Virus record (IMG/VR): IMGVR_UViG_3300005528_000050
Span: 22,967 to 86,966 of that record
Length of the DNA: 64,000 nt
Reading direction: 5' to 3' (one strand)
Origin: a virus
This document shows positions 1 to 64,000 of this stretch, in pieces; within the stretch, counting starts at the first letter, position 1, and each line of letters starts with the position of its first letter. The position numbers were made by a program, and so were the translations under genes. Under the pieces are notes generated by a model. The model was not told where the DNA came from. It worked only from the letters and a program-made list of their open reading frames with translations, and searched no databases.

Positions 1-148
1 TATGACATATTTCCACGTGGGTATCAAATCGAAAATCAGGGGACTCTTCAAAGAATCTTAATATAATAGTCATATCACCACGGCGAAGAATTTCACGGTG
101 ATTTTTATAGGTTATTCCCCTTAACAATGTAAAGTTAATTGTATCCAT
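1..148 (-). CDS. Hypothetical protein, 5' part only
   Basis: An ATG at 148 opens a frame that stays open to the window edge, giving 49 visible codons beginning MDTINFTLLRG. Its start overlaps the stop of the preceding gene as TAATG, the tight coupling typical of this block. Several charged residues and no hydrophobic span are visible. No family recognised; the 3' end lies outside the window. Confidence 0.6.
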   Translation of the reverse strand, partial: MDTINFTLLRGITYKNHREILRRGDMTIILRFFEESPDFRFDTHVEICH

Positions 149-558
149 TAATGATGATGCAATAATTCTTGGTAAACCTTTCCGTTTAATATATCTTTCT
201 TCAACGCTTTATTCTCAGAATCACATATGATGAATCCCATATCCGTTCTGAATATTCTTAAGTACTTTAGATACCAACCATCGCGATAGGTTTCCAATGA
301 GAAATACCTCCATTCACCCTCACCACCAGATTCTTCGTAGTATCTTTCCAGTAATGTGGTTAGTTCATCCTTGGTCCAAAAGAAATGTGGGTATTTGTTT
401 ATGGTAGAAATATCAGGATGTCCTTCATCATTCCAATGATATCCCACATGGAAATCCCTTGTATCCACATTAAACTTATTGTTCTTTGGACAATCCCAAT
501 CAATGTCTTTGAAGAATACCCATTTATCTTGTGGTTCCATATTATTTATTTTTTCCAT
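148..558 (-). CDS. Hypothetical protein, aromatic-rich
   Basis: Product of 136 residues if the ATG at 558 (MEKINNMEPQDKW) is used. A GTG at 630 would add 24 basic residues and would overlap the stop of the preceding gene as TAGTG, so that longer form (160 residues) cannot be excluded. The protein is rich in Trp, Tyr and Phe, has no transmembrane span and ends in three histidines. It lies in a run of small minus-strand accessory genes of unknown function. No family recognised. Confidence 0.6.
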   Translation of the reverse strand: MEKINNMEPQDKWVFFKDIDWDCPKNNKFNVDTRDFHVGYHWNDEGHPDISTINKYPHFFWTKDELTTLLERYYEESGGEGEWRYFSLETYRDGWYLKYLRIFRTDMGFIICDSENKALKKDILNGKVYQELLHHH

Positions 559-629
559 TAAAATGAACCTCGGGCACCGGAACCGGGAATTTTTTCCACT
601 ATAACGACGTTTTTTGAAAATATTTTCCA

Positions 630-821
630 CTATCGGTGGTCTTCTATTTGTTTGATGATTGAAAAGTTTATGGGGAAATAGTTCTCATCACCATCCTCGG
701 TCTGTAAAAAATAATGGTTTCTACCTACCTCGAATTTAACCACATCGTATATTGTGTACTCAGCCCAATACTGTGTGGTTGCCGATTGTAATAAAACTTT
801 TATGTTATAGTGTTTAAGCAT
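630..821 (-). CDS. Small hypothetical protein
   Basis: A 63-residue soluble protein starting at the ATG at 821 (MLKHYNIKVLL). Alternating hydrophobic and polar residues suggest a small all-beta fold. It sits one base downstream of the membrane protein at 823-1038, so the two are probably cotranscribed. No family recognised. Confidence 0.6.
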   Translation of the reverse strand: MLKHYNIKVLLQSATTQYWAEYTIYDVVKFEVGRNHYFLQTEDGDENYFPINFSIIKQIEDHR

Positions 822-822
822 A

Positions 823-1038
823 TTATGATTCGTTTGTATTTTTTTCCCTTACTTCTATGTACCTGTGTAAAATGATAAGACCGAGTAAACTGATAACGAA
901 AGAAATGGTTGGAATATTTGAAATGATAAGTAAACCAAGACATATCCCATAAAGAAAATCATTCCATCTTCTACGCAATAGGGATACTAAGATATAGAAT
1001 CCGTACATTATTGATATTAAGATGGTGATGATAGCCAT
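823..1038 (-). CDS. Small multi-span membrane protein
   Basis: A 71-residue protein with two or three hydrophobic helices (about residues 1-20 and 29-59), a positively charged loop RRRWND between them and a charged C-terminal tail. This predicts an inner-membrane protein with both ends probably cytoplasmic. It is one of many tiny membrane proteins in this accessory block; such phage genes often modify the host envelope or take part in lysis or exclusion, but nothing in the sequence fixes the role. Confidence 0.6.
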   Translation of the reverse strand: MAIITILISIMYGFYILVSLLRRRWNDFLYGICLGLLIISNIPTISFVISLLGLIILHRYIEVREKNTNES

Positions 1039-1091
1039 GTCCTTTTGTTTTTAACAAAAATAACCAATTAATTTGAATATTCCAAAAAATC

Positions 1092-1253
1092 TTAATTATT
1101 TTCTCGTAAGGTATTGTTTAATTGTTCTAAAGAGTTGTTCAATTGAATCAAACTGTAATTGTAATTCTCCATGACTCTGGCTAAACTTTCTATGGTCATT
1201 CTTAAACTTACCAACGGGTCGGCATATCCCCTTAATAATTTAAAATCCTCCAT
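1092..1253 (-). CDS. Small coiled-coil protein
   Basis: A 53-residue frame from the ATG at 1253 (MEDFKLLRGYADPL) to the TAA at 1092. The C-terminal half has Leu/Ile/Asn heptad-like spacing (NNSLEQLNNTL), suggesting a short coiled coil. It overlaps the 3' end of the gene at 1240-1461 by 14 nt, an overlap length seen repeatedly in this genome, which supports it as real despite its size. Function unknown. Confidence 0.55.
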   Translation of the reverse strand: MEDFKLLRGYADPLVSLRMTIESLARVMENYNYSLIQLNNSLEQLNNTLRENN

Positions 1254-1461
1254 CTTCGTTCTCCATATGTTTGAGATAGTCCTCGATAAAATTATCTACA
1301 ATTCCCGACGACCTTTTGGTTTCAGGTACTGGTTGGTTGTTCAATCTTGATTCGTAGTAACGAATGATTTCTGATACACTTACACCAGACCTTACACAAC
1401 CATCCAACAGATTTGTGAATCGGTTTTTGGTGTCATTTAATGCTTGTTCTTTTTGTGTCAT
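1240..1461 (-). CDS. Small helical hypothetical protein
   Basis: A 73-residue protein, mostly predicted helix, starting MTQKEQALNDTKNRF. It contains SVSEIIRYYESRL and an acidic C-terminus (HMENEDGGF). It overlaps the neighbours at both ends (14 and 29 nt), consistent with a polycistronic accessory block. No family recognised. Confidence 0.6.
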   Translation of the reverse strand: MTQKEQALNDTKNRFTNLLDGCVRSGVSVSEIIRYYESRLNNQPVPETKRSSGIVDNFIEDYLKHMENEDGGF

Positions 1462-1621
1462 GTTCTATTACTTTTGGTTCCTGTATTCCTTTTTCTTTTA
1501 AATGTTGGATTGCCATTTCCACCGTTTCGTGTTTTCTGTAAGGAGGATTTGGTAATAACCCACAACCTTCCTTATATACAAAAACATTTTTCTGACAACC
1601 GAATGTAATAATCTTTTCCAT
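1433..1621 (-). CDS. Small hypothetical protein
   Basis: A 62-residue product from the ATG at 1621 (MEKIITFGCQKN). A start ten codons upstream (1651) is open but would add an atypical MWCNQWIKIN extension overlapping the previous gene. Two Cys and a PNPPYRK segment are visible, but no metal-binding pattern. Function unknown. Confidence 0.55.
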   Translation of the reverse strand: MEKIITFGCQKNVFVYKEGCGLLPNPPYRKHETVEMAIQHLKEKGIQEPKVIEHDTKRTSIK

Positions 1622-1629
1622 ATTGATTT

Positions 1630-1851
1630 TTATCCATTGGTTACACCACACTTGTGTTTGTGTTCAACATACCACATTATTCTAAAAGTACCCAAAACAA
1701 AAAAGTATGTATCAAATTCATTTATCTCATCGGTTGATTTACAAATCCCCGTGTGATATGCCGGTATTTTGGTCTCGATACTTTTAGCCGACTTAGGAAA
1801 AGTATTAAACGCAATACTATATCTCTTTGTTAGTTTGAATGATTTATACAT
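1630..1851 (-). CDS. Small hypothetical protein
   Basis: A 73-residue protein starting MYKSFKLTKRYSI, basic at both ends and ending HKHKCGVTNG. Starts at 1851, one base after the stop of the gene at 1853-2032. No hydrophobic helix long enough for a membrane span except a weak FFVLGTFRIMWYV stretch. No family recognised. Confidence 0.55.
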   Translation of the reverse strand: MYKSFKLTKRYSIAFNTFPKSAKSIETKIPAYHTGICKSTDEINEFDTYFFVLGTFRIMWYVEHKHKCGVTNG

Positions 1852-1852
1852 A

Positions 1853-2032
1853 TTATTCTAATTTACTGTTAAACAATTCTATGGCCTTCTCTTTATCTTT
1901 TTCTTGAAAGATGTTATCAATAATAAACTTGGCTTCTTCCATTGTGCACTTATCTTCAATGACATCAATGTATGTTTCTACATCAACACCCAATTCCCCC
2001 GCCATAAGTTCATCCATCAAATCATGAAACAT
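1853..2032 (-). CDS. Small acidic helical protein
   Basis: A 59-residue frame from the ATG at 2032 (MFHDLMDELMAGEL) to TAA at 1853, filling exactly the space between neighbours (1 nt gap on each side). Strongly acidic and helical, with MEEAKFIIDNIFQEKD in the second half. Its fit in the tiling is the main support. Function unknown. Confidence 0.55.
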   Translation of the reverse strand: MFHDLMDELMAGELGVDVETYIDVIEDKCTMEEAKFIIDNIFQEKDKEKAIELFNSKLE

Positions 2033-2033
2033 A

Positions 2034-2222
2034 TTACTCTGATTTAGTTTCTATACCGTTTTTCCAATCTTTCCAATTATCAAAATCTTTCAGTTTTTCA
2101 TAATGGTCATCTTCCATTTTTCTTGCTTCGTTTAGTATATCGTCATAAATTCCACTATACCTCGTATCCAATTGAAGTTTGGTGATTAACCAATTTACCG
2201 GTGTTAGTTTTTCGTTACTCAT
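2034..2222 (-). CDS. Small hypothetical protein
   Basis: A 62-residue, charged, Trp-containing protein starting MSNEKLTPVNWLITKLQ. The first 20 residues resemble the N-terminus of a family of small phage proteins found beside metabolic genes, but I cannot name it. It overlaps the end of the ABC membrane-domain gene by 8 nt. Confidence 0.55.
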   Translation of the reverse strand: MSNEKLTPVNWLITKLQLDTRYSGIYDDILNEARKMEDDHYEKLKDFDNWKDWKNGIETKSE

Positions 2223-3057
2223 TTGTATTTTTTAATCTTTTTATTATATCGGTCATTCTTGTAAACATTTCCATACCCACAGGGATGGATAAGAGGGAAA
2301 CCAAAAATTGATTTATATAAGAATACATTGCAATGGCTTCACCTTGTGTTAGTTTCACATTTTCGTGAGTGAAAATGATTAATGATAAAACCAAGAAGAT
2401 GGTCTTTACCATATTGAGTGAAGTCCAATTCTTTCCTTGTAGGGTGGATGCTGAAATCCAAATCCTTCTTCTCCTTTTAAAGAATGAATCAATCAAACCT
2501 CTATCGTTTGTGTTGAGCACATCCATTTTCTTTTCGTGTTGGTTGTGACTAATTTTTGTGGACTGAGCAATCTTACCGTAGAACTTCCATACAATAAAAC
2601 AAATGAACGGAGCACATAACAATACAATAAAACCAGTAACCACGTGGGACATGAATATAAAAAACAATGTTCCAATTATGGAAAGTATTGACATTATATA
2701 ATAGTGTATGTGGTGTTCCAAGAAATCCACAATACTATGTGCTAAATCCGTTCTACCCAACCTCGTTGAGACATCCGAATCCTCTGAACTATCCAAATAG
2801 TTAAACACAATATCATTGTAGATAGATGTGTAAATCTTGGTGTCAAATACCATACGTTTATAAATGAAAAAATTGGAGAGAGATTCTATTAAAAGAAAAA
2901 CCCCAATCCAATAATACTCCTTATTCAATAAACCATCTATTGATTTACCCAACACATAGGGTTCAACCAAGAAAATGATTTGTGCAATAAAGATGTAGAA
3001 GTATATTAATAATAATGACCTCTTATATTTTTCAATAATTTTATAAACGTACCGCAA
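2215..3057 (-). CDS. Orphan ABC transporter transmembrane domain
   Basis: A 280-residue membrane protein with about six predicted helices (near residues 13-33, 48-66, 117-137, 140-158, 215-235, 243-265) arranged as in the type-1 ABC exporter membrane domain. The stretch EPYVLGKSIDGLL after helix 1 and the SSEDSDVSTRL loop are typical of that fold. It ends where a nucleotide-binding domain would begin, and no Walker A ATPase partner lies beside it. Only a TTG at 3057 serves as start: the same frame has a stop 18 nt upstream, which closes the peptide gene at 3076-3183. It may act alone as a membrane protein, or interfere with host exporters. Confidence 0.65.
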   Translation of the reverse strand: MRYVYKIIEKYKRSLLLIYFYIFIAQIIFLVEPYVLGKSIDGLLNKEYYWIGVFLLIESLSNFFIYKRMVFDTKIYTSIYNDIVFNYLDSSEDSDVSTRLGRTDLAHSIVDFLEHHIHYYIMSILSIIGTLFFIFMSHVVTGFIVLLCAPFICFIVWKFYGKIAQSTKISHNQHEKKMDVLNTNDRGLIDSFFKRRRRIWISASTLQGKNWTSLNMVKTIFLVLSLIIFTHENVKLTQGEAIAMYSYINQFLVSLLSIPVGMEMFTRMTDIIKRLKNTNE

Positions 3058-3075
3058 AGTGAAATGAGATTTATT

Positions 3076-3183
3076 TTATTCTTTATCAAAATAAGTTGTG
3101 AATAGTGATAACAACGCAATACAAACGCATAAACCGATTACGATTATTCCAACTACTTGTGCTACTGGATGTAAATTTTCCAT
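3076..3183 (-). CDS. Single-span membrane peptide
   Basis: A 35-residue frame from the ATG at 3183, beginning MENLHPVAQVVGIIVI, with one hydrophobic helix (about residues 8-28) and a charged end (YFDKE). It is in the same frame as the ABC membrane-domain gene that follows, separated by a stop and six codons. It fits the 126-nt gap between neighbours. Function unknown. Confidence 0.5.
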   Translation of the reverse strand: MENLHPVAQVVGIIVIGLCVCIALLSLFTTYFDKE

Positions 3184-3187
3184 AATA

Positions 3188-3883
3188 TTAACAATTAACT
3201 CTTACTTTGTAGGTTTTTTCGACATCGTTAGTCATATTACCCATAATCAAAATATACATTTTTTCATTTGGAATACCAAATAACGATTTAATATCACTAT
3301 CGGTTGGATAAACTTCCAATTCATCCACACCAATAAACTTGACATTATCGATGAGTTCTCTCATCTCATATAATGACAAATGAACACCGTGAACAACAAT
3401 GAAGTGTTTATTGGGATAAGTGTACTCACCATTTTCTTCTTCACCACATTCTACCTTACCTTCCCCATCACAGTCATCACATTCGGTTTCGTGTCCACAA
3501 CAATTACACTCAACAGTCCCGTGTCCATCACATTGATAACATTCCTTATATTTTTTGTCAAACTCAGGAATCATCTTGATGTCTTCATAAACTTTTTCAA
3601 GGTCAGATACTTTAATTCTCCCGAATGGTTTTGAATCACCTTCATAAAATTTACGAAACTCAAACATGACAGGTTGGGCGTTGACACCATTACCTTTGCT
3701 GTGGTCATGTATGTTTTCATTATTAATGTAGTCGACATCATGAAACCACAACGCTTTGTATGAGTTGGTTGAAACTACCCACCCATTTTCATAACAAACA
3801 GGTTTCATGATTGGGTCTCTCCAATCATCTTTTGACGACCAAGATTCTACGAACCTTACGTAATTTGGATTTTCTTTTATCAT
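3188..3883 (-). CDS. Protein with DnaJ-type zinc-binding cysteine repeat
   Basis: A 231-residue soluble protein. Residues 115-146 hold CYQCDGHG and CDDCDGEG plus intervening CxCC and a final Cys: the CxxCxGxG repeats of the DnaJ central zinc domain. The J-domain itself (HPD motif) is absent. N- and C-terminal parts match nothing I know; the C-terminus contains a beta-rich segment with FIGVDELEVYPTD. DnaJ-type zinc modules bind unfolded protein or nucleic acid, so an adaptor or chaperone-like role is possible but unproved. It is followed 1 nt later by the gene at 3885-4532. Confidence 0.65.
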   Translation of the reverse strand: MIKENPNYVRFVESWSSKDDWRDPIMKPVCYENGWVVSTNSYKALWFHDVDYINNENIHDHSKGNGVNAQPVMFEFRKFYEGDSKPFGRIKVSDLEKVYEDIKMIPEFDKKYKECYQCDGHGTVECNCCGHETECDDCDGEGKVECGEEENGEYTYPNKHFIVVHGVHLSLYEMRELIDNVKFIGVDELEVYPTDSDIKSLFGIPNEKMYILIMGNMTNDVEKTYKVRVNC

Positions 3884-3884
3884 A

Positions 3885-4532
3885 TTAATCTAATGAATTT
3901 GGTAAATAAAGTAGTGTGGGGTTTTTCTTTTGAATATCTAATTCAGGGTATCTCTCCTTAAACTTCATCACATCAAATTTTTTGGTAATTAAGTGGTGTC
4001 CGTTCTTTGTTGGGATTACAGCCTCAACCTTTGGTCCCACCTTGTAACCAATTGGAACACCGGCTTCATCAAATTCAACTTCAGTAAATGGTTTACATTC
4101 ATATTCAATAAATGCAACCATCATTGGACTCATCTCTTTTACATCATCAACATCCACTATCCAACGTTTCTCCTGTGTCTTTAACTGACCAACAACGCTA
4201 TCAAATAATCCTTTCTGATTATGTTGTCCATTCTGAATACGTTGAGCGAGGTCAACCATCATATTCAATGAAACATCAAAGTGATTTTGTTTTTGAACGT
4301 GGATGTATGCCCTCGCCTTAAACATCTCACACAGTTGTTTAATCTCATCGTACCTACGTTCAAGATGTTCGATACTTTCAATACAGTAAGTCTTAATTGT
4401 TCTCACCGATTGGTGATTATCTCTCTCCCCTTCGGGTTGGTCTTTCTTTCGTTTGAAAATGTAGAGCATATAGAAGTCACCCTCGTTTTCGAAGTTGAGT
4501 AATGACTTAACTAATTCTATATTATCTATCAT
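3885..4532 (-). CDS. Conserved phage-type hypothetical protein
   Basis: A 215-residue soluble protein. Motif-like segments are RWIVDVDDVK (about residues 122-131), a KNGHHLITKKFD segment and KKNPTLLYLPNSL at the end. The acidic pair followed by a G-H-H segment recalls the catalytic arrangement of archaeo-eukaryotic primase-like proteins, but this rests on a few residues only and I do not assign that function. Start at 4532 overlaps the stop of the upstream gene by 1 nt. Confidence 0.6.
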   Translation of the reverse strand: MIDNIELVKSLLNFENEGDFYMLYIFKRKKDQPEGERDNHQSVRTIKTYCIESIEHLERRYDEIKQLCEMFKARAYIHVQKQNHFDVSLNMMVDLAQRIQNGQHNQKGLFDSVVGQLKTQEKRWIVDVDDVKEMSPMMVAFIEYECKPFTEVEFDEAGVPIGYKVGPKVEAVIPTKNGHHLITKKFDVMKFKERYPELDIQKKNPTLLYLPNSLD

Positions 4533-4801
4533 TACAGAGACTGTACTTTTTTCATAATCTCTGTAACTTGTTCAGGTTCTAAATAACCAAGGACATCGCT
4601 GGTTATTGGTGTTTCGTAGGTGAGGTCACCATTTTTATCTAAGACCGCAAGTTCATACAAACCATCCTTACCACCGTAGGAGTATGTGTGAGAAACGACA
4701 GATACCCCGTATCCATTATCAAATTGTGTACGTACCTTTTTACCAACCATAAATGGGGATTCATCGATTTGTTCGAATTCTAAATCGTTAAATGTTTTCA
4801 T
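4532..4801 (-). CDS. Small hypothetical protein, beta-rich
   Basis: An 89-residue protein starting MKTFNDLEFEQID, with alternating beta-strand-like segments (YGVSVVSHTYSYG, LYELAVLDKNG) and a helical end EQVTEIMKKVQSL. Resembles small phage proteins of the length of an SH3-like or Sm-like fold. Coupled by 1 nt to the downstream gene. Function unknown. Confidence 0.6.
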   Translation of the reverse strand: MKTFNDLEFEQIDESPFMVGKKVRTQFDNGYGVSVVSHTYSYGGKDGLYELAVLDKNGDLTYETPITSDVLGYLEPEQVTEIMKKVQSL

Positions 4802-4816
4802 ATAATTAAATTAGTT

Positions 4817-5077
4817 TTATTCTGCAAGAATTGCTTCGTCAAACATACTACCATCCTCTCTTTGTTTTGTAACAATTTGAGCGTTTACTCTTACACCTGA
4901 AGAGTAAAATTCCGACATCCATTTAGATTTTGGAATTGATTCCTCATTAACAGGTATTTCTGTATATTCATCGTCGAACATTAAGATGTATCTAAAGAAC
5001 CATCGGTCTTTAAATTTGTAAATTGTACCAGTGCACATAGTTTCTTTCTCTAAGTTGTTTGATTTGTATATTCTCAT
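4817..5077 (-). CDS. Small hypothetical protein
   Basis: An 86-residue protein from the ATG at 5077 (MRIYKSNNLEKETM). A GTG at 5095 would add six residues and overlap the preceding stop; I prefer the ATG. Beta-rich, acidic; contains IYKFKDRWFFRYILMFDD. No family recognised. Confidence 0.55.
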   Translation of the reverse strand: MRIYKSNNLEKETMCTGTIYKFKDRWFFRYILMFDDEYTEIPVNEESIPKSKWMSEFYSSGVRVNAQIVTKQREDGSMFDEAILAE

Positions 5078-5091
5078 AGTTTGGTTTTCCT

Positions 5092-5205
5092 TCACCTATT
5101 AAGTATTATCAAAGTCACAATAATTACGATAATACCAATTAATGACCAAAAAGCCATTTTTTCACTAAATTCAATTTGTTCCTTCCTCTTTCCTTGGTTG
5201 TCCAT
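5092..5205 (-). CDS. Single-span membrane peptide
   Basis: A 37-residue product from the ATG at 5205 (MDNQGKRKEQIEF) with one C-terminal hydrophobic helix (about residues 18-35, FWSLIGIIVIIVTLIIL) and a single terminal Arg. The frame is open further upstream, but upstream starts run through the overlapping gene at 5171-5371. One of several tiny tail-anchored peptides in this region. Confidence 0.5.
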   Translation of the reverse strand: MDNQGKRKEQIEFSEKMAFWSLIGIIVIIVTLIILNR

Positions 5206-5371
5206 TGTATGTAGTTTTAGGTGTTTCAATCTCCCAATACCCCACGATGAAGTATTGATTACGACCAACAGGAGAAACTTCATACTTTTTTCCACGAGCA
5301 ATGGATGCATTAGTCACAACACAGTCCATTTGTTTGTATAAAACCCGTTGACCTATATAAAATGTGTTCAT
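5171..5371 (-). CDS. Small hypothetical protein, SH3-like composition
   Basis: A 66-residue protein from the ATG at 5371 (MNTFYIGQRVLYKQM). The start is fixed by an ATGA overlap with the stop of the peptide gene at 5368-5454. The pattern YIGQRVLYK...YEVSP...YFIVGYWEIE suggests a small beta-barrel fold such as phage SH3-like domains. Function unknown. Confidence 0.55.
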   Translation of the reverse strand: MNTFYIGQRVLYKQMDCVVTNASIARGKKYEVSPVGRNQYFIVGYWEIETPKTTYNGQPRKEEGTN

Positions 5372-5454
5372 AGATACATAAAGATTAAAAATCCAAATCC
5401 TATACCTGCTAAGAAGTACACCAAGTTGTTCAACCAAAAGGGATATCTTTCCAT
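5368..5454 (-). CDS. Very small membrane peptide
   Basis: A 28-residue frame from the ATG at 5454 (MERYPFWLNNLVYFL) to a TGA at 5368 that forms an ATGA overlap with the next gene. Almost the whole peptide after residue 8 is hydrophobic and aromatic. The overlap and the position in a run of membrane peptides support it; size alone makes it uncertain. Confidence 0.4.
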   Translation of the reverse strand: MERYPFWLNNLVYFLAGIGFGFLIFMYL

Positions 5455-5481
5455 AATCACATTTTTCTTCAAATATAAAAA

Positions 5482-5515
5482 TTTTTTTGTGAAATCCAAA
5501 AAAATCACAAAAAAA
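5482..5515 (-). terminator. U-rich hairpin downstream of the RNA candidate
   Basis: An 11-bp inverted repeat (plus-strand 5482-5492 with 5505-5515, arms TTTTTTTGTGA / TCACAAAAAAA) lies about 10 nt past the 3' boundary of the structured region, in minus-strand direction, followed by a T-rich tract. It could terminate the RNA, but the stem is A-T rich and weak. Confidence 0.35.
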
Positions 5516-5524
5516 AACACCCTA

Positions 5525-5712
5525 ATTTATCCAACTTTCAGGTGTTATGGTTGTCCCCGTTGCCGGGTTAGGAATAGACTTACAGGGGCACGTTGTTCTT
5601 TATCACCCTTTTGGTATTCCCCGCGGATAGTCAGTCCGAATAAGACGTTGTCTTATTATCAGTCCTCTACGGTTATCACACCGTTTCTCATCATGTGAGG
5701 CACACTATCCGA
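5525..5712 (-). ncRNA. Candidate structured noncoding RNA
   Basis: About 190 nt with no credible frame and markedly higher G+C than the flanks. Minus-strand folding by eye gives nested helices (plus coordinates): 5624-5631 with 5704-5711 (8 bp, long range); inside it 5639-5646 with 5650-5657 (8 bp, 3-nt loop), 5669-5673 with 5680-5684, 5664-5667 with 5697-5700; then 5584-5587 with 5618-5621, and 5556-5559 with 5564-5567 closing a GCAA tetraloop. The GNRA loop exists only on the minus strand, which sets the direction. A 5-bp hairpin at 5709-5723 containing the stop of the upstream peptide gene competes with the long-range helix. A host-type promoter lies upstream at 5838-5868. It resembles no class I can name. 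Confidence 0.5.
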
Positions 5713-5715
5713 TGA

Positions 5716-5823
5716 TTAATCGGAACGTTTCTTTAGATATTCTTTTCTTGTTCTATATTCCCCTACTTTGTAACCAGCGAGAAACCAAAGAGAGAATCCT
5801 ATGTATACTAAAATAACTGTCAT
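5716..5823 (-). CDS. Membrane peptide upstream of the RNA candidate
   Basis: A 35-residue frame from the ATG at 5823 (MTVILVYIGFSLWFLAGY) to TAA at 5716. One N-terminal hydrophobic helix, then a strongly basic tail (EYRTRKEYLKKRSD), as in a cytoplasm-facing anchor. The start lies 14 nt past a TATATTTG -7 box. The stop codon is inside a hairpin that abuts the structured RNA region, so the two may share one transcript. Confidence 0.5.
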   Translation of the reverse strand: MTVILVYIGFSLWFLAGYKVGEYRTRKEYLKKRSD

Positions 5824-5837
5824 AATTAATTTTGATA

Positions 5838-5868
5838 CAAATATAATGTATATTTTTTAATATGCAAA
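5838..5868 (-). promoter_or_regulatory. Bacteroidota-type promoter
   Basis: On the minus strand TTTG (5868-5865), 19-nt spacer, TATATTTG (5845-5838), then 14 nt to the ATG at 5823. This matches the Bacteroidota vegetative consensus TTTG / TAnnTTTG exactly in both boxes and spacing. Confidence 0.6.
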
Positions 5869-5874
5869 AATATT

Positions 5875-6063
5875 TTAATTTTTTTTGAAGTGTCTTTTAC
5901 TACCTTCACAAATATTGTCTTTGGAAACGTCCCATATGTTTTTTTGAACCATATGACAAGCGTGTGATTTACCCATTCGTTTAGAAAAATGGATGATGGT
6001 GTCATTATTATTATTTCTGACAACCCATGGACATTCCTTACAAGGTGAACTAGTTTTCTTCAA
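5875..6063 (-). CDS. DUF6283-like small zinc protein
   Basis: A 62-residue protein whose order of residues, SPCKECPWV ... GKSHACHM ... NICEGSKRH, matches the DUF6283 type found in phages: a CxxCPW start, a central H-x-C-H and a late Cys, giving a likely Cys/His zinc site. The alternative minus frame 5826-6023 in the same place lacks these residues. Starts at 6063 and overlaps the upstream gene by 14 nt. Role unknown; the family is probably structural zinc-binding. Confidence 0.65.
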   Translation of the reverse strand: MKKTSSPCKECPWVVRNNNNDTIIHFSKRMGKSHACHMVQKNIWDVSKDNICEGSKRHFKKN

Positions 6064-6634
6064 ATTTAAAAATGTCTACCTGAGAGGATTTACCCCAGTT
6101 GTCCAAAAAATCAGAGGGTTCCATGGATTCACCCTTAAAAAATATTCTATCGATGTAATCCCAGTCCCCATCAGGAAAGTCGACAGAACCGTGACAGTAG
6201 GTAAAATCTTCAATGGTTGGAACCGTTTCAGATTCAATTTCATATTCCCAAATACCACCTTTGTTTTCGTCAACACTCACATAGATATTTTCACCCTTTT
6301 CCATTGGGAATGCTCGGTGTGAAATATAATCATCCCAATCCTCATTCACTGAAGAGATTGTTTGAATATCTTCAATACCAAAAGATAGTACGTTGTTACC
6401 ATTTTCATCTTCAAGTTCAAAGGTCATTGTTTGGTTATCCAATGCTTTGTTTACGTGAAAGATGTCACCATCGTAAATGTCAATATCTAAACTTTCCAAG
6501 TCAAATCTAGTTTCCCAAAGTTCATCGTACTCTTTTTCTTCTTTTAAGAGTTCAATTTGTTCAACCTGTTCGTCAGTGAGTTTTTTACCGATAAACTCGG
6601 CGCTCCATCCATAAGTTTTTAGCGTATACTTCAT
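6050..6634 (-). CDS. Acidic hypothetical protein
   Basis: A 194-residue, strongly acidic soluble protein beginning MKYTLKTYGWSAEFIGKKL. An N-terminal helical segment is followed by repeated Asp/Glu-rich beta-like segments (LDIDIYDGDIFHV, FELEDENGNNV). The acidic character could mimic DNA or simply reflect solubility; no motif decides. It overlaps the DUF6283-like gene by 14 nt and may be translated with it. Confidence 0.6.
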   Translation of the reverse strand: MKYTLKTYGWSAEFIGKKLTDEQVEQIELLKEEKEYDELWETRFDLESLDIDIYDGDIFHVNKALDNQTMTFELEDENGNNVLSFGIEDIQTISSVNEDWDDYISHRAFPMEKGENIYVSVDENKGGIWEYEIESETVPTIEDFTYCHGSVDFPDGDWDYIDRIFFKGESMEPSDFLDNWGKSSQVDIFKFEEN

Positions 6635-6636
6635 GT

Positions 6637-6933
6637 TTATCTTATTAATTTTACTGTTGGTATTAAAAAATCATCATAATGTTTATGAGATAAAATATCC
6701 CATGAACTTGGATGTCTTTCCTTGAATATTTCTTGTCTTTCCAAAAGTGACAGTGGTAAGGTACAATCCTCACCGAACATATACCAAAGTTCATAATCAT
6801 TGATTATCCTTTGTGCAAATTCAGTAAGACTCTTGATTTTTACTTCTCTCAGGTATTCCCTATTTATACCTAAGTTATCATACCACTTGATATATTCTTG
6901 GTATGCTTCTTTGACTTTTTTGTGTACCACCAT
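6637..6933 (-). CDS. Hypothetical protein
   Basis: A 98-residue helical, aromatic-rich protein starting MVVHKKVKEAYQEYIKW, ending 2 nt before the start of the gene at 6050-6634. A TATCTTTG box lies 1 nt before its start, but a matching -33 box is not seen. No family recognised. Confidence 0.6.
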   Translation of the reverse strand: MVVHKKVKEAYQEYIKWYDNLGINREYLREVKIKSLTEFAQRIINDYELWYMFGEDCTLPLSLLERQEIFKERHPSSWDILSHKHYDDFLIPTVKLIR

Positions 6934-6945
6934 ACAAAGATAATA

Positions 6946-7254
6946 TTAAAATTGTTGTGTTCTACCGATAAATCTTTTCGCCATCTCAACCCTAACTTCA
7001 CCATTCTCCCTGTCAAATATTGGAGGTTCTACAAATTCACCCGACCTACTTTTTAAACGGTAGTATAGATTAGTTTCTTCATATTCATAGAACTGATTTT
7101 TGTTTAGGTATTTTTTTAAATCTAATATCTCCTTATCACTACAACCTTTTGAAATCAACACCATCAACATTCTATCACAGAATGCAATAGATACTAAATT
7201 CCACTTGTAGTGTGGTTGTAAATACTCGTATACCTCAATGTTGGTGTGAAGCAT
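6946..7254 (-). CDS. Hypothetical protein
   Basis: A 102-residue soluble protein starting MLHTNIEVYEYLQPHY. Mixed helix and strand; contains CSDKEILDLKKYLNKN and ends RFIGRTQQF. No membrane span, signal or motif. Member of the accessory run ending at the membrane-peptide gene 7261-7332. Confidence 0.6.
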   Translation of the reverse strand: MLHTNIEVYEYLQPHYKWNLVSIAFCDRMLMVLISKGCSDKEILDLKKYLNKNQFYEYEETNLYYRLKSRSGEFVEPPIFDRENGEVRVEMAKRFIGRTQQF

Positions 7255-7260
7255 AGTGAT

Positions 7261-7332
7261 TTATTTTTTTCGGATGTTTTCATTGATTGCATACAAAAGT
7301 ATGCAAATGATAAATAATAAAAGTACAATCAT
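7261..7332 (-). CDS. Very small membrane peptide
   Basis: A 23-residue frame from the ATG at 7332 (MIVLLLFIICILLYAI) to TAA at 7261: one hydrophobic helix and a basic tail (IRKK). It fills the gap before the next gene and follows the pattern of similar peptides at 3076, 5092, 5368 and 5716. Very short, so uncertain. Confidence 0.35.
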   Translation of the reverse strand: MIVLLLFIICILLYAINENIRKK

Positions 7333-7380
7333 GAGTCAATATTAAGAAGAATATTTTAAATTTCAAAATTTTTTTTGAAA

Positions 7381-8118
7381 TCACCAATAACCAATATCTT
7401 TTTTGAAATATTCTTCGTTTTCCCTATTCAAAAAGGACTTAATGATTAGTTTAATCATTCCCAAATACCCCATTTTCTTGAATCTACGGTCATCTTGACC
7501 AACGTAATGTTCGGATATTTTAAACTTTTTTGAATTGTATTTCCTACTTAAACCATAGTCTTCACTGTGTTGGTATTCCTCATTAAATTTACCTAATTCT
7601 CTAAATTTATCAGTTTTTGTCAAGAAAAAGGTACCAACAGCGAATGGACTGAATTTACTAATAATATTATTAACGGAATTAAAACAAACGAATACCAATT
7701 TGGACTTCCAATTTTTAGATGTTGATTTTATTTTACATGTCATCAAATCCAAATCTTCCAAAATCATTTCCTCAATACAGTCGTGAATTGTAATTGAATT
7801 GAAGAATTGGATGTCAGCATCCACAAATAAAACATATTCAGTATTAACCAAATCACTCCCTAAATTTCTTGCTTCACCAACTTTACCACCGTCAATCATT
7901 TCTATCTTAAGTCTATCAGAGTACATCATAGACATATTATTGATAATCGCCCTTGTTCGGTCTGTTGAATGGTTATCAGCAATGATTACTCTTGTACCAT
8001 CAATTAAAACTTGTTTGTGTATTGAGTCGAGAGTCTTCTTAATATACTTGTCTTCATTGTAACATGGAATTACAATGGTTAGTTTGTTTTTTATTTTTGT
8101 TGGTTTATAAAGTGGCAT
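7381..8118 (-). CDS. Family 2 glycosyltransferase
   Basis: A 245-residue GT-A enzyme. The N-terminus TIVIPCYNEDKYIKKTL, NxxS/T-type IIADNHSTDRTRAI and the DxD-type metal site FVDADIQFF are the ordered landmarks of family GT2; LSRKYN after EDYG is the acceptor-side motif. It transfers a sugar from a nucleotide donor to an unknown acceptor, in the cytoplasm or at the membrane face. It overlaps the upstream LpxH-like gene by 14 nt, linking it to envelope-lipid chemistry. It is separate from the large plus-strand glycan locus. Confidence 0.88.
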   Translation of the reverse strand: MPLYKPTKIKNKLTIVIPCYNEDKYIKKTLDSIHKQVLIDGTRVIIADNHSTDRTRAIINNMSMMYSDRLKIEMIDGGKVGEARNLGSDLVNTEYVLFVDADIQFFNSITIHDCIEEMILEDLDLMTCKIKSTSKNWKSKLVFVCFNSVNNIISKFSPFAVGTFFLTKTDKFRELGKFNEEYQHSEDYGLSRKYNSKKFKISEHYVGQDDRRFKKMGYLGMIKLIIKSFLNRENEEYFKKDIGYW

Positions 8119-8800
8119 ATCTCTGAAGTTTAAAATCCCCGTTATGATGTATTATGTAAGTATTGTTTTCTATCCAATCCCCACAATTTAAATACCTCAC
8201 ACCCTCAATAATTTTATCTTCAGGATTGTGTATGTGACCACATATCACAGTGTCACACTCTCTTTTTTTTGCCTGTCTAACCAGTTCTACCTCAAAACTC
8301 GTAATAAATTTAACAGCCTCTTTAACACTGTCCTTTAAAAATTTAGAAAGGGACCTCTTATGTCCAAATTTTTTTAGAGTCCTATCTATAGAAATCGCAA
8401 TATCGTAACCAATGGAACCTAAAATACCTAACCATTTTAACTTAACCACACCATCATAAAGGTCTCCATGGGTAATAAATACATTACCATATTTGTATTC
8501 ATTACAAATTTCAATGTTACCAAAAGATAAGTCCGTATATTGTCTTAAAAATTCATCATGATTACCAGTAACATAAATTACTTGAGTACCTCTTTTGGAA
8601 TGTGATAATATTTTTCTTATCACATTGGTGTCGTTTTGTTTCCATCTGAACTTCCTCTGTAACATCCAACCATCTATGATATCACCAACTAAAAACAAAT
8701 AAGTTGGTTCATATTTTTTTAGGACTTCAAGCACCATTTCAGAATTACTACCCTTAGTACCAAGGTGAACATCTGAAATAAAAAGTGCATCTATTTTCAT
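8105..8800 (-). CDS. LpxH-like UDP-diacylglucosamine pyrophosphatase family phosphoesterase
   Basis: A 231-residue calcineurin-like phosphoesterase with all metal motifs in order: DVHLG (about 10-14), GDIIDGW, GNHDE, a THGD element and GHIHNP near residue 190. The spacing, the Trp after GDIIDG and the late YLNCGDW are those of the LpxH-type family, which cleaves UDP-2,3-diacylglucosamine in lipid A synthesis. Substrate is inferred from family only. It overlaps the GT2 gene by 14 nt and follows a ParB-like gene; together they could alter lipid A or another lipid-linked sugar during infection. Confidence 0.8.
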   Translation of the reverse strand: MKIDALFISDVHLGTKGSNSEMVLEVLKKYEPTYLFLVGDIIDGWMLQRKFRWKQNDTNVIRKILSHSKRGTQVIYVTGNHDEFLRQYTDLSFGNIEICNEYKYGNVFITHGDLYDGVVKLKWLGILGSIGYDIAISIDRTLKKFGHKRSLSKFLKDSVKEAVKFITSFEVELVRQAKKRECDTVICGHIHNPEDKIIEGVRYLNCGDWIENNTYIIHHNGDFKLQRYATL

Positions 8801-8825
8801 ATCTATAATTATCTCAATTAAATGA

Positions 8826-9290
8826 TTACAAATTTATTTCTATGATTTGTCCTTTATCTCTTTTAAACAAAAATCTATAAATTTTTACAAACAAATGTAT
8901 AATAGACATTTTAAATGCATATGTGAATCCGCTACTGACATTTGTCAACCTATAAACGGTAATTAATAGTGAATCGTCAAAATGTCTTTTTAAAATAAAG
9001 TACCTATGATAACCATCAAAAATATAATTTTTGTTTGTTAGATAGATGTGACCCTTATTATAATCAAACCCTCTTTCTATTATATCTAATTCAATTTGTT
9101 TATGTATTGGTTTTAAATGAATTGATTTTACTCTTGTTTTAATTTCGGACATTGGTATTGTCTCTACTTTGACTTTAAAGCACCACCATTTATTACAAAA
9201 GAAATCACCGTCGTGCCTTTTTAACAATTCGGAATTATATCTTCTATCAACAACTACTTTTATTTTTTCTAAAAAAGTCATATCCACCAT
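8826..9290 (-). CDS. ParB-like domain protein with C-terminal hydrophobic helix
   Basis: A 154-residue protein. Residues about 40-100 hold VETIPMSEI, QIELDIIERGFD and the signature FDGYHRYFIL, equivalent to the DGxHR motif of the ParB/sulfiredoxin fold, which binds nucleotides. The remaining third is amphipathic and hydrophobic (FKMSIIHLFVKIYRFLFKR), suggesting membrane association. Located 25 nt before the LpxH-like gene. Similar stand-alone ParB-like proteins occur in polysaccharide loci; a nucleotide-dependent role is possible, not shown. Confidence 0.65.
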   Translation of the reverse strand: MVDMTFLEKIKVVVDRRYNSELLKRHDGDFFCNKWWCFKVKVETIPMSEIKTRVKSIHLKPIHKQIELDIIERGFDYNKGHIYLTNKNYIFDGYHRYFILKRHFDDSLLITVYRLTNVSSGFTYAFKMSIIHLFVKIYRFLFKRDKGQIIEINL

Positions 9291-9494
9291 TTATTCCCCT
9301 AACTCAAGATTATTTTTGCGTTTAGTCATTTCGTTAAAAACCTCAATTGACAAATTCGCCCTAAAATCATCTCTAGCACACTCATGGGGACTTAATTTTA
9401 AAAGTCTGTTCGCAACCTCATCTCTCCACTCGTGAAAGAATCCTTCATTAAAAGCCATCCATCCATAAAATTCGTGAGTTTCTGCGTTGTTCAT
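9291..9494 (-). CDS. Small hypothetical protein
   Basis: A 67-residue helical protein (MNNAETHEFYGWMAFNEGFF) with HExxR-like and HECARDDF segments. It abuts the ParB-like gene. Its pattern of Trp, His and Cys recalls small phage proteins but no family is recognised. Confidence 0.55.
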   Translation of the reverse strand: MNNAETHEFYGWMAFNEGFFHEWRDEVANRLLKLSPHECARDDFRANLSIEVFNEMTKRKNNLELGE

Positions 9495-9505
9495 TTATTG
9501 TCGAT

Positions 9506-9685
9506 TTAAAATTTTGAGGCAATCATATACCCCAAACAAAATGATGAGGTCACAGCAACCCAATAAAATAATGATTTAATTTTAAATGCTGTTCGATTGT
9601 GCTCTCCGTTTATGGTTGTTGCAGTTGCAAACAACCAGGTTACAATTAGAAACAATATACCAAATGTTAATAAAACTATTTTCAT
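9506..9685 (-). CDS. Two-span membrane protein
   Basis: A 59-residue frame from the ATG at 9685 (MKIVLLTFGILFLIV) to TAA at 9506. Two hydrophobic helices (about 2-22 and 39-56) with a charged loop INGEHNRTAFKIK. It diverges from the Nudix gene across a 38-nt gap containing the palindromic TATAAATATTTAT. Confidence 0.5.
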   Translation of the reverse strand: MKIVLLTFGILFLIVTWLFATATTINGEHNRTAFKIKSLFYWVAVTSSFCLGYMIASKF

Positions 9686-9693
9686 ACGTAAAG

Positions 9694-9707
9694 TATAAAT
9701 ATTTATC
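9694..9707. promoter_or_regulatory. Divergent promoter-like palindrome TATAAATATTTAT
   Basis: Lies between divergent starts at 9685 (minus) and 9724 (plus). Each coding strand carries TATTTAT 8-16 nt before its ATG. The same 8-mer class precedes other starts (21235, 33574, 40857, 42164 plus; 21970, 25727, 27379 minus). It resembles, but is not identical to, the T4 late element TATAAATA. Confidence 0.4.
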
Positions 9708-9723
9708 TTTATAAATCAAAATT

Positions 9724-10140
9724 ATGATACAAATATCTCAAATCATTCTTCAAAACCCTGAAGGTAAATACTTGGTGTATTTAAGAGACAACAACCCAGA
9801 TATCCCCTTTCCAAATCATTGGGACCTTATAGGTGGTCACGTTGAAAAAAGAGAAACACCATTAGAAGCGTTGAAAAGAGAAATGATAGAAGAAATTGAA
9901 ACTGACTCGAGCAGTTTAGTTAGATTTTCTTTTTGGAAGAAGTATGTCTGTATTGAGGGTGATGTGTCCCCAAATATTAAATATATATTTCACGGTGTGA
10001 TTGACAAACCTATTGAAGAAATTCCACTAAATGAGGGTCAGTATCTTAGATTTGTAACTCAAAGTGAGTTATCTGAATTAAATTTTGCAAACATTATGGG
10101 TAAGATAATGCAAGATTTCGTGAGAGAAAGATTTGGTTAG
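9724..10140 (+). CDS. Nudix hydrolase
   Basis: A 138-residue protein with a complete Nudix box GGHVEKRETPLEALKREMIEEI at about residues 39-60 (G-x5-E-x7-REUxEE-x-U), the Mg-dependent site that cleaves nucleoside diphosphates linked to X. N-terminal part gives strands QISQIILQNPEGKYLVYLRD as in MutT-like domains. Substrate not decidable; phage Nudix proteins act on mutagenic dNTPs, ADP-ribose or capped RNA. One of few plus-strand genes in the left half; it converges with the nuclease-like gene with a 4-nt overlap. Confidence 0.88.
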   Translation: MIQISQIILQNPEGKYLVYLRDNNPDIPFPNHWDLIGGHVEKRETPLEALKREMIEEIETDSSSLVRFSFWKKYVCIEGDVSPNIKYIFHGVIDKPIEEIPLNEGQYLRFVTQSELSELNFANIMGKIMQDFVRERFG

Positions 10141-10676
10141 TATTTTAAAACTGTAAAATGAGACTCAAAGTTTTTTCTTGGAATCAAATACATATGTGAC
10201 CTTTTCTCTTCAGGAATCAATACGTTAGTTCCAGCATAAACCTCGTCACCACCTATCTTTACTTTGAAATTATTTTCTGAAATTAATTTTCTTAATTTAT
10301 TAGTTTTAATCACCCAAATCTCTTTGATGTTCATAAAAACTATTACCCACAAATCTGATTTGGTTACCATTATTCCACTGTCCTTACCGTGCATCCTAAA
10401 TTCAATACATAGGTTACCAGTATCTATACCGGGAAAATAGGCACCGTTTGGTAATGTTCTACCGGGTTGTACCCATTTGTCTTCTGTCTTGACTTCTGCA
10501 ACCACATGGGTTTTAGTTGGGAAATTGAATATTAAATCGAACTCTTTTAAATTACCATTTTCTTTTTCACTCTTCCCAACACAAATAGCATTGTATTCTC
10601 TTTCAAATACATCAATGACTACTTGTTCATTAGTTTGACCGATTTTTATATCTTCATGAAAATTCAGATTCCCCAT
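10137..10676 (-). CDS. PD-(D/E)XK-like nuclease-fold protein
   Basis: A 179-residue protein. EFDLIFNF followed about nine residues later by HVVAEVKTED gives the D...ExK catalytic pattern of the PD-(D/E)XK fold, here around residues 46-64. The rest is compatible with that alpha/beta fold (LWVIVFMNIKEIWVIKT). Substrate unknown; candidates are recombination or restriction-type cleavage. Convergent with the Nudix gene. Confidence 0.6.
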   Translation of the reverse strand: MGNLNFHEDIKIGQTNEQVVIDVFEREYNAICVGKSEKENGNLKEFDLIFNFPTKTHVVAEVKTEDKWVQPGRTLPNGAYFPGIDTGNLCIEFRMHGKDSGIMVTKSDLWVIVFMNIKEIWVIKTNKLRKLISENNFKVKIGGDEVYAGTNVLIPEEKRSHMYLIPRKNFESHFTVLKY

Positions 10677-10791
10677 CTTCGCTGGTTAAATACATTTTCT
10701 CATAGTGTTCCCACCATAAAATCTCTTCTTGTTCAGAAGTAAGTTTATTTTCCACAGGGACAATGTCCTGCGTGTGTGATTCCTGAACCAT
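10654..10791 (-). CDS. Small acidic protein in an overlap
   Basis: A 45-residue frame from the ATG at 10791 (MVQESHTQDIVPVENK) to TGA at 10654. It overlaps the end of the upstream lipoprotein gene by 47 nt and the start of the nuclease gene by 23 nt. The sequence SEQEEILWWEHYEKMYL is protein-like and resembles tails of small phage proteins. The gap it fills would otherwise be the only uncovered space here. Confidence 0.45.
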   Translation of the reverse strand: MVQESHTQDIVPVENKLTSEQEEILWWEHYEKMYLTSEDGESEFS

Positions 10792-10972
10792 GACTTCTAT
10801 CGATTATGAGATAAGTATGTCCCTTATGTTCCCATTCAAAAACTCTGTATTCGGATTGATTACTAAGTTTAATAGTTTGGGGGTTATTCCTATCGTTTAC
10901 AACTTGTTTTGTGTTTGGTTCAGAACATGATGTGACGAGTAAAACAAATAAAATAATACTACTTAATCTCAT
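10745..10972 (-). CDS. Small lipoprotein
   Basis: A 75-residue protein with a type II signal peptide: MRLSSIILFVLLVTSC, lipobox LVTS|C at residues 13-16. The mature part is about 60 residues with a GSGITHAGHCPCGK tail carrying two Cys and His. Predicted envelope lipoprotein, probably periplasmic or outer-membrane. Phage lipoproteins often serve superinfection exclusion; here that is inference. Overlaps the upstream hydroxylase-like gene by 14 nt. Confidence 0.75.
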   Translation of the reverse strand: MRLSSIILFVLLVTSCSEPNTKQVVNDRNNPQTIKLSNQSEYRVFEWEHKGHTYLIIDRSHGSGITHAGHCPCGK

Positions 10973-11831
10973 CTAATTGAATTTCAATTTCTTGTTGTCC
11001 TTCTTTTACAACTTGACTACCGTCAGCCATTCTATAATACTTAAACAAAACGTATTTATCGCCTTCGGTTGTTTTAAAATGTGTATGTTTGGTGTAAGGG
11101 TTTAGTTGAAAATCATGGTATAAATTTTTCCAAATTACTCCATCTCCTTTTACAGGTTTTACACTTCTTTCAATTGAATTAAAAGTTAGATGTCCACCCT
11201 CAGTAATGTTATTCAATGATATTTGGACACTCCACAATCTATTACCCATGTTTGTAAACAATTTGTCCTCCGATATTTGATTAGGTAGTAGAAAATCGTA
11301 TTTTTCCTCATAATTGAATTCGGGTGTTATTTTTTGAATAAAAACATCTTCACCAAATGAATCTCGAATACCAATAACAGAATTGATTCTCTCATTTACT
11401 GTTTTATAAATCTCAGACTTTTTATCTAACTTATGAATCATGGGTGATTGCAAGTCCTTAGATTTTTTCTGTGAGTTTAATTTTTTGTCTGTAATCGATA
11501 TCAAATCATCACATTCAATTAATGTTAATAATTCAGGGTAATGATAAATTTCAACTAAATTATTTTCAACTCTATAAGCTCTTGGGTTATCACATAGAGA
11601 TTTATTGAACGGATAAAGTTCAACTTCGTAAGGTTGATTAAGGTTTTCCTGTGAATATTGTCTTTGCCAAATTAACGCGTTAGTTGGTTCAATTTCAAGT
11701 TCTCTTTTAATTAAATTGTAATCAAATCCATTATTAAGTAAAACATTAAAAATGGACTCTCTATCATATCCATTCACAATATTAGACCAAATCCATAGTT
11801 TCCATTCAGGAGTAAAAATTCTATTAATCAT
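10959..11831 (-). CDS. Prolyl-4-hydroxylase-like 2OG-Fe(II) oxygenase domain protein
   Basis: A 290-residue protein whose second half follows the prolyl-hydroxylase layout: a beta-barrel with SVQISLNNITEGGHLTF, VKPVKGDGVIW, then TKHTHFKTTEGDKYVLFKY, where H and K would bind iron and 2-oxoglutarate. The usual first HxD motif appears as EEKYDF, so the first iron histidine seems replaced by Lys. It could be inactive or use another ligand. N-terminal 100 residues are unassigned. Phage P4H-like proteins are known; the target here is unknown. Confidence 0.72.
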   Translation of the reverse strand: MINRIFTPEWKLWIWSNIVNGYDRESIFNVLLNNGFDYNLIKRELEIEPTNALIWQRQYSQENLNQPYEVELYPFNKSLCDNPRAYRVENNLVEIYHYPELLTLIECDDLISITDKKLNSQKKSKDLQSPMIHKLDKKSEIYKTVNERINSVIGIRDSFGEDVFIQKITPEFNYEEKYDFLLPNQISEDKLFTNMGNRLWSVQISLNNITEGGHLTFNSIERSVKPVKGDGVIWKNLYHDFQLNPYTKHTHFKTTEGDKYVLFKYYRMADGSQVVKEGQQEIEIQLDEIK

Positions 11832-11834
11832 ATT

Positions 11835-12089
11835 TTATTTTTTTATTTTTCTTTCGATTACATACACAGTATCACCTTTTTCATATGACCTGTACGATGT
11901 TATTTTCATTTCGGGGTTTTTTAGATACAATTTCCAATATGGAGTTGTTTGTAAAGTATTGTCACAACCAATTCCATGATATTCAACAGAATCAACAATA
12001 CATGGGATTTTAGTGTCAGTATATTGTGTCTTGTACTTGCAAGACATTAATATTAGACCCAAAAAAATTACAAATGTTAGATTTTTCAT
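11835..12089 (-). CDS. Small lipoprotein
   Basis: An 84-residue protein with signal sequence MKNLTFVIFLGLILMSC, lipobox LILMS|C at about residue 17. The mature domain (CIVDSVEYHGIGCD, YWKLYLKNP, KGDTVYVIERK) is a short beta-rich domain with two further Cys. Envelope location predicted. Lies 3 nt before the hydroxylase-like gene. Confidence 0.72.
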   Translation of the reverse strand: MKNLTFVIFLGLILMSCKYKTQYTDTKIPCIVDSVEYHGIGCDNTLQTTPYWKLYLKNPEMKITSYRSYEKGDTVYVIERKIKK

Positions 12090-12125
12090 ATTCTAAATAT
12101 AAATGATTTTTTTGATAAAACAAAA

Positions 12126-12380
12126 TTAATCTTCACAGAAACAATTGTTTCTTGAAAGAGCGATTAACTTGATGTGTTTTAAACATTCATTGTCGGCCCT
12201 AACTACCGCACCACACAAATCGTTATTCACAACAGATTGAACGAAACTACCCCCAATGGGTCCAACCCCATCTCTTGTTCTCATTACCGATACAATGATG
12301 TTGATGATGTGTTCACTAACATCATCTTGTCCATACCTCTTTACGAAGTCTTTTGCTGCACTATATAATTTTTCTTCCAT
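12126..12380 (-). CDS. Hypothetical protein
   Basis: An 84-residue protein starting MEEKLYSAAKDFVKRYG, helical at first and then with a Gly-rich VGPIGGSFVQSVVNND segment and a Cys-containing end (NNCFCED). No family recognised. Starts 3 nt past the zinc protein gene. Confidence 0.55.
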   Translation of the reverse strand: MEEKLYSAAKDFVKRYGQDDVSEHIINIIVSVMRTRDGVGPIGGSFVQSVVNNDLCGAVVRADNECLKHIKLIALSRNNCFCED

Positions 12381-12383
12381 ATT

Positions 12384-12608
12384 TTAAACATTCCATGATG
12401 CCAACATTTGTCCTATATCATCATTCCTGTCCCTACCGTCGGCTTTAAAATTATCATCATCCAGTGTAATATTTTTTGTGATTGTAATAATTCCTTTTTT
12501 TATCGCATCACATGGTTTTCTGTTACATGGACAAATTCTATATTCGAATGAGGTGTTAATACCACATCTCACACATTCATAATAATCTTTTGTGGTTGTT
12601 GTTATCAT
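12384..12608 (-). CDS. Small zinc-ribbon-like protein
   Basis: A 74-residue protein with CVRCG at residues 11-15 and CPCNRKPC about fifteen residues later, a plausible four-Cys zinc site. The C-terminus DGRDRNDDIGQMLASW is acidic. Short zinc proteins of this type are common in phage accessory regions. Function unknown. Confidence 0.6.
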   Translation of the reverse strand: MITTTTKDYYECVRCGINTSFEYRICPCNRKPCDAIKKGIITITKNITLDDDNFKADGRDRNDDIGQMLASWNV

Positions 12609-12616
12609 TATTAGAA

Positions 12617-13102
12617 TTAGTTGTCAAACCAAAAGACAACTCTAAAACCATTCTCTTTAATCGTATACCTCTTTTGGTCATCATTTGTTATCCAAAATTC
12701 TTCTTTAAACCTATTGTCCATAGAGTCAACAAAATATTTTAAGTTCTCAACGATTTCTTCATTATCTGAATTATTGTACAGATAATCTTTGAGTTCTTTT
12801 AAGGTGTAGTAAGAAGCTGTATGGACCATATCACCTCTTTCATATTCCTTTCTTGTTGTCTCAGTCACATCCTCAGGTAAACCCCTTGGGTCCGCAATCG
12901 GGTCCATTGAACCTCTGACCTCCGCAAGAATTGAGAATAAATCATAATTTCTTCCCCAATAAAAAGCAACGTGGTCGTACTCCCTTTCGGAATCGTTCAT
13001 TCCAAAATGTGGATTTATTTGCCAATGGTCAACATTGACCCATTTATTTTCACCATTTACTGAAGTGTATTTTTCCAAATACACATGAATATCACATCCC
13101 AT
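12617..13102 (-). CDS. Conserved phage protein of the MGCDIH type
   Basis: A 161-residue protein with the N-terminus MGCDIHVYLEKY, a central NYDLFSILAEVRGS and the motif DPRGLPEDVTETTRKEY. I recognise this combination as a widespread phage protein family without assigned function. No signal peptide. A TATATTTG box (13114-13107) sits only 4 nt before the ATG; its -33 box is a 3/4 match, so the transcript could be leaderless. Confidence 0.75.
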   Translation of the reverse strand: MGCDIHVYLEKYTSVNGENKWVNVDHWQINPHFGMNDSEREYDHVAFYWGRNYDLFSILAEVRGSMDPIADPRGLPEDVTETTRKEYERGDMVHTASYYTLKELKDYLYNNSDNEEIVENLKYFVDSMDNRFKEEFWITNDDQKRYTIKENGFRVVFWFDN

Positions 13103-13138
13103 GATTCAAATATAATTAATAATTTTTAAAATGTCAAT

Positions 13139-15052
13139 TTAGTACTGAGATATCTTACCCAATTTAGTAACCTTGTTTCCCCTAAATTCTGAGTGTTCCT
13201 TTATTATGCCGTAAAAAGACACCTTTGAATTAATTGAAACGCTCTTATGTAAATTAGTTGTTAGGTATTCAGTATTAATTTCACCAAATTTAGAAAATAT
13301 GTTACCATTTTTGTCAACCAAATCATAGACAGTTGTTGGCCCATAAAGACCATTCACGGTTCTAATATCGGTAACAGTTAGTTCAAAATAAATTTTCATA
13401 CCAGGACTACCGACAAATTTACTCACCTTTAATTTGGATTCGTCAATGTCCCTTGATTTGTGGTTAACAAATGCATCAAAGTCGGTTACAAATCCTAAAG
13501 TGGTTTTGGCTCTTGTGTAAGCAACGTATTCTAAATTTTTTTCTTGTTCAATTTGCCATGGTAAGGTTGCAAATTTCGATGGAAATAATTCTGGGTGGAT
13601 AATAAAAACCCTTTCTGATTCAAGACCTTTAGATTTATGTACGTTACTCAAGCATATTCCACTTTTTTTATCATCTGAAAAGATATCATCGATTTTCTTT
13701 ACAACAATTGCGGGGTCATCTATCCCGTGGGATAACGCTTCTATTACTTGTATCTTTTCACCAAATAGAATTACTTGGTTATCCTCTAACGCTTCACTTC
13801 TTTTCATTGTGTGATTTGTCATTGTTTTTTCAATCAACTTTTCTTTGTCCTTAAGAAGACAACATATTACGTTTGTCATGTTATATTCTTCATTCTTCTT
13901 GTTGCAAGAAAGTATCATGGTTTTCAAAGACTTACCAATATCAGAACCAATTATATAAGATTTTTTACCTTCACTTAATAATTTGATACACAATGAGACA
14001 ACCGGAAATGTATTTCTACACAAAACCATGTCCCCATCCATAATATCTTTATAGGAGAAGTTTTCAATTACTCTACCTGACCTATTTTTAGAATGAGCAA
14101 TGATTGCTGGATTTATGTGTCGAACCAAATTTAAAATCTCAGGCGAGACTCTATATGTAAAAGACAATGGTAATTCAACCGTGTTTGGTAGTTCTTTCAA
14201 TTTTTGATATGACTCATGGTCAGCACCTGCAAAACCATATATCGCTTGTTTAGGGTCACCTACAGCAATGAATCTACCACCATCAGGTTTCATTGCTTTT
14301 TGCATCAATAAACGGTGACAAGAATTCAAATCTTGACATTCGTCTATAAAAACAAAATCGTAATTATCTCCCGAATGGTTCAAAATGATTGGTAAAGAAA
14401 TCATGTCGGTATAATCGAGAACCTTTAGATAAGACATACCCAATTTAGACAGATACCATGCGGCAGTGGATTCACCATCTTGATTGTTCACAGAATGAAA
14501 CTCTGCAATTTTATTTATCTCACCAACACCAATTGGTTTGATATCAAAATTTACTAAATGTTGTCTCGATAAATTACACAGAGTTACAACATCGGTAACA
14601 AATTTATACCTGTCAATATTCTCACCTTGAACAGAATCATGGATGCCTTGAATGTACTTGTTTTGTTCTTCGTTGAATCCGTATTTGTCTAAACTATCGG
14701 GTTTTTCACCACTGTAAAAATTAATGATGTCCCAAAAAAGATTTCGATACTTTAAACTTTTTTCGTCAACACCACAATCATAGTTATTCCTCATGATTGT
14801 GTAACCGAAACCATGGACCGTTTTGACATCAATGTTCTTATTTTCGGGAATCCTTCTTTTTAATTCATCTCGTATACTAACATTGAATGCCAAAAACAAT
14901 ACTGATTTATCATCAGGTATTAAGTCCAAAGCTTTTAATAGTGTCGTCGTTTTACCACTACCAGCAACAGCAGAAACTACTGCGTTTCGAGTATCTTTTA
15001 AAATAAAATTGAAAATATCTTTTTGATATTTGCTGGGTGTAAATTTAGACAT
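13139..15052 (-). CDS. UvrD/Rep-type superfamily 1 DNA helicase
   Basis: A 637-residue SF1A helicase with ordered motifs: Walker A AVAGSGKTTTL (about 28-38), motif Ia FLAFNVSI, TVHGFG, motif II FIDECQD, motif III GDPKQAIYGFAGA, motif IV LSFTYR, motif V NVHKSKGLESERV and motif VI YVAYTRAKTTL. ATP-driven 3'-5' unwinding is expected. The C-terminal 100 residues carry a beta-rich extension not typical of UvrD, perhaps an OB-like DNA-binding module. Likely acts in phage replication, recombination or repair. Confidence 0.92.
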   Translation of the reverse strand: MSKFTPSKYQKDIFNFILKDTRNAVVSAVAGSGKTTTLLKALDLIPDDKSVLFLAFNVSIRDELKRRIPENKNIDVKTVHGFGYTIMRNNYDCGVDEKSLKYRNLFWDIINFYSGEKPDSLDKYGFNEEQNKYIQGIHDSVQGENIDRYKFVTDVVTLCNLSRQHLVNFDIKPIGVGEINKIAEFHSVNNQDGESTAAWYLSKLGMSYLKVLDYTDMISLPIILNHSGDNYDFVFIDECQDLNSCHRLLMQKAMKPDGGRFIAVGDPKQAIYGFAGADHESYQKLKELPNTVELPLSFTYRVSPEILNLVRHINPAIIAHSKNRSGRVIENFSYKDIMDGDMVLCRNTFPVVSLCIKLLSEGKKSYIIGSDIGKSLKTMILSCNKKNEEYNMTNVICCLLKDKEKLIEKTMTNHTMKRSEALEDNQVILFGEKIQVIEALSHGIDDPAIVVKKIDDIFSDDKKSGICLSNVHKSKGLESERVFIIHPELFPSKFATLPWQIEQEKNLEYVAYTRAKTTLGFVTDFDAFVNHKSRDIDESKLKVSKFVGSPGMKIYFELTVTDIRTVNGLYGPTTVYDLVDKNGNIFSKFGEINTEYLTTNLHKSVSINSKVSFYGIIKEHSEFRGNKVTKLGKISQY

Positions 15053-15053
15053 A

Positions 15054-15272
15054 TTACTTTTCGATAAACATGTTTGTATTTGAAATTGGTACTCTTAAAA
15101 CAGGAATATTTTTTTCATCTCCATCCAATTTCTTCATGACTTCATAGTAACCACTGTCACTTATTCTAACAGTTGGTGCATCTGTAATCATTTCTAATAA
15201 TTTTGAAGATTCTTTTGGACCTTCGTAAAGCTTAACTTCTTTTGTTGTTGTGTTAAAAATTAATGTTTGCAT
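15054..15272 (-). CDS. Small hypothetical protein
   Basis: A 72-residue protein starting MQTLIFNTTTKEVKLYEG, ending one base before the helicase start, so probably translated with it. Mixed strand/helix composition resembling a small beta-grasp-like domain; no motif. Confidence 0.6.
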   Translation of the reverse strand: MQTLIFNTTTKEVKLYEGPKESSKLLEMITDAPTVRISDSGYYEVMKKLDGDEKNIPVLRVPISNTNMFIEK

Positions 15273-15278
15273 TTTTAT

Positions 15279-16388
15279 TTATTTTATGTTTAGTAAATAT
15301 TTTTTAAATAATTCGTGCTCAACTGACACGCAGATTCTAGAATATGATGACCATAAGTCCTTATCGTGATAAACAAACTTATCAAGACCAACAGCACCGA
15401 TTCTATGTTGAAATAAGTAATCTTCCGATTTATTTATAACCGCGAAGATACCTAATGGTTGACCACCTTGGTAAATTTCTTCAACCAGTAGGTTTTTCTC
15501 TTTTAGGTAATTTACATTCTTAAAGATATTATTAGTTGTTATATTTTTAAATTGTTCTAATGAACTTCTTCCTTCGGGTGTGGTTAAAACTTTCTCAATA
15601 ATCATTTGAGATGGGGAACATACGGCATTGAATTCATAAAGTAAACGAATGTTTAATTCTGAATTAAAATCCTTGTCCTTACAAAAAATGAAACCCATTC
15701 TTAAACCCGATAAACCTACCCATTTTGAAAAAGATTCGGTGATAATAACATTATCAAGATGGGCAACTTTATCAAAGAAATCATCTTCATAAAATAACTT
15801 ACGGTATGGTGAATCAAATATTATAATCGCACCTGTCATCGATATCTCATAAATCTTTCTGAAAAGAATGTTGTCATCTATTTTTACACCTGTAGGATTA
15901 TTTGGGTCACAAATAAAAATACAAGATGATTCACTAAAATTGGATGCTTCTAAAGATTCTAATGATTCATAAAATGAAAAAGACTTTTGTCTAATTGTTG
16001 CCATTTTAGAATAAGAACCCCAATAAAATTTTGGGAAATAAATATTTTCTACATTTAATAATTGGATAACCAAATCTAACGCAGGCATACCACCTGGTGT
16101 GATTGCAATATTATTGATGAAATTAGGTGAATTTGCAAATGAAGGAAAATATTCTGAAACGATAGAATGTCTAAATGTTTCAATACCCAAGTTAGGTGCA
16201 TATACTTGAAACTCTTTTGAGTTAAAATCAATTTGTTTCATAACTCCCGTCAAATCGATTTCCGTAACAGCGTTTACACCTCTATTTAATTCGAGATATG
16301 AATTACCTGATTCTTTTGCCGCCCTTTTAACTTTCTGACCAATCCCTACTATCGAAGAGAAGGTTGCATTCGATATATTTACTTTCAT
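15279..16388 (-). CDS. PLP-dependent aminotransferase, class I/II
   Basis: A 369-residue fold-type I enzyme. Landmarks: NIAITPGGMPAL at the phosphate cup, CDPNNPTGV, IIFDSPYRKLFY with the Asp that holds the pyridine nitrogen, and SFSKWVGLSGLRMGF containing the Schiff-base Lys and the following Arg. Length is within the class I/II range. The substrate cannot be told; it may supply an amino sugar, amino acid or modified base. The N-terminus is basic and unusual for the class. A dedicated aminotransferase in a phage is uncommon. Confidence 0.88.
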   Translation of the reverse strand: MKVNISNATFSSIVGIGQKVKRAAKESGNSYLELNRGVNAVTEIDLTGVMKQIDFNSKEFQVYAPNLGIETFRHSIVSEYFPSFANSPNFINNIAITPGGMPALDLVIQLLNVENIYFPKFYWGSYSKMATIRQKSFSFYESLESLEASNFSESSCIFICDPNNPTGVKIDDNILFRKIYEISMTGAIIIFDSPYRKLFYEDDFFDKVAHLDNVIITESFSKWVGLSGLRMGFIFCKDKDFNSELNIRLLYEFNAVCSPSQMIIEKVLTTPEGRSSLEQFKNITTNNIFKNVNYLKEKNLLVEEIYQGGQPLGIFAVINKSEDYLFQHRIGAVGLDKFVYHDKDLWSSYSRICVSVEHELFKKYLLNIK

Positions 16389-16460
16389 TATATTCTAAGT
16401 TAGTCTGTACTTACCACTAACAAAATATAATAAAAAGAAATCGTATTTCCAAAAATTAAT

Positions 16461-16485
16461 AAAAAAAAATCCCCTTTCGGGGATT
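16461..16485 (-). terminator. Rho-independent terminator
   Basis: Arms AATCCCC (16468-16474) and GGGGATT (16479-16485) with a 4-nt loop, followed on the minus strand by a run of T. It lies directly after the stop of the gene at 16489-16845 and separates it from the aminotransferase. Confidence 0.85.
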
Positions 16486-16488
16486 AAA

Positions 16489-16845
16489 TTAATATGGATT
16501 TTCAAATGTCAACGAGTCTAAGGACTCATCTATTTTGGAATTATACCACCCATTTATCCAACATTTTGTGGTATCACCAATTTTGGCGGGTTTATTGGTT
16601 AGTATTGTGACACCATTTTCAAATGTTATATGATATTGATTTTGGAATATTTCTTCACAGGATACTACCGGTACAGGATACCACTCTTTTTCGCTCCTTG
16701 GTATAACTTCCTCACTTATTTCTTCCTCAACTATATTTTCATCTGTAATATAGTTATGTATCTTTTCTTTATTAAAATGAAGAATACCAGTGAAAATTAT
16801 GACCGTTATAAACGCCAAAAGAATCCTGACTTGTTTTATATCCAT
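16489..16845 (-). CDS. Membrane-anchored hypothetical protein
   Basis: A 118-residue protein with one N-terminal helix (about 6-24, RILLAFITVIIFTGIL) then an acidic stretch (ENIVEEEISEEVIP) and a C-terminal domain of about 70 residues with two Cys. Predicted single-pass inner-membrane protein with the C-terminal part outside. It lies 2 nt after the glucosaminidase gene and before a terminator, so a lysis-cassette role is plausible. Confidence 0.6.
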   Translation of the reverse strand: MDIKQVRILLAFITVIIFTGILHFNKEKIHNYITDENIVEEEISEEVIPRSEKEWYPVPVVSCEEIFQNQYHITFENGVTILTNKPAKIGDTTKCWINGWYNSKIDESLDSLTFENPY

Positions 16846-16847
16846 GA

Positions 16848-17414
16848 TTAAAATTTTTCTTTTAATTTTTCAGTTTGAATTATGTCTTTCAATAATTTAA
16901 CATACCCTTCACCCGCTTCGGCGTAGGTATTTGATAAATACAAATAGTATTCATTTTCAGTATTAATCTGACCAAGGTATCGGCATTGGTAAAACGCATA
17001 ATCATAAACAGATTGGTACCAGTTATCATAAAACGCGTGACCGTTTTGAGTTCCTTTGGCGGTGTTGATTCTAACTGTCGCCTGTTTCATACCAAACAGA
17101 TTATTATTTTCCTTGAAAACTTGACTTTTGTAATGTCCCGTCTCAGCAATGGCTTGAGCCATAACAATATGTGGAAATTTAACGTTTAATCTTTTTAGTT
17201 CTGATACAAACTTATCCTCTGAAAATTTATTTTTTTCTTTTTCTAATGAAATTACGATTAATTCTTTTTCGTAACTGTCCAAACTTTTAAACCGTATAAA
17301 ACGACCTAAAATAAATGAAGAGATTACCAAAACAATTACAACCGACAACGCGATTTTTACTTTTTTCCAATCCTTTTTCCAAAGGAGTAGAGAGTTATCA
17401 TATTTGTAAAACAT
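16848..17414 (-). CDS. Membrane-anchored glucosaminidase (GH73/FlgJ-like), probable endolysin
   Basis: A 188-residue protein. Residues about 18-37 form one membrane helix after a basic leader (WKKDWKKVK), as in signal-arrest endolysins. The rest matches endo-beta-N-acetylglucosaminidases: VMAQAIAETGHYKSQ with the catalytic Glu, NNLFGMK, and late YAEAGEGYVKLL. It would cut the glycan chain of peptidoglycan in the periplasm. Its neighbour at 16489 is a membrane protein, and the two form a likely lysis unit. Confidence 0.83.
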   Translation of the reverse strand: MFYKYDNSLLLWKKDWKKVKIALSVVIVLVISSFILGRFIRFKSLDSYEKELIVISLEKEKNKFSEDKFVSELKRLNVKFPHIVMAQAIAETGHYKSQVFKENNNLFGMKQATVRINTAKGTQNGHAFYDNWYQSVYDYAFYQCRYLGQINTENEYYLYLSNTYAEAGEGYVKLLKDIIQTEKLKEKF

Positions 17415-17455
17415 AATTTTAGTGTTTGAGTGTTAGACAATTATTGTTCCAAAAT

Positions 17456-17830
17456 TTAACTTTTCGTAAAATGGTCCACGACCATTCTTGCACTTGAGTA
17501 GTTTGTAGCTAATGCCACTTCGTGCACATCACAAACCCTCATTAACATTTGTACATCAGGTTCGTGCGGGTGTTTATCCAATGGGTCCCTAAAAAATATA
17601 ACCGCATCGATTTCTTTTCTCGAGACCATTGCAGCAATTTCCGCGTCTCCACCCATTGGTCCTGAATTGACTTGTTCAACCTTTGTAACACCAGCAAACA
17701 TTATTCTTTTACCTGTCGTACCCGTTGCAACAATATCAACATCGGTTCGATTAAAAAAATCTAATCGTTTCATTACAAAGGCAACCATGTCCGCCTTCTT
17801 ACCGTCGTGTGCTATGAGTGCTATTTTCAT
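17456..17830 (-). CDS. mgsA: Methylglyoxal synthase
   Basis: A 124-residue protein matching MgsA throughout: MKIALIAHDGKKADMV, ATGTTG, SGPMGGDAEIAAM with the catalytic Asp of GGD, IFFRDPLDKHPHEPDV with the second Asp and His, and ALATNYSSA. The enzyme converts dihydroxyacetone phosphate to methylglyoxal and phosphate, bypassing lower glycolysis. The ATG at 17830 is preferred over a TTG two codons upstream, matching the usual N-terminus. It sits between a barrel-protein gene and the endolysin. A phage copy is unusual; possible roles are releasing phosphate or poisoning the host. Confidence 0.93.
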   Translation of the reverse strand: MKIALIAHDGKKADMVAFVMKRLDFFNRTDVDIVATGTTGKRIMFAGVTKVEQVNSGPMGGDAEIAAMVSRKEIDAVIFFRDPLDKHPHEPDVQMLMRVCDVHEVALATNYSSARMVVDHFTKS

Positions 17831-17832
17831 AA

Positions 17833-18300
17833 TCAAAAAATAAACAACCTACCCCCAATCATAAACTGAGGTTTATCGGTTTGATAAAAACTTAAAGTTA
17901 AGTACAAGGGATATGATAATTTCAAATTTGCAGCGGTCTTCAATATAATTTGATTACCACCATCAACAGATAAACCCGCCCCACCTGTTAAAATTAACCA
18001 TTTATAATCTTTATTTGTGTAAACGTAATTTAAAACAACATAAATTTCTTCAGGTCTACCATTGATTGTTAAAGTATTGGGGTTAAATAAATTTAATTCG
18101 GCCATCAATTTACCATAACCAATTCCAATAAAGGCATTTGTTTTTTCTTTGGAGAATTCGTAACCCGCGGAATAATATGATGAATTACCTCTAGGACCAT
18201 AAGATAATCCATAATTGAATATTCTTTGGGGTACTCTTAACCCTTGTGCCCATGTGTTGTTCATCAACAGCATACAAAATATCATTAAGAATTTTTTCAT
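17833..18300 (-). CDS. Secreted outer-membrane barrel protein, TraO-like
   Basis: A 155-residue protein with a cleavable signal peptide MKKFLMIFCMLLMNNTWAQ (cleavage after WAQ) and alternating beta strands (NAFIGIGYGKLMAEL, YVVLNYVYTN, LYLTLSFYQ) ending in Phe (GGRLFIF), the pattern of small outer-membrane barrels. Layout recalls the Bacteroidota conjugation protein TraO. Probably changes the host surface, perhaps blocking further adsorption. Driven by a host-type promoter at 18318-18349, and followed by mgsA 2 nt on. Confidence 0.68.
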   Translation of the reverse strand: MKKFLMIFCMLLMNNTWAQGLRVPQRIFNYGLSYGPRGNSSYYSAGYEFSKEKTNAFIGIGYGKLMAELNLFNPNTLTINGRPEEIYVVLNYVYTNKDYKWLILTGGAGLSVDGGNQIILKTAANLKLSYPLYLTLSFYQTDKPQFMIGGRLFIF

Positions 18301-18317
18301 TTTTTATGATTTACATA

Positions 18318-18349
18318 CAAATATATTACTAGTATTTGAGATATCCAAA
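18318..18349 (-). promoter_or_regulatory. Bacteroidota-type promoter
   Basis: Minus strand: TTTG (18349-18346), 20-nt spacer, TATATTTG (18325-18318), 17 nt to the ATG at 18300. It drives the barrel gene and probably mgsA and the lysis genes beyond. Confidence 0.6.
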
Positions 18350-18360
18350 TTTTTTTTCAA

Positions 18361-18387
18361 AAAAAAGAGGGACCGAAATCCCTCCTT
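18361..18387 (-). terminator. Rho-independent terminator
   Basis: Stem GAGGGA / TCCCTC (18367-18372 with 18379-18384), 6-nt loop, T-run on the minus strand. It follows the end of the gene at 18410-19450 and precedes the next promoter. Confidence 0.8.
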
Positions 18388-18409
18388 ACAAATTTAGATT
18401 TGATTGTAA

Positions 18410-19450
18410 TTAAATTCTCCTCAAGGTGGCATTTTCATTGTCATAGGTTCCTCGTAAGATTTCTCTCGGTCCTTCCGACATCATTCCACTTGTCTCGTAC
18501 GCCCTTTCTTCCACAACCGCTTCAACATCACGTTCAACTACCCATTCTCTCTCTTCTCTTATATCCACATTTCTCATATCCATATCAGCTTCACCCATTG
18601 GGGATTCCATATCCGTTGGTTCTGGTAGTACCTCCATTTTGGTAAACTCTTTCAGTAACACATCCTCTTTGATTCTATCTTCTTCAGTCAACAAAGAGTT
18701 GTTGGTTACTGGGTTTTCACTAACTTCATTTTTAATGACACCCAATATAAAATCAGGTAAACCACTTTCTAATGAATCGATACGAGAATCAATTTGATTC
18801 CAAAAAGAAAATTCAGGGTCTGAGTCGAGTGATTTAAAGCAACCAACTTTTAATCCTGTTAATTTATTAATCACATAAATAAGGATACCTCTTTTGGAGT
18901 ATCTTAGGAAATAATCCGGGTTATTCTCAGACGACGTACACCATTTTGTTGATGACCCATATTTCTTTGAGGCGTAAAACGTTAAAGGTCTTAAAACAAT
19001 CCACTCATCTGAAGTGAACAATGTGTGAATTTGTTTTTCCAAATCTTTCTCGAAAGCTTTAATCTCAGCGAGACTAGTCGCCGTCATTACATCGTCAAAA
19101 GATTTAAATTTAGATAAGTCATTATCTTGAATCAATCCTCTTTCATTGTAATCACAAAATTTTTGGAATGTTTTTAAATCTGAAAAATTAAAACTCTGTT
19201 CCAAAAATCTGTAAGAGCTAAAAATTTGAAATGGGGTCATTCCTTTAAAGTGGTCATCTGTAATTCCAAATTCTCTTTTTAGATTCTCACGAACTTCATT
19301 GACGTACATGTCTAAATGTTTCGTGTTTTTTGAAAGTCGAATTAAAAATTCGATGTACTTAGATTTACCCTCAGGGCAAAAGATTTGAAAGACATCAACC
19401 ATATTTATGTTGTTGTCAGGATTTTGTTTTAGTTCTTTGATTCGTGACAT
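18410..19450 (-). CDS. Large phage protein with a TKWCTSS motif
   Basis: A 346-residue protein. Central SSTKWCTSSENNPDYFLRY followed by GILIYVINK is a motif I associate with large-phage proteins of unknown function; the invariant W-C-T and the aromatic block suggest a ligand-binding pocket loosely like PcfJ proteins, where a Cys follows NC/HC. The last 90 residues are acidic, Met/Glu-rich and probably disordered. Begins right after the exonuclease gene in the same direction and ends at a terminator. Confidence 0.6.
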   Translation of the reverse strand: MSRIKELKQNPDNNINMVDVFQIFCPEGKSKYIEFLIRLSKNTKHLDMYVNEVRENLKREFGITDDHFKGMTPFQIFSSYRFLEQSFNFSDLKTFQKFCDYNERGLIQDNDLSKFKSFDDVMTATSLAEIKAFEKDLEKQIHTLFTSDEWIVLRPLTFYASKKYGSSTKWCTSSENNPDYFLRYSKRGILIYVINKLTGLKVGCFKSLDSDPEFSFWNQIDSRIDSLESGLPDFILGVIKNEVSENPVTNNSLLTEEDRIKEDVLLKEFTKMEVLPEPTDMESPMGEADMDMRNVDIREEREWVVERDVEAVVEERAYETSGMMSEGPREILRGTYDNENATLRRI

Positions 19451-19469
19451 ATTGTTTTAATTTAGTTTA

Positions 19470-20138
19470 TTAATAAAATTTACGTAACATTTGAACCACG
19501 TCCCAAGCGTCCTCAAGAGCGGTGTGAGCGACTTCTCCGTCAATTCCAGCACGTTCTTTACATTTTTTAAGACTTGGAATTGCGTTATCCTCATCCCATA
19601 TACAATACAAAACGGAAGGGTCAATAATTCTTTGTCTGATTTTTATGAGTTTTTTCCACCACGGTAATTCTTCCAAGAACAATTTATCAAAGGTTCCAAA
19701 ATTTTTACCGGCAACATTAATTGTAAGTGATGGTGTGTGATTGTTAAAAGCCGGTATCATTGTTCCATTGACATTTCTAACATGATTATTTAGAAATGAT
19801 GAATTTGGGTAGATACCATTTAAGAATAAAAAGTCATAGAATTTTTGTGCCAGTTCATTTTCTTCCAAAAATACATAATCACTATGATGTTCCAAGTTTG
19901 CCCTATCCTCTTCGTTACCTTCTTTATATTCACCAATTAATGATATGATTTCTTTGTTCATGGAAATCGCTCTCGGTGAACCGGTAATTTGGTTTTGAAG
20001 TACGATGGCGTTAAACTTTGGTAATTTCTCGTATGGTAATTTATTAGTGGTGTCTTCTATGATAGCACCAAAAGACAACACACTATTGTTTAACGGTTCG
20101 AGACCTGAAGTCTCAATGTCTATTGATACATATATCAT
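19470..20138 (-). CDS. DnaQ-like 3'-5' exonuclease
   Basis: A 222-residue DEDDh nuclease: YVSIDIETSGLEP with the first Asp/Glu pair (residues 6-8), FGTFDKLFLEE for the second acidic site, and AHTALEDAWDVVQML with the catalytic His and Asp. Related to RNase T, oligoribonuclease and the pol III epsilon subunit. It degrades DNA or RNA ends; substrate uncertain. Its 3' neighbour reads in the same direction with a 4-nt overlap at its start. Confidence 0.85.
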   Translation of the reverse strand: MIYVSIDIETSGLEPLNNSVLSFGAIIEDTTNKLPYEKLPKFNAIVLQNQITGSPRAISMNKEIISLIGEYKEGNEEDRANLEHHSDYVFLEENELAQKFYDFLFLNGIYPNSSFLNNHVRNVNGTMIPAFNNHTPSLTINVAGKNFGTFDKLFLEELPWWKKLIKIRQRIIDPSVLYCIWDEDNAIPSLKKCKERAGIDGEVAHTALEDAWDVVQMLRKFY

Positions 20139-20326
20139 CGGTCAAGTGCTTTTACAACTACAACAATCATGATGACAATAAAGATGAGGGCAAACCCACC
20201 CCATAGTGGTGCGGTCACCCACCACCACGACCAATCAATAACACCAGTAAGTTTAAGTGTCATAAAAATTAAAAACATCAGACCGAAGAATCCCACTCCT
20301 CCTGATGACGAACTATTTTCTGCCAT
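20135..20326 (-). CDS. Two-span membrane protein
   Basis: A 63-residue protein: Ser/Gly-rich start (MAENSSSSGGVG), helix about 11-29, Trp-rich linker IDWSWWWV, helix about 37-58. Both ends overlap neighbouring genes (1 and 4 nt). Predicted small inner-membrane protein of unknown role. Confidence 0.6.
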   Translation of the reverse strand: MAENSSSSGGVGFFGLMFLIFMTLKLTGVIDWSWWWVTAPLWGGFALIFIVIMIVVVVKALDR

Positions 20327-20805
20327 TAGTGTAAATTATATTTTTCTTTTAATATTTTGATTGTTTCTTCCGCGGAAGTATGAAGAATACCTTCACCACC
20401 GTTTTCATTCCAACCGTCTATAGTATCTTTCCTATCGTCGATTAATATTGTGTATGGAGCCGCGAAATCTTTTTTATGTTTAGCACTTCTTAATATTAAA
20501 GCAACACCGGGTAACTCCCTGTTTACCCATTCCATTTTCCCAATACGGGATTCAACTTGTCTTGATGGTGCAGATAAAAGGGTTGGATTATACTTGGAAA
20601 TGTGTTCCCACAAAATGTGACCGTCAGGTTCAATCCATTTCAAATTGACCCAAAAATCATATCCCGCCTTTTCTATTGGTGCCCAAAATTGTGAGTCGTT
20701 ACGATGTTCGTCTTTGTTCAAATCAATACCAGTAAGGTCTTTATAACCTTGGTTGAAATCTATTAAGACCCCATCTAAATCACAAAAAATAGTATACTTT
20801 GTCAT
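20326..20805 (-). CDS. HAD-family 5' nucleotidase-like phosphatase
   Basis: A 159-residue HAD enzyme: FCDLDGVLIDFN gives motif I (DxDG at residues 9-12), LLSAPS provides the motif II Ser, and ILIDDRKDTIDGW gives the acidic motif IV; a Lys (KMEW or KHKKD) fills motif III. The size and the D-G-V-L-x-D-F start resemble 5'(3')-deoxyribonucleotidases, which dephosphorylate dNMPs. Substrate is inferred. Coupled to the membrane protein by 1 nt. Confidence 0.8.
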   Translation of the reverse strand: MTKYTIFCDLDGVLIDFNQGYKDLTGIDLNKDEHRNDSQFWAPIEKAGYDFWVNLKWIEPDGHILWEHISKYNPTLLSAPSRQVESRIGKMEWVNRELPGVALILRSAKHKKDFAAPYTILIDDRKDTIDGWNENGGEGILHTSAEETIKILKEKYNLH

Positions 20806-20869
20806 TTGAAATACTTCTATGACAAGTATAAGAATAAATTTTTAAAATAAAAAATTTTAAAGAGTAATT

Positions 20870-21208
20870 TTAATAATCATCATTGTCAGAATCCTCAACA
20901 AAATCATTGTAGTAGGTGTCTTCCTCTTCTTCTGTGAGTTCTTCCCCCTCGAATTCATCTATCTCCAATTCAGCGTACAAGGCCTCGTAGACCATATCTT
21001 CTGTTAACCAAGTTGGTAATTCATCAACTTCGTTGTTTGGTTCATATGATTTAATATCAACCTCATTGTTATCCATAAATAAATTATCATCTTCATCTGA
21101 ATCATCTTTATTTATGTATTCATAGGTTACGAATAATTCAAATTCCTCGTCAGTGTCTGGATGAAAAACAGTAATTACTCGAGTATTTAATCCTTTTTTG
21201 TTTGCCAT
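20870..21208 (-). CDS. Highly acidic small protein
   Basis: A 112-residue protein with more than a third Asp/Glu, including an ELTEEEEDTYYNDFVED tail. N-terminus MANKKGLNTRVITVF, then TDEEFELFVTYEYIN. Could be a DNA mimic, or a structural or regulatory protein; no motif decides. It faces the plus-strand coiled-coil gene across a 26-nt divergent gap. Confidence 0.6.
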   Translation of the reverse strand: MANKKGLNTRVITVFHPDTDEEFELFVTYEYINKDDSDEDDNLFMDNNEVDIKSYEPNNEVDELPTWLTEDMVYEALYAELEIDEFEGEELTEEEEDTYYNDFVEDSDNDDY

Positions 21209-21221
21209 TTTAATTATGAAA

Positions 21222-21229
21222 TATTTATT
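21222..21229 (+). promoter_or_regulatory. TATTTATT promoter-like element
   Basis: Located 5 nt before the ATG at 21235, in the divergent gap of two genes. Same class as the elements at 9694, 33549, 40844 and 42141. Confidence 0.3.
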
Positions 21230-21234
21230 ATTAT

Positions 21235-21735
21235 ATGTTTAAGTATATATCTGAAATATTATCAAAATTCACACAGAGACAAAGAATTGTTGCTCTGTCA
21301 ATTTTGTTATTTTCAATTATAATTATCTCGGTTGGACCCAAAATCACTGAGTCTTTAACATATAATGACGAAGAACTGAAATTAAGGATAGAATCCCAAA
21401 ACAATCAGATTGTACAACTAAACAATAGAATTGATGAGTTAAACAACCAAGTAATAGAAAATCAAAGAGAGTGTACCAATGAAATGGTTAAAAGGGAAAA
21501 TGAGATATTAACTATTATAAGTGATATTGAAAACTATACCAATAAAATGAAAAACGAGACAAGAGTAGTAAACTCAATGTCTCGTAAAACCTATAATATT
21601 AATGATGATAGTTCCGTAAGAGTGATGGCGATGCTTCCTGAATCATCTAACACCACCACTATTATTAATAATAAAAGGGATGAGAAATTAATTGGGATGA
21701 TAAGGAACTTGAAGAAAAAAGTTAAGGACCAATAA
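21235..21735 (+). CDS. Membrane-anchored coiled-coil protein
   Basis: A 166-residue protein: one membrane helix at about residues 18-36 (IVALSILLFSIIIISVG) and then a long coiled coil (about 48-110, QNNQIVQLNNRIDELNN). The C-terminal part is basic (MIRNLKKKVKDQ). An inner-membrane anchor plus periplasmic coiled coil is the architecture of i-spanins; no lipoprotein partner is nested here, so that role is a possibility. Plus strand, convergent with the gene at 21737. Confidence 0.68.
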   Translation: MFKYISEILSKFTQRQRIVALSILLFSIIIISVGPKITESLTYNDEELKLRIESQNNQIVQLNNRIDELNNQVIENQRECTNEMVKRENEILTIISDIENYTNKMKNETRVVNSMSRKTYNINDDSSVRVMAMLPESSNTTTIINNKRDEKLIGMIRNLKKKVKDQ

Positions 21736-21736
21736 T

Positions 21737-21970
21737 TTACTTGGTTGCAATTATTTCACCGGTTTCAACATCAGTTACGTATATTTTTCCATCGTCACCT
21801 TTACCAATAGCCACAGTTCTTTTTAATTCTTGTTCATCTTCGTACTCCTGAGCACCTGGTAATTCCTCGGGCTGTGCTTGAGTATCGAAATCATCAAACT
21901 CAGCTTCGTTGATTGTTCTTTTTACAATATTTTCTAAATCTTTGATTGATAATTTAACTACTTTTTTCAT
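21737..21970 (-). CDS. Small protein with an IVKRxINE tag
   Basis: A 77-residue protein. The first 22 residues, KKVVKLSIKDLENIVKRTINE, form an amphipathic helix ending in Ile-Asn-Glu followed by AE; this pattern recurs in other proteins in the window. The rest is acidic, with a beta hairpin KIYVTDVETGEII. A likely virion or virion-targeted protein by analogy with the T4 capsid-targeting sequence cleaved after (I/L)xE; this is inference. A TATTTATA element (21984-21991) precedes the start. Confidence 0.6.
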   Translation of the reverse strand: MKKVVKLSIKDLENIVKRTINEAEFDDFDTQAQPEELPGAQEYEDEQELKRTVAIGKGDDGKIYVTDVETGEIIATK

Positions 21971-21983
21971 TTTTTCTTTTATC

Positions 21984-21991
21984 TATAAATA
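21984..21991 (-). promoter_or_regulatory. TATTTATA promoter-like element
   Basis: Reads TATTTATA on the minus strand, 13 nt before the ATG at 21970 and right after a terminator, so it would restart transcription. Confidence 0.45.
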
Positions 21992-22002
21992 TCGTATGTA
22001 AA

Positions 22003-22033
22003 CAAAAAACCCCTCTTTCGAGGGGTTCTTTTT
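22003..22033 (-). terminator. Rho-independent terminator
   Basis: An 8-bp stem AACCCCTC / GAGGGGTT (22008-22015 with 22020-22027) with a TTTC loop and T-run on the minus strand, at the end of the SPFH gene. Confidence 0.85.
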
Positions 22034-22883
22034 ATTTAATACCTATCATCGTATTATTTTTGTCACCTAACATGGTTTCGGGTAACTTCCCATTCCATTT
22101 ATTAATCCATTCAAGTTGTAGGAGTAAAGGTGTAATTGTTTGTTGTTTCATCCGATTGGCTTCGGATTCCGCTTTAGCCGCGGTCAACATTGCTTGAGCA
22201 TTACCATTGGCGGTTGCAATTTTAATCTTGGCTTGAGCTTCCGCAGTTTTTACCTCATTTTCCGCCCTTAACGCTGCTTGGACCGCATTGTTCTTGGCTT
22301 CAATGGACTTCTTAAATGTCTCAGGGTAAATCAAATTTGAGGTGAATTGGTTTATCACAAACCCTTCTTTTAAAAGTTGACTTTCCAATAGTTTACGAAC
22401 CTCAACTTCAAACACCGCCCTATTCGAGATTAGTTCATCAGCAGTGTACTTATTTGTTGCTAAACGAAACGCGTCATATACTGCGGTCTTTAAAAATCCC
22501 TCCTCAATTTCAGGTAATGACCTACGATACTTTGAAAATATTGTGGGTACTTTTTCTCTTTGAACCGAATAGTTCATAATTGGGGATACTTGAAACTCAG
22601 AACCGTCTTTTGAGTTTACAACAAATGAATTATCAGATTCCTCAGTTTTCTTATACTCTTTGTGTTGAATATAGGTTGGGAATTCATAAATCTTTGTTGT
22701 GAAGGGGTTGTAGAATACCATACCTGTACATTCGGTGACATCATCAACACCCTTTCCATCACCATATAGATTTACTTTTACACCGACGTGACCGGCGTCA
22801 ATTCTCTCACAAGAGAAAAACAATAAGGTTAGGATAATGAATCCTAAAATTCCGAAAATTAATCGTTTCAAAAATGGTTCCAT
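22032..22883 (-). CDS. SPFH/prohibitin-family membrane protein
   Basis: A 283-residue protein: membrane helix at residues 6-25 (FGILGFIILTLLFFSC), then GHVGVKVNLYGDG and a band-7 domain with YPTY..EYKKT-type strands, and a helical C-terminal half (EAKNNAVQAALRAENEVKTAE) rich in Ala/Glu typical of SPFH oligomerisation. Family members form rings that modulate membrane proteases such as FtsH. Phage homologues are known but their function is not settled. It ends at a terminator and follows the membrane protein at 22887. Confidence 0.85.
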   Translation of the reverse strand: MEPFLKRLIFGILGFIILTLLFFSCERIDAGHVGVKVNLYGDGKGVDDVTECTGMVFYNPFTTKIYEFPTYIQHKEYKKTEESDNSFVVNSKDGSEFQVSPIMNYSVQREKVPTIFSKYRRSLPEIEEGFLKTAVYDAFRLATNKYTADELISNRAVFEVEVRKLLESQLLKEGFVINQFTSNLIYPETFKKSIEAKNNAVQAALRAENEVKTAEAQAKIKIATANGNAQAMLTAAKAESEANRMKQQTITPLLLQLEWINKWNGKLPETMLGDKNNTMIGIK

Positions 22884-22886
22884 AAT

Positions 22887-23231
22887 TTATTTAGTTTGTT
22901 TTTTAATTTTAATTGTTGTTTTAGATTTTCTTTCTTTTTTGGTAACTTTCTTTGGATTATAATCCAATTCCGTCTCAGGTGTTTTATTTGGGTCCGGTGT
23001 GAAGAGTTCAAAAGGTTCATCATTAAAGTACATAAACCTAATATAAAAAACCGCAAACATTGCCGTACCCACCGAAAAAATCGCTGAGATTATGTTGATT
23101 ATCGTATTTGCAACGGTTAATCCAGGAAAGATTAAAAATTGATAAGAAATTCCAATGAAGAAAAATACCAAAAAGGTAATCGTTGTTTTGGATTTTATAA
23201 TATTGGTGAAGATTTTGTTTAACATGTTCAT
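22887..23231 (-). CDS. Two-span membrane protein
   Basis: A 114-residue protein: hydrophobic helices at about residues 17-36 (TITFLVFFFIGISYQFL) and 42-66, then a soluble charged tail of 45 residues, the last 20 very basic (KKERKSKTTIKIKKQ). Coupled 3 nt before the SPFH gene, so the two may work together at the inner membrane. Confidence 0.62.
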   Translation of the reverse strand: MNMLNKIFTNIIKSKTTITFLVFFFIGISYQFLIFPGLTVANTIINIISAIFSVGTAMFAVFYIRFMYFNDEPFELFTPDPNKTPETELDYNPKKVTKKERKSKTTIKIKKQTK

Positions 23232-23269
23232 TAATTAAATTATATGAAATATTTTTTAAAGTAAAAAAT

Positions 23270-23926
23270 TTAACCTACAACATTTTTCATGTCGTCATTG
23301 TGATGGTCTATATCCCCCAATTCAGAACCAATCGGAACCTTCAACATTGGATTTAAAACCTCATGTACAAAGTCATATGGTCTGAACTCAGGGTGTCCAT
23401 CCATACCAACATCCATTCTTCTCCCACCACTAACTTTTAAGTGGTTAGGTAAATGACAGTGTCCGTGTAAATGGATTCTACCCTTTCTCAGATTGTTCCA
23501 CGAACTGATAGGATAATGTAACATCTCGAATGAATGCCCTTGGTATTCAAGTCTATTGTAATGACTTACACTGGTAAATAAACTCTGACAATTCTCACGG
23601 TTTCTTTCAATGTGATGGTCATGGTTACCCAATAGGATGTGAATCTCTTGACAAACGATTCTATGTCTGAATTCCGCTATATTATCAAACCCACCGAATG
23701 ACCAATCACCCAAGTGAATCAAAACATCATCCTGTCCAACAACCTCATTGATGTTGTTTACAATCGCGGCGTTCATCTTATCAAGAGTTGCGAAGTCTCT
23801 CGTTTGATTAACGGGAATACTACCGTCAGGCATTCTCCAATTAGTAATTCCTCTACATATATTAGTATGTGAGTAATGCGTGTCAGACGTTATCCAAACT
23901 TTTCTATTGTTATCTATTCTTAACAT
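23270..23926 (-). CDS. Calcineurin-like metallophosphoesterase
   Basis: A 218-residue protein from the ATG at 23926 (MLRIDNNRKVWITSD); a TTG five codons upstream is rejected. Ordered motifs: SDTHYSHTNI, IHLGDWSFGG, LLGNHDHH, LHYPIS and LHGHCHLP, the dinuclear metal ligands of the phosphoesterase superfamily. This phage-common type may act on cyclic nucleotides or RNA/DNA ends; no specificity is evident. It is the second gene of the unit started by the promoter at 24453. Confidence 0.86.
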   Translation of the reverse strand: MLRIDNNRKVWITSDTHYSHTNICRGITNWRMPDGSIPVNQTRDFATLDKMNAAIVNNINEVVGQDDVLIHLGDWSFGGFDNIAEFRHRIVCQEIHILLGNHDHHIERNRENCQSLFTSVSHYNRLEYQGHSFEMLHYPISSWNNLRKGRIHLHGHCHLPNHLKVSGGRRMDVGMDGHPEFRPYDFVHEVLNPMLKVPIGSELGDIDHHNDDMKNVVG

Positions 23927-23927
23927 A

Positions 23928-24434
23928 TTAACTAAAATCAACTGATGTACTCACACGAAGTCCATCGATTATTAAATCATCATATTTTTCGTTGTCCATC
24001 CAAAACATTCCGTGGCCTTTCGACCTTTGGTCTCTCCTGTATTCTTCATTTACAACCCAACCATCTGGTTGACCCCACTCAAGAGCCATGGTGATAAACT
24101 CTTCAACATTCCATTCTTCACCATATTCATCCACAATTCTTCCTGAACGAATAAATGAAAGTAGTTCTTCTTTATTTGAATAATGTTTATTATTATGAAA
24201 ATTCCAACAAAACTTCCACCCACCACTTCTTTTACCTAAATGAATTGATGTACCATCTCTGAATATGTCCCAAGGGCTAACTATCTCCCAAGATTCTTTA
24301 AATGGGTCAATAAAGGGAAATCCACGTTCAATATCACTAGGTGACATTGTCATCTTTTCTATATCTCTTTGGAGACGTGATTTACGTGACTCCATTTCCT
24401 CTGCGGTCGGTATACGATAATAATTTGTACCCAT
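23928..24434 (-). CDS. Phage protein of the MGTNYY type
   Basis: A 168-residue protein from the ATG at 24434 (MGTNYYRIPTAEEM). The N-terminus and IHLGKRSGGWKFCW match a family of short phage proteins of unknown function, which usually hold MGTNYY...HIGKSS.GW. A TTG start seven codons upstream is not needed. The usual CxxC pairs of the family are missing here. A strong host-type promoter lies 18 nt upstream. Confidence 0.75.
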   Translation of the reverse strand: MGTNYYRIPTAEEMESRKSRLQRDIEKMTMSPSDIERGFPFIDPFKESWEIVSPWDIFRDGTSIHLGKRSGGWKFCWNFHNNKHYSNKEELLSFIRSGRIVDEYGEEWNVEEFITMALEWGQPDGWVVNEEYRRDQRSKGHGMFWMDNEKYDDLIIDGLRVSTSVDFS

Positions 24435-24452
24435 TTTAAAATTAATATGGGC

Positions 24453-24484
24453 CAAATATATGAAATAATTTTGGATATACCAAA
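24453..24484 (-). promoter_or_regulatory. Bacteroidota-type promoter
   Basis: Minus strand: TTTG (24484-24481), 20-nt spacer, TATATTTG (24460-24453), 18 nt to the ATG at 24434. Drives the MGTNYY protein and the phosphoesterase. Confidence 0.6.
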
Positions 24485-24489
24485 ATATT

Positions 24490-24519
24490 GCAAAAAAAAA
24501 TCCCGATTTCTCGGGATTT
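24490..24519 (-). terminator. Rho-independent terminator
   Basis: A 9-bp stem AAATCCCGA / TCGGGATTT (24498-24506 with 24511-24519), TTTC loop, T-run on the minus strand, just past the stop of the gene at 24534. Confidence 0.87.
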
Positions 24520-24533
24520 AATTTGGTTTTAAT

Positions 24534-25727
24534 TTATTTGACCACTTTTTGAACTATTCGACTCACCAATTTATTTTTTATTGATTCGTTAAGTTCATTT
24601 TGGTTTGGACCCCCAACTTGGTATCTTTTTACTGTTGCGCTTTTAAGATTGTCTTTTGGATTTAATGATAAAATCTGTGTTTTTAAATCATTAATAACTT
24701 CCATTAACGCATCCACAACTTGTTTATCGTTCATTACCGTATAATTATCATTGAATGTTGTTCCAGGTCTAAGTTGTGCGGTTGCAGATGATTGAATTAA
24801 TTTATCATCGAGAAACCCACCTTTTAATCCACTTTCGCTTTCAAGTTTTTTACCTAACTTGGTTTGAGCTCTAGCGGTCCACGCAAAACTATTTTCACCA
24901 ATTAATTCTCCTTTAAGTTCAAAATCCATTCTAACTGTAACGTCTATGTTTTTTTCCTCAAGACCATATGCGTCTAACATATATTTTGGTGTTTTACCAG
25001 CATATTGTTTCAACATTTTTTTGTCTGCTCTCCAGTTATTGTAATTTTTATTGTACTGACGAGCCATATAAAATGTTTTCATTTCATCAGTATCTTTACC
25101 CTGAACTCGAGCCACTGCCGATAATAAAAAATCCCTTACTGTTGGGTAAGCATTATAGTTATGTGTTGAGTATTCAATTAATTGATTTGTAAATTTACCA
25201 TATTGGTCGACATTCTTTCTATCTCTAGCAACCACAGCAGGAATACTTCTTTTGTTAAGTTCTTGAACAAACGATTCGTCTTCAAAAGTATTTGCAATGA
25301 TTGTGAATAGTCTTCTCTTAATTGTTTCTTGTTCTTTATATGTGTCACCTGTGGGTTTATATCCACCCTCAACATATTTTTCAATAGGTCTATGGTACTT
25401 TCCTCTCTTACAAGCGGCTAATTGTGGTTCTAAATTGTGGAGTTCTTTGATTTTTTCTAAGAATTCTTTGTTTGCATTTTTAAACGCTTCAAGTTCCTGA
25501 CAATCTAATGGTACCACTAATATCTCACCACCCTCTTGTAAGGTGGGGTTTGCAATCCAATAATCAGGGATATCTGTGTCATTATCTTCTTTGAAGAAAG
25601 GTTTATATTTTACTAGTTTACCTTTGTCATCCCTGACACCCTTTTGTTTGTATGCCATTTCCTCCACATCAGAGATATAAGATTCAGAAATGATACGTCT
25701 TAAATATTTTTCGGTTAATTTATCCAT
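24534..25727 (-). CDS. Hypothetical protein, possible virion component
   Basis: A 397-residue soluble protein. Both ends carry short amphipathic tags seen in other proteins here: LTEKYLRRIISESYI at the start and ELNESIKNKLVSRIVQKVVK at the end. The middle is mixed, with QTLGKKLESES and a C-terminal DALMEVINDLKTQIL helix. No enzyme motif. Its own unit: TATTTATA element upstream, terminator after. A virion or prohead-core protein is a guess from the tags. Confidence 0.6.
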   Translation of the reverse strand: MDKLTEKYLRRIISESYISDVEEMAYKQKGVRDDKGKLVKYKPFFKEDNDTDIPDYWIANPTLQEGGEILVVPLDCQELEAFKNANKEFLEKIKELHNLEPQLAACKRGKYHRPIEKYVEGGYKPTGDTYKEQETIKRRLFTIIANTFEDESFVQELNKRSIPAVVARDRKNVDQYGKFTNQLIEYSTHNYNAYPTVRDFLLSAVARVQGKDTDEMKTFYMARQYNKNYNNWRADKKMLKQYAGKTPKYMLDAYGLEEKNIDVTVRMDFELKGELIGENSFAWTARAQTKLGKKLESESGLKGGFLDDKLIQSSATAQLRPGTTFNDNYTVMNDKQVVDALMEVINDLKTQILSLNPKDNLKSATVKRYQVGGPNQNELNESIKNKLVSRIVQKVVK

Positions 25728-25744
25728 AGAAATAATTCTTTACA

Positions 25745-25752
25745 TATAAATA
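25745..25752 (-). promoter_or_regulatory. TATTTATA promoter-like element
   Basis: Reads TATTTATA on the minus strand, 17 nt before the ATG at 25727 and in the short gap after the zinc protein gene. Confidence 0.4.
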
Positions 25753-25770
25753 CAACCAAAAACAGAATTG

Positions 25771-25995
25771 TTAATACTTATCGGACAATCTTCTGACTTT
25801 TTCACCCAATTCCATATCGTTTGGTGTATCCCTAATTAAATCAATTGGAACACATAAGTTTTTAGTCTCATCGGAACGATTACATTTCTCACACAATTGA
25901 CCTAATCCCTCAACGTAACCGTATCTCAAATCAATATGAGTTTCAAATTCATATGGTGTCTCAACACCACAAATTACACAGGTATCTTTTGCCAT
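25771..25995 (-). CDS. Small zinc-finger protein
   Basis: A 74-residue protein with CVICG at residues 5-9 and LCEKCNRS about residues 35-42: two CxxC pairs 27 residues apart, a likely zinc-ribbon. The intermediate YVEGLGQLC and following DETKNLCVP are typical of small phage zinc proteins near HNH-like folds; no catalytic histidine is seen. Function unknown. Confidence 0.65.
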   Translation of the reverse strand: MAKDTCVICGVETPYEFETHIDLRYGYVEGLGQLCEKCNRSDETKNLCVPIDLIRDTPNDMELGEKVRRLSDKY

Positions 25996-26050
25996 AACTT
26001 TTTGTTTTATGAAAAGATATGAAAGAAAAAGAAAAAGTAAAATTAATTTT

Positions 26051-27379
26051 TTACGCTAAAGATTTGATTTTTGGACTGGCACCTCTTTCGTAACCATCTA
26101 CAACTTTGGCAACCAAAGTACCAGTACCCCAAGTCTTAAGTGATTCACACTTAGCAATTTCCGCAGCACCAATATCATTTACCAAACCATCAACAATACA
26201 AGTATAAAGACCATTTCTCAATGTTTTGATGGTTGCTTTCATACCGTCTTCTAAAGATTTGTAATTTTTAACACCAACACTATTTGCGTTAGTGGAACCC
26301 GGTAAATCCCATGTGGTATTAAATGGATTATATTTTCCACCCGAACCTTCTGACTGTCTCCAAGCGTATAAGAATTTTAAGTTTTCCTCACTTTCGGGTG
26401 CACCTAAATTTTCAAGTAGTTTTTTATAAAAATTGATGTCCGTTAAACCGTCAACATTGATTTGTGAATTTTTAGCCGCTTGGTCAAGGTATTGTTTTAA
26501 CTCTTCGGATTTAACACCTTTAGCTTTTAATAATTCCAATAACTTATTTAACATTTCAGGTGTGGCATTTTCAGAAGTACCACTACTAGAAGATGATTTA
26601 CCACCATATTGTAAATGAAAATGACCACCAGTTGCGGCTTTGGTTGGATTGGTGTATTCATCTATGTATGAAAAATTACCATCACTACTTTTTGTTGAGT
26701 TGAGTAATTTTATAAAATCGGAAGCGTTTTTTGAATTATATGGATTTAAAACCAAATCAATTGCATTTCCTTTGGTGTGTTGACTTACGTAATTTAAATT
26801 ATGGTGGAATTTATCGTTACCTGCGGTTATGGTAACCTCAACATCAGGATTACTTTGACTGTACTTGTCAAGAATTTGACTAACAATATCTGTGAGTTTG
26901 TCATTAATAGAACCACCACTGGTTAACTCATTACCTTTTTCGGTGTAACCTAAATCATCTAATTTATCTCTTAATGAATCGGCACTTTCTTTGATTACAG
27001 AATTATCTGATTTGAATTTTCTAACAGCACTTGCGGTTTCAGGACCAAATAAACCATCAACACCAAATTTAGGTAACTCATAACCCAAGAGTATTAAACC
27101 AATTTGCATAGTTTCGACACCTTTTTGATATTCCATAGAACCTCTTGGTTGTTCTGATAACCCACCCTGAGCTGCGGTATCTTCTAATGTCTTATAAAAT
27201 TCTGCAACGTCAGGTGAAACTAAGTCCGCCTTTTTGGGGTCGTCTATTTTTTTTTCGTCTTTTTTACCTAACCCAATTTTACCCAATAAATCATCGATAA
27301 AATTTTCATTTACCATTGATTTACCGTAGGTAATTTCATGGATTCGTTGTAATTCTTCTTGTAGTGTGGGTTTTTTCAT
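26051..27379 (-). CDS. Multidomain peptidoglycan hydrolase (PG-binding, M15-like, lysozyme-like)
   Basis: A 442-residue protein. Domains: tag helix (PTLQEELQRIHEITYG), peptidoglycan-binding repeat around residues 85-125 (YELPKFGVDGLFGPETASA), an M15 carboxypeptidase-like domain with SQHTKGNAID and GGHFHLQYG (zinc ligands), then a C-terminal domain with AWRQSEGSGGKYNPFNTTW and VGVKNYKSLEDGM as found in transglycosylase-type phage lysins. No signal peptide. The modular build and tag suggest a virion-borne lysin that opens the wall at entry; its own TATTTAT element precedes it. Confidence 0.8.
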   Translation of the reverse strand: MKKPTLQEELQRIHEITYGKSMVNENFIDDLLGKIGLGKKDEKKIDDPKKADLVSPDVAEFYKTLEDTAAQGGLSEQPRGSMEYQKGVETMQIGLILLGYELPKFGVDGLFGPETASAVRKFKSDNSVIKESADSLRDKLDDLGYTEKGNELTSGGSINDKLTDIVSQILDKYSQSNPDVEVTITAGNDKFHHNLNYVSQHTKGNAIDLVLNPYNSKNASDFIKLLNSTKSSDGNFSYIDEYTNPTKAATGGHFHLQYGGKSSSSSGTSENATPEMLNKLLELLKAKGVKSEELKQYLDQAAKNSQINVDGLTDINFYKKLLENLGAPESEENLKFLYAWRQSEGSGGKYNPFNTTWDLPGSTNANSVGVKNYKSLEDGMKATIKTLRNGLYTCIVDGLVNDIGAAEIAKCESLKTWGTGTLVAKVVDGYERGASPKIKSLA

Positions 27380-27399
27380 TAAAACAATTCTATACTTAA

Positions 27400-27406
27400 A
27401 TAAATA
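27400..27406 (-). promoter_or_regulatory. TATTTAT promoter-like element
   Basis: Minus-strand TATTTAT about 20 nt upstream of the ATG at 27379. Confidence 0.3.
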
Positions 27407-27430
27407 TCCCTACGTTTAGAAACGGTGTAA

Positions 27431-28003
27431 TTAAGTAAGGTAATCGATAATCTTTTGTTTTATACCAGATTGTTTGATACCTAAAGTAGATGATGGAGTT
27501 AATACAAAATTATCTAAACCCCAATCTTTCCAGTCCTCTCCATTTTTACCCATATCCAAATCATCAACAGAAACCCAATGAGTAACTTCAGGGTGGTCGT
27601 GTAAAAATTGTTTAATCTCGATAACGCGAGTCATCTCCAAATCCCATCTCGGTGACCAAACCCATACTTTATCATTATACCAATTACACTGACCTAAATT
27701 AGGTGTGAGAGCGATTGGTTTTTTAGAGATACCTTTTGATTCGTAGTATTCACCCATTTCTTCGAGATTTGCCCACCTCTTCCAATCAGATGACGTTACA
27801 ATTTCCGCACCTGTTTTTTCGATGATTTGGTTTAATACCTTAACCGCTTTTTGATTGAAATTATCAAATCGGTATTCTAGTGGCATTTCTGATGTTGTCA
27901 TAGATAATTTACGACCACCCCATTTTTCTTGTTTCTTGAATCGACCACCCCATTCTGACGACAAACAAATTACACCGTCGTGGTCTAAAAATATAACTTT
28001 CAT
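27431..28003 (-). CDS. HAD-like protein, RNA-repair-associated type
   Basis: A 190-residue HAD protein: IFLDHDGVICLS as motif I, AEIVTSSDWKRWA as motif II, and VSVDDLDMG as motif IV. The order TGAEIV(L/T)SS.WR matches the HAD domain found in RNA-repair (Swiss-army-knife) systems and in phages, where it can remove terminal phosphates. Substrate inferred from family. Its start overlaps the zincin gene by 4 nt. Confidence 0.78.
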   Translation of the reverse strand: MKVIFLDHDGVICLSSEWGGRFKKQEKWGGRKLSMTTSEMPLEYRFDNFNQKAVKVLNQIIEKTGAEIVTSSDWKRWANLEEMGEYYESKGISKKPIALTPNLGQCNWYNDKVWVWSPRWDLEMTRVIEIKQFLHDHPEVTHWVSVDDLDMGKNGEDWKDWGLDNFVLTPSSTLGIKQSGIKQKIIDYLT

Positions 28004-28686
28004 TTATTGAATCTTTTAAATATTTTAATAAAGTCTGACGAATATTTTTCATAGACAGAATCTTTCCATTCATGATGTTTACCTGTTGACATGTATGCTT
28101 GAATCTCGTCATCAATAATCGTTTTGTCGTCAGAATATCCACCTTTAATTAAAACTTTTTTCAAATGTTCATAATCTCTATGATTAATATCTCCAATTAA
28201 ATAATCGACCTCAACTTTGTATTGTGGGTTTGTATAATAAAATCCGTGAGCTATTTCATGATTCATTACACCACTTTTTACTTTATCAGCGCCGATAAGA
28301 TACCAAGAATGTTGTTCACCACGATTCTTTATTCTACACTCTCTTTCACAGTATTCAATAATTTCATACATAGTATAATCATATTGGGTTCGAGGTAAAC
28401 CAAACGTATTTTTTGCCTCTAAAAGAACTTTCGAGGGTATATTATAACCAGTCCAATCGCTTGGATACGTAAAATGAGGTTTTTTATTTGTATCAATGTA
28501 CAACTTCATGTATTGTTCTAAAGTGAAAAACTTACCTCTAATCTGTGGGTATGGAGATTCGTAAAATTCTTGGTATCTACAAAACAAGCTAGACCTATCA
28601 TATTGGTTTTTAACGATAACAGCAAATATGAAAGGTTTTATTTCTCTCACTTCACCTTCAATTAATGAATTTGAAATACGCATCAT
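28000..28686 (-). CDS. Putative zinc metallopeptidase (HEIAH)
   Basis: A 228-residue protein with VMNHEIAHGFYY, a HExxH zinc-binding helix at about residues 141-145, and a later IIDDEIQAYMSTG that could supply the third ligand Glu, the gluzincin layout. The rest is phage-specific. I have seen this arrangement in phage proteins of unknown substrate. No signal peptide, so it acts in the cytoplasm. Overlaps the HAD gene by 4 nt. Confidence 0.7.
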   Translation of the reverse strand: MMRISNSLIEGEVREIKPFIFAVIVKNQYDRSSLFCRYQEFYESPYPQIRGKFFTLEQYMKLYIDTNKKPHFTYPSDWTGYNIPSKVLLEAKNTFGLPRTQYDYTMYEIIEYCERECRIKNRGEQHSWYLIGADKVKSGVMNHEIAHGFYYTNPQYKVEVDYLIGDINHRDYEHLKKVLIKGGYSDDKTIIDDEIQAYMSTGKHHEWKDSVYEKYSSDFIKIFKRFNK

Positions 28687-28744
28687 TTTAAGATTTTTTA
28701 GTAAATATAACTATTTTTTTTCAAATTATCACTATATTTGACTT

Positions 28745-29212
28745 GTGAATATATTCTTTCTTGATAAAGATGTAAAAAAATGTGCCGAATATCATTGCGA
28801 CAAACACGTTGTGAAAATGATATTGGAAACTGCACAACTTTTGTGTGGGGCTCATCACATGACCGAACAAGTAACCGGTCAAGTACCGTACAAGTTGTCA
28901 CATAAAAATCACCCGTGTTCAATATGGGTAAGAGAATCCTTGACAAACTATCTAATACTCTGTGAATTGGGTTTAGAACTTTGTAAAGAGTACACTTACC
29001 GTTATGGTAAACGTCATAAATCTCAAGAAGTTATTGAGTGGTGTGTCACAAATAAATTAAAAATTTGTGACAAAGGTTTGACTACACCACCAAAAGCAAT
29101 GCCAATAGAGTATAAAACAGATTGTGTGATTGAATCTTACAGAAACTACTACAGGGGTGCAAAATCAAAATTCACAACATGGAAAAATAGAGATGTACCT
29201 CCTTGGTTTTAG
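28745..29212 (+). CDS. Conserved phage protein (MNIFFLDKD type)
   Basis: A 155-residue protein starting at a GTG (28745), whose N-terminus MNIFFLDKDVKKCAEYHCDK and HVVKMILETAQLL match a conserved phage family. Later motifs: SHKNHPCSIWVRES, LCKEYTYRYGKRHK and YRNYYRGAK, ending PPWF. The pattern of Cys, His, Trp and Arg suggests a nucleic-acid-related enzyme but the family has no settled function. A TATATTTG box precedes the start by only 4 nt. It converges with the gene at 29209. Confidence 0.78.
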   Translation: MNIFFLDKDVKKCAEYHCDKHVVKMILETAQLLCGAHHMTEQVTGQVPYKLSHKNHPCSIWVRESLTNYLILCELGLELCKEYTYRYGKRHKSQEVIEWCVTNKLKICDKGLTTPPKAMPIEYKTDCVIESYRNYYRGAKSKFTTWKNRDVPPWF

Positions 29213-29355
29213 TAGAAATTTTGTTCGGTATGTTGTTTATTATCGTCCCAAGTATAATCATTATCTGATTCATAATTCTCCTGAATTATTTCATCATTTA
29301 CAATTGGGTTATCTTCTTTAATGACCTGATTATTAATTTCTTTTGGACTTTTCAT
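29209..29355 (-). CDS. Small acidic protein
   Basis: A 48-residue product from the ATG at 29355 (MKSPKEINNQVIKED), preceded by TATTTAT 6 nt upstream. Acidic, rich in Asn, Asp and Gln, probably disordered. Overlaps the convergent gene at its 3' end by 4 nt. Confidence 0.45.
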   Translation of the reverse strand: MKSPKEINNQVIKEDNPIVNDEIIQENYESDNDYTWDDNKQHTEQNFY

Positions 29356-29366
29356 GAAAATAAATA

Positions 29367-29741
29367 TTAAGGTCCGACAAAATATTTTGACCTCCAAAAT
29401 TGATACCATTTTCTCTTTTGGATTGGTTTACATTTTGAGAACGGATTGTCCCCAAAATTTACTCTTCCTTGATATCTTGAAGATAAAACATTTAAAAATA
29501 TTTCATGGTATTCAGGTGGTATAGTATTAAAGTCTGCCTTTATTTCAACTCGTAAAGAAACTGGTCCCTCATCGTGTTGAACTACCAAATAATCATTTAG
29601 GGTGATTATTGTTGATTTTCTAATATTAATCCATTCACCACTAATACCAATATCCTGATTGTTTTCATTTGATGGGTCAACAACTATCATCTCTTCTTCT
29701 TTTTGTGGTTCGACTTTTTGTTTTGTCTTATTCTGTCTCAT
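29367..29741 (-). CDS. Hypothetical protein
   Basis: A 124-residue protein from the ATG at 29741 (MRQNKTKQKVEPQKEEE), chosen because it gives the 14-nt overlap typical of this genome with the upstream gene; the frame is open further upstream. A basic/acidic linker precedes a beta-rich domain (ISGEWINIRKS, GPVSLRVEIKADF) and a basic end QKRKWYQFWRSKYF. No family recognised. Confidence 0.55.
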   Translation of the reverse strand: MRQNKTKQKVEPQKEEEMIVVDPSNENNQDIGISGEWINIRKSTIITLNDYLVVQHDEGPVSLRVEIKADFNTIPPEYHEIFLNVLSSRYQGRVNFGDNPFSKCKPIQKRKWYQFWRSKYFVGP

Positions 29742-30000
29742 TTGATAATATGTGGTCAAATTCTTCGGCAGCTTTTGGGTTTCTTTCATAGAACATATCA
29801 TACGCCATCGCGAACCTATTATATTCAGTTTCAAATAAAAATAGATAGGTTTGTAAACTATCCATTTCCTGTTTGGTTCTTGATAGTTCCGTTTTTAATT
29901 TATTTTCTCTATGTATGGATTTTTGGAGAAGAATACCCATAGAGATGGCAAACAACATGGTGAGTACCAAATAAAATTTGATATCTTGAATGAATTTCAT
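29728..30000 (-). CDS. Membrane-anchored coiled-coil protein
   Basis: A 90-residue protein with an N-terminal membrane helix (residues 9-25, FYLVLTMLFAISMGILL) followed by a coiled coil (ENKLKTELSRTKQEMDSLQT). It resembles the coiled-coil protein at 21235 in layout and could be an i-spanin-like or scaffold protein. The next gene overlaps it by 14 nt. Confidence 0.6.
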   Translation of the reverse strand: MKFIQDIKFYLVLTMLFAISMGILLQKSIHRENKLKTELSRTKQEMDSLQTYLFLFETEYNRFAMAYDMFYERNPKAAEEFDHILSNETE

Positions 30001-30012
30001 GGTTAATACAAT

Positions 30013-30177
30013 TTAAAAGATTTCTTCCGCGATACCGAGTATCTCCGCCACAAAAAATAAAATTGCCGCAGTTTCTAAATTGGTAAAAAATAAGAAATAA
30101 CAAGCCACGATTCTCAAACCTGACTTGGCCAAACTTATATTGAAGTGAGAATTAGATTTTGATTCTTTTGGTTCCAT
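30013..30177 (-). CDS. Small conserved phage membrane protein
   Basis: A 54-residue frame from the ATG at 30177 (MEPKESKSNSHFNISLAK) to TAA at 30013. The start SHFNISLAKSGLRIVA and two hydrophobic stretches ending LGIAEEIF match a type of tiny membrane protein I know from other phages. A host-type promoter lies 20 nt upstream, supporting it as a real gene. Confidence 0.6.
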   Translation of the reverse strand: MEPKESKSNSHFNISLAKSGLRIVACYFLFFTNLETAAILFFVAEILGIAEEIF

Positions 30178-30197
30178 GATTAAGGGGTTTTACCAAC

Positions 30198-30229
30198 CAA
30201 ATATAGAAAAGAAAAATTTGATTTCCAAA
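30198..30229 (-). promoter_or_regulatory. Bacteroidota-type promoter
   Basis: Minus strand: TTTG (30229-30226), 20-nt spacer, TATATTTG (30205-30198), 20 nt to the ATG at 30177. Confidence 0.6.
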
Positions 30230-30241
30230 AAAATCCTAAAA

Positions 30242-31645
30242 TTATTTTGAAATATATTCATATTTTTCTTTAGTCCATGTCATATTGGAATATTTCATCA
30301 TTTTTTTTGATATTTCATTTATTGCGGGATTGAAATAAGACTCAACAGGACTATTGGCCTTACCAAAAGACATTATCAAACTACCTTTTTTATATTCTAA
30401 ATTAATCTTTGTTCGATTACATTTCATGGAAAGATAGATATAGACCACACCTTTGCTGAATTGTTTAGACATACAATTTTTCATCATAAATCCTTCAGTG
30501 AAAAAATCCTCTTCGGTTTTGAGTATTTTGGTTTGAAAAACTTTATTGTCAATTATAATGTCAGATTCTATTTCATTTATGAACTCCTCATTAAATGAAT
30601 ATCTTGTTTTGTAACCCCTTTTAAAATGATTTTTTATGTTTTCAAATTTATTTAAAAGTAATTCTACAGAGTCGGAATCGCTCGCATTAAATTTACAGGG
30701 GATATTTTTGGATTCTATGAATTCTCGAAGATTCATTAATTTGTTCACCAACTCAACAAAATTATCTTTATATAGGTTTGTGGTTTCCCAATCATTAATA
30801 ACCTTGACCATCATGGATTTTTCTTTATCATTTTTCAAAGTGTGGAATTTTCTGAAATTAGAATTACGTTTTACAATGTCGTGCCACTTAGTTTGTCTTA
30901 AATAATCAACGTAACCATCACCAAAAAGTTTACATAGAAAGCTTAGACTTTTAATATTCACATCAAAGTTTTGTGGTTTATTTAATTCAGCAATCAAGTA
31001 CTTTGATTTAATTCCATACGAATCTAAAATAGAAGGTAAAAATTTATTATCATTTAATTTTAACCATTTTTTCTGTGGATACTCTTGTTGAATTGTGGTG
31101 TAAACAGTATCATGGTATTTTATATTTTTCTTTGATAAATGAAAATCAACTAACAAATCATATAGTGGATTAATATAGCATTTCTCTTGATAATTCTTTT
31201 CAATATTAAAATTTGACTCAGATTGTATTTTGGATATTAAAATATTAATAATGTCCTGAATTGATTTATTATACCTTTTACCCCAATAATCTTTTCTCTT
31301 TTCACCCTTGTACATGCCGTTTTCTATTAGTGCAAGTATTGAATCAAAATTATTCTTCTTTCTATTATTTTTACTTCTACCTTTATCACCTTCACTCACT
31401 GAATAGTTTGATAATTGGTAGTAAGTATTTATGTCCCCGTTTTTTAAATTAACCGTGAACCCGTGATGGATGGTAAGGATGTTTTTTATTCCGTATCGTA
31501 AATAATCGAAAGAAAAATCCGCGATATAGTGTATCAAACTATCATATTGATACAACTGTAATTCACAAATCGAAACCGAATTGTTCGTTTTGGATTTTTT
31601 GTTTTGATAATGTCTAAGTAACAAATCCATGTATAAAATATACAT
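30242..31645 (-). CDS. PcfJ-like protein A
   Basis: A 467-residue protein; the C-terminal 110 residues carry the PcfJ signature: FFTEGFMMKNCMSKQF, a Cys-containing turn, then SLIMSFGKANSPVESYFN. The N-terminal half is family-specific; both this protein and its neighbour contain a ...LDSYGIKSKYLIAEL... segment (NSKFTLKLF in the other). Two start codons (31645, 31630) lie in a perfect 9-bp inverted repeat. PcfJ-type proteins occur on conjugative plasmids and phages without known function. Confidence 0.7.
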   Translation of the reverse strand: MYILYMDLLLRHYQNKKSKTNNSVSICELQLYQYDSLIHYIADFSFDYLRYGIKNILTIHHGFTVNLKNGDINTYYQLSNYSVSEGDKGRSKNNRKKNNFDSILALIENGMYKGEKRKDYWGKRYNKSIQDIINILISKIQSESNFNIEKNYQEKCYINPLYDLLVDFHLSKKNIKYHDTVYTTIQQEYPQKKWLKLNDNKFLPSILDSYGIKSKYLIAELNKPQNFDVNIKSLSFLCKLFGDGYVDYLRQTKWHDIVKRNSNFRKFHTLKNDKEKSMMVKVINDWETTNLYKDNFVELVNKLMNLREFIESKNIPCKFNASDSDSVELLLNKFENIKNHFKRGYKTRYSFNEEFINEIESDIIIDNKVFQTKILKTEEDFFTEGFMMKNCMSKQFSKGVVYIYLSMKCNRTKINLEYKKGSLIMSFGKANSPVESYFNPAINEISKKMMKYSNMTWTKEKYEYISK

Positions 31646-31647
31646 GG
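31627..31647. repeat. Perfect inverted repeat over the PcfJ-like start codon
   Basis: CCATGTATA, 3-nt spacer, TATACATGG. Both candidate start codons of the gene at 30242-31645 lie in the arms. In DNA it could be an operator; in RNA it would form a 9-bp hairpin hiding the start. Confidence 0.6.
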
Positions 31648-31668
31648 ACTAAATTTAATTATGTAGTA

Positions 31669-33504
31669 TTAAAACTCTATGTCACCATTCATCAGTTGTT
31701 CAAATAAATCAGGTTCTCTTTGGTTGACTTCCTTCCCATTTATTTTAACTTTCACCTTTTTAATATCAATGTGGTTCAATAATCTTTGTGACGCAAATTT
31801 TCTAACTCTTTGTTTTAATATTTCTAATGATTCACCAAAATACTCAGGTGGTAACTTATTACAAAAATGTCTCTCCTGAATACAGTCACCTGTTTTTTTG
31901 TTAAACTCACATGTTACTCTATCTGAACCACCGTTGGTCCTCAATGAAATTATCATTGATGATTCTTTGTTTGCGTAACTGGCAACACAGTGGTGCATAA
32001 ATGTACCCTCTTCCGAATATTCTTCTTCTCTCTTTAATATCACAGGAGAAAAAATATGATTGTCGTTCTCAAATCGAGTCTTTATTTGTTCCTCCACTAA
32101 TCTCACCATTCTGTTGTCATATTGATATTCGATTGACCAACCCTTTTTGATTAATGAACATGTCTTGGATAGTTCAATGTGCTCTGTATGAAAGTCCGTG
32201 TAATTTGTTGCCCTCATTTTTATGTTAGGGTCAAATTCACGAATCTTTTCAATCATATCGAAGTGGTCTTTTATCAAAGTGTATATACCTCGAGTAACCG
32301 ACGATACTGAATGGTCTCCTGCCGGTTTGGGAATCAGGGAATTTAAAATTTTAATGATATTTTCCCTATCAACATTATCAATAAACAGGTGTCGGTGGTG
32401 ATTTTTAGCACCTCTCAATTCAAGCGGTACCATAGAATGTGCATTACCATTATCTACCATAAAAAGATTAAAACATTCACTTTTCAAAGAACCGAGGTAT
32501 TTTGGATAATCCTTTCCAAGTAAATCACACATACATGAAAACTCTTGTAAATTTAATTTTGGATTTTCATGGAAAAGTTTCAAGGTAAATTTTGAATTTA
32601 TTCCGTAACTATCCAAAATAGATTGCATTAATTTTCTCTGATTCTTTTTAAGGTATTTTTCAGTTGGGTAATGTATTTTAATAAGTGGTACAAAGTCGTT
32701 TGGTGTTTTTATTTTTTTCTTTTCCGCAAAGAATTCAATAAAACTAGTTATAAAAAAATGTTTATCAAATAAGTTTCCAACGTTAGTAGGTAAGTTTGGA
32801 ATGTGATTTTTAATAACATTTACAAATTCGTGTTCATTAAATGTGTCATCAAATTCCTTAGCGATTTTAAGATTGTTACTAAACTCTTTTTTTAAATTGA
32901 AAAGACTGTTTGAACCCAACAAGATTTCTAACGTAGTAAATGAATTTTTTCTAAATCTTTTGGATTTTATCTTTCCAAAATTCATATCCCCAATCGTAAA
33001 ATCTCCCTTCTGTAAATCAATTGTTAACGTCATTACCTTGGAAGATTTACGGAAATATTTCCAATTAAAATCACGATATCTGGTATTCTTGTAACACCTT
33101 ATGTAAAGTTTACCTTCTCTAAGTTCTATTGTTCTTTCAAATGTTACAATTTGTATTGATGAGAAAGGATTCCCATAATGTCTTTTTAAATGTTTTTCAC
33201 TTGTTGTGTAACAAGGTTCTTTTGTCAATTTTATGAAAGAAACGTATTCTTTTTCTTTTTCACCATAAAAATATTTTGTCCTCGCACCCTTTGATGGTCT
33301 TGGTTCCAATTTTATGGTTTCAAATTTGGTATCCCTATTTACAACGGGCTCAAGTGTCTTAACCTGTTCAGTAAATAAAAAATCATCATCCAGTTCTTTA
33401 CCATCAGATACAACAATTGGTATTGGTCTATCTTCAGACAACATACAATTATCCCTAACTAAATCTATTCTGAAATAAGAAAATCTTTGTTTGATGAGTT
33501 GCAT
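31669..33504 (-). CDS. PcfJ-like protein B
   Basis: A 611-residue paralogue of the gene downstream. C-terminal domain: EEEYSEEGTFMHHCVASY with the conserved H-x-C, SMIISLRTNGGSDRV, and QERHFCNKLPP. The N-terminal half has LDSYGINSKFTLKLF in common with its neighbour. Both lie as a tandem pair, suggesting duplication followed by divergence. Function unknown. A TATATTTG box (33527-33520) is 15 nt upstream, with an imperfect -33 box. Confidence 0.75.
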   Translation of the reverse strand: MQLIKQRFSYFRIDLVRDNCMLSEDRPIPIVVSDGKELDDDFLFTEQVKTLEPVVNRDTKFETIKLEPRPSKGARTKYFYGEKEKEYVSFIKLTKEPCYTTSEKHLKRHYGNPFSSIQIVTFERTIELREGKLYIRCYKNTRYRDFNWKYFRKSSKVMTLTIDLQKGDFTIGDMNFGKIKSKRFRKNSFTTLEILLGSNSLFNLKKEFSNNLKIAKEFDDTFNEHEFVNVIKNHIPNLPTNVGNLFDKHFFITSFIEFFAEKKKIKTPNDFVPLIKIHYPTEKYLKKNQRKLMQSILDSYGINSKFTLKLFHENPKLNLQEFSCMCDLLGKDYPKYLGSLKSECFNLFMVDNGNAHSMVPLELRGAKNHHRHLFIDNVDRENIIKILNSLIPKPAGDHSVSSVTRGIYTLIKDHFDMIEKIREFDPNIKMRATNYTDFHTEHIELSKTCSLIKKGWSIEYQYDNRMVRLVEEQIKTRFENDNHIFSPVILKREEEYSEEGTFMHHCVASYANKESSMIISLRTNGGSDRVTCEFNKKTGDCIQERHFCNKLPPEYFGESLEILKQRVRKFASQRLLNHIDIKKVKVKINGKEVNQREPDLFEQLMNGDIEF

Positions 33505-33548
33505 TTTTGATATTTTTTACAAATATACCACTTTTTTAATGATATCCA

Positions 33549-33556
33549 TATTTATT
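33549..33556 (+). promoter_or_regulatory. TATTTATT promoter-like element
   Basis: Located 17 nt before the ATG at 33574, in a divergent gap. Belongs to the TATTTATA class. Confidence 0.35.
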
Positions 33557-33573
33557 TTTATAAAATTATTAAC

Positions 33574-33726
33574 ATGGCAGCAGGAAAAAGTTCAAAAGGT
33601 AAATCATCAAACGCATCTATAAAGGTGAATTTTGGTAAAAGAAGATTAGGTAAAGCTAAAAAATCTTTTAATAAACACGATAAAAGTGAGAAAAACTACC
33701 GTGGACAGGGTAGGAGAACTAATTAA
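33574..33726 (+). CDS. Small very basic protein
   Basis: A 50-residue frame from ATG 33574 (MAAGKSSKGKSSNAS) to TAA 33726. More than a third Lys/Arg; VNFGKRRLGKAKKSFNKH and NYRGQGRR match a small protein I know from Bacteroidota phages. Probably binds nucleic acid. It overlaps the convergent gene by 4 nt, and is preceded by a promoter-like TATTTATT. Confidence 0.6.
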   Translation: MAAGKSSKGKSSNASIKVNFGKRRLGKAKKSFNKHDKSEKNYRGQGRRTN

Positions 33727-34034
33727 AAAATACTCCCCAATAACCCAATTAAAGTATAAGATAACTTATACCCTGTGAACGCACCCAATGCCGAAGGGAT
33801 TGGGAAAACTATCAACTTACCTAAATCTGTAACGTACTTTGGTCGATTAACTATCCGACCCATGTAATAATAGTAGACAATATAACCGATAAGAACAGCA
33901 AAGTCGGTTCTTGTTGCAATAAAAACAACAAGTGTCGCTCCGATGAAACCGAAAGTAAAATTGTCTCTAATTCCTTCCCATATCTCATAAGTTGTAGCAT
34001 TTTTATATTCTTTTACGATTTTACGGAGCTTCAC
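33723..34034 (-). CDS. Membrane protein
   Basis: A 103-residue protein starting at GTG 34034 (MKLRKIVKEYKN), with three hydrophobic segments at about residues 27-44, 47-60 and 78-100, a small multi-span inner-membrane protein. Ends in a 4-nt overlap with the convergent small basic gene. Function unknown. Confidence 0.6.
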   Translation of the reverse strand: MKLRKIVKEYKNATTYEIWEGIRDNFTFGFIGATLVVFIATRTDFAVLIGYIVYYYYMGRIVNRPKYVTDLGKLIVFPIPSALGAFTGYKLSYTLIGLLGSIF

Positions 34035-34053
34035 TTGTTGTTATTTTATGTTA

Positions 34054-35430
34054 TTACTTATCAGAATTCAAGTTACCTTGAATTGACCATGTGAAATCTA
34101 ATTTAACATCATTCTTAAATAACGATGTGTCCATCATATCAATGTATTGATTTGTGGTGTATCCATTCTTACCCGTCATAGTCGACAATGCGTGACATGA
34201 CATACAGTTTGTTTGCATTCCATACACAAAATCAGGTCTGAATTTGTTTTGTAAACTGAAAACTTTTGGACCAAATCCACCCTCTAAATAAGGATTGAAA
34301 GCAAGTATCGGTCTAGCGTTGTTGTCAGAACCGCCACTCACAGGTTGATTCGGCCAAACCATTGCGTATGCTGTACTAACTGCGTAGTGTGAAGCGGCGC
34401 CTTTAAGTTCTTTAGGTCTAAGACCTGCTTCAAATTTAGAACTTGGTGAAGGAGGGTTAGACGGGTCAGGGCACCAAAAATAAGTTTGCCATGTCCAATT
34501 TTTAAATTCTTTTGTTGTTACGTGCATGGCTACCAACAACACATAGTCACCTTCGATAAATTGTCTACTTGGTGTAGTTCCAACGTCTTGGTGACTATTG
34601 AGATAGTCCGCACCTACTCTATCAATTTTATAATTAATAAAATCATTTACGTTACAGGTCGCATCTTTAATTTGTTCCTCTGTGGGATTTGATGTTGTTA
34701 CAGGTACTAACTTTTTATTCGGTTCCTGTTTATTATTAACATCGGCGTAAACCCATTGTTGCCATTCATTATATCTATACGCTTTGGCCGGATTTGGTGA
34801 TACCCAAACAGGTACTCTAATCAAACCGTTTTTACTTGGTACACCAGCATAATATGTTGGTTTGGTGGTGATTGAAGTATTAGGAAATTCAGGTACCGCA
34901 CCAATTCCATCTTTTACCAAATATTTGTTCAATGACGATTGATTAAATAATTTGTTTGATGTTGCAAAATGTGCCGCAGATGGGTCATAAGAAACTGTTT
35001 CCAACACAGTGAAGTTTGTGTCAATCTTTTGTCCCGCGAAAAGTTTACCATGTACAAATTGTTTCGGGATGTTAAGTTCAGTTCTGTTTGATTTTTCCAT
35101 TGAACTTGAAACTTGACCCTGTGCAGACATTGCAGATAGTTCTTGAACACCCATCCAAGTTTCAAAAACCAACAATGTTTGACCATTGTATTTTTGTTTT
35201 GTTGGTTGAGTAAGTCCAGCCCAAATACCCCACGCGTGATTTACAATACTGGTTGTATCTTGATTCTCTAACCATCCGTAAATTTTCGTAGAGTCTTCAG
35301 GAAAATTGAATCCCGAAATACCTAAGTCCGTTGGGAACTCTTGTGGTTTAATTGTTTTACTCGTGTCAGAACATGAGTATACGATTGTAAACAATCCTAA
35401 AATTAATAATAGTGTTTTTGTAATTTTCAT
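34054..35430 (-). CDS. Lipoprotein with a CxxCH haem-binding motif (cytochrome c-like)
   Basis: A 458-residue protein: type II signal MKITKTLLLILGLFTIVYSC with lipobox IVYS|C at residues 17-20, then a large domain with GIWAGLTQPTKQKYNGQ and FETWMGVQEL, and a single QTNCMSCHALST motif near residue 410 for covalent haem. The arrangement is that of uncharacterised bacterial cytochrome c-family proteins whose haem site lies near the C-terminus. It would sit in the periplasm or outer membrane and needs the host Ccm/Ccs system. It is not a usual phage gene; gained from a host is likely. Confidence 0.8.
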   Translation of the reverse strand: MKITKTLLLILGLFTIVYSCSDTSKTIKPQEFPTDLGISGFNFPEDSTKIYGWLENQDTTSIVNHAWGIWAGLTQPTKQKYNGQTLLVFETWMGVQELSAMSAQGQVSSSMEKSNRTELNIPKQFVHGKLFAGQKIDTNFTVLETVSYDPSAAHFATSNKLFNQSSLNKYLVKDGIGAVPEFPNTSITTKPTYYAGVPSKNGLIRVPVWVSPNPAKAYRYNEWQQWVYADVNNKQEPNKKLVPVTTSNPTEEQIKDATCNVNDFINYKIDRVGADYLNSHQDVGTTPSRQFIEGDYVLLVAMHVTTKEFKNWTWQTYFWCPDPSNPPSPSSKFEAGLRPKELKGAASHYAVSTAYAMVWPNQPVSGGSDNNARPILAFNPYLEGGFGPKVFSLQNKFRPDFVYGMQTNCMSCHALSTMTGKNGYTTNQYIDMMDTSLFKNDVKLDFTWSIQGNLNSDK

Positions 35431-35434
35431 TTTT

Positions 35435-35683
35435 TTATTTGTTTTTATTTTTATTTTCTATAACTATGAACTTATTTATTTCGTGAAGAACTTCGGCAGT
35501 ATCATATCTTACACTATAAACCACGTCCCATATTGTTCTATCATTATAAGAAGGGTGTAATCTTGATTGGGCCCATTTTTTGGCTTTATTAAAATCCTCT
35601 ACTGACCATTTTACTGGTTCAACTATTGTTGGGGAATTTAAACGCCTAAGTTTCATCAATAGCAGTTTTAAAAATTTAATCAT
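35435..35683 (-). CDS. Small hypothetical protein
   Basis: An 82-residue protein starting MIKFLKLLLMKLRRLN, a hydrophobic and basic lead, then WSVEDFNKAKKWAQSRL and DVVYSVRYDTAEVLHE. The lead may be a weak signal or membrane-associated helix. Ends 4 nt before the lipoprotein gene. No family recognised. Confidence 0.55.
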   Translation of the reverse strand: MIKFLKLLLMKLRRLNSPTIVEPVKWSVEDFNKAKKWAQSRLHPSYNDRTIWDVVYSVRYDTAEVLHEINKFIVIENKNKNK

Positions 35684-35696
35684 CTATATTTTTCAA

Positions 35697-35852
35697 TTAT
35701 CTGTTATGTTTTGGTGTATAACCAATAACCAATTGATAACTAAACCAACCAATTATTAATTCATAATCACCATTTAACCAACTGTTATATGTTATTTTAA
35801 CATATGGTAAAATATAAGATTGATATACAACTTTGTCAATACTTATTTTCAT
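35697..35852 (-). CDS. Small hypothetical protein
   Basis: A 51-residue frame from the ATG at 35852 (MKISIDKVVYQSYIL) to TAA at 35697. Rich in Tyr, Ile and Trp. It follows thyA at 3 nt, so could be a coupled gene; the composition is protein-like but no family is known. Confidence 0.45.
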   Translation of the reverse strand: MKISIDKVVYQSYILPYVKITYNSWLNGDYELIIGWFSYQLVIGYTPKHNR

Positions 35853-35855
35853 AGT

Positions 35856-37181
35856 TTAATTACTTAAGGGTGCTTTAATCGATGGGTGTGATTGATAATT
35901 TTCGATTTGAAAATCCTTATTTTCCAAATGAGTTATTAAAGATGAGTCTTCAGATAATGATTTATAAAATTCATCGGTCTTCATATGTTTTAGTTTGGGT
36001 AATTTATAAGGTTCTCTTGTGTATCGTGGTATTTTATATATCTCATAATATTCAGACATACCTCCACCAAATGGTGCTAAGTCTTTCAACGCACTTTTAT
36101 AACCATTAGGACCCATCGCCTCTTTTAACATACCTTCTCTCTCTTCATGTGTATACTTTCTACCGATTTGTTCTCTTGCTTGTTCAACATGGTTACTATA
36201 CAAATGAGTATCACCTAAATTACCAATCAACTCATCAGGTACCATATTTACTTCTTTAGCAATAATCTCAAGTAACAAACCGTAAGAAGCAATATTGAAT
36301 GGTAGACCTAAGAATGTGTCTACTGAGCGTTGATTCCACATTAAAGAGATTGCTCGTTTAGGAACTCTTAAACTATCCATGTGAACATCGTGATAATCAC
36401 TACTTTGATTTAAAGGGTCTTTTGTTGAGTTATAATAATTAATCCTTTCATCTAAACTCAACTCTCTCGTATAAACTTGAAATCCATAATGACAAGGTGG
36501 AAGAACCATTTGGTCCAGCTCTCCAACATTCCAAGCATTGACCATTAATCGTCTTGAGTCTGGATTTGTTTTAAGGTCGTTGATTAGGTTTGTGATTTGG
36601 TCTATTGAATTGTTTTGGTATTCTATTTTGACACCATACTTGGTAACATCTTCACCGATTTCAATTGCTTTTAGTACTCTGTGTTGGTCAGAACCTTTTA
36701 CATCCTTTAAGTCGTAATTAGTCACATTCTTTCTACCCCATCTTCTCCATTGCTTACCATACACAGGTCCGAGGTCACCCCACTTCTTAGCAAACTCATC
36801 ATCGGTTTTTATTTTGTTGATGAATTCTTCTTTTGTTAATCGAAATCCTAACTCTAACATTTTTTCTTTTGACATATTAGGTAAGATTTTGGCATCTTCA
36901 ATTAGATAGTTCTTATACGCATCACCATCCCAAATATGACAATTGTTATCAACAAGGAACTTGATGTTTGTATCACCACGAAGGAACCATAACAATTCGG
37001 TTACCATCGTCTTCCACGCCATTTTCTTGGTTGTAAGTAATGGAAACCCATCGGACATTTTATGACGGATTGTATAACCAAAAATAGATTTGGTTCCTGT
37101 ACCTGTACGGTCTTTCTTTTCTACCCCATAATCTATAATAGTTTGGAGTAAGTCTGTGTATTGTTTATCTAATTTGTTCAT
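35856..37181 (-). CDS. thyA: Thymidylate synthase, enlarged
   Basis: A 441-residue protein. The core is complete: RTGTGTKSIFGYTIRH, LLTTKKM, WKTMVTELLWFLRGDTNIKFL, DLGPVYGKQWRRW, DSRRLMVNAWNVGEL, catalytic Cys in LPPCHYGFQVY, MWNQRSVDTFLGLPFNIASY, and LGDTHLYSNH. It methylates dUMP to dTMP using methylene-THF. It is about 175 residues longer than bacterial ThyA; insertions lie around residues 105-135 and 165-205, in the C-terminal third and as an extra tail. Phage ThyA are common. Coupled by 1 nt to the HAD gene. Confidence 0.94.
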   Translation of the reverse strand: MNKLDKQYTDLLQTIIDYGVEKKDRTGTGTKSIFGYTIRHKMSDGFPLLTTKKMAWKTMVTELLWFLRGDTNIKFLVDNNCHIWDGDAYKNYLIEDAKILPNMSKEKMLELGFRLTKEEFINKIKTDDEFAKKWGDLGPVYGKQWRRWGRKNVTNYDLKDVKGSDQHRVLKAIEIGEDVTKYGVKIEYQNNSIDQITNLINDLKTNPDSRRLMVNAWNVGELDQMVLPPCHYGFQVYTRELSLDERINYYNSTKDPLNQSSDYHDVHMDSLRVPKRAISLMWNQRSVDTFLGLPFNIASYGLLLEIIAKEVNMVPDELIGNLGDTHLYSNHVEQAREQIGRKYTHEEREGMLKEAMGPNGYKSALKDLAPFGGGMSEYYEIYKIPRYTREPYKLPKLKHMKTDEFYKSLSEDSSLITHLENKDFQIENYQSHPSIKAPLSN

Positions 37182-37795
37182 TACTCAAATGTTTGAATTT
37201 TTGCGTCTACTTCTTTTAATTCAGACCACGTTCCAAGATACGTAATCGCTCTGACTTTTCTATTATCAATCCACACATATTCTTGGTCATCTTTGATTCT
37301 TGGTTTGTCCATAACCAATCCGTGATATTTAAAACCTTTTTCTTTTAACCATGTTTCGGTTACTTCACGGTCTTTACTTTCACGAGCGGTAAAAAATGTA
37401 ATTACATTTCCCTCATCGTACCATTTGTTGATGATACCCAACGCGTTTGGGTAATGGTTAGCTGTCGGATAAAGATGTGAATCTTCATTTTTAATGTCGT
37501 CACAAATTGTCCCATCAATATCAATCAGAAAAACCCGACTAACCATTTTTTGCGTTATTATGATGTCAGCAATTGTACTATGAAAAATATCATCGTACAT
37601 TACTTGACAATTTGTTTTTAAAACATACTCGACTTCATCACCGTCTTTTACATCATATTTTCCGCTTTTTATTTTTTCTAAAGTTTCTTTTGATGCTTCA
37701 AAATTCTTTGATGAATCTTCAGAAACAATAAACCATCCTTCGACACTGTTAATAAGTTCGTCAGATTTTTTTTGATATATTAATTTACCTTTCAT
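37181..37795 (-). CDS. HAD-family phosphatase with N-terminal domain
   Basis: A 204-residue protein. N-terminal 90 residues form a small separate domain (KGKLIYQKKSDELIN; VEYVLKTNCQVMYDD). The second half is HAD-like: FLIDIDGTICDD motif I, FFTARESKDREVTETWL motif II, KPRIKDDQEYVWIDNRK motif III/IV. Phosphatase specificity unknown; may act on nucleotides in line with thyA next to it. Overlaps DUF2452 gene by 11 nt. Confidence 0.75.
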   Translation of the reverse strand: MKGKLIYQKKSDELINSVEGWFIVSEDSSKNFEASKETLEKIKSGKYDVKDGDEVEYVLKTNCQVMYDDIFHSTIADIIITQKMVSRVFLIDIDGTICDDIKNEDSHLYPTANHYPNALGIINKWYDEGNVITFFTARESKDREVTETWLKEKGFKYHGLVMDKPRIKDDQEYVWIDNRKVRAITYLGTWSELKEVDAKIQTFE

Positions 37796-38189
37796 TTCTA
37801 ACCCATTTTCTATCTGAATTTAATGTAAAAGCACCAATAAAATCGTCACCCCGATTCCAATCTTTTGGTGATAATAATGATAATGTATTTACACCATTAA
37901 AATTATATAAGTAATATGTTTCACCAACAATTGGGTCAAAAGAAATTTTTGATTCCCAAACCATTATTGAATCCACATACTCTCTTTGAAGTTTTTCTAT
38001 TGATTGAATGATTTCTTCTCTTTGACGATTAAAGACATCAATCATTTTTTTTGAGGACTCTTTTTTTACGAGACCCACATTAGGTAATTCAAATTTTGGC
38101 GAACCGATACTGGTAGGATAATGCTTTCTATTAGCGTCGTACCCATTTGTTTCATCCCAAACAACAATATCAGGTTTCTTTTTATTCAT
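37785..38189 (-). CDS. DUF2452-like protein
   Basis: A 134-residue protein. The end SFDPIVGETYYLYNF, LSLLSPKDWN and FIGAFTLNSDRKW closely follows the DUF2452 family seen in Bacteroidota and their phages. The middle is a helix, MIDVFNRQREEIIQSIEKL. Function of the family unknown. Overlaps both neighbours. Confidence 0.75.
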   Translation of the reverse strand: MNKKKPDIVVWDETNGYDANRKHYPTSIGSPKFELPNVGLVKKESSKKMIDVFNRQREEIIQSIEKLQREYVDSIMVWESKISFDPIVGETYYLYNFNGVNTLSLLSPKDWNRGDDFIGAFTLNSDRKWVRNER

Positions 38190-38355
38190 CCTCCAAACCG
38201 TCCATTAAAGTTACGTCCCAATCTGAAAAATCGTCACCTAATTCCATACCCAATTTCAAATTTTCCAAAAAATTTTTTTCCCATTCCTCATAAGAAAGAT
38301 TTGAGTTGGGATTTTGTTTAATGTAAATTTTATATTGTCTTTTAAGGGTTGACAT
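38182..38355 (-). CDS. Small acidic protein
   Basis: A 57-residue frame from the ATG at 38355 (MSTLKRQYKIYIKQN) to TAA at 38182, overlapping the thioesterase gene by 14 nt and the DUF2452 gene by 8 nt. The second half is acidic (ELGDDFSDWDVTLMDGLED). This follows the overlap style of the genome. Function unknown. Confidence 0.5.
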   Translation of the reverse strand: MSTLKRQYKIYIKQNPNSNLSYEEWEKNFLENLKLGMELGDDFSDWDVTLMDGLEDE

Positions 38356-38770
38356 CGTTTTGTTCAGAATCTCTTATGTCAATTAATTTTTGAATTCTAC
38401 TCCTACCTTTTTCACCAATTGGTACCGGATTACCTTCTTCATCAATCCTAACAAACCTTATGTTTGTTTTCAAGATGACAATTTGGTTACCTGTGTAAAC
38501 ATTATGTGCTCTTGCTTCCATATACAAGGTAACTGAAGTATTCCCTAATTTACTTGGTGACCCGTAAATTTTAATCAACTGACCCTCTTTGGCTGGTTTT
38601 TCAAAAAAACATTTATCAATTGATACGGTAACTAATCTTGGTGAATCACACAATTGCATGGAGTATCCCGCAGCCGCCGCGTCAATCCACGCTAAAAGTT
38701 TTCCACCGAATAAATTTCCGTGGAATCCTAAATCCGACTTTTTTATGGGGTGTGAATTCAAAAATTCCAT
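38342..38770 (-). CDS. Hot-dog fold acyl-CoA thioesterase
   Basis: A 142-residue protein of the YciA/acyl-CoA thioesterase type: FHGNLFGGKLLAWIDAAA is the nucleotide and active-site helix with catalytic Asp in WID, RLVTVSIDKCFFEKP and GQLIKIYGSPSKLG follow as strands of the hot-dog fold, then ILKTNIRFVRID. It hydrolyses acyl-CoA to acid and CoA. A phage copy could alter membrane-lipid supply or free CoA. Its stop overlaps the next gene by 14 nt and its start the previous by 1 nt. Confidence 0.86.
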   Translation of the reverse strand: MEFLNSHPIKKSDLGFHGNLFGGKLLAWIDAAAAGYSMQLCDSPRLVTVSIDKCFFEKPAKEGQLIKIYGSPSKLGNTSVTLYMEARAHNVYTGNQIVILKTNIRFVRIDEEGNPVPIGEKGRSRIQKLIDIRDSEQNDVNP

Positions 38771-38940
38771 TACTCAAAAGTTATTTGTTCTCTAATAATG
38801 TATTCTTTTAATGCGTTTTCCGCTTCTATTTTAGTTGCAAAAACCCCAATAGTTTGGTCAAATTCTGTTGGGTCGGACACACCAAATTGTCCGTTTAATG
38901 TTTCATAAATGAACGTATCTAAAATTTGTTGACTTACCAT
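38770..38940 (-). CDS. Small hypothetical protein
   Basis: A 56-residue frame from the ATG at 38940 (MVSQQILDTFIYETL) to TAA at 38770, where it overlaps the thioesterase start by 1 nt. Mixed strand/helix; likely a real coupled gene. No family recognised. Confidence 0.5.
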   Translation of the reverse strand: MVSQQILDTFIYETLNGQFGVSDPTEFDQTIGVFATKIEAENALKEYIIREQITFE

Positions 38941-38947
38941 AATTAAT

Positions 38948-39112
38948 TTATATTTCTTGATTTTTATTTGATTCCGATTCTTGATTTATTGATTCAGAAT
39001 TTTTAGTCTCTTGCATTTTCTTAAATAAATTCATCAATGTGGACTCTTCTCTCTTTAATCTTTGATTACGAGCTTGAACTTTTTTTCTATGTTCTTTGTC
39101 TTTTTTTCCCAT
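38948..39112 (-). CDS. Small basic helical protein
   Basis: A 54-residue frame from the ATG at 39112 (MGKKDKEHRKKVQARNQR). Basic helix and then an acidic/Asn-rich tail (NSESINQESESNKNQ). I recognise the MGKKDKEHRKKV start from small proteins in Bacteroidota phages, where function is unknown. Located 6 nt after glutamine synthetase. Confidence 0.55.
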   Translation of the reverse strand: MGKKDKEHRKKVQARNQRLKREESTLMNLFKKMQETKNSESINQESESNKNQEI

Positions 39113-39118
39113 GGTATT

Positions 39119-40243
39119 TTATTCTTCTTCATCTTTTCGATAACTTTCCAAGAGTTCCTCCCCTGAAAGTGTACCGTATTTATTTACAATTTTTTCGGTG
39201 TCTATTTCAACATTCATCATGTGATGAACATTATTTAATTCTTCGGCTAATGATAAACTATCACTAATCACTTTAACGATTTTATATGGGTCCGCGTGTG
39301 ATGCTGGTCTCCTGTCTTCAAGATAACCCTTCCATGTCTCACCAACGGATTTTGGTACACGGATAGATGCACCTCTGTCTGAGACACCCCAACTAAATTT
39401 ATCAATAGATTGTGTCTCAAAATGACCTGTTAATCTCAAATGGTTATCAGAACCATAAGAGTCAATATGTTCTTGTGTTCTTGATTCAAAAGACCTAAAA
39501 ATTGCATTGAAGTATTGTTCACCACCCTCTTCTCTCATTTTTTGATTTGAGAAATTTGTATGTAAACCTGAACCGTTCCATTCTCCGTGGGTCATCGGTT
39601 TGGGATGTAACTCAATAGAACGACCATATTTCTCAGCAATTTTATGTAAAAAATATCTACTCATCCATAAATCATCAGAAGCGGCAATTTTACCTGTTGC
39701 AAAAATTTGGTATTCCCATTGACCTAATGCAACCTCTGAATTGGTTCCCTCCACATTGATGTCATATTTTAAACACATGTTCAAATGTTCATCAGAAATA
39801 TTTCGACCAACAATATGTCCACCTACACCACAATAATAAATTCCTTGACCGTCAATGATACCATTTCTTTCAAATCCAAGAATTGGATTATTATGTGAAG
39901 AACGAATAAAATATTCCTGTTCAAATCCAACCCAAAAATTTACATCTTCCTCACCTACTTTTGCTCTATGATTTGATGGATGAATTTCATTATTACCATC
40001 TAAAACCTCACATAATACATATACTGTATCAAGTGAACTATTTGTATGATATAATTTTACTGGCTTAAGATAACAATCTGAAAAGTTACCTTCCGCTTGT
40101 TTAGTTGAGCTTCCGTCAAACCCCCAATTGGGGATGTGTTTCAATTCAAATGGTGCCGGTAGGTCCACAATTTTTATTTTACTTCTGAGATTTGGCTCAG
40201 GGGAATACCCATCAAGCCATACGTATTCTACTTTTGTTTTCAT
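39119..40243 (-). CDS. glnA: Glutamine synthetase, type II
   Basis: A 374-residue protein of the eukaryote-type (GSII) class also found in Bacteroidota: YVWLDGYSPEPNLRSK, PNWGFDGSSTKQAEG (ATP and metal), WVGFEQEYF, GQWEYQIFA, NGSGLHTNFSN, SDRGASIRVP and DRRPASHADPY follow in the correct order. It ligates ammonia to glutamate with ATP. Length (about 370) and motifs indicate an intact enzyme. Phage-encoded GS is rare; it may raise glutamine supply for nucleotide synthesis. Overlaps the preceding gene by 4 nt. Confidence 0.93.
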   Translation of the reverse strand: MKTKVEYVWLDGYSPEPNLRSKIKIVDLPAPFELKHIPNWGFDGSSTKQAEGNFSDCYLKPVKLYHTNSSLDTVYVLCEVLDGNNEIHPSNHRAKVGEEDVNFWVGFEQEYFIRSSHNNPILGFERNGIIDGQGIYYCGVGGHIVGRNISDEHLNMCLKYDINVEGTNSEVALGQWEYQIFATGKIAASDDLWMSRYFLHKIAEKYGRSIELHPKPMTHGEWNGSGLHTNFSNQKMREEGGEQYFNAIFRSFESRTQEHIDSYGSDNHLRLTGHFETQSIDKFSWGVSDRGASIRVPKSVGETWKGYLEDRRPASHADPYKIVKVISDSLSLAEELNNVHHMMNVEIDTEKIVNKYGTLSGEELLESYRKDEEE

Positions 40244-40449
40244 TTTTTATAATATATGTTTTTCTGTATCTGAATACCGACCATAAAAATTAAGAATCTC
40301 AAAGCCAAACCCCAGCTTGGTGAGGTTGCACCGGTTTCAAAAAACGTGTCTTTACGGTAGTAAAATATGGGAGTTGGTAAAAGAAACCAATGGTATTTCT
40401 TTCTTATTACAAAAAAATCCGTGATGTATTTCTTTTCTTTATTTGACAT
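40240..40449 (-). CDS. Small membrane-associated protein
   Basis: A 69-residue basic, aromatic-rich protein (MSNKEKKYITDFFVIRKK) with hydrophobic segments HWFLLPTPIFYY and GLALRFLIFMVGIQI; the second may span the membrane. It overlaps glnA by 4 nt. Function unknown. Confidence 0.5.
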   Translation of the reverse strand: MSNKEKKYITDFFVIRKKYHWFLLPTPIFYYRKDTFFETGATSPSWGLALRFLIFMVGIQIQKNIYYKK

Positions 40450-40549
40450 TTTTTTTCTTTTTTAAATAATCTAAAACTATATTGAATGAACCAAGAGAAA
40501 TTATACCAAATCCAAAATATTTTTCAATCTCGGGATTACTGGTGTTCAT
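40439..40549 (-). CDS. Very small membrane peptide
   Basis: A 36-residue frame from the ATG at 40549 (MNTSNPEIEKYFGFGI) to TAA at 40439 with a hydrophobic segment GIISLGSFNIVLDYL and basic end KKKKNVK. Overlaps the next gene by 11 nt. Follows the same pattern as other peptides but is short. Confidence 0.35.
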   Translation of the reverse strand: MNTSNPEIEKYFGFGIISLGSFNIVLDYLKKKKNVK

Positions 40550-40559
40550 TCCGTATTTT

Positions 40560-40805
40560 TCAATTATGATTCCCGTCAGAATCATCAGTACGTAAATTAT
40601 TGTCCTTATATTCATATGTTTTTAAGTATTGAATTGTTTTATATAACGTGTGTGTTTCCCTCATGTTAAAAACACCGGAATAATGACCATGTTGTAAACC
40701 CATTTCAATAATTTGAATTGCCATCTGTGGGTTTAAATTATCTAAAACCATTTCCAATTCATCATTATTGTCAAAATTTAATTGGTCGTTGAATAGTCCT
40801 TTCAT
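40560..40805 (-). CDS. Small hypothetical protein
   Basis: An 81-residue acidic protein; the middle NPQMAIQIIEMGLQHGHYSG and MRETHTLYKTIQYLK match a conserved small helical phage protein type of unknown function. Diverges from the DUF192 gene across a 51-nt gap holding a TATTTATA. Confidence 0.6.
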   Translation of the reverse strand: MKGLFNDQLNFDNNDELEMVLDNLNPQMAIQIIEMGLQHGHYSGVFNMRETHTLYKTIQYLKTYEYKDNNLRTDDSDGNHN

Positions 40806-40843
40806 GATATTAAAATATAGTAAACAAATATGATAAAGTCAAA

Positions 40844-40851
40844 TATTTATA
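40844..40851 (+). promoter_or_regulatory. TATTTATA promoter-like element
   Basis: 5 nt before the ATG at 40857; between divergent genes. If this is a promoter the transcript would be nearly leaderless. Confidence 0.4.
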
Positions 40852-40856
40852 AAAAT

Positions 40857-41225
40857 ATGTCAGTGATTATTAATAATACAAAGTTCCCTGCGGAATACCT
40901 ATCCGAACCTGAAGAAATTAGTCAAGGTATGATGGGTAGAGATAATTTAAATGGTTGTATGGTTTTTAATATGGGTGGTGTTGGTCACCATTCTTTTTGG
41001 ATGAAAAACTGTTTAATACCTTTGGATATTGTTTTTGTATTGAAAAATAGAATCAGTAAAATACATAGAAATTGTGAACCCGCTGGTCAAAATGAATTGA
41101 ACCCAAAAAGATACACCGGCATAGGTGACCATGTTATTGAGTTTCCCGCCGGTGTTACTGATAAATTTAAAGAAGGTGACCGAGTTAATATGTATTTGGG
41201 AACACCTATGAATCCTGTCCGTTAA
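40857..41225 (+). CDS. DUF192 family protein
   Basis: A 122-residue protein from ATG 40857 (MSVIINNTKF); an ATG at 40830 gives nine more residues but the promoter-like element lies in it. DUF192 signatures: EISQGMMGRDNL, MKNCLIPLDIVFV, GIGDHVIEFPAG. Family members form a beta-barrel of unknown role; phage copies are frequent. A plus-strand gene flanked by minus genes. Confidence 0.82.
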   Translation: MSVIINNTKFPAEYLSEPEEISQGMMGRDNLNGCMVFNMGGVGHHSFWMKNCLIPLDIVFVLKNRISKIHRNCEPAGQNELNPKRYTGIGDHVIEFPAGVTDKFKEGDRVNMYLGTPMNPVR

Positions 41226-41227
41226 TT

Positions 41228-42076
41228 TTATTCTTCAAACATTACCAGTTGTTTCTTTTGGTTATCATAATCAATCAATCTCTGTTGAGATATCTTTGTG
41301 TAAGATTCTGATAACTCAAAACCAATATAATTTCTATTCAGCTTCTTAGCTGACAAAGCGGTGGTTCCACTTCCTGAAAAACAATCAACAATCAGGTCAT
41401 TTTGATAGGAAAGTATTTTTATTGCTTTCATTGGGATGTCCATGGAGAATGTGGCTTTAGTTAAAGATTTTGTGTCGTTGAAGTATTTCCATTGACCAAA
41501 GACTAATTCCATGAATTCGTTTTTGTCTTTATCTGAATAAACCCTTTTGTTTTTAAAATTACCTTCCTCGTTTTCGACCTCAATCTGATTATAAGACCAT
41601 TGAGATATACCTTTTTCTTTCTTTTTGTAATCTTTCTTATATGCAAGAATTACACATTCTTTTGGATTGTATATGTATGGTGATGATGGTGACATCCAAG
41701 AACCCCAAGCGGTTGTTTTAGAACGGTGTGGAGAATCCTCCTCTAAGTCCACAACACCAAAGAATCCAAAACCAATCTCTTTCATCATCTGCCAATATTC
41801 AGATACTAAGAAAATTCTCCCACCTCTTTCTCTAACGTTTATTTCATATGGTATATTCAAGGCAATTCTACCATCATCTTTTAATGTACGGTAAACTTCG
41901 GATAACCATTTCTTACACCACTCAAAATACTCATCCATCGGAGCATCGTCTTTGTGCACATCATAACTAATACCGACATTGTACGGTGGACTCGTAACAA
42001 AGAGGTCTACAGTACCGTCATTTAACTCCTTAAACAGTTCTAAGCAGTCACCCTGATAAATTTTATTCATTTCCAT
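41228..42076 (-). CDS. DNA methyltransferase, beta class
   Basis: A 282-residue enzyme from the ATG at 42076 (MEMNKIYQGDCLEL). Motif IV DLFVTSPPYNVGISY near residue 30 comes before motif I DCFSGSGTTALSAKK near the end, the beta-class order. SPPY rather than DPPY is typical of N4-cytosine enzymes, though N6-adenine is possible. No restriction partner seen; probably protects phage DNA or overlaps host sites. Confidence 0.88.
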   Translation of the reverse strand: MEMNKIYQGDCLELFKELNDGTVDLFVTSPPYNVGISYDVHKDDAPMDEYFEWCKKWLSEVYRTLKDDGRIALNIPYEINVRERGGRIFLVSEYWQMMKEIGFGFFGVVDLEEDSPHRSKTTAWGSWMSPSSPYIYNPKECVILAYKKDYKKKEKGISQWSYNQIEVENEEGNFKNKRVYSDKDKNEFMELVFGQWKYFNDTKSLTKATFSMDIPMKAIKILSYQNDLIVDCFSGSGTTALSAKKLNRNYIGFELSESYTKISQQRLIDYDNQKKQLVMFEE

Positions 42077-42140
42077 TGACAAATTGTTTTCTATTTATTA
42101 TTATTACAAAAGATAACGAATAAAAAACAATAAACCAAAA

Positions 42141-42148
42141 TATTTATA
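42141..42148 (+). promoter_or_regulatory. TATTTATA promoter-like element
   Basis: 15 nt before the ATG at 42164; the clearest of its class on the plus strand. Confidence 0.45.
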
Positions 42149-42163
42149 AAAAAACTTAAAATC

Positions 42164-42349
42164 ATGGGATGCGGATGTAAAAAAAGAAACCAACCTGTTA
42201 GTAATCAAACGGTAAACATTCAACTAACCGAAGGTGGTTCAACACCTCCACAGGAGATTACAATTATGGAACAACAACTTGACCAAATCATAAAAAAGGT
42301 TGAGGAGATTAACAATCAAACTAACGAAGAAAACACAGAAGGACAATAA
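42164..42349 (+). CDS. Small Cys-rich N-terminal protein (MGCGC type)
   Basis: A 61-residue protein starting MGCGCKKRNQ, then polar and ending in a coiled stretch (IMEQQLDQIIKKVEEINNQ). Short proteins with MGCGCxK starts are common in Bacteroidota phages and may be metal-binding. A second of the kind (MGCSNCKQKK) lies at 57951. Followed by a strong terminator. Confidence 0.6.
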   Translation: MGCGCKKRNQPVSNQTVNIQLTEGGSTPPQEITIMEQQLDQIIKKVEEINNQTNEENTEGQ

Positions 42350-42353
42350 ATTG

Positions 42354-42388
42354 TATCGGACAGTCTAATAAATTGTCCGATATTTTTT
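42354..42388 (+). terminator. Rho-independent terminator
   Basis: A 9-bp stem TATCGGACA / TGTCCGATA (42354-42362 with 42374-42382), 11-nt loop and six T. Ends the transcript from 42164. Confidence 0.85.
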
Positions 42389-42425
42389 GTCTTTTATAAT
42401 ATATATAAATTTATATACTTATATT

Positions 42426-42626
42426 ATGCCTAAACAACAAACAAAACTAACCAGCGTTAACATCATAGATGATGTTTATAAAAGATTTAAGATAAAAAGT
42501 GTAGATGGTTCAATCAATCTACAAAAATTAGTAAACCGAGCTCTTGACCTATATAACACTAGAGAAGATTTTAGAAAACAAATTGATAATCACAACGGTC
42601 TTGCACCAAACGGTTCCAAATTTTAA
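42426..42626 (+). CDS. Ribbon-helix-helix-like DNA-binding protein
   Basis: A 66-residue protein from ATG 42426 (MPKQQTKLTSVNIID). The strand LTSVNIIDDVYKRF, helix INLQKLVNRALDLYN and EDFRKQI fit a ribbon-helix-helix fold as in Arc or MetJ. First gene before the glycan locus, so it could control it. The frame is open upstream but the additional 13 residues are unlikely. Confidence 0.62.
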   Translation: MPKQQTKLTSVNIIDDVYKRFKIKSVDGSINLQKLVNRALDLYNTREDFRKQIDNHNGLAPNGSKF

Positions 42627-42675
42627 GTTGTGAATTTTATTTCTTATATTATCATCAATATTTTAAAACAAAAAA

Positions 42676-44133
42676 ATGATTACAATAGGTTACAGTACAA
42701 GAGAGTCCAACCCAAAATTTCAAGAATATTTAAAAAAAACTTGTGGACACCCCAAAGTTCAAGTTATTGAAAAAGTAAACAATGGTGAAAAAAGTCTTTC
42801 ACAAACTTACAATGAAATTATTCAAGAGTCGATTCATGATATTGTCGTACTTTGTCATGATGACATTTACTTTAATACGACTTCGTGGGGTAGAAAATTA
42901 GTCAAACATTTTGAAGAATCTGACTACGGGATTCTCGGTGTTGCCGGTACAACCAATATTCATGAGAGTGGTAGGTGGTGGACAGATAATACCAAAATGG
43001 TTGGTATTGTTAATCATGAAAATGAGGGTAAAAAATGGGAATCGAGATATGCAAATGGAATCCCAAATTCAATTCACGAAGTTTGTTTAGTGGATGGTTT
43101 ATTCATTGGAATCCACAAAAACAGAATAAAACACACTTTTGATGAGTCAGTACCGGGTTTTCATTTTTATGATATGGTATTCTGTACTAGCAATCACTTA
43201 AGTGAGGTAAACATCGGTGTTATATACAACATAAGAATCACTCACAAATCAATCGGAATGACCAATGATTCTTGGGAAAAGAATAGGGAATTTTACATTG
43301 AAAAATTTAAAGAGAACCTACCAATTAATATAACACCAAAAATTGATTATGACATAACCAAACCAAAACAGTTTAAAGATAAATTTAATTTAATAGTTCA
43401 AACATCAAACGATAATGAAAATTTAATTCAGTTTTTTGAAAACATAAAAAAATTACCAGTGTTTGATAGTTTACAGATTTCACTCATCTCGACGGATACC
43501 AATATAGACAATATTAGAGAATTTGAATCTGAAAATATTAAAATTTACGAGGGTTTTTTTGATACATTAAATAAAAACTTATCAGTACTGAAATGGGATG
43601 AATCGTTTATGGAATCAAAAACAGATTTGTTATTTTTCAGTAATGATACTGTTACCGTATTGAACGACGTTTTCTCAAGTATGTATTCAATATTTAAGAG
43701 TGAAAAAAATACTTTTGGGTGCGTCTTTCCTACAGTATTAGAAAACGACCGAACAATTTTTTCAAATGGATTGGATATAGTTCAAAACAACGAACAGTTC
43801 AATTTAATTTTTAAAAACAAATCATCTTTTTTCAATATTTTACACGGACACTTTCCAAACAATTTTGGTAGTATTAGTGACTTTTTTGCCACTACATCTA
43901 CAAATTTAAAAATGATTGATTGGTTTGATATTAATTTAGAAACATCAATTTATAACTTAGATTTTGCGTTGAAAACTTTACTTAAAAAACGTAAAACATT
44001 CATTGACACAAACAGTGTGGTAATGATTGATATGGCATCAAAATTTGAAAAGGTTGATGTTGAATTAAAACAAGTCTTAGGTCAGTACATAAACTCACCT
44101 GAAATTAGAAAAAATATCAAACAATTAAGATGA
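42676..44133 (+). CDS. Glycosyltransferase, GT2-like, two-part
   Basis: A 485-residue protein. The first half is a GT-A domain: ITIGYSTRESNPKFQEYL, NNGEKSLSQTYN, VVLCHDDIYF as DxD-type site, and VDGLFIGIHKNRI. This corresponds to Glyco_tranf_2_5-type proteins. The second half is a more variable domain, FNLIVQTSNDNENLI, with no clear catalytic site. First gene of the 15-gene glycan locus; ATGA overlap to the next gene. Donor and acceptor unknown. Confidence 0.82.
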   Translation: MITIGYSTRESNPKFQEYLKKTCGHPKVQVIEKVNNGEKSLSQTYNEIIQESIHDIVVLCHDDIYFNTTSWGRKLVKHFEESDYGILGVAGTTNIHESGRWWTDNTKMVGIVNHENEGKKWESRYANGIPNSIHEVCLVDGLFIGIHKNRIKHTFDESVPGFHFYDMVFCTSNHLSEVNIGVIYNIRITHKSIGMTNDSWEKNREFYIEKFKENLPINITPKIDYDITKPKQFKDKFNLIVQTSNDNENLIQFFENIKKLPVFDSLQISLISTDTNIDNIREFESENIKIYEGFFDTLNKNLSVLKWDESFMESKTDLLFFSNDTVTVLNDVFSSMYSIFKSEKNTFGCVFPTVLENDRTIFSNGLDIVQNNEQFNLIFKNKSSFFNILHGHFPNNFGSISDFFATTSTNLKMIDWFDINLETSIYNLDFALKTLLKKRKTFIDTNSVVMIDMASKFEKVDVELKQVLGQYINSPEIRKNIKQLR

Positions 44134-44909
44134 TAAAAATTGTATCGGGATTTACAGAAAAAGGTGGTTCTACCACTTTTTTTATAAACTTAACAAATTT
44201 CTTAAATGAAAATGGTATTGATTGCACATTTTACGGTAATCAGAATTACCATTTAGACAAATGTAAATCAGGGAACATTGAAAAAGATTTAAAGTATGAA
44301 TCTGATGATATTGTAATTACCCATTTTTTACAACTACAGGAAAGACCACCTGTTAAAAAAGTTATTTTGTCTTGTCATGAAAAATGGTGGTTCCCTGTTG
44401 GTAAAATTAAACAGTATTGGGACCTGTGCGTGTTTTTACATGAAGAGCATCGAAAATATCACTCGGATTACAGGGGTGATTATGTAATAATACCAAACAT
44501 CAAAGAAAATTTAATTATTTCAAATAAAGAGCTGGTAAGAAATATTGCAGGAATTATTGGTACAATTGAAGACAGAAAACAGACCCATGTGTCAATACAA
44601 AGAGCATTAAAAGACAGGTGTGAAAAAATCTATTTGTTCGGTCACATCGGTGACCAAAACTATTTTGACAAATTGGTAAAACCTTTAATGAATCCAAGAG
44701 TAATTCATTACGGTCACACCACCAATAAACAAGAAATGTACGATATGATTGGTAAGGTATATCACTCATCAAAGGGTGAGGTTGCTTGTTTGGTTAAAGA
44801 TGAATGTTATTTAACCGGTACAGAGTTTTATGGTAATGAAGAGACTATGAATGAAGTTTCTAAATTAAGTAACGAAGAGATATTAACACTTTGGAAAAAC
44901 ATATTTTAA
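44130..44909 (+). CDS. GT-B-type glycosyltransferase-like protein
   Basis: A 259-residue protein starting MIKIVSGFTEKGGSTTFFIN, a Gly-rich N-terminal loop as in GT4 enzymes, with YVIIPNIKENLI and AGIIGTIEDRKQTH as the inter-domain part and ECYLTGTEFYGNE near the end. Somewhat short for a GT4. Coupled at both ends (ATGA with upstream, 1 nt before the next gene). Confidence 0.65.
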   Translation: MIKIVSGFTEKGGSTTFFINLTNFLNENGIDCTFYGNQNYHLDKCKSGNIEKDLKYESDDIVITHFLQLQERPPVKKVILSCHEKWWFPVGKIKQYWDLCVFLHEEHRKYHSDYRGDYVIIPNIKENLIISNKELVRNIAGIIGTIEDRKQTHVSIQRALKDRCEKIYLFGHIGDQNYFDKLVKPLMNPRVIHYGHTTNKQEMYDMIGKVYHSSKGEVACLVKDECYLTGTEFYGNEETMNEVSKLSNEEILTLWKNIF

Positions 44910-44910
44910 A

Positions 44911-45633
44911 ATGAAGATACACGCACATATACTGTCATGGAATGAAGAAAAAATATTACCATTCACATTGGATTACTATAGTACAATCTGTGAAAAAATA
45001 TTCATATACGATAATATGTCAACGGACTCCTCTGATGAGATTTATAAGAGGTACCCAAAAGTTGAGGTTATTAAATGGGATAGTGGTAATGAAATAAATG
45101 AAATTAATTACGTAAACATTAAATCCGAAGAGTATAAAAAAAGAAGTAGAGGTCAGGGTGTTGATTGGGTTATAGTTTGTGACTGTGATGAGTTTATATA
45201 CCATGAAAATCTTATGGATAAACTTCAAGAGTACAAAGAAATGGGTATAACCGTCCCAAGAATAGACGGTCACGACATGGTTAGTACTGAATTTCCAATA
45301 TACGACGGTGAATTCATTACAACAAAAATTAAAACAGGTTCACAAACGTATGAACCAATGTGTAAAAATATAATTTTTCATCCTGATTTAGATATAAAAT
45401 ACGGCATTGGTGGTCACAGTTTTAATTCTGTTGATGGTAAATTTTCGGATGAGCGGGAAATAAAACTTCTTCACTATAAATTCTTGGGTAAAGACTACGT
45501 GAAGAACATTTACATTTCAAGAGCAAAGAGATTGTCATCGTTCAATAAACAACATAAATTCGGTGAACATTATTTTAATTTACCATTCAATTACATGGAC
45601 AGCATGTTAAAAGAAAATTATCAAGTTATATGA
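44911..45633 (+). CDS. Family 2-type glycosyltransferase
   Basis: A 240-residue protein of the Glyco_tranf_2_4 type: HILSWNEEKILPFTLDYY, IYDNMSTDSSDEI and VIVCDCDEFIYH (DxD-type) are the ordered marks; then LLHYKFLG. It acts on nucleotide sugars in the cytoplasm. Start overlaps none but the end overlaps the next gene by 4 nt. Confidence 0.84.
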   Translation: MKIHAHILSWNEEKILPFTLDYYSTICEKIFIYDNMSTDSSDEIYKRYPKVEVIKWDSGNEINEINYVNIKSEEYKKRSRGQGVDWVIVCDCDEFIYHENLMDKLQEYKEMGITVPRIDGHDMVSTEFPIYDGEFITTKIKTGSQTYEPMCKNIIFHPDLDIKYGIGGHSFNSVDGKFSDEREIKLLHYKFLGKDYVKNIYISRAKRLSSFNKQHKFGEHYFNLPFNYMDSMLKENYQVI

Positions 45634-46451
45634 GGAAAATACTTATATCGGATTTTACCATTAAAGAAGTACCTCACGGTGGTTCTGAATGGGTGAATCA
45701 AGTTTTAATTGATAGATTTAATCTTGAGTTTGAATATTCAAACCAAGTCAAGTCATTTGATTACAACGCCCTGTATATTATATCAAATATTTCTTTGATG
45801 AACCCAAACTTGGTTAATCAAATACAAAATTTGAACTACGTCATTATTGAAAACGATTATAAAATATGTGCAAGTAGACACCCATGGAGATATACCGACA
45901 ACATAATTCCGATTGAGGAAAGAACCAACTATTCTCTTTACCGGAATGCAAAAGCGGTATTTGTTCAAACAACCGACCACATGAACGTTTATCTTAAAAA
46001 CGATGTTGTTGCTAATTTTATAAATCTGAATAGTTCGATATGGTCAAATGAGGACTTAGAATTATTGAGGAATTTAAATAAATCCAACAATGTTAAAAAC
46101 GACAAATATTCTGTTTACTATACAAATAATTGGATAAAGAACACCCAAGGTAGTCTGAAGTATTGTTCTGAAAATAAATTACCGGTCCATATTCTTAAAG
46201 AATCTAAAGACAGAGTTGAATTTTTAAGTAATATGGCCAAATGTAAAGGTATTGTGTTTTTCCCGATAGCAAGAGAAACTTTTTGTAGACTGGTTGTTGA
46301 GGCAAAATGTTTAGGTTTGGAAGTAATAACGACACAAAATTATGGTGCAAGTTTAGAAGAATGGTTTAATAGGTTATCAGGTGATGAATTAATTGATTTC
46401 TTAGAAACTAACACTTTAAAAAATTTAGAAATCATTTCAACTTATATATGA
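45630..46451 (+). CDS. GT-B-type glycosyltransferase
   Basis: A 273-residue protein: VPHGGSEWVNQVLID in the N-terminal loop and GIVFFPIARETFCRLVVEA in the C-terminal domain, equivalent to the EGFP/E-x7-E motif of GT4. ATGA overlaps at both ends. Substrate unknown. Confidence 0.75.
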   Translation: MRKILISDFTIKEVPHGGSEWVNQVLIDRFNLEFEYSNQVKSFDYNALYIISNISLMNPNLVNQIQNLNYVIIENDYKICASRHPWRYTDNIIPIEERTNYSLYRNAKAVFVQTTDHMNVYLKNDVVANFINLNSSIWSNEDLELLRNLNKSNNVKNDKYSVYYTNNWIKNTQGSLKYCSENKLPVHILKESKDRVEFLSNMAKCKGIVFFPIARETFCRLVVEAKCLGLEVITTQNYGASLEEWFNRLSGDELIDFLETNTLKNLEIISTYI

Positions 46452-47440
46452 TATTATTTTGTTACGGCACAAGACCTGAGTATATTAAAATAAAAAAATT
46501 AATAGAAATGTGTGGGGAAAGTATTCCCCATAAAATTTTATATGTTACCCAACACAAAGATATTGTATTGGGTGATTTTGATTATAAATTATCCATTGAT
46601 GATACGTGTGAAAATAGATTGGATAGTATTATGTCATCCGTATTTTTAAATTTTAAAAAAGAATTTTTGGAAGGGGTTACACATATACTTATCCAAGGGG
46701 ACACCGCAACCGCTCTTTCATTATCCCTAATAGGATTACACCATAAAAAAGAAGTGATTCATTTAGAAGCGGGATTACGGACATATGACTACAATCACCC
46801 TTACCCCGAAGAAATGTATCGGCAGTTAATTAGTAGAATTTCAAACTATAATCTTTGCCCAACAGAAAGTAACAAGATGAACTTAGAAAATGAAAAAGTT
46901 CAGGGTAAAAATTTTGTAGTTGGCAATACCGTATTAGATAATCTTAATAAAGAAAATATTACATACGAAAATAAAGTCTTAATCACTTTACATAGAAGAG
47001 AGAATCATGAGATGATGTCGGAGTGGTTTGATGTTATCAATCGATTAGCAAAGAATAATCCTGAATTAAAATTCATTCTTCCAATACACCCAAACCCAAA
47101 CGTCATAAAACACAAACATATATTGACACATGTTGATGTTATTGAACCATTAACCCATGATAAATTTATTGAGGAATTCAAATCCTGTAAATTACTAATT
47201 TCAGATAGTGGGGGTGTTCAAGAAGAGGCGTCGTTCCTAAATAAGAAAGTTATTGTATGTAGAGAAAAAACTGAGAGACCTGAGTCCTTGGGTAAAACGT
47301 CTTTTATATGTAAAAAACCCATTGACTTAGAAGGTATTTTTTACGATATTATTAACGATTTCCAAACAGAATATGATTGTCCTTTTGGTGATGGTAATTC
47401 TTGTGAAAGAATCATTGAAATATTTAGAAAAATTGTATGA
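46448..47440 (+). CDS. wecB: UDP-N-acetylglucosamine 2-epimerase
   Basis: A 330-residue enzyme matching WecB throughout: FCYGTRPEYIKIKKLIE, VTQHKD, ILIQGDTATALSLSL, VIHLEAGLRTYDYNHPYPEE, TLHRREN, ILPIHPNPNV, LISDSGGVQEEA and CREKTERPE. It interconverts UDP-GlcNAc and UDP-ManNAc, supplying ManNAc donors to the surrounding transferases. It is slightly short at the C-terminus. In the centre of the operon. Confidence 0.92.
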   Translation: MILFCYGTRPEYIKIKKLIEMCGESIPHKILYVTQHKDIVLGDFDYKLSIDDTCENRLDSIMSSVFLNFKKEFLEGVTHILIQGDTATALSLSLIGLHHKKEVIHLEAGLRTYDYNHPYPEEMYRQLISRISNYNLCPTESNKMNLENEKVQGKNFVVGNTVLDNLNKENITYENKVLITLHRRENHEMMSEWFDVINRLAKNNPELKFILPIHPNPNVIKHKHILTHVDVIEPLTHDKFIEEFKSCKLLISDSGGVQEEASFLNKKVIVCREKTERPESLGKTSFICKKPIDLEGIFYDIINDFQTEYDCPFGDGNSCERIIEIFRKIV

Positions 47441-48165
47441 GTATAACGGTAATATTAAATGGGTATAAAAGACCACATGTTCTCCAAAAACAATTGGAAT
47501 CAATTAGAAATCAAAGTGTCCAACCCGAATCAATTTTATTTTGGCAAAATTCTGGTTCTCAATTTGATGAGGGACTAACCAAAGATTTAATTCACGCATC
47601 TTGTAATAGTAATTTAGGTGTGTGGGCAAGATTTGCATTTGCTTTAAATGCCAACACAGAATATATTTGTGTTTTTGATGATGACACAATACCGGGTAAA
47701 CTATGGTTAGAAAACTGTCTAAACACCATGAAAATTCAAGAAGGTTTATTAGGAACTATCGGTGTAAAATTTCACACAAAAAACTCTTATTGGCCAGCAA
47801 CAAGAGTCGGTTGGGACCAACCTAACGAAGAAATTGAAAAGGTCGACATTGTTGGTCACTCGTGGTTCTTTAAAAGAGAATGGTTATCGATATTTTGGAG
47901 AGAATTACCTGAAATCAATCAGAGTAAATTAGTTGGTGAGGATATGCACTTTTCATATACATTACAGAAATACGCAAATATCGGAACTTACGTTCCTCCC
48001 CATCCTAAAGAAAATAGAGAAATGTGGGGTAGTATACCAGAATATGCATGGGAACATGGAACTGATTCCAACGCAATTTCCGTAAATCATTCAAATATGA
48101 ATTTAATGGGTGAAGTTTACCGTGGGTATGTAAATAAAGGATTTAAGACAATATTAAATGATTGA
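47437..48165 (+). CDS. Family 2 glycosyltransferase
   Basis: A 242-residue GT-A protein: MSITVILNGYKRPHVLQKQL, ILFWQNSG, CVFDDDTIPG as DDD metal site, VDIVGHSWFFKREWL, and GEDMHFSYTLQ as the acceptor ED motif. Probably acts on UDP-sugars. Overlaps the upstream epimerase by 4 nt and the downstream gene by 8 nt. Confidence 0.86.
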   Translation: MSITVILNGYKRPHVLQKQLESIRNQSVQPESILFWQNSGSQFDEGLTKDLIHASCNSNLGVWARFAFALNANTEYICVFDDDTIPGKLWLENCLNTMKIQEGLLGTIGVKFHTKNSYWPATRVGWDQPNEEIEKVDIVGHSWFFKREWLSIFWRELPEINQSKLVGEDMHFSYTLQKYANIGTYVPPHPKENREMWGSIPEYAWEHGTDSNAISVNHSNMNLMGEVYRGYVNKGFKTILND

Positions 48166-48877
48166 AAAGTATATTGAAGATTTTAATTCGTTTTGGGAAA
48201 AGATAGATAGTCGAACTAACTTTTCTTTTGTTAGATATGCCGATGGTGAAGTGATGTTAATGAATAATTCACCGATAGAAAAGAATACACAAGCGTATCA
48301 AAACGATAAATGGTTTTCGAGTGGGGGACAAACCAAATTAGGTGTGGATTTAAATGAATGTATAGGGTTGAACGACCCAAATTTTTATTTTGCAATATCC
48401 TCCAAAACTGATAGTATTAGAGACTATAATTTTTTATATGATAGAATACAAAATAAATCAAACATTACATTTGCTAACCTATGGATTAACGCAAATTACA
48501 AAGAAAATATATCAAGAATAAGAAATATAAATCGAGATGTTGTTTTAATTTGTAATGAAAATTGTGATTTAAAAAACATACCATTTAGTGTATCAGAATT
48601 TGTACCGTTCCCTAATGATTGTGTAAACTATTGGGAAGAACATAGAGATTCGTTTTTAGAAAAAATATACAATGTTTCTTCAAAATATAAAGATACTTTA
48701 TTTATCGTATGTTGTGGACCAACATCTGCTGTTATCATAAAACATATGTTTACAAATAATAGTAATAACACTTATATTGATTTTGGTTCCGCATTAGATG
48801 TATTCATACATAATAAAATAACTAGACCATACATGTATGAAGGGTCACAATATCATAATCACATATCAAAATTTTAA
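48158..48877 (+). CDS. GT-D fold-like glycosyltransferase
   Basis: A 239-residue protein with SFVRYADGEVMLMNN (an R-x-x-DGE motif as in the GT-D/DUF1792 family) and VCCGPTSAVIIKHM with YIDFGSALDVF near the end. The family transfers sugars in pathogen surface-protein glycosylation. The assignment rests on the DGE and GP(A/S) features. It overlaps the upstream gene by 8 nt. Confidence 0.68.
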   Translation: MIEKYIEDFNSFWEKIDSRTNFSFVRYADGEVMLMNNSPIEKNTQAYQNDKWFSSGGQTKLGVDLNECIGLNDPNFYFAISSKTDSIRDYNFLYDRIQNKSNITFANLWINANYKENISRIRNINRDVVLICNENCDLKNIPFSVSEFVPFPNDCVNYWEEHRDSFLEKIYNVSSKYKDTLFIVCCGPTSAVIIKHMFTNNSNNTYIDFGSALDVFIHNKITRPYMYEGSQYHNHISKF

Positions 48878-48883
48878 TTCAGT

Positions 48884-49474
48884 ATGAATAATGATTTTTG
48901 TGTCATAGTACAAGGACCTTCAGACTACGTTAAAGAATTAAAAAACGCTTGGACTGGTTATGATTTGATTTGGTCAACATGGCAAGGTGAAGAATCAAAA
49001 TACGATACTAATGATGTTGTCTTATTCAACAGTATTCCACACGATAGGGGTGTACAAAATATAGCACTACAAAAAATATCAACTTTGAATGGAATAATGA
49101 AAGCCAAAGAAATAGGTTACAACAGAGTCCTTAAATGGAGAAGTGATTTACTACCATCTAATGCAAATAGATTAGTTTCCACATTTAAAAAAGAGTGTGT
49201 AAATTTTTTGACTTGGCATAATGAAGGAAAATATTTTGTTGATTATTTTGTGGAGGGTGAAATAGATACGGTGTTTGATATTTGGAATGTATCTACCATA
49301 CACGATGAGTATTCGGAAAAAATAATCACGGAAAATATAATATCACTTAACTATAAAAATATAAACTTTATGGGTGGCGAATTAAGTAATGATAATGAAA
49401 TTTTTTGGTTAAAACGAAATATTAATTTGTCCACATATAAAGACGCACCATGTTATAGTATGGTGGTGATTTAA
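48884..49474 (+). CDS. WavE-like LPS biosynthesis protein
   Basis: A 196-residue protein: CVIVQGPSDYVKELKNAW, WSTWQGEESKYD, NIALQKISTLNGIMKA, and RVLKWRSDLLPS fit the WavE family of putative glycosyltransferases. Shorter than usual for WavE (about 300), with no obvious truncation of the core. Acts on the sugar chain of a surface polysaccharide by family inference. Confidence 0.7.
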   Translation: MNNDFCVIVQGPSDYVKELKNAWTGYDLIWSTWQGEESKYDTNDVVLFNSIPHDRGVQNIALQKISTLNGIMKAKEIGYNRVLKWRSDLLPSNANRLVSTFKKECVNFLTWHNEGKYFVDYFVEGEIDTVFDIWNVSTIHDEYSEKIITENIISLNYKNINFMGGELSNDNEIFWLKRNINLSTYKDAPCYSMVVI

Positions 49475-49485
49475 AAATTATAAAA

Positions 49486-50220
49486 ATGATAGATAATTCA
49501 AAATTTATTGACGACGCATTTACTCAAGATGAATTAAATAGGGGTGCCTTTACCGATTTGAATGGTAGATGTCCATTATGGACAACAAAAATGATTAATG
49601 TTATAAAAGATAAAATTGACTTTAATGATGTCAACACAATATTAGATATTGGGTCAAGAGATGGTTGCCAAAGTTTAGAGTTAAATAGATGGTTTCCACA
49701 TGCTAAAATATATGCGTTTGAACCAGTAAAAGAAAACTACGAATTTACAGTTAAGAACGTTGAGAAAATTAATAACATAAAAGTTTACCAATACGCAATA
49801 AACAATTACAACGGTAAAACTAAATTTTACGAAGTTTATAATGGAAATGTGGGTGCCAGTTCTTTATTACAGACAACAAACCACTGGCGTTCATCTCAGT
49901 GGGCCCAAAAGGAAACTGAGGTTGACTGTATTGTTCTTAGTGATTGGTTAAAAGAAAATGATATTAAAAGTGTTGATTTGATTTGGATGGATGTTCAAGG
50001 TGCAGAAAATATCGTATTAGACTCTCTAAAAGAATATTTAAATGATGTAAAAATAATAACCACCGAAGTAGGGTTACAGGAATTATATCGTGGTTCTACA
50101 AGTAAATCTGAACTAGATGAAAAACTAAATAGGTTTATACCAATAGACGAGTCGCCAGAATCTTCAAACACAGAAATGGATGTGGTTTATATCAACAAAA
50201 ATTTAACACCTTATGGATAA
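49486..50220 (+). CDS. FkbM-family methyltransferase
   Basis: A 244-residue SAM-dependent enzyme: TILDIGSRDGCQSLEL motif I, IYAFEPVKENYEF, VDLIWMDVQGAENIVL and ITTEVGLQELY. FkbM proteins O-methylate sugars or polyketides, here most likely a glycan residue. It overlaps the next gene by 8 nt. One of two such genes in the locus. Confidence 0.88.
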   Translation: MIDNSKFIDDAFTQDELNRGAFTDLNGRCPLWTTKMINVIKDKIDFNDVNTILDIGSRDGCQSLELNRWFPHAKIYAFEPVKENYEFTVKNVEKINNIKVYQYAINNYNGKTKFYEVYNGNVGASSLLQTTNHWRSSQWAQKETEVDCIVLSDWLKENDIKSVDLIWMDVQGAENIVLDSLKEYLNDVKIITTEVGLQELYRGSTSKSELDEKLNRFIPIDESPESSNTEMDVVYINKNLTPYG

Positions 50221-50914
50221 TAAAATTTGTTACGTTACTTATACAAATTCAAAATGTTCAGATATTTTGGATATGTTCTTGTTAGAACAAAAAAAGTACA
50301 CAAACTTACCGATGTATTTTATTACAGATGTAATGATACCCGAGCAAATTTGTTTTTTATATGAAAATCAAGAACCTTATTATGAATCATGGTTAAAGTG
50401 TTTATCTTCAATACCATATGACTATTTTATATACTTACAAGAAGACTTTATTCTTTATAACAATGTCAGTCATGATAAAATTTTTAATTACCTCGATTTT
50501 TTACATGATAACCAAGAATATTCGTTCATTAGATTGTTAAAATCGGGGTCTGTTAAAGATAAAAAAATTTATGAGACCTTATATGAAATAGAATCCGACA
50601 ATAAAGATATATTTTCTATGCAACCAACTATTTGGAAAAAAGATGATTACATTAAAATCATGAAAGGTACCAAAAATAATATGTGGTTAGAGAATGAAAC
50701 ATATAGAAATTTTATGATAGAAAACAACATCAAAGGTTTATATCATTACGATGGTGAAAACAAAAGGGGGTTGAATCATTTTGATAGTTCTGTTTATCCA
50801 TATATAGCAACGGCTTTAGTTAGAGGTAAATGGAATTTATCTGAATACCCTAATGAACTCTCTCCATTAATAAATGAATATGAAATAAACGTAAATGTTC
50901 GGGGGATACATTAA
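50213..50914 (+). CDS. GT-A-like glycosyltransferase
   Basis: A 233-residue protein: MDNKICYVTYTNSKCSDIL, YFIYLQEDFILY as the metal-binding loop (QED) and PTIWKKDDYI. Layout resembles small GT-A enzymes with the E-D in place of DxD. Acceptor and donor unknown. Followed after 2 nt by the next transferase. Confidence 0.65.
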   Translation: MDNKICYVTYTNSKCSDILDMFLLEQKKYTNLPMYFITDVMIPEQICFLYENQEPYYESWLKCLSSIPYDYFIYLQEDFILYNNVSHDKIFNYLDFLHDNQEYSFIRLLKSGSVKDKKIYETLYEIESDNKDIFSMQPTIWKKDDYIKIMKGTKNNMWLENETYRNFMIENNIKGLYHYDGENKRGLNHFDSSVYPYIATALVRGKWNLSEYPNELSPLINEYEINVNVRGIH

Positions 50915-50916
50915 TA

Positions 50917-51591
50917 ATGAAAATTGTTCTATCTTTTTACACCAACAATAAATTTAGTAACACCGTTCAAAAATTAATCGGATATTATAATTCACGTGGT
51001 TTCAATGATATCCGAGGATTTAAATCTGAAGATGTTAAGAAAGGTATTTTTTATGAAAACCATAAAGAAATATTAGATTGTGAAACGGGTGATGGATTTT
51101 GGTTGTGGAAACCAAAAATTATTTTAGATATTTTGAATGAATTAGAAGATGGGGATGCATTAATTTATACCGATGCCGGTGATTTAGTTGATGTTGATTA
51201 TAATACGATTGCAAATTATTTGAAAGATAATGATTATTATTTTACAAATTGGAATGGAAATCGTTGGCCTCAAAAAATATGTACAAAAAGAGACTGTTTT
51301 ATCTTGATGGATTGTGATGAAGAAAAGTTTCATGAAACACCACAGATGGAAGCAGGATTTATCATCATTAAAAAAACCAAACAAATGATGGAATTTGTTC
51401 ACGATTATTTTAAGTATTGTAGTATTAAACAGATAGTTGACAATGAACCAAATCAAATTGGTGAGAATTTTCCAAATTGGCAATTCCATAGAAATGACCA
51501 AAGTATATTAACTAACTTGGTTGTGAAACATAATTTAAAATTTGATTATTGTCTCGATTATAGAATAAAATACAACGTATATATACCATGA
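50917..51591 (+). CDS. Glycosyltransferase-like protein (GFWLWKP type)
   Basis: A 224-residue protein: KIVLSFYTNNKFSNTVQ, GFWLWKPKIILDIL, ALIYTDAGDLVDV (a DxGD-like metal site) and HRNDQSILTNLVV. This is a polysaccharide-locus transferase family known by its Y/FWxWKP motif. Donor unknown. Overlaps the next gene by 4 nt. Confidence 0.75.
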   Translation: MKIVLSFYTNNKFSNTVQKLIGYYNSRGFNDIRGFKSEDVKKGIFYENHKEILDCETGDGFWLWKPKIILDILNELEDGDALIYTDAGDLVDVDYNTIANYLKDNDYYFTNWNGNRWPQKICTKRDCFILMDCDEEKFHETPQMEAGFIIIKKTKQMMEFVHDYFKYCSIKQIVDNEPNQIGENFPNWQFHRNDQSILTNLVVKHNLKFDYCLDYRIKYNVYIP

Positions 51592-52349
51592 AATTTATTG
51601 CATTAAATTATAATTATGACTTAAATAAAATGTCCCAAATCGGTCGGAAATGGGCGTTTGATGTCTACAAAAATAAAGAGTTTATATCTGATTATTCATC
51701 AGCATCTTATGCTTCATTTATTGATAAGAATAGAAAAAGTATTTTACATCTTTATACTGATGATGTTGAGGGTATGAAAGAAAAAATGAACAAGTATAAC
51801 ATTGACCAAGACAGAATTATTTATATTGATTACACGGAACAACTTACCAAATACAATGAAAGTCTTAATTATAGTTTTACAGTTTTAAATGATTTTATTA
51901 ATTATGCAAAATCAGAAACTGAGTACACTGTAAAAATCGATAATGATTTATTTTTTCATTCGGAATTACCACAAATTGATGATAATTCTATTATGGTTTG
52001 GAAGTATGAAAGAATCGTTAGGAATGGTGACCCGAGATGGGGTGAAATAAAAATATGTAAACAGGTTACAAATGATTTAGATTTTAAAATTTATAATTTA
52101 GGTATTTTTGGGTTGCCCGCGGATTACAATATTCACCAAGCAAAAAAAATTATGGAAGATATGATATCGGTAGACATTTCAGATGTGACTGATACAGACT
52201 CGAAGATTTATCATTGTTGTGAGCAAACGGCAAATAATTGGATTTTTCACAAAGAAAATTATAACGTGATTGAAACGTATAATTATGTTGACCACCTGTT
52301 TGATAGAAAAGGTGATTGTATAGAATTATCAAAATATCTTTTAAAATGA
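51588..52349 (+). CDS. GT-A-like glycosyltransferase
   Basis: A 253-residue protein: MKFIALNYNYDLNKMSQIG, ETEYTVKIDNDLFFHSEL with an IDND metal-like site, and SIMVWKYERIV. The core arrangement is GT-A-like. ATG and stop coupled with the neighbours (4 nt each). Specificity unknown. Confidence 0.65.
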   Translation: MKFIALNYNYDLNKMSQIGRKWAFDVYKNKEFISDYSSASYASFIDKNRKSILHLYTDDVEGMKEKMNKYNIDQDRIIYIDYTEQLTKYNESLNYSFTVLNDFINYAKSETEYTVKIDNDLFFHSELPQIDDNSIMVWKYERIVRNGDPRWGEIKICKQVTNDLDFKIYNLGIFGLPADYNIHQAKKIMEDMISVDISDVTDTDSKIYHCCEQTANNWIFHKENYNVIETYNYVDHLFDRKGDCIELSKYLLK

Positions 52350-53113
52350 AAACATCAGTAGTATTGACAATTCACAACAAGGAATTCTTAATGAACCAAG
52401 TGGTGAGTAACTTGGTAAATAATTTATCAGAACTGAATGACCAGATTGTAATAGTTTTTGATGGTTGTACAGATAATAGTGAAGGTATTGTTCGTGACAA
52501 TTTAAAGAGAGTTAGTAATAAAAAAATTGATTACCTGTATGCCGACAATGTTTTTGAAACCAAAGCAAATAATATTGGTCTAAAGTCTGTTATAAATGAT
52601 TATGTGGTCTTAATCCAAGATGATATGGTTGTCACAGAAAAAGATTTTGATAAGAGGATGTTGGAACCGTTCATAAAATATAGTGATGTGTTCGCTGTAA
52701 CATCTTTTGTTGCTCACAATAACATCTATAATGAACAAACAAAACAAATAAATTACATCGATATTGCACATAAAGATAACTCATCAAGAGATATTTTTTA
52801 TGCTAGAGAATATGGTAACAGAGGTCCACTAATGTACAACTATAATGACGTGGTCAAATTAAATTTTTTAGACGAATATTTTTCACCCCAAAATTATGAT
52901 GATATGGATATGTCCATGAGAGCATTCAAAGAACTCGGAAAAGTGTCAGGTTTATATACGATAGATTATATTTCCGAACCTGGATGGGGGACCACTAGAC
53001 AAAAAAATCAATCATTACATAATAATTTAGTTTACGTAAACGCAGCAAAAATACTTGAAAAACACAGGGATTTATTGTATAATAAAGACAAATATAAAGA
53101 GGATAGAGAATGA
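52346..53113 (+). CDS. Family 2 glycosyltransferase
   Basis: A 255-residue protein from ATG 52346 (MKTSVVLTIHNKEFL), the ATGA-coupled start. GT2 features: VVLTIHNKEF, IVIFDGCTDNSEGIV, YVVLIQDDMVVTEKD (DxD-like QDDM) and DDMDMSMRAFKEL. A start at 52316 would add ten residues overlapping the upstream gene. Substrate unknown. Confidence 0.86.
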   Translation: MKTSVVLTIHNKEFLMNQVVSNLVNNLSELNDQIVIVFDGCTDNSEGIVRDNLKRVSNKKIDYLYADNVFETKANNIGLKSVINDYVVLIQDDMVVTEKDFDKRMLEPFIKYSDVFAVTSFVAHNNIYNEQTKQINYIDIAHKDNSSRDIFYAREYGNRGPLMYNYNDVVKLNFLDEYFSPQNYDDMDMSMRAFKELGKVSGLYTIDYISEPGWGTTRQKNQSLHNNLVYVNAAKILEKHRDLLYNKDKYKEDRE

Positions 53114-53727
53114 ATAATATAGAGCTAAAGACATTTATGATTAATCATAATGTTAATATCCATGGTGTGATTCACGTTGGTGCACATTTTGGTCAAGAAG
53201 ATGAAGTTTATAAGGAATTGGGTATTTCAAACAGAATATACTTTGAACCTCTATCGTCTAATTTTGAGACCTTAAAAGAAAAAATAGATGATGACGCAAT
53301 TTTAGTTAAACTGGCGTTAGGTAATGAAAAGAGAAAAGTTTCTATGTTTGTAGAATCCTTTAATAAAGGTATGTCATCCTCAATATTAGAACCGAAATTA
53401 CATTCTGTTCAATTTCCTCATATCGTTTTTGATTCTGTAGAAGAAGTTGAAATGGATAGATTGGATGATTTAAATTACGATTTTTCAAAATACAACATGA
53501 TGAATATCGATGTTCAAGGTTTTGAATTAGAGGTTCTCAAAGGTTCCGTGAATACATTAATCAACATTGACTACGTTATTGTAGAAATAAACAGAGCCGA
53601 ATTATATAAAGGTTGTCCACACTTTGATGAAATAAACAATTGGATGACACATCATGGGTTTACCTGTGTTGAACAATTTTGGTGGGGTAATAATTTTGGT
53701 GAGGGATTTTTTAAAAAAATAAAATGA
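53110..53727 (+). CDS. FkbM-family methyltransferase
   Basis: A 205-residue enzyme: VIHVGAHFGQEDEVYKEL motif I, RIYFEPLSSNFETL, YNMMNIDVQGFELEVLKG, YVIVEINRAELYKG and WGNNFGEGF. A second glycan O-methyltransferase candidate, divergent from the one at 49486. ATGA overlaps at both ends. Confidence 0.88.
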   Translation: MNNIELKTFMINHNVNIHGVIHVGAHFGQEDEVYKELGISNRIYFEPLSSNFETLKEKIDDDAILVKLALGNEKRKVSMFVESFNKGMSSSILEPKLHSVQFPHIVFDSVEEVEMDRLDDLNYDFSKYNMMNIDVQGFELEVLKGSVNTLINIDYVIVEINRAELYKGCPHFDEINNWMTHHGFTCVEQFWWGNNFGEGFFKKIK

Positions 53728-54785
53728 AACGAGTATTAGTATTGGGTGGTGGCGGATTTATTGGTGGTCACCTAGCAAAAAGATTAAAAAATGAAGGAAA
53801 CTACGTAAGAGTAGTTGATATAAAAAGACACGAATATTTTGATGAGAAAGACTTTTGTGACGAATTCTTAATATATGACCTTACGGACCCAAAAAACGTA
53901 TCATCAGTAATGAGATTAGAAGAATTAAATGGTACGATATTACCGTTTAATTATTACAAACAACCATATTCAACTGAGGTCCCATTTGATGAGGTTTATC
54001 AATTAGCTGCCGATATGGGTGGTGCTGGTTACATCTTCACTGGTGAAAATGACGCGAATGTTATGCACAATTCTGCAATGATAAATTTAAATGTTGTAAA
54101 TGAATCAGTGAAGACAAAAGTTAAGAAGATTTTTTATTCATCATCGGCATGTATGTATCCTGAACACAATCAATTAGACCCTAACAACCCAAATTGTGAA
54201 GAATCATCAGCATATCCCGCGAATCCTGATTCAGAATATGGTTGGGAAAAACTTTTTTCGGAAAGGTTGTACTTGGCTTTTCACAGAAATCACGGTTTGG
54301 ATGTTCGAATTGCTAGATTTCATAACATATTTGGTCCATATGGTACGTGGAAAGGTGGTAAAGAAAAAGCACCAGCAGCTATGTGTAGAAAAGTTGCCGA
54401 AATGTTAGACGGTGGAGAAATTGAAGTTTGGGGTGATGGTCAACAGACTCGTTCATTCTTATATGTGGATGAATGTGTTGAAGCGGTTTTAAGACTAATG
54501 AGACAAGACTCTTTTTTGGGTCCTGTAAACATTGGTTCTGAAGAGAAAGTAACAATTAATGATTTGGCTCAAATGGCTATAGATATTTCAGGTAAAGAAA
54601 TTTATATCAGAAATATTGGTGGGGAAGAATTTAAACAGAAGTATGGATATAAATGTCCTGTTGGTGTGAGGGGAAGAAATTCAGACAATAAATTATACCA
54701 CGAAAAAATAGGTTGGGTTGTTAGTGAACCTCTGTTCTATGGAATGGAAAAAACCTATAAATGGATTAATAGTTTAGTTAAATAA
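53724..54785 (+). CDS. GDP-mannose 3,5-epimerase-like extended SDR
   Basis: A 353-residue NAD(P)-dependent epimerase: VLVLGGGGFIGGHLAKRL, AADMGGAGYIFT, YSSSACMYP, EYGWEKLFSERLYLAF (YxxxK catalytic pair), RFHNIFGPYGTW and GGKEKAPAAMCRK, a set characteristic of GDP-mannose 3,5-epimerase, which makes GDP-L-galactose. Closing gene of the glycan locus; it supplies a donor sugar. Ends 2 nt before a strong terminator. Confidence 0.88.
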   Translation: MKRVLVLGGGGFIGGHLAKRLKNEGNYVRVVDIKRHEYFDEKDFCDEFLIYDLTDPKNVSSVMRLEELNGTILPFNYYKQPYSTEVPFDEVYQLAADMGGAGYIFTGENDANVMHNSAMINLNVVNESVKTKVKKIFYSSSACMYPEHNQLDPNNPNCEESSAYPANPDSEYGWEKLFSERLYLAFHRNHGLDVRIARFHNIFGPYGTWKGGKEKAPAAMCRKVAEMLDGGEIEVWGDGQQTRSFLYVDECVEAVLRLMRQDSFLGPVNIGSEEKVTINDLAQMAIDISGKEIYIRNIGGEEFKQKYGYKCPVGVRGRNSDNKLYHEKIGWVVSEPLFYGMEKTYKWINSLVK

Positions 54786-54818
54786 AAAAGGGGGTTATTG
54801 ACCCCCTTCTTTTTTTTC
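54784..54818. terminator. Bidirectional terminator
   Basis: An 8-bp stem AAGGGGGT / ACCCCCTT (54788-54795 with 54801-54808), a C and then T8 on the plus strand and T-rich on the minus. It ends both the plus-strand glycan locus and the minus-strand redox genes; the stem overlaps the 3' end of the glutaredoxin gene. Confidence 0.88.
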
Positions 54819-55088
54819 AATGTATTTTAATATAATTGCTAACGCCTCGTCGTCCCCATTAAAATCTTTTTCGGGACAAAAAAAGGGTCCTTTACCAGTG
54901 TCGTCTTTTTTAATGTAAAAGGCGGGTAAATATTCATTACCCGTTTGTTCAATTACTTTATTCCAAATCTCTTTATTCTTACCAACTTCAACTTCTCGGT
55001 AAGGTAATGATTCTTTTTGGAGTCTCTCTTTTAATCTTTTACAACCTCCACAACCCTCAAGTGTAAATAGAAGTAATTCATTCGCCAT
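54795..55088 (-). CDS. Glutaredoxin-like protein
   Basis: A 97-residue thioredoxin-fold protein: LLLFTLEGCGGCKRLKERL places the CGGC active site at about residues 13-16; YLPAFYIKKD carries the cis-Pro. It could reduce disulfides of phage ribonucleotide reductase or other proteins. Coupled with the thioredoxin gene (1 nt apart). Confidence 0.82.
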   Translation of the reverse strand: MANELLLFTLEGCGGCKRLKERLQKESLPYREVEVGKNKEIWNKVIEQTGNEYLPAFYIKKDDTGKGPFFCPEKDFNGDDEALAIILKYIEKKEGGQ

Positions 55089-55089
55089 A

Positions 55090-55395
55090 TTATAAAGTGT
55101 TTAATATTTCTTTGTAAAAAGAATCGGGTCTAACACCTGATGTTCTTGATACTTCGTTATTACCATTAAATATCATTACCGTTGGTACTGAACGTACCCC
55201 ATATTCTTGAGAACCTGACATTTCAGAATCAACATTAACCTTGACGAATTTAACATCAGGGTATTCGTGTTGTAGTAAATCTAATTTTGGTAATAACATT
55301 TTACATGGTCCACACCATTCAGCGTAAAAGTCGGCAAGAACTTTCTCACCGTTTTGTTTCATTTCATTTAGTTTTTCAACTGTTACTAATTCCAT
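55090..55395 (-). CDS. trxA: Thioredoxin
   Basis: A 101-residue canonical thioredoxin: LADFYAEWCGPCKMLLPKL with the WCGPC active site at about residues 26-30, VKVNVDSE, and RSVPTVMIF with the cis-Pro. Reduces disulfides; T7 uses thioredoxin as a polymerase processivity factor, and a role in replication is possible. Pairs with the glutaredoxin-like gene. Confidence 0.93.
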   Translation of the reverse strand: MELVTVEKLNEMKQNGEKVLADFYAEWCGPCKMLLPKLDLLQHEYPDVKFVKVNVDSEMSGSQEYGVRSVPTVMIFNGNNEVSRTSGVRPDSFYKEILNTL

Positions 55396-55407
55396 TTTTC
55401 TTTAATT

Positions 55408-56475
55408 TTAAAATCCTATTTGTTTTTTATTTTCAACTCGAACCACGTCTTCATCGATATTATAAATATCCGCAAGTGTAGTTGGTTTATCAACTGTTTT
55501 TTTCTTACCTAAGTGTTTTAATAATTTGTTAGATTCTTCAACACTTAGAGGTTCAAATTTATGTTCACAAATTAATCTACCCTTTCTCAGTAGGGCTTGG
55601 TCAATTTTTTCTTTTTTCATATTGAAGGTAGCAACGATTTGAATATTCAAACAATCCCCAAGAATACCATCTGTTATGTTTAATATATTAGAAACACCAA
55701 CAGAAGAACCGTTTAATTCTCTATCTGAAATTACTTTCTCGGCATCTTCAATAATCAGAATAGAGTTTTTATGTTCCATCAAGAATGGAATAATTGAGGG
55801 TTCTGAAAGAGATTCGGCCATAGATGGTGGAATAAATAGTATCTCTTTATCGACAATCAATCTTGTAAGGTACTTTATATACGAAGTTTTGCCCGTGCCG
55901 GGGTCTCCATGAAATAACACAATACCTTTATCATTTTTCTTGTTCAGTCGAGTGACAATAGTATCGTGTAGTTTTACAAACTTATCACCGTAATTTAATT
56001 TTATGTCAACATCAGGTACATTTAATTCATATTCCTCGGTGTCCATATGACCATGTTCAGATTTTACTAAACTAATACCACTCTTTTTTAATTCAAACTC
56101 AAATCCTGATATTTTTTTCAAATCAAAATTTGTATCAAATATACCATGAGATAATGTGTAATAAAATTCTAACTCAAATAATAATTCTTCTTTTTCATAT
56201 TTTGATTTTAATAATATTGCAGTTTTATTATTATCATTAAGAAGAAAAATTTCTGTATTTGGTTTATGTACTCTTCTTTTAGAGGTTGAATTTAATTCAC
56301 ATATAGGTCTATATCCATCTGATATGAAATAATCCATTACATCTGATGTATACACCTTCTCCGTCTTATAAACAGATGGTATTTCATCAAAGGTGTGAAG
56401 ATACAATTGATTCGTTGGTACGTCGGTACCATACGATGTTTCATAAATAAAATATTGGTCTGGTGTTTTTCTCAT
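55408..56475 (-). CDS. AAA+ ATPase, Bcs1-like
   Basis: A 355-residue protein. The second half is an AAA module: LFHGDPGTGKTSYIKYL Walker A (about 190), SILIIEDAEKVI Walker B, and ATFNMKKEKIDQALLRKGR with sensor 1 and the Arg finger. The first half is a phage-specific domain, 170 residues. The LLRKGR end and layout are of the Bcs1/CDC48-type remodelers. Possible role in remodelling phage or host protein complexes. Starts 2 nt past the small gene upstream. Confidence 0.82.
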   Translation of the reverse strand: MRKTPDQYFIYETSYGTDVPTNQLYLHTFDEIPSVYKTEKVYTSDVMDYFISDGYRPICELNSTSKRRVHKPNTEIFLLNDNNKTAILLKSKYEKEELLFELEFYYTLSHGIFDTNFDLKKISGFEFELKKSGISLVKSEHGHMDTEEYELNVPDVDIKLNYGDKFVKLHDTIVTRLNKKNDKGIVLFHGDPGTGKTSYIKYLTRLIVDKEILFIPPSMAESLSEPSIIPFLMEHKNSILIIEDAEKVISDRELNGSSVGVSNILNITDGILGDCLNIQIVATFNMKKEKIDQALLRKGRLICEHKFEPLSVEESNKLLKHLGKKKTVDKPTTLADIYNIDEDVVRVENKKQIGF

Positions 56476-56476
56476 T

Positions 56477-56767
56477 CTATTTGTAATAAAATTTTAAATC
56501 CGTTGATTCATAAAAGTAAATTCCATTAAATTCACTATCTTCTACTTTTTTAAAAATCATCAAAGATACTCTTAGAAATTCAAGTTGTTCCTGTGTTAAT
56601 TGAGGTTCACCTGTTTTTCTAAAATTATTTTCAGCGACTTTTAAAATACTATTATAAAACTCATCTTCGTTCAAGTTTGATAAAAAATATTTTCTCGCTT
56701 CCTCATTACTTTCAAAGTAATTTTTAATTGTTTGCAAATATATCAAACTTTCAGGAGAAAAATCCAT
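56477..56767 (-). CDS. Hypothetical protein
   Basis: A 96-residue helical protein starting MDFSPESLIYLQTIKNYF; contains SNLNEDEFYNSILKVAENN. It lies between the methylase and the AAA+ gene with 1-2 nt gaps. No family recognised. Confidence 0.6.
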   Translation of the reverse strand: MDFSPESLIYLQTIKNYFESNEEARKYFLSNLNEDEFYNSILKVAENNFRKTGEPQLTQEQLEFLRVSLMIFKKVEDSEFNGIYFYESTDLKFYYK

Positions 56768-56769
56768 TT

Positions 56770-57660
56770 TTAATAATTCATAATCAGTAATTCAATACCT
56801 TCGTTTTGTGTTCCGTCTTTTTTAGCGGCAGCCGCCTTTTTGAAAGTTTCTTTAGCCCATTTGTAACCAGTTGGTTGAAACATCAAAAGTTGTCCATTTT
56901 TACCAATACCAACACCATTTTCGGGGAACCAATCATGAAGTTGTTTAAACTCATAATAAGATAAACTAAATTTACCTTGTATACCCTTTAATGTGTTTGC
57001 CAACCTTTCATGGTCATTACTATCAAAATCATGATTTGAATAATAATTTTCTGTTTTCCAATAAGGGGGGTCCATGTAAAAATATGTTTTTGGCGAATCA
57101 TACTTTTCAACAACTTTTTGGAAATCCATGTTTTCGACAAACGTGATTCTATCTAAATGTGCTCTATATTCAGGATGTTTGAGTTTGTCCATAAAGATTA
57201 ACACCTTACATCTGTACTTACCCTTGTAATCAGTATAACTAGAAGTTTCGGGTTTGGAACCTGAGAAAACTTGAGTTAATACGTAAACGTATTTTGCGGC
57301 AACATCAAAATTGGGCTCATCCCCAATGACTAATTCTTCGTTGAATACTTCTTTTTGGTATGTACGGAACATTTGTTCATATTCAGGTGGGGTGTTTTCC
57401 ACACCTAATTGTTGACATGGGTATTTCGCGAGTTCATCCCATAACCTATCGTAATGTTTAGCACATTTAAAAAGGTTTGCGTTCAATCGATTAAAGTCAT
57501 TGTAAACGACTGTTTTGAGATTGGGGTATTTCTTTAGGTCCATATTAAAAAAGACCCAAAACATACCCGAAAACCCCTCCACGTAGGTTTCAATATCATT
57601 AGGTATGAACGGAACAATCCACTTACCTATTCTAGCTTTTCCTCCAATGTAAGATATCAT
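56770..57660 (-). CDS. D12-class adenine-specific DNA methylase
   Basis: A 296-residue enzyme: MISYIGGKARIGKWIVPFI as motif X/I, YVEGFSGMFWVFFNMD motif I, NDFNRLNANLF, TYFYMDPPYWKTENYY motif IV DPPY. Alpha-class N6-adenine methylase of the Dam/T4 Dam type. It may protect phage DNA against restriction. Recognition site unknown. Complements the beta-class enzyme at 41228. Confidence 0.88.
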   Translation of the reverse strand: MISYIGGKARIGKWIVPFIPNDIETYVEGFSGMFWVFFNMDLKKYPNLKTVVYNDFNRLNANLFKCAKHYDRLWDELAKYPCQQLGVENTPPEYEQMFRTYQKEVFNEELVIGDEPNFDVAAKYVYVLTQVFSGSKPETSSYTDYKGKYRCKVLIFMDKLKHPEYRAHLDRITFVENMDFQKVVEKYDSPKTYFYMDPPYWKTENYYSNHDFDSNDHERLANTLKGIQGKFSLSYYEFKQLHDWFPENGVGIGKNGQLLMFQPTGYKWAKETFKKAAAAKKDGTQNEGIELLIMNY

Positions 57661-57745
57661 TTATAATTTTATATTTTGCGTTATTAGTCCTCTAACTATA
57701 AAAATATAAGAAACTTTTTTCAAAAATGGAAATCAGTGCGCACTT

Positions 57746-57913
57746 TTATTTTACCGGCTGAGATTTGGTCTTTCCACCTTTCTGTCTTTTTCTTCTCGCG
57801 GCGCAGTGGGCTTTTTGAGAAAAACCTTTTGGATTGCTACAATCTATGGTCTTTTTATATTTCATTGACCATTTTTCAACCACCATGTCTTCCAACAATT
57901 CAATCAATTTCAT
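57746..57913 (-). CDS. Small protein with DCSNPKGFSQKAHC motif
   Basis: A 55-residue frame from ATG 57913 (MKLIELLEDMVVEKW) to TAA 57746. The motif KKTIDCSNPKGFSQKAHC followed by a basic end is a recurrent phage peptide seen as small proteins or C-terminal tails in many phages; no function is known. Divergent from the gene at 57951. Too short for most gene finders but the motif makes it secure. Confidence 0.75.
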   Translation of the reverse strand: MKLIELLEDMVVEKWSMKYKKTIDCSNPKGFSQKAHCAARRKRQKGGKTKSQPVK

Positions 57914-57950
57914 ATTGATAAATACTTATTTATTACTTATTTTTTGTATT

Positions 57951-58115
57951 ATGGGATGTTCTAATTGTAAACAGAAGAAAGAAATGGCTCCTCCAACAAA
58001 GGAGTCATTGGAAAGATTAGCACAAAAGACAGAAAAGGTGATGTATGGTGCTTTTATTATTTGGAGTGTTTTCGCGGTTTACGGAATCTACTCCTTTGTT
58101 AAAAACTTTCTATGA
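57951..58115 (+). CDS. Small Cys-containing membrane protein (MGCSNCK type)
   Basis: A 54-residue product from ATG 57951 (MGCSNCKQKKEMAPP) with one C-terminal membrane helix (about residues 30-50). The Cys pair at residues 3 and 6 and the basic patch match the peptide at 42164 in style. Its stop overlaps the next gene by 4 nt (ATGA). Confidence 0.6.
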   Translation: MGCSNCKQKKEMAPPTKESLERLAQKTEKVMYGAFIIWSVFAVYGIYSFVKNFL

Positions 58116-58750
58116 AAAATGGAAAATACTTTGTAGTTCTCTTTTGTAACAAGAAAAGAGTTAAAATTCTATACAGGTGTCAAAAAAGGACAACTGTGTA
58201 CGAGTATTGGCATGAATATAAGACAGAGAAAAAACCAAGATTTGTAAAAACACAAAACAGAAAAAGAAACAACGAAGTAGTTTATGAACTTGCGTTAATT
58301 TTTCCTAACAATAGGTGGGCGACTAAAACATTTGTCAAGGATAGTTTGGGGAGATTGATTGAGGCTAAGTACGAAGATGATAAATTCAGAATCAAAGAGA
58401 TAATTCCTTATTGGAAAGAAGAACTAATATACGATTTTCAAAAGAAGGAAAGAATTAGATATCATGAATTGTTAGAACAAATAACATCTATAAATGAAAT
58501 AGGTCAAATATTCACATTGAATAATAAACTATTTGTTCAAAACGATGATAATATACTGTTGTTTGGAAATAAGAACATCCGTGACGCTAAAAGGTTGTTT
58601 GAATTGATAAGAGAGGACGTTCTAAAAAAGAAGAAAGGTAATTTCATATTCATAAAAGACGTGTCAACCGCACAAAGAAAATTGTTATATCAACTACTTG
58701 AATCCAAAGGATTTAAAAAATCAGAATTATTTAGACACTACTCTTATTAA
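58112..58750 (+). CDS. Hypothetical phage protein, basic
   Basis: A 212-residue protein, basic and aromatic: MKNGKYFVVLFCNKKRVKIL, TVYEYWHEYKTE, then helical charged segments ELLEQITSINEIGQ. Starts by ATGA coupling from the membrane peptide. The C-terminal FELIREDVLKKKKGNFIFI resembles a small winged module; no family known. Convergent with the minus genes beyond, overlapping by 20 nt. Confidence 0.65.
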   Translation: MKNGKYFVVLFCNKKRVKILYRCQKRTTVYEYWHEYKTEKKPRFVKTQNRKRNNEVVYELALIFPNNRWATKTFVKDSLGRLIEAKYEDDKFRIKEIIPYWKEELIYDFQKKERIRYHELLEQITSINEIGQIFTLNNKLFVQNDDNILLFGNKNIRDAKRLFELIREDVLKKKKGNFIFIKDVSTAQRKLLYQLLESKGFKKSELFRHYSY

Positions 58751-58964
58751 AGATGATATCCACCTGACCAATTTTAATTGTAAAAGTTTTGTCGGGTTTA
58801 ACCATTCGACTATTTTGTTTTTTTGAGATATAATCAAAAGTTTGTAGAAACTTTTCGTTTTCTAACTCAATAACCAATGTGCACGATTTAGTATCCAAAT
58901 TAATTTTTTCAATTAAATCTGATATTATTGCCAATTGATTTATCAAGTCACCTTTTTTTTCCAT
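58731..58964 (-). CDS. Small hypothetical protein
   Basis: A 77-residue protein from ATG 58964 (MEKKGDLINQLAIIS); TTG two codons upstream rejected. Mixed strand, with CTLVIELENEKFLQTF. Overlaps the next plus-strand gene by 20 nt at its 3' end and the upstream gene by 17 nt. Confidence 0.55.
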   Translation of the reverse strand: MEKKGDLINQLAIISDLIEKINLDTKSCTLVIELENEKFLQTFDYISKKQNSRMVKPDKTFTIKIGQVDIIFNKSSV

Positions 58965-59064
58965 ATCCAAAAATTATAGAAAGTCTTTTAAAAAAAGAAA
59001 GTTTTTCTTTTTTAGGGGTCTCAAACATTTTGGTTTTATCCAATTTTTTGATTTCCTCAATCAT
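58948..59064 (-). CDS. Small basic helical protein
   Basis: A 38-residue protein from ATG 59064 (MIEEIKKLDKTKMF), whose ATG overlaps the upstream stop (ATGATTGA), a common arrangement here. The open frame runs up to 59160, but that would overlap 104 nt of the upstream gene. Basic end FKRLSIIFGYGKKR. Uncertain. Confidence 0.45.
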   Translation of the reverse strand: MIEEIKKLDKTKMFETPKKEKLSFFKRLSIIFGYGKKR

Positions 59065-59512
59065 TTGATTCTTGTGGGATTGTATCTCCTTGGAGTCCCT
59101 CTCCACTTCCCGATTCAACCAATTTAATCCCTGTTGTATTCTCTTGTCTTGCATCCTCAATAAATGATATTTCTTTTAACTTATCAAGTGTCTGGTGTTG
59201 AAACAAAACTTCTAACTCTTTAATCTTTTGTTGTAAGAGTCTTTGTTTCTCTTCCATTTCTTTATTCATGGTTATTATTTCTTTTGCACAAGAAAAAACA
59301 ACATCATAACCATCAGCGGTTGCATTACTGATTAATGAAACCAAAGTAAATTTCTCATTTTTATCTTGTATCTTATATTTGATAGATTTGTATTGAGAAA
59401 TTATTGATTCGATTTTCCAAGTAACAGGAAGTTTAATGTCTAAACTTACGTTATTGTCTATTTCTCTCAAAGAGAAAAAATATGGTCTTAAATGTCTTAT
59501 ATTGTCAAACAC
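59057..59512 (-). CDS. Conserved phage hypothetical protein
   Basis: A 151-residue protein starting at GTG 59512 (MFDNIRHLRPYFFSL). Contains a beta part (VSLDIKLPVTWKIE, NEKFTLVSLI), a middle ATADGYDVVFSCAKEII, and a coiled C-terminal part NKEMEEKQRLLQQKIKELEV, then an acidic disordered tail. I take it as conserved in Bacteroidota phages from its early FFSLREIDNNVSL segment. Likely structural module by position. Confidence 0.6.
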   Translation of the reverse strand: MFDNIRHLRPYFFSLREIDNNVSLDIKLPVTWKIESIISQYKSIKYKIQDKNEKFTLVSLISNATADGYDVVFSCAKEIITMNKEMEEKQRLLQQKIKELEVLFQHQTLDKLKEISFIEDARQENTTGIKLVESGSGEGLQGDTIPQESND

Positions 59513-59516
59513 TAAA

Positions 59517-59699
59517 TTATATTATTAAAAATGTTATTATGTAAGAAACCGCAAGATAAAACAAAACAGATTCTATTTTGGTCAACTTTAATATTGAGGG
59601 TTGTTCTGAGAAGAATTTTATCAAAAATTCAACACAGAACCTTAGTACGTAAATGGTACTCAATACCATCAAAAAAATAAAGATATAATTAATCATCAT
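59517..59699 (-). CDS. Small membrane protein
   Basis: A 60-residue protein with a start MMINYIFIFLMVLSTIYVL, hydrophobic helix 3-21, and a second hydrophobic stretch SVLFYLAVSYIITFLII at the end. Two-span inner-membrane protein. Overlaps the Hc1-like gene by 11 nt. Confidence 0.58.
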   Translation of the reverse strand: MMINYIFIFLMVLSTIYVLRFCVEFLIKFFSEQPSILKLTKIESVLFYLAVSYIITFLII

Positions 59700-59871
59700 G
59701 TTTTTTTATTTCTTGTAATAGTTCTTTTCTATAAAGAGGAATTAACTCTTTTATTTCTTGAGCATATTTTCTAGCTCGAATAGATGCACTTCTATTACCC
59801 TTTTCGAATACCTTGGTGGTATCAACAGACATTTTTTCCACCAAGTCTTTGATTTGTTTAAGTGTGTCCAT
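59689..59871 (-). CDS. Histone H1-like (Hc1) DNA-binding protein
   Basis: A 60-residue protein: DTTKVFEKGNRSASIRARKYAQEIKEL matches the Bacteroidota Hc1 pattern (DxxKFxEKGNKAAGTRARKxLQELK). Two helices with basic residues in the middle. Hc1-type proteins bind and compact DNA. A phage homologue could condense genome or replace host nucleoid proteins. ATG at 59871, with a TATA-like sequence upstream. Confidence 0.82.
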   Translation of the reverse strand: MDTLKQIKDLVEKMSVDTTKVFEKGNRSASIRARKYAQEIKELIPLYRKELLQEIKKHDD

Positions 59872-59906
59872 TTTTCCGTTTTTATATATAGTATACGGAA
59901 AATAAA

Positions 59907-60371
59907 CTACTTTTTCAAGTTTTGTTCGAATAATTTATAAATTTCTGTGAGAATGTCCAACTCGGACCTTGACTTTTGATATCTAAAATCAAATAACTTG
60001 TAAAAGTATTCAGATATTCTATTTTCTTTTTCTTCCAATTTAACAAAATAGTACGCCTCATAGAAAAAATTCCACATATATTCATAGTGGGTTCCTTTCT
60101 CCTTGAAGAATATTTTTTCTTTATCAAAATTGGTGATTATTTTATTCCAACACCAATTAAAATGGTTTCGTTGGTCTATTTCGTCATAAAGTACATCAGA
60201 ACCTAAAAAGGTTTCGTCTACTAAATCATATAAAGAAGATAGGAAATCATAAAATAATATTATTTTATCCCTATTAATGTTGTAGGTTCTATACCAAATG
60301 TCTATTTGATGTTTGTATTTTTCAGAAATATCTGACTCAATATACTCTTCTCTATTTTCCATAATCCTCAT
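59907..60371 (-). CDS. Hypothetical helical protein
   Basis: A 154-residue protein, very acidic and aromatic (RMENREEYIESDISEKY; FNWCWNKIITNFDKEKIF). An alternative ATG lies at 60362, three codons on. Mostly helical with no membrane span. Located between the Hc1-like and the tag-bearing 441-residue gene. No family recognised. Confidence 0.58.
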   Translation of the reverse strand: MRIMENREEYIESDISEKYKHQIDIWYRTYNINRDKIILFYDFLSSLYDLVDETFLGSDVLYDEIDQRNHFNWCWNKIITNFDKEKIFFKEKGTHYEYMWNFFYEAYYFVKLEEKENRISEYFYKLFDFRYQKSRSELDILTEIYKLFEQNLKK

Positions 60372-60412
60372 CTGTTAAAATATAAGGATAAAAGAAAACA
60401 AAAAAAAGAAGA

Positions 60413-61738
60413 TTACTGAGTACTTTCGTTGTATCCGATGATTTTTTTCATTCTCGAGATTTCCTCATTCACAATTGAAGTCATTGTAGTTTTAGATTCA
60501 TTCACACTCTTTACTTTTAAAGGTTGAACTCCTCTTGCTCCATGGAATGCTTCAGGTGCGTCTTTCTCTTTTTCTTTTTTTCTTTCAGCCGATTTACTTA
60601 ATCTCTCTCCTGTTTTTGTTTTTATAACGTTAGCAGCATTTTGTGAGTTACCCATTTTTGAGTCACCTTCTAATGCCATTTTTAATCTTTTTTTGAATGA
60701 TTCTGATGGTTCAAAATCATAATTTAAATCTAAAAGGGTACCACCCTTCATATTATCATCAATATACTCTTCTTGTTTCTCAGTTGGGTTTACCGCCATT
60801 TTTTCACCTTTACCAACTTGTTTTGGAAACTCAGGATTATCATTACCATCAAATGTTGATGCTTTTTTCAGTTTTTTCTGAACATCTTTAATTGCGTCGT
60901 CATTTTCTTTTTTAGAACCACTCTGAGCTTTCTTAGTTACCGCAATACCGGGTACCGCCTCACTTAGATTTTTTTTTGAATCAATTACCATTTTTTTAAT
61001 CAAAGAAACCATTTCACTTTCAGTAAGTCTAAGAACCGATTTCTTAGATTCATACATACCAGTACCACACTCTGAACACATTCCTTCCTCATTCATGGGT
61101 GAACCACACTCACTACACGTACCCATTTCACCTTCATTTGTATCAATATCTTTAGTGATTGTTACTTTATGCATTTTACCACTTCCTTTAGGGAATTCGA
61201 ATTCTTTTTTACCAGCATCTCTCGCTTTATCAGCAGCCAAAACAAACGCGCTTGATTCCTCCACATTTGTTTCTTCTTCCATATAACCTTGTCCACACTC
61301 ATCACAAACACCTTCCTCTTCTTCAAGTTGTTTCCATGATTCTTCAACATTATGTACTTTTCCGTTAAATTTAATTTCTTTTAGACCTTTTTCTTTAGCG
61401 GATAAAATGGCTTCTGCCATGCTCGATACTTTAATTTTTTTCATTTTTGTGGTTTCTTTATTTTCTTCTAATTCTTCTCCCATCTGGTCTAATTTATCAA
61501 TCATTTCAGTTGGTGAATTATATTTTACTTTTTCGATTATGAACTCCTTTTTAGGATGTTTCTTTTTATAAATATCCAAATGTTGCATTGCAATTTCTTC
61601 GGATTCAAATGTTTCAACGGGTTCTCCCTCGCAAGTAATTTGAAACATATCTTGAGATTTTTTATTTTCTTTTAATATGGTTCTTTTTACTTCGTCAAAT
61701 AATGACTCCGAAATGATATTTGATATATTCTTTTTCAT
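60413..61738 (-). CDS. Phage protein with zinc ribbons and two recurrent helical tags
   Basis: A 441-residue protein, Lys/Glu-rich. From the start: an amphipathic tag (NIISESLFDEVKRTILKE), a beta-grasp-like part, CDECG near residue 146, and CSECGSPMNEEGMCSECG (two CxxC pairs, a zinc ribbon) near 215-235. Then LRLTESEMVSLIKKMV, a helical tag, a basic disordered middle, and a C-terminal VNEEISRMKKIIGYNE tag. Tags of these forms recur in other genes of this window. A structural or internal virion protein is a fair guess. Not seen in databases by me. Confidence 0.62.
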   Translation of the reverse strand: MKKNISNIISESLFDEVKRTILKENKKSQDMFQITCEGEPVETFESEEIAMQHLDIYKKKHPKKEFIIEKVKYNSPTEMIDKLDQMGEELEENKETTKMKKIKVSSMAEAILSAKEKGLKEIKFNGKVHNVEESWKQLEEEEGVCDECGQGYMEEETNVEESSAFVLAADKARDAGKKEFEFPKGSGKMHKVTITKDIDTNEGEMGTCSECGSPMNEEGMCSECGTGMYESKKSVLRLTESEMVSLIKKMVIDSKKNLSEAVPGIAVTKKAQSGSKKENDDAIKDVQKKLKKASTFDGNDNPEFPKQVGKGEKMAVNPTEKQEEYIDDNMKGGTLLDLNYDFEPSESFKKRLKMALEGDSKMGNSQNAANVIKTKTGERLSKSAERKKEKEKDAPEAFHGARGVQPLKVKSVNESKTTMTSIVNEEISRMKKIIGYNESTQ

Positions 61739-62242
61739 TTACTTAATAAATATCTTATTTATTTCATTTATTACAATTTTCTCGACCTGAGAATACGGTA
61801 ATCCTAATTTTTTTGATACATTATAAACGGATTCTTTCAATTCTTGGTCTTCAAAAAAATCTAAACTTTTGATATCACCCTGATTACAGTAAGGATATTT
61901 TTTACATCTTTCTTTTACCTTTACATAAACACCACCAGGACCTCCCCATTTTGGGAAATTTTTATCTTTTACCGCTCGACTGTTCATGATACTATTGGGA
62001 CCATTGATTTTTAATGGGTTCGACCTACCAGCACTATAAGAAGTGTCATATTGTCCTGAAGAAGAAGAGTCTGTAACTTCACTTAATTCTTCTTCAAAAT
62101 TATGAATCTTTTTTATTTTCCTTTTAACTAATGGACCGCTCAGAGCTCCCTCAAATGAACCTGAGGAATCTGCAGAAGTTTCATTTGTATCTTTTGGGGA
62201 AGATTTTTTCCCTCTCAATATTTTCTCGAAATTATATGACAT
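61739..62242 (-). CDS. Hypothetical phage protein, structural-module
   Basis: A 167-residue protein starting MSYNFEKILRGKKSSPK. First 80 residues are Ser/Lys-rich and disordered; then KWGGPGGVYVKVKERCKKYPYC with Cys pair, and a C-terminal helix SQVEKIVINEINKIFIK that resembles the tags of neighbours. A 1-nt coupling joins it to the next upstream gene. Probably virion-related by position. Confidence 0.58.
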   Translation of the reverse strand: MSYNFEKILRGKKSSPKDTNETSADSSGSFEGALSGPLVKRKIKKIHNFEEELSEVTDSSSSGQYDTSYSAGRSNPLKINGPNSIMNSRAVKDKNFPKWGGPGGVYVKVKERCKKYPYCNQGDIKSLDFFEDQELKESVYNVSKKLGLPYSQVEKIVINEINKIFIK

Positions 62243-62481
62243 TATCTAACACTTTTTAAGGGTTGTTCCCAAAAAGACTTACGTTGCCATAGTGTTTTGA
62301 AAAGTTCCACAACAACTTTAGATGATAGGTCAACGATTCTTTCATCAACTGACCTAGCACCTATCTCTTTTTGTATTATTTTCATTACAATGGTATGTGC
62401 TTGAGTGGTCTCAAGAAAATCTTTCATTTCTTTTCTTGCAATCTTTTCAATTTCTTTAACATCGGTGTTTGTAAGTGCCAT
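62242..62481 (-). CDS. Small conserved phage helical protein
   Basis: A 79-residue protein: VKEIEKIARKEMKDFLE and LSSKVVVELFKTLWQRKSFWEQ are marks of a short protein family in Bacteroidota phage structural regions. Overlaps both neighbours by 1 nt, indicating tight translational coupling. Function unknown, possibly head or neck assembly. Confidence 0.65.
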   Translation of the reverse strand: MALTNTDVKEIEKIARKEMKDFLETTQAHTIVMKIIQKEIGARSVDERIVDLSSKVVVELFKTLWQRKSFWEQPLKSVR

Positions 62482-63026
62482 TATGCGTTCATTCTATCTC
62501 TAATTAATGGCTCCATAGCCGATGTGAAAGTTGGTTCAAATTTTCTCAATTTTTCTAACATGTCCATTGTTTCGTCGTCTAATAATAACATGTCGCCATT
62601 TATGTATAACCCACTACCTTCACCCGAAATCATAACAAAATTAATTTCTAAGTCTGTAATTTCACCATCAAGTCTGATTTCAGTCTCGGTTATGGTAATT
62701 CCAGGTTCTAAACTTGCAATTTGTGAAACTTGTTGTCTAAATGAATCAATTATTTGTGATAAGGCGGTTTTTTCTTCAGGTTTAAGTTTTATATCCTCTT
62801 GGTCAGAAGACAATAATTTAACATCCACATCATTAACAACCTCCACGTTATCGTACTGTTTTTTGTTTAACTCGTTATCGGTATTTTGTGTATTGGTATT
62901 AGGTTGTTGAGTTTCATCCTCTTCCTTAATCAAATTCTTGTTGGTGTACACGGTTTCATTAAGAGACCTTAACGTCTTTAACATACCTTTTATCTCGTCG
63001 TACCCCGATGTTTTTCTATTGTTCAT
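62481..63026 (-). CDS. Hypothetical phage protein
   Basis: A 181-residue acidic protein (MNNRKTSGYDEIKGM). N-terminal helix, a polar Gln/Asn-rich linker (ETQQPNTNTQNTDN), then a domain with GITITETEIRLDGEI and GEGSGLYINGDMLLL. Probable structural protein by position. Overlaps the amidase-like gene by 11 nt. Confidence 0.58.
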   Translation of the reverse strand: MNNRKTSGYDEIKGMLKTLRSLNETVYTNKNLIKEEDETQQPNTNTQNTDNELNKKQYDNVEVVNDVDVKLLSSDQEDIKLKPEEKTALSQIIDSFRQQVSQIASLEPGITITETEIRLDGEITDLEINFVMISGEGSGLYINGDMLLLDDETMDMLEKLRKFEPTFTSAMEPLIRDRMNA

Positions 63027-63621
63027 TTTTAAAAATTAGTCTAAAATTAAATGATGGGTTTATATCTGTATAAATATTTGAGAAATTAGATTTACACACT
63101 ACACCATTAAATTTAATAGCGCTTTCAAGATATCCCTGAGAAGGTACTATATTTTTTGGTATACCGTGGGATTCACATATATGTTCACACAATGATGAAA
63201 TTGATAATACTTGGTCATCATTATACCTATCCCAAAAATAATGGTTTCTCCAATTTCTAACGAAAGGTTCACATCTGTAAGGGTCTCCAATCCAATTATG
63301 CATGAAACCTGTTACGGTATTTTTACTTAACCATCCTAAATTTTCAACCGCAATTTTAATAAATTGTTTGTCAATATAAGGTTCGTCAAATGTATTTGAA
63401 TAATAGTTGGTATCGAAAAGTTGGTAGATTGTACCTAATTTAGTGACAATAAAGTGTGGTATTTCGTCGTATTTACCACACTTCCTGTACTTTAATTTAT
63501 TAATGAAATCGTCCGCACGTCTATTAGTGTCGTACAGTAATATTTGGGTTTTTTTCGTTCTGCGACGAACAACATTTAAAGTTTTATCATCTAAACCTTC
63601 TACGTTGTGTATTTCCAACAT
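63016..63621 (-). CDS. Amidase_2-like phage protein
   Basis: A 201-residue protein. IPHFIVTKLGTIYQLF, IKIAVENLGWL, CEHICESHGI and VCKSNFSNIYTDINPSF follow the layout of N-acetylmuramoyl-L-alanine amidases (T7 lysozyme-like), where H in PHFIV and a late residue bind zinc. Some ligands are not evident, so activity is uncertain. It could be a tail- or baseplate-associated wall hydrolase. Its start lies just below the frame-shifted continuation of the next gene. Confidence 0.68.
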   Translation of the reverse strand: MLEIHNVEGLDDKTLNVVRRRTKKTQILLYDTNRRADDFINKLKYRKCGKYDEIPHFIVTKLGTIYQLFDTNYYSNTFDEPYIDKQFIKIAVENLGWLSKNTVTGFMHNWIGDPYRCEPFVRNWRNHYFWDRYNDDQVLSISSLCEHICESHGIPKNIVPSQGYLESAIKFNGVVCKSNFSNIYTDINPSFNFRLIFKNEQ

Positions 63622-63735
63622 TTCTAGTTAACCTTTTACTGATAACAGAAGAAATGTCGTTGTCTTCTGTATTATTTATTTCCCCATTGTCCAAACCAAA
63701 GTTTTCCAACGATTCCTCCTGTTGTGGGGACTCTT

Positions 63736-64000
63736 CTAATTTTTTTTTTCTTCCTCAATGGGAAGTTGTTCATCTTGTATTGGTTCCTCAACAATCGGTT
63801 CAGGTGTTTCAATTATTTCCTCAACAATCGGTTCAGGTGTAACAATTGGTTCTTCAATTACTATCGGTTGTTCTTCAACTATTACAGGTTGTTCTTCAAC
63901 AATTGGTTCTTCAATTACTATCGGTTGTTCTTCAACTATTACAGGTTGTTCTTCAACAATTGGTTCAGGAGTAATAGTTGTTTCTTCAATTACTATCGGT
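63736..64000 (-). CDS. Pro/Glu/Val/Ile repeat protein, 3' part only
   Basis: The visible 87 codons form an acidic repeat protein (PIVIEE, EEQPVIVEEQ, TPEPIVEE) that leaves the window at 64000. The zero frame stops at TAG 63736, just after the A10 run; in the -1 frame it would continue for about 50 more residues of matching acidic composition to 63587. Proline/glutamate repeats of this sort form extended, rod-like or flexible linkers in virion or fibre proteins. Function unknown. Confidence 0.65.
   Translation of the reverse strand, partial: PIVIEETTITPEPIVEEQPVIVEEQPIVIEEPIVEEQPVIVEEQPIVIEEPIVTPEPIVEEIIETPEPIVEEPIQDEQLPIEEEKKN
63740..63749 (-). other. A10 homopolymer, candidate slippage site
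   Basis: Ten consecutive A on the coding strand directly before the TAG stop of the repeat protein. One extra A, or a -1 slip, joins the reading frame with the downstream LEESPQQEESLENF stretch. Confidence 0.4.
63844..63957 (-). repeat. Two tandem 57-nt coding repeats
   Basis: Units 63844-63900 and 63901-63957 are identical by eye and encode a 19-residue unit (PIVIEEPIVEEQPVIVEEQ). A third unit begins at 63958 and diverges after about 10 nt. In-frame repeats of this kind change length by recombination. Confidence 0.8.

Follow-up and report, generated by a model that had tools for sequence, protein, structure and literature searches.

The fifteen plus-strand genes g01 to g15, located at 42676-54785 behind the RHH-like gene g00, most likely form a glycan cassette that is exchangeable, is expressed late and decorates the virion of a T4-type jumbo phage, a reading to which a probability of roughly 0.42 is assigned. 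The window, that is, the whole 64,000-nt stretch of DNA analysed, covers positions 22,967 to 86,966 of IMGVR_UViG_3300005528_000050, a virus known only from environmental DNA. A phage-borne cassette acting on an existing acceptor, as proposed by an earlier note on this DNA, is supported by the predicted gene families together with the lack of matches to four carrier/export families. Judging from sequence, three features appear to be new here: a conserved front end (motif TATTTATA, leader, hairpin, palindrome and RHH gene) behind which the sugar genes differ from one relative to the next, a recurrent g15-phoH slot in relatives that is vacant in the window's lineage, and a putative capsid-derived small gene inside some relatives' cassettes. 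Apart from these features the gene families are unremarkable, and such islands have been known since cyanophage P-SSM2. Nonetheless, the placement of the cassette at a variable site, with a conserved control region ahead of it, makes the choice between virus coat and host coat testable.

Gene content of the island and its carrier

The features considered are as follows.

41228..42082, minus: N6/N4 DNA methylase flank, divergent from the island (PF01555 E 3e-36); conserved neighbour of the site in relatives
42141..42148, plus: TATTTATA motif, late-promoter candidate; exact copy, 15 nt before the leader
42164..42349, plus: 61-aa leader ORF (MGCGCKK...), conserved in relatives
42353..42383, plus: hairpin with T-run in the leader/RHH interval; similar sequence 5' of RHH in several relatives
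42402..42417, plus: 16-bp palindrome TATATAAATTTATATA without mismatches, a candidate operator for RHH; one match seen where 0.01 would be expected
42426..42626, plus: g00, RHH-like small protein (PF23807 E 0.0055, below cut-off); conserved
42676..44133, plus: g01, GT-A glycosyltransferase (Glyco_tranf_2_5) with extra C-terminal half (PF13712 E 2.9e-24)
44130..44909, plus: g02, possibly GT-B-like; no Pfam match, 1 of 6 relatives matching PF00534 at 0.018
44911..45633, plus: g03, GT2-type glycosyltransferase (PF13704 E 3.2e-15)
45630..46451, plus: g04, weak GT1 (GT-B) match (PF00534 E 0.0025, below cut-off)
46448..47440, plus: g05, UDP-GlcNAc 2-epimerase family (PF02350 E 4e-60; 6vlb E 1.3e-43)
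47437..48165, plus: g06, GT2 glycosyltransferase (PF00535 E 1e-6)
48158..48877, plus: g07, GT-D-like, weak (PF22882 E 1.2e-4, below cut-off; 4 of 13 family members)
48884..49474, plus: g08, WavE-like, weak (PF07507 in 2 of 5 family members, best 2.2e-4; window's member without match)
49486..50220, plus: g09, FkbM methyltransferase (PF05050 E 1e-19)
50213..50914, plus: g10, GT-A fold transferase (AF2 pLDDT 91.0 and fold match)
50917..51591, plus: g11, no credible Pfam match
51588..52349, plus: g12, GT-A fold transferase, conserved DND (AF2 pLDDT 93.3; Foldseek 4ayj E 3.3e-6, TM about 0.5)
52346..53113, plus: g13, GT2 glycosyltransferase (PF00535 E 1.7e-12)
53110..53727, plus: g14, FkbM methyltransferase (PF05050 E 1.3e-16)
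53724..54785, plus: g15, GDP-mannose 3,5-epimerase family (2c59 E 1.3e-87, catalytic motifs kept)
54788..54808, no strand: bidirectional terminator hairpin, 9-bp stem with T-run on each side
54795..55088, minus: glutaredoxin flank, then thioredoxin and AAA ATPase (PF00462 E 1.7e-8); conserved neighbour of the site

The fifteen plus-strand ORFs and the bidirectional terminator described earlier are thus present, and start/stop coupling is borne out by overlaps of 4 or 8 nt at 10 of the 14 junctions from g01 to g15; the other four are gaps of 1, 6, 11 and 2 nt, and 49 nt separate RHH from g01. The unit should begin farther upstream, at the leader (42164). The island had also been placed on the opposite strand to its surroundings, which holds for the adjacent methylase and glutaredoxin genes but not further out, where some plus-strand genes occur (DUF192, 40830). 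Comparison of g11-g15 with L007 indicates purifying selection (dN/dS 0.03-0.08).

Misassembly of host DNA into the contig, the refuting case named by the earlier note, is very unlikely, since the same 12 other viral contigs contain g10, g12 and both flanking genes, all at 100% identity, and the same flanking genes are also seen in diverged relatives. All 15 genes were verified in L004, L005, L006 and L008, g01 being there in part. Moreover, the 233-kb sister record G001, which matches the window's 86,966-b record at 99.999% identity, encodes T4-type gp23, TerL, portal, protease and sheath, and the carrier is therefore a T4-type phage, a jumbo phage possibly of a Bacteroidota host. The capsid does not discriminate between hosts, since the top bit scores among the phage matches listed are spread over a Microcystis phage (294), an uncultured phage (287) and Flavobacterium phages (285), with RM378 at 211. 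Composition is not informative on foreign origin (G+C of 30.2% in the island and 32.3% in the remaining window), and a profile scan of genome contigs for recent bacterial capture, run with the g02 alignment only, returned three distant Verrucomicrobia matches, at 28%. No tRNA genes were found in the window.

Regarding the "at least ten transferases" previously counted, four lie over the Pfam cut-off (g01, g03, g06, g13) and two are recognised by fold (g10, g12), while g04, g07 and g08 are weak and g02 and g11 have no credible family match. Both fold assignments come from AlphaFold2 models compared by Foldseek, the best VIA Z of the predicted g10 model being 14.9, to B4GALNT1 (172 aligned, 2.8 A). 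PDB profile searches with g02, g07, g10 and g12 produced chance-like matches, except for GalT1 against g07 (E 0.0071), itself ranked below serine-protease entries. The most widely shared glycosyltransferase (GT) here is g01, found in 37 of the 80 loci located by g15; zero matches to g12 (E 1e-3) or g01 (E 1e-5) were obtained in 50,697 phage records.

The two FkbM methyltransferases (g09 and g14, both PF05050) and both sugar epimerases stand as first read. The g05 family match is accompanied by GDT, HLEAGLRT, PEE and HRREN motifs, which have roles in UDP-GlcNAc 2-epimerases, and the protein, of 330 aa, is shorter than solved epimerases (367-413 aa). In the alignment to 2c59, g15 retains SSACMYPE, YGWEKL and GTWKGGKEKAPAA; similarity and the presumed catalytic residues of the family (Cys, Tyr-x3-Lys, Lys) identify it as a predicted GDP-mannose 3,5-epimerase. 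Together, g15 and g05 would supply unusual sugars, respectively GDP-L-galactose or L-gulose (from GDP-mannose) and UDP-ManNAc (from UDP-GlcNAc), from which the soluble GTs would assemble a chain in the cytoplasm one step at a time, possibly beginning with the widely shared g01, and the FkbM enzymes would O-methylate it.

The reported lack of a visible Wzx/Wzy-type export gene is in line with our searches, since PF01943 (Wzx type), PF04932 (Wzy/ligase), PF02397 (WbaP type) and PF00953 (WecA type) were unmatched in all 11 phage records searched, which are possibly fragments and of which 3 belong to the window's lineage; in 14 control genomes the same families match in 13, 9, 9 and 12, respectively. 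Hydropathy detected no strongly hydrophobic segment in the 16 island proteins (max KD19 1.51).

Front end and expression timing

The Pfam match (RHH_10) of the possible RHH regulator said to open the island is weak, yet the gene occupies the same place in relatives. The RHH protein would bind the palindrome TATATAAATTTATATA, tuning its own operon, and this palindrome is kept upstream of RHH in L211-L213, L215 and L225. Similarly, TATTTATA with its context before the leader is kept in the L211-L213/L225 group and in L214, and is missing directly before the leaders of L218, L220, L222 and L223.

The distribution of TATTTATA makes it a late-promoter candidate. Exact copies lie at most 60 nt upstream of 24 of the 284 ORFs of G001, compared with about 5 in shuffles, and precede 16 of 74 structural-block ORFs vs 8 of 210 others (p 1.4e-5), the blocks being 19-83 and 92-133 kb with boundaries drawn by hand; none of the 75 ORFs at 200-233 kb is so preceded. 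A candidate early promoter, TTTGG...TAnnTTTG, is found before 14 ORFs; of these, 13 are located above 177 kb, and no copy falls in the island. One-mismatch copies of TATTTATA are not enriched (60 seen vs 54 expected), gp23 lacks the motif and gp18 has a one-mismatch copy. The motif may instead be a translation signal, as the majority of its copies sit 3-20 nt from the start, and it is less sure as the promoter of RHH-g15 because it precedes the leader, which a hairpin separates from the island. A sigma-70 promoter scan found 80 sites vs 84 expected. Within these limits, expression of the cassette would belong to the late programme together with the virion genes.

Exchange among relatives and the putative acceptor

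After deduplication 66 g15 loci were available, 55 of them with 6 kb downstream, and in 39 of these 55 phoH lies 3' of g15 on the same strand (within 500 nt in 30). A late-sigma-like gene (40/55) and a hub-like gene (33/55) also occur downstream, both names being weak (6.3e-4 and 1.3e-3, respectively), and in G014 and G008 gp23 is some 13.5 kb from the slot, on the other strand. In the window's lineage the phoH slot holds no cassette, which is instead about 110 kb away. An empty form of the window's own site, with both its flanks, was sought and not found. The candidate acceptor would be a virion protein of tail, baseplate or capsid, and similar phage chassis would thus bear different sugar coats.

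Beyond the glutaredoxin gene, 12 diverged AAA-flank loci lead to GT-type genes in five cases and to tail-fibre-like genes in another five (L197 and L198 labelled by phmmer to P-SSM2 fibres; L194, L196 and L200 by the look of the sequence), L195 and L199 presenting neither pattern. A same-site swap of the GT island for tail-fibre genes is weakened, as those five phages share the glutaredoxin flank only: for the opposite flank no clear orthologue was seen, methylase matches being limited to pieces of 25-40% in one and glutamine synthetase, in a search without positive control, being matched in none of the five, and g15 relatives are distant at most (22-33% pieces in two).

The close rival, itself a substantial possibility, is that the cassette remodels the host envelope (LPS, O-chain or capsule), with phage GTs in the cytosol extending host lipid-linked or core oligosaccharides that the host carrier, flippase and ligase would export, and so blocks competing phages or progeny re-adsorption. 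GT abundance in large aquatic phages is usually explained by analogy with the host O-antigen: PMC7029224 and PMC9602691 read the clusters of pelagimyophages and cyanophages as host O-chain modification, and PMC13282480 gives a host-remodelling reading for those of jumbo phages. Two g08 relatives weakly match WavE (LPS), genes for WbqC, UDP-galactopyranose mutase, DegT, PfkB and cytidylyltransferase occur in other phages' cassettes, and the host could supply the missing export genes. Moreover, the weakly named slot neighbours and the position of gp23 on the other strand led us to weight the virion reading down and this rival up. Against it stand the late-type motif and neighbourhood, with their limits, the four unmatched carrier/export families, and the lack, by hydropathy, of a serotype-conversion-type membrane protein. 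The phoH slot, the variable gene sets behind one conserved control region and the apparently capsid-derived gene make decoration of the virion coat a concrete alternative.

That last gene, present in certain relatives between RHH and the first GT and absent from the window's island, encodes a permuted mini-copy of a major capsid protein, a minimal piece in which a helical segment is followed by an earlier strand. Its dN/dS values of 0.44 and 1.05, calculated from only a handful of changes, give no proof of constraint, and beside its copy in L228 no island-type gene was matched. It is conceivable, albeit unlikely, that the locus determines a virion "serotype", the mini-capsid protein being a built-in acceptor, or an adaptor, through which the glycan is placed on the capsid, with g01 acting directly on a virion protein in the window's lineage; if so, whole sugar coats would be swapped on one chassis at a regulated site, like bacterial capsule loci.

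It is improbable that the gene products act on more than one acceptor, or make a small secreted glycoconjugate, instead of building one chain: single genes are gained, lost and reordered between relatives in modular fashion, but of the 11 loci displayed, 10 keep the order g06, g07, g10, the eleventh starting after them and all 11 having been picked by their own g10 or g12. A T4-like role, in which the GTs would glycosylate modified bases in the phage DNA, is the least credible reading, since G000, G001 and G016 yielded a single thymidylate-synthase gene, which reads GLPFN in the window's copy, the Asn indicating a true thymidylate synthase, unlike dCMP hydroxymethylase, and 11 GT candidates with two methyltransferases and two sugar epimerases better fit a multi-sugar chain. 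GTs of some phages do act on DNA bases, as PMC12619734 also states.

Comparison with known systems

Phage-borne sugar transfer that may alter surface glycans is known from the gtr genes of temperate phages, responsible for serotype conversion. The island differs in that neither a membrane-type GT nor a flippase (GtrA type in those systems) was seen by hydropathy of the 16 proteins or with PF01943. According to PMC12619734, moraphages, aquatic jumbo phages with inferred Bacteroidota hosts that form an MCP/TerL/PolB clade of 25 genomes, have four putative GT groups in their core genome; glutamine synthetase is present in nine moraphages, and the capsid tree includes a Rhodothermus phage outside the moraphage clade. 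The hypervariable host recognition cluster of T4-type pelagimyophages and cyanomyophages also contains GTs and sugar genes, but PMC7029224 places it, together with tail fibres, between VrlC and gp14, whereas the present island is flanked by glutaredoxin and the N6/N4 methylase and in relatives may instead precede phoH.

The claim that the number of transferases exceeds that of known phages does not hold, since P-SSM2 (PSSM2_257-271, 15 genes, 12.1 kb), S-SSM7 (~14 genes) and S-SCSM2R (~13) carry runs of like size, each including some hypothetical or other genes. The P-SSM2 paper is said to count 24 LPS genes. For S-SCSM1, 13 cell-wall proteins are counted in PMC9602691. Several genes ahead of the S-SSM7 and S-SCSM2R islands there are small antitoxin-like genes, and the wcaG RNA annotated beside the latter had no Rfam match at the gathering threshold in the window. 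The GTs here are different and those three phages have cyanobacterial hosts; nonetheless, all are T4-type myoviruses with 13-15 co-directional genes in about 11-12 kb that comprise GTs and nucleotide-sugar epimerases, a methyltransferase is annotated in the P-SSM2 and S-SSM7 runs as in the window's island, and g15 homologues in S-SSM7 and S-SCSM2R are 57-58% identical. The window's island is thus of the P-SSM2 kind, a GT run accompanied by nucleotide-sugar enzymes and methyltransferase.

Layout and predicted products of the gene run

The run of fifteen plus-strand genes described in the earlier note was confirmed by ORF calling, and its elements are arranged as follows.

42164-42349, plus strand: leader ORF (61 aa), preceding the RHH-like gene
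42426-42626, plus strand: RHH-like gene (66 aa), preceding g01
42676-54785, plus strand: the 15 genes g01-g15
54788-54808: hairpin at the end of the run, with a 9-bp stem and T-runs on both sides

Ten of the 14 junctions within g01-g15 overlap by 4 or 8 nt, the other four being gaps of 1, 6, 11 and 2 nt, and 49 nt separate the RHH-like gene from g01.

Above the Pfam cut-off, g01 matches PF13712, g03 PF13704, g05 PF02350, g06 and g13 PF00535, g09 and g14 PF05050, and g15 PF01370. Matches under the cut-off were obtained for g04 (PF00534, 0.0025) and g07 (PF22882, 1.2e-4, matched by four of 13 family members). WavE is matched by two of the five members of the g08 family (best 2.2e-4), the window's own member having no match, and a single weak match (0.018) appears in one of the six members of the g02 family. 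The Pfam search gave no credible match for g11 and assigned no family to g10 or g12. AlphaFold2 models of these last two proteins are confident (pLDDT 91.0 and 93.3, respectively) and group with GT-A transferases, for g12 by Foldseek (4ayj, E 3.3e-6) and for g10 by Foldseek and VIA-align (B4GALNT1, Z 14.9). The predicted fold of g10 is thus GT-A; since nucleotidyltransferases such as KdsB also rank among its structural matches, the model speaks for the fold and not for the activity. Regarding the epimerases, g05 is alignable to UDP-GlcNAc 2-epimerases, while g15 aligns with plant GDP-mannose 3,5-epimerase at 1.3e-87 and retains its catalytic motifs.

The phage and the site of the cassette

The source record (86,966 b, IMG/VR) is 99.999% identical over its whole length to part of G001, a sister record of 233,563 b encoding T4-type gp23 (the major capsid protein), TerL, portal, protease and sheath, among others. 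The record ends (window 63817-63989) in a short repeat that has several matches around 143.8 kb of G001, which may be why its assembly stops there. A single 5472-aa ORF occupies G001 107307-123725 (L096, L097) in the structural region. All capsid matches in phage records are below 60% identity; RM378 (34%) and Flavobacterium phages (41%) rank highest by coverage x identity, and a Microcystis phage (41%) by bit score among the matches listed. TTTGG-N-TAnnTTTG sites at one end of G001 agree with the Bacteroidota promoter, and a Bacteroidota host is a guess. The nearest described group found is that of the moraphages, nine of which carry glutamine synthetase according to the accessible part of PMC12619734; the window also encodes this enzyme (39119-40243; PF00120, PF03951). 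Its thymidylate synthase (35856-37181) displays Asn in GLPFN, an extra segment and a Pfam match split in two stretches.

The site is flanked by leader-methylase-DUF192-glutamine synthetase on one side and Dam-AAA-thioredoxin-glutaredoxin on the other. Both flanks share a contig in the window's lineage, in 3300044846_003597 (L193/L218) and in L212, the latter two holding gene sets that differ from the window's and retain g01. One flank with further gene sets was found in L190, L191, L192, L213, L214, L215/L216, L220 and L222, among which L215 and L222 have few genes in common with the window.

Sugar genes at related sites
L191: DegT aminotransferase, WbqC, hexapeptide transferase, PhyH
L214: aminotransferase
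L215: UDP-galactopyranose mutase
L218: transketolase half, HAD phosphatase

The motif TATTTATA lies upstream of the leader in the window and, in the same context, in the L211-L213/L225 group and L214; it is not directly upstream of the leader in L218, L220, L222 and L223, and in L218 it stands in front of an additional ORF that precedes the leader. In G001, with ORF starts taken from a simple purpose-made caller, exact copies are enriched upstream of structural-block ORFs, with none in the 200-233 kb end or in front of gp23, and one-mismatch copies are not enriched. As it mostly lies 3-20 nt from the start codon, TATTTATA may be a translation signal. TTTGG...TAnnTTTG precedes 13 ORFs at 177-232 kb of G001 (L099-L102) and may represent a class of early promoters, in contrast to TATTTATA. 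A hairpin lies in the leader-RHH interval, as does the perfect palindrome TATATAAATTTATATA. The palindrome occurs a single time in the window (0.01 expected), is conserved in L211-L213, L215 and L225 and is present in looser form in L214, L218 and L220; it is plausibly the RHH operator.

Distribution, second address and mini-capsid gene

In viral contigs, relatives of g12 occupy 17 loci (12 at 100%, five at 74-83%), those of g10 25 loci, and those of g15 at least 600 stretches, of which the best 80 were used. Among 50,697 phage records g12 and g01 have no match at the limits used, and g15 matches 213, all below 60% identity, including 84 Synechococcus and 64 Escherichia phages.

The cassette of the phage records G014 and G008 is bounded by phoH and, across one further stretch, by a dUTPase-like gene. 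It runs in the same direction as a late-sigma-like gene and others, and ~13.5 kb separate its end from gp23, encoded on the other strand. The 80 stretches yielded 66 deduplicated g15 loci, 55 with 6 kb downstream; in counts that score only the genes following g15, 39 of the 55 have phoH downstream in the same orientation (30 of them within 500 nt), 40 a late-sigma-like gene and 33 a hub-like gene. These names are weak (late-sigma 6.3e-4, baseplate-hub 1.3e-3). G001 has the phoH block (phoH 43313-44029, next gene from 44056) with no cassette inside, its own being at 153-166 kb. One cassette at the phoH slot includes a RuBisCO-large-chain-like protein (L061:12628-13803; PF00016, 7.1e-34).

The L211/L212/L213 group, L214, L218 and L220 have, between the RHH gene and the first GT, a gene for a protein of 112-125 aa made of two gp23 pieces in swapped order (in L220, G001 capsid residues 340-404, then 85-106).

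Mini-capsid ORFs
L212: 7637-8011
L214: 9047-9382
L218: 8370-8723
L220: 2130-2483

A 46-aa fragment adjoins g01 at the contig end of L191; the gene is absent from the window's lineage, L215 and L222, and its selection signal is weak.

Acceptor and comparison with known phages

A virion protein as acceptor is favoured by (i) timing and neighbourhood, (ii) the missing carrier and export families (PF01943, PF04932, PF02397 and PF00953, none matched in 11 phage records), and (iii) the capsid-derived gene of sister islands; against it count the tentative naming of the genes around the slot and the fact that no acceptor is known. Remodelling of the host surface (LPS, O-chain or capsule) is the published reading of similar clusters, as far as the accessible parts of PMC7029224, PMC9602691 and PMC13282480 go, and this also weighs against a virion acceptor. 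Cytosolic GTs with no export genes suit LPS remodelling too, provided that the host supplies export, and the two readings are therefore close.

Three features were not met in the accessible parts of the related literature, though they may have been published elsewhere: a control region followed by varying gene sets, the slot with no cassette and the mini-capsid gene. The island itself is of a known kind, cyanophages P-SSM2, S-SSM7 and S-SCSM2R likewise carrying runs of 13-15 such genes, so that its transferase count is not the record that had been proposed.
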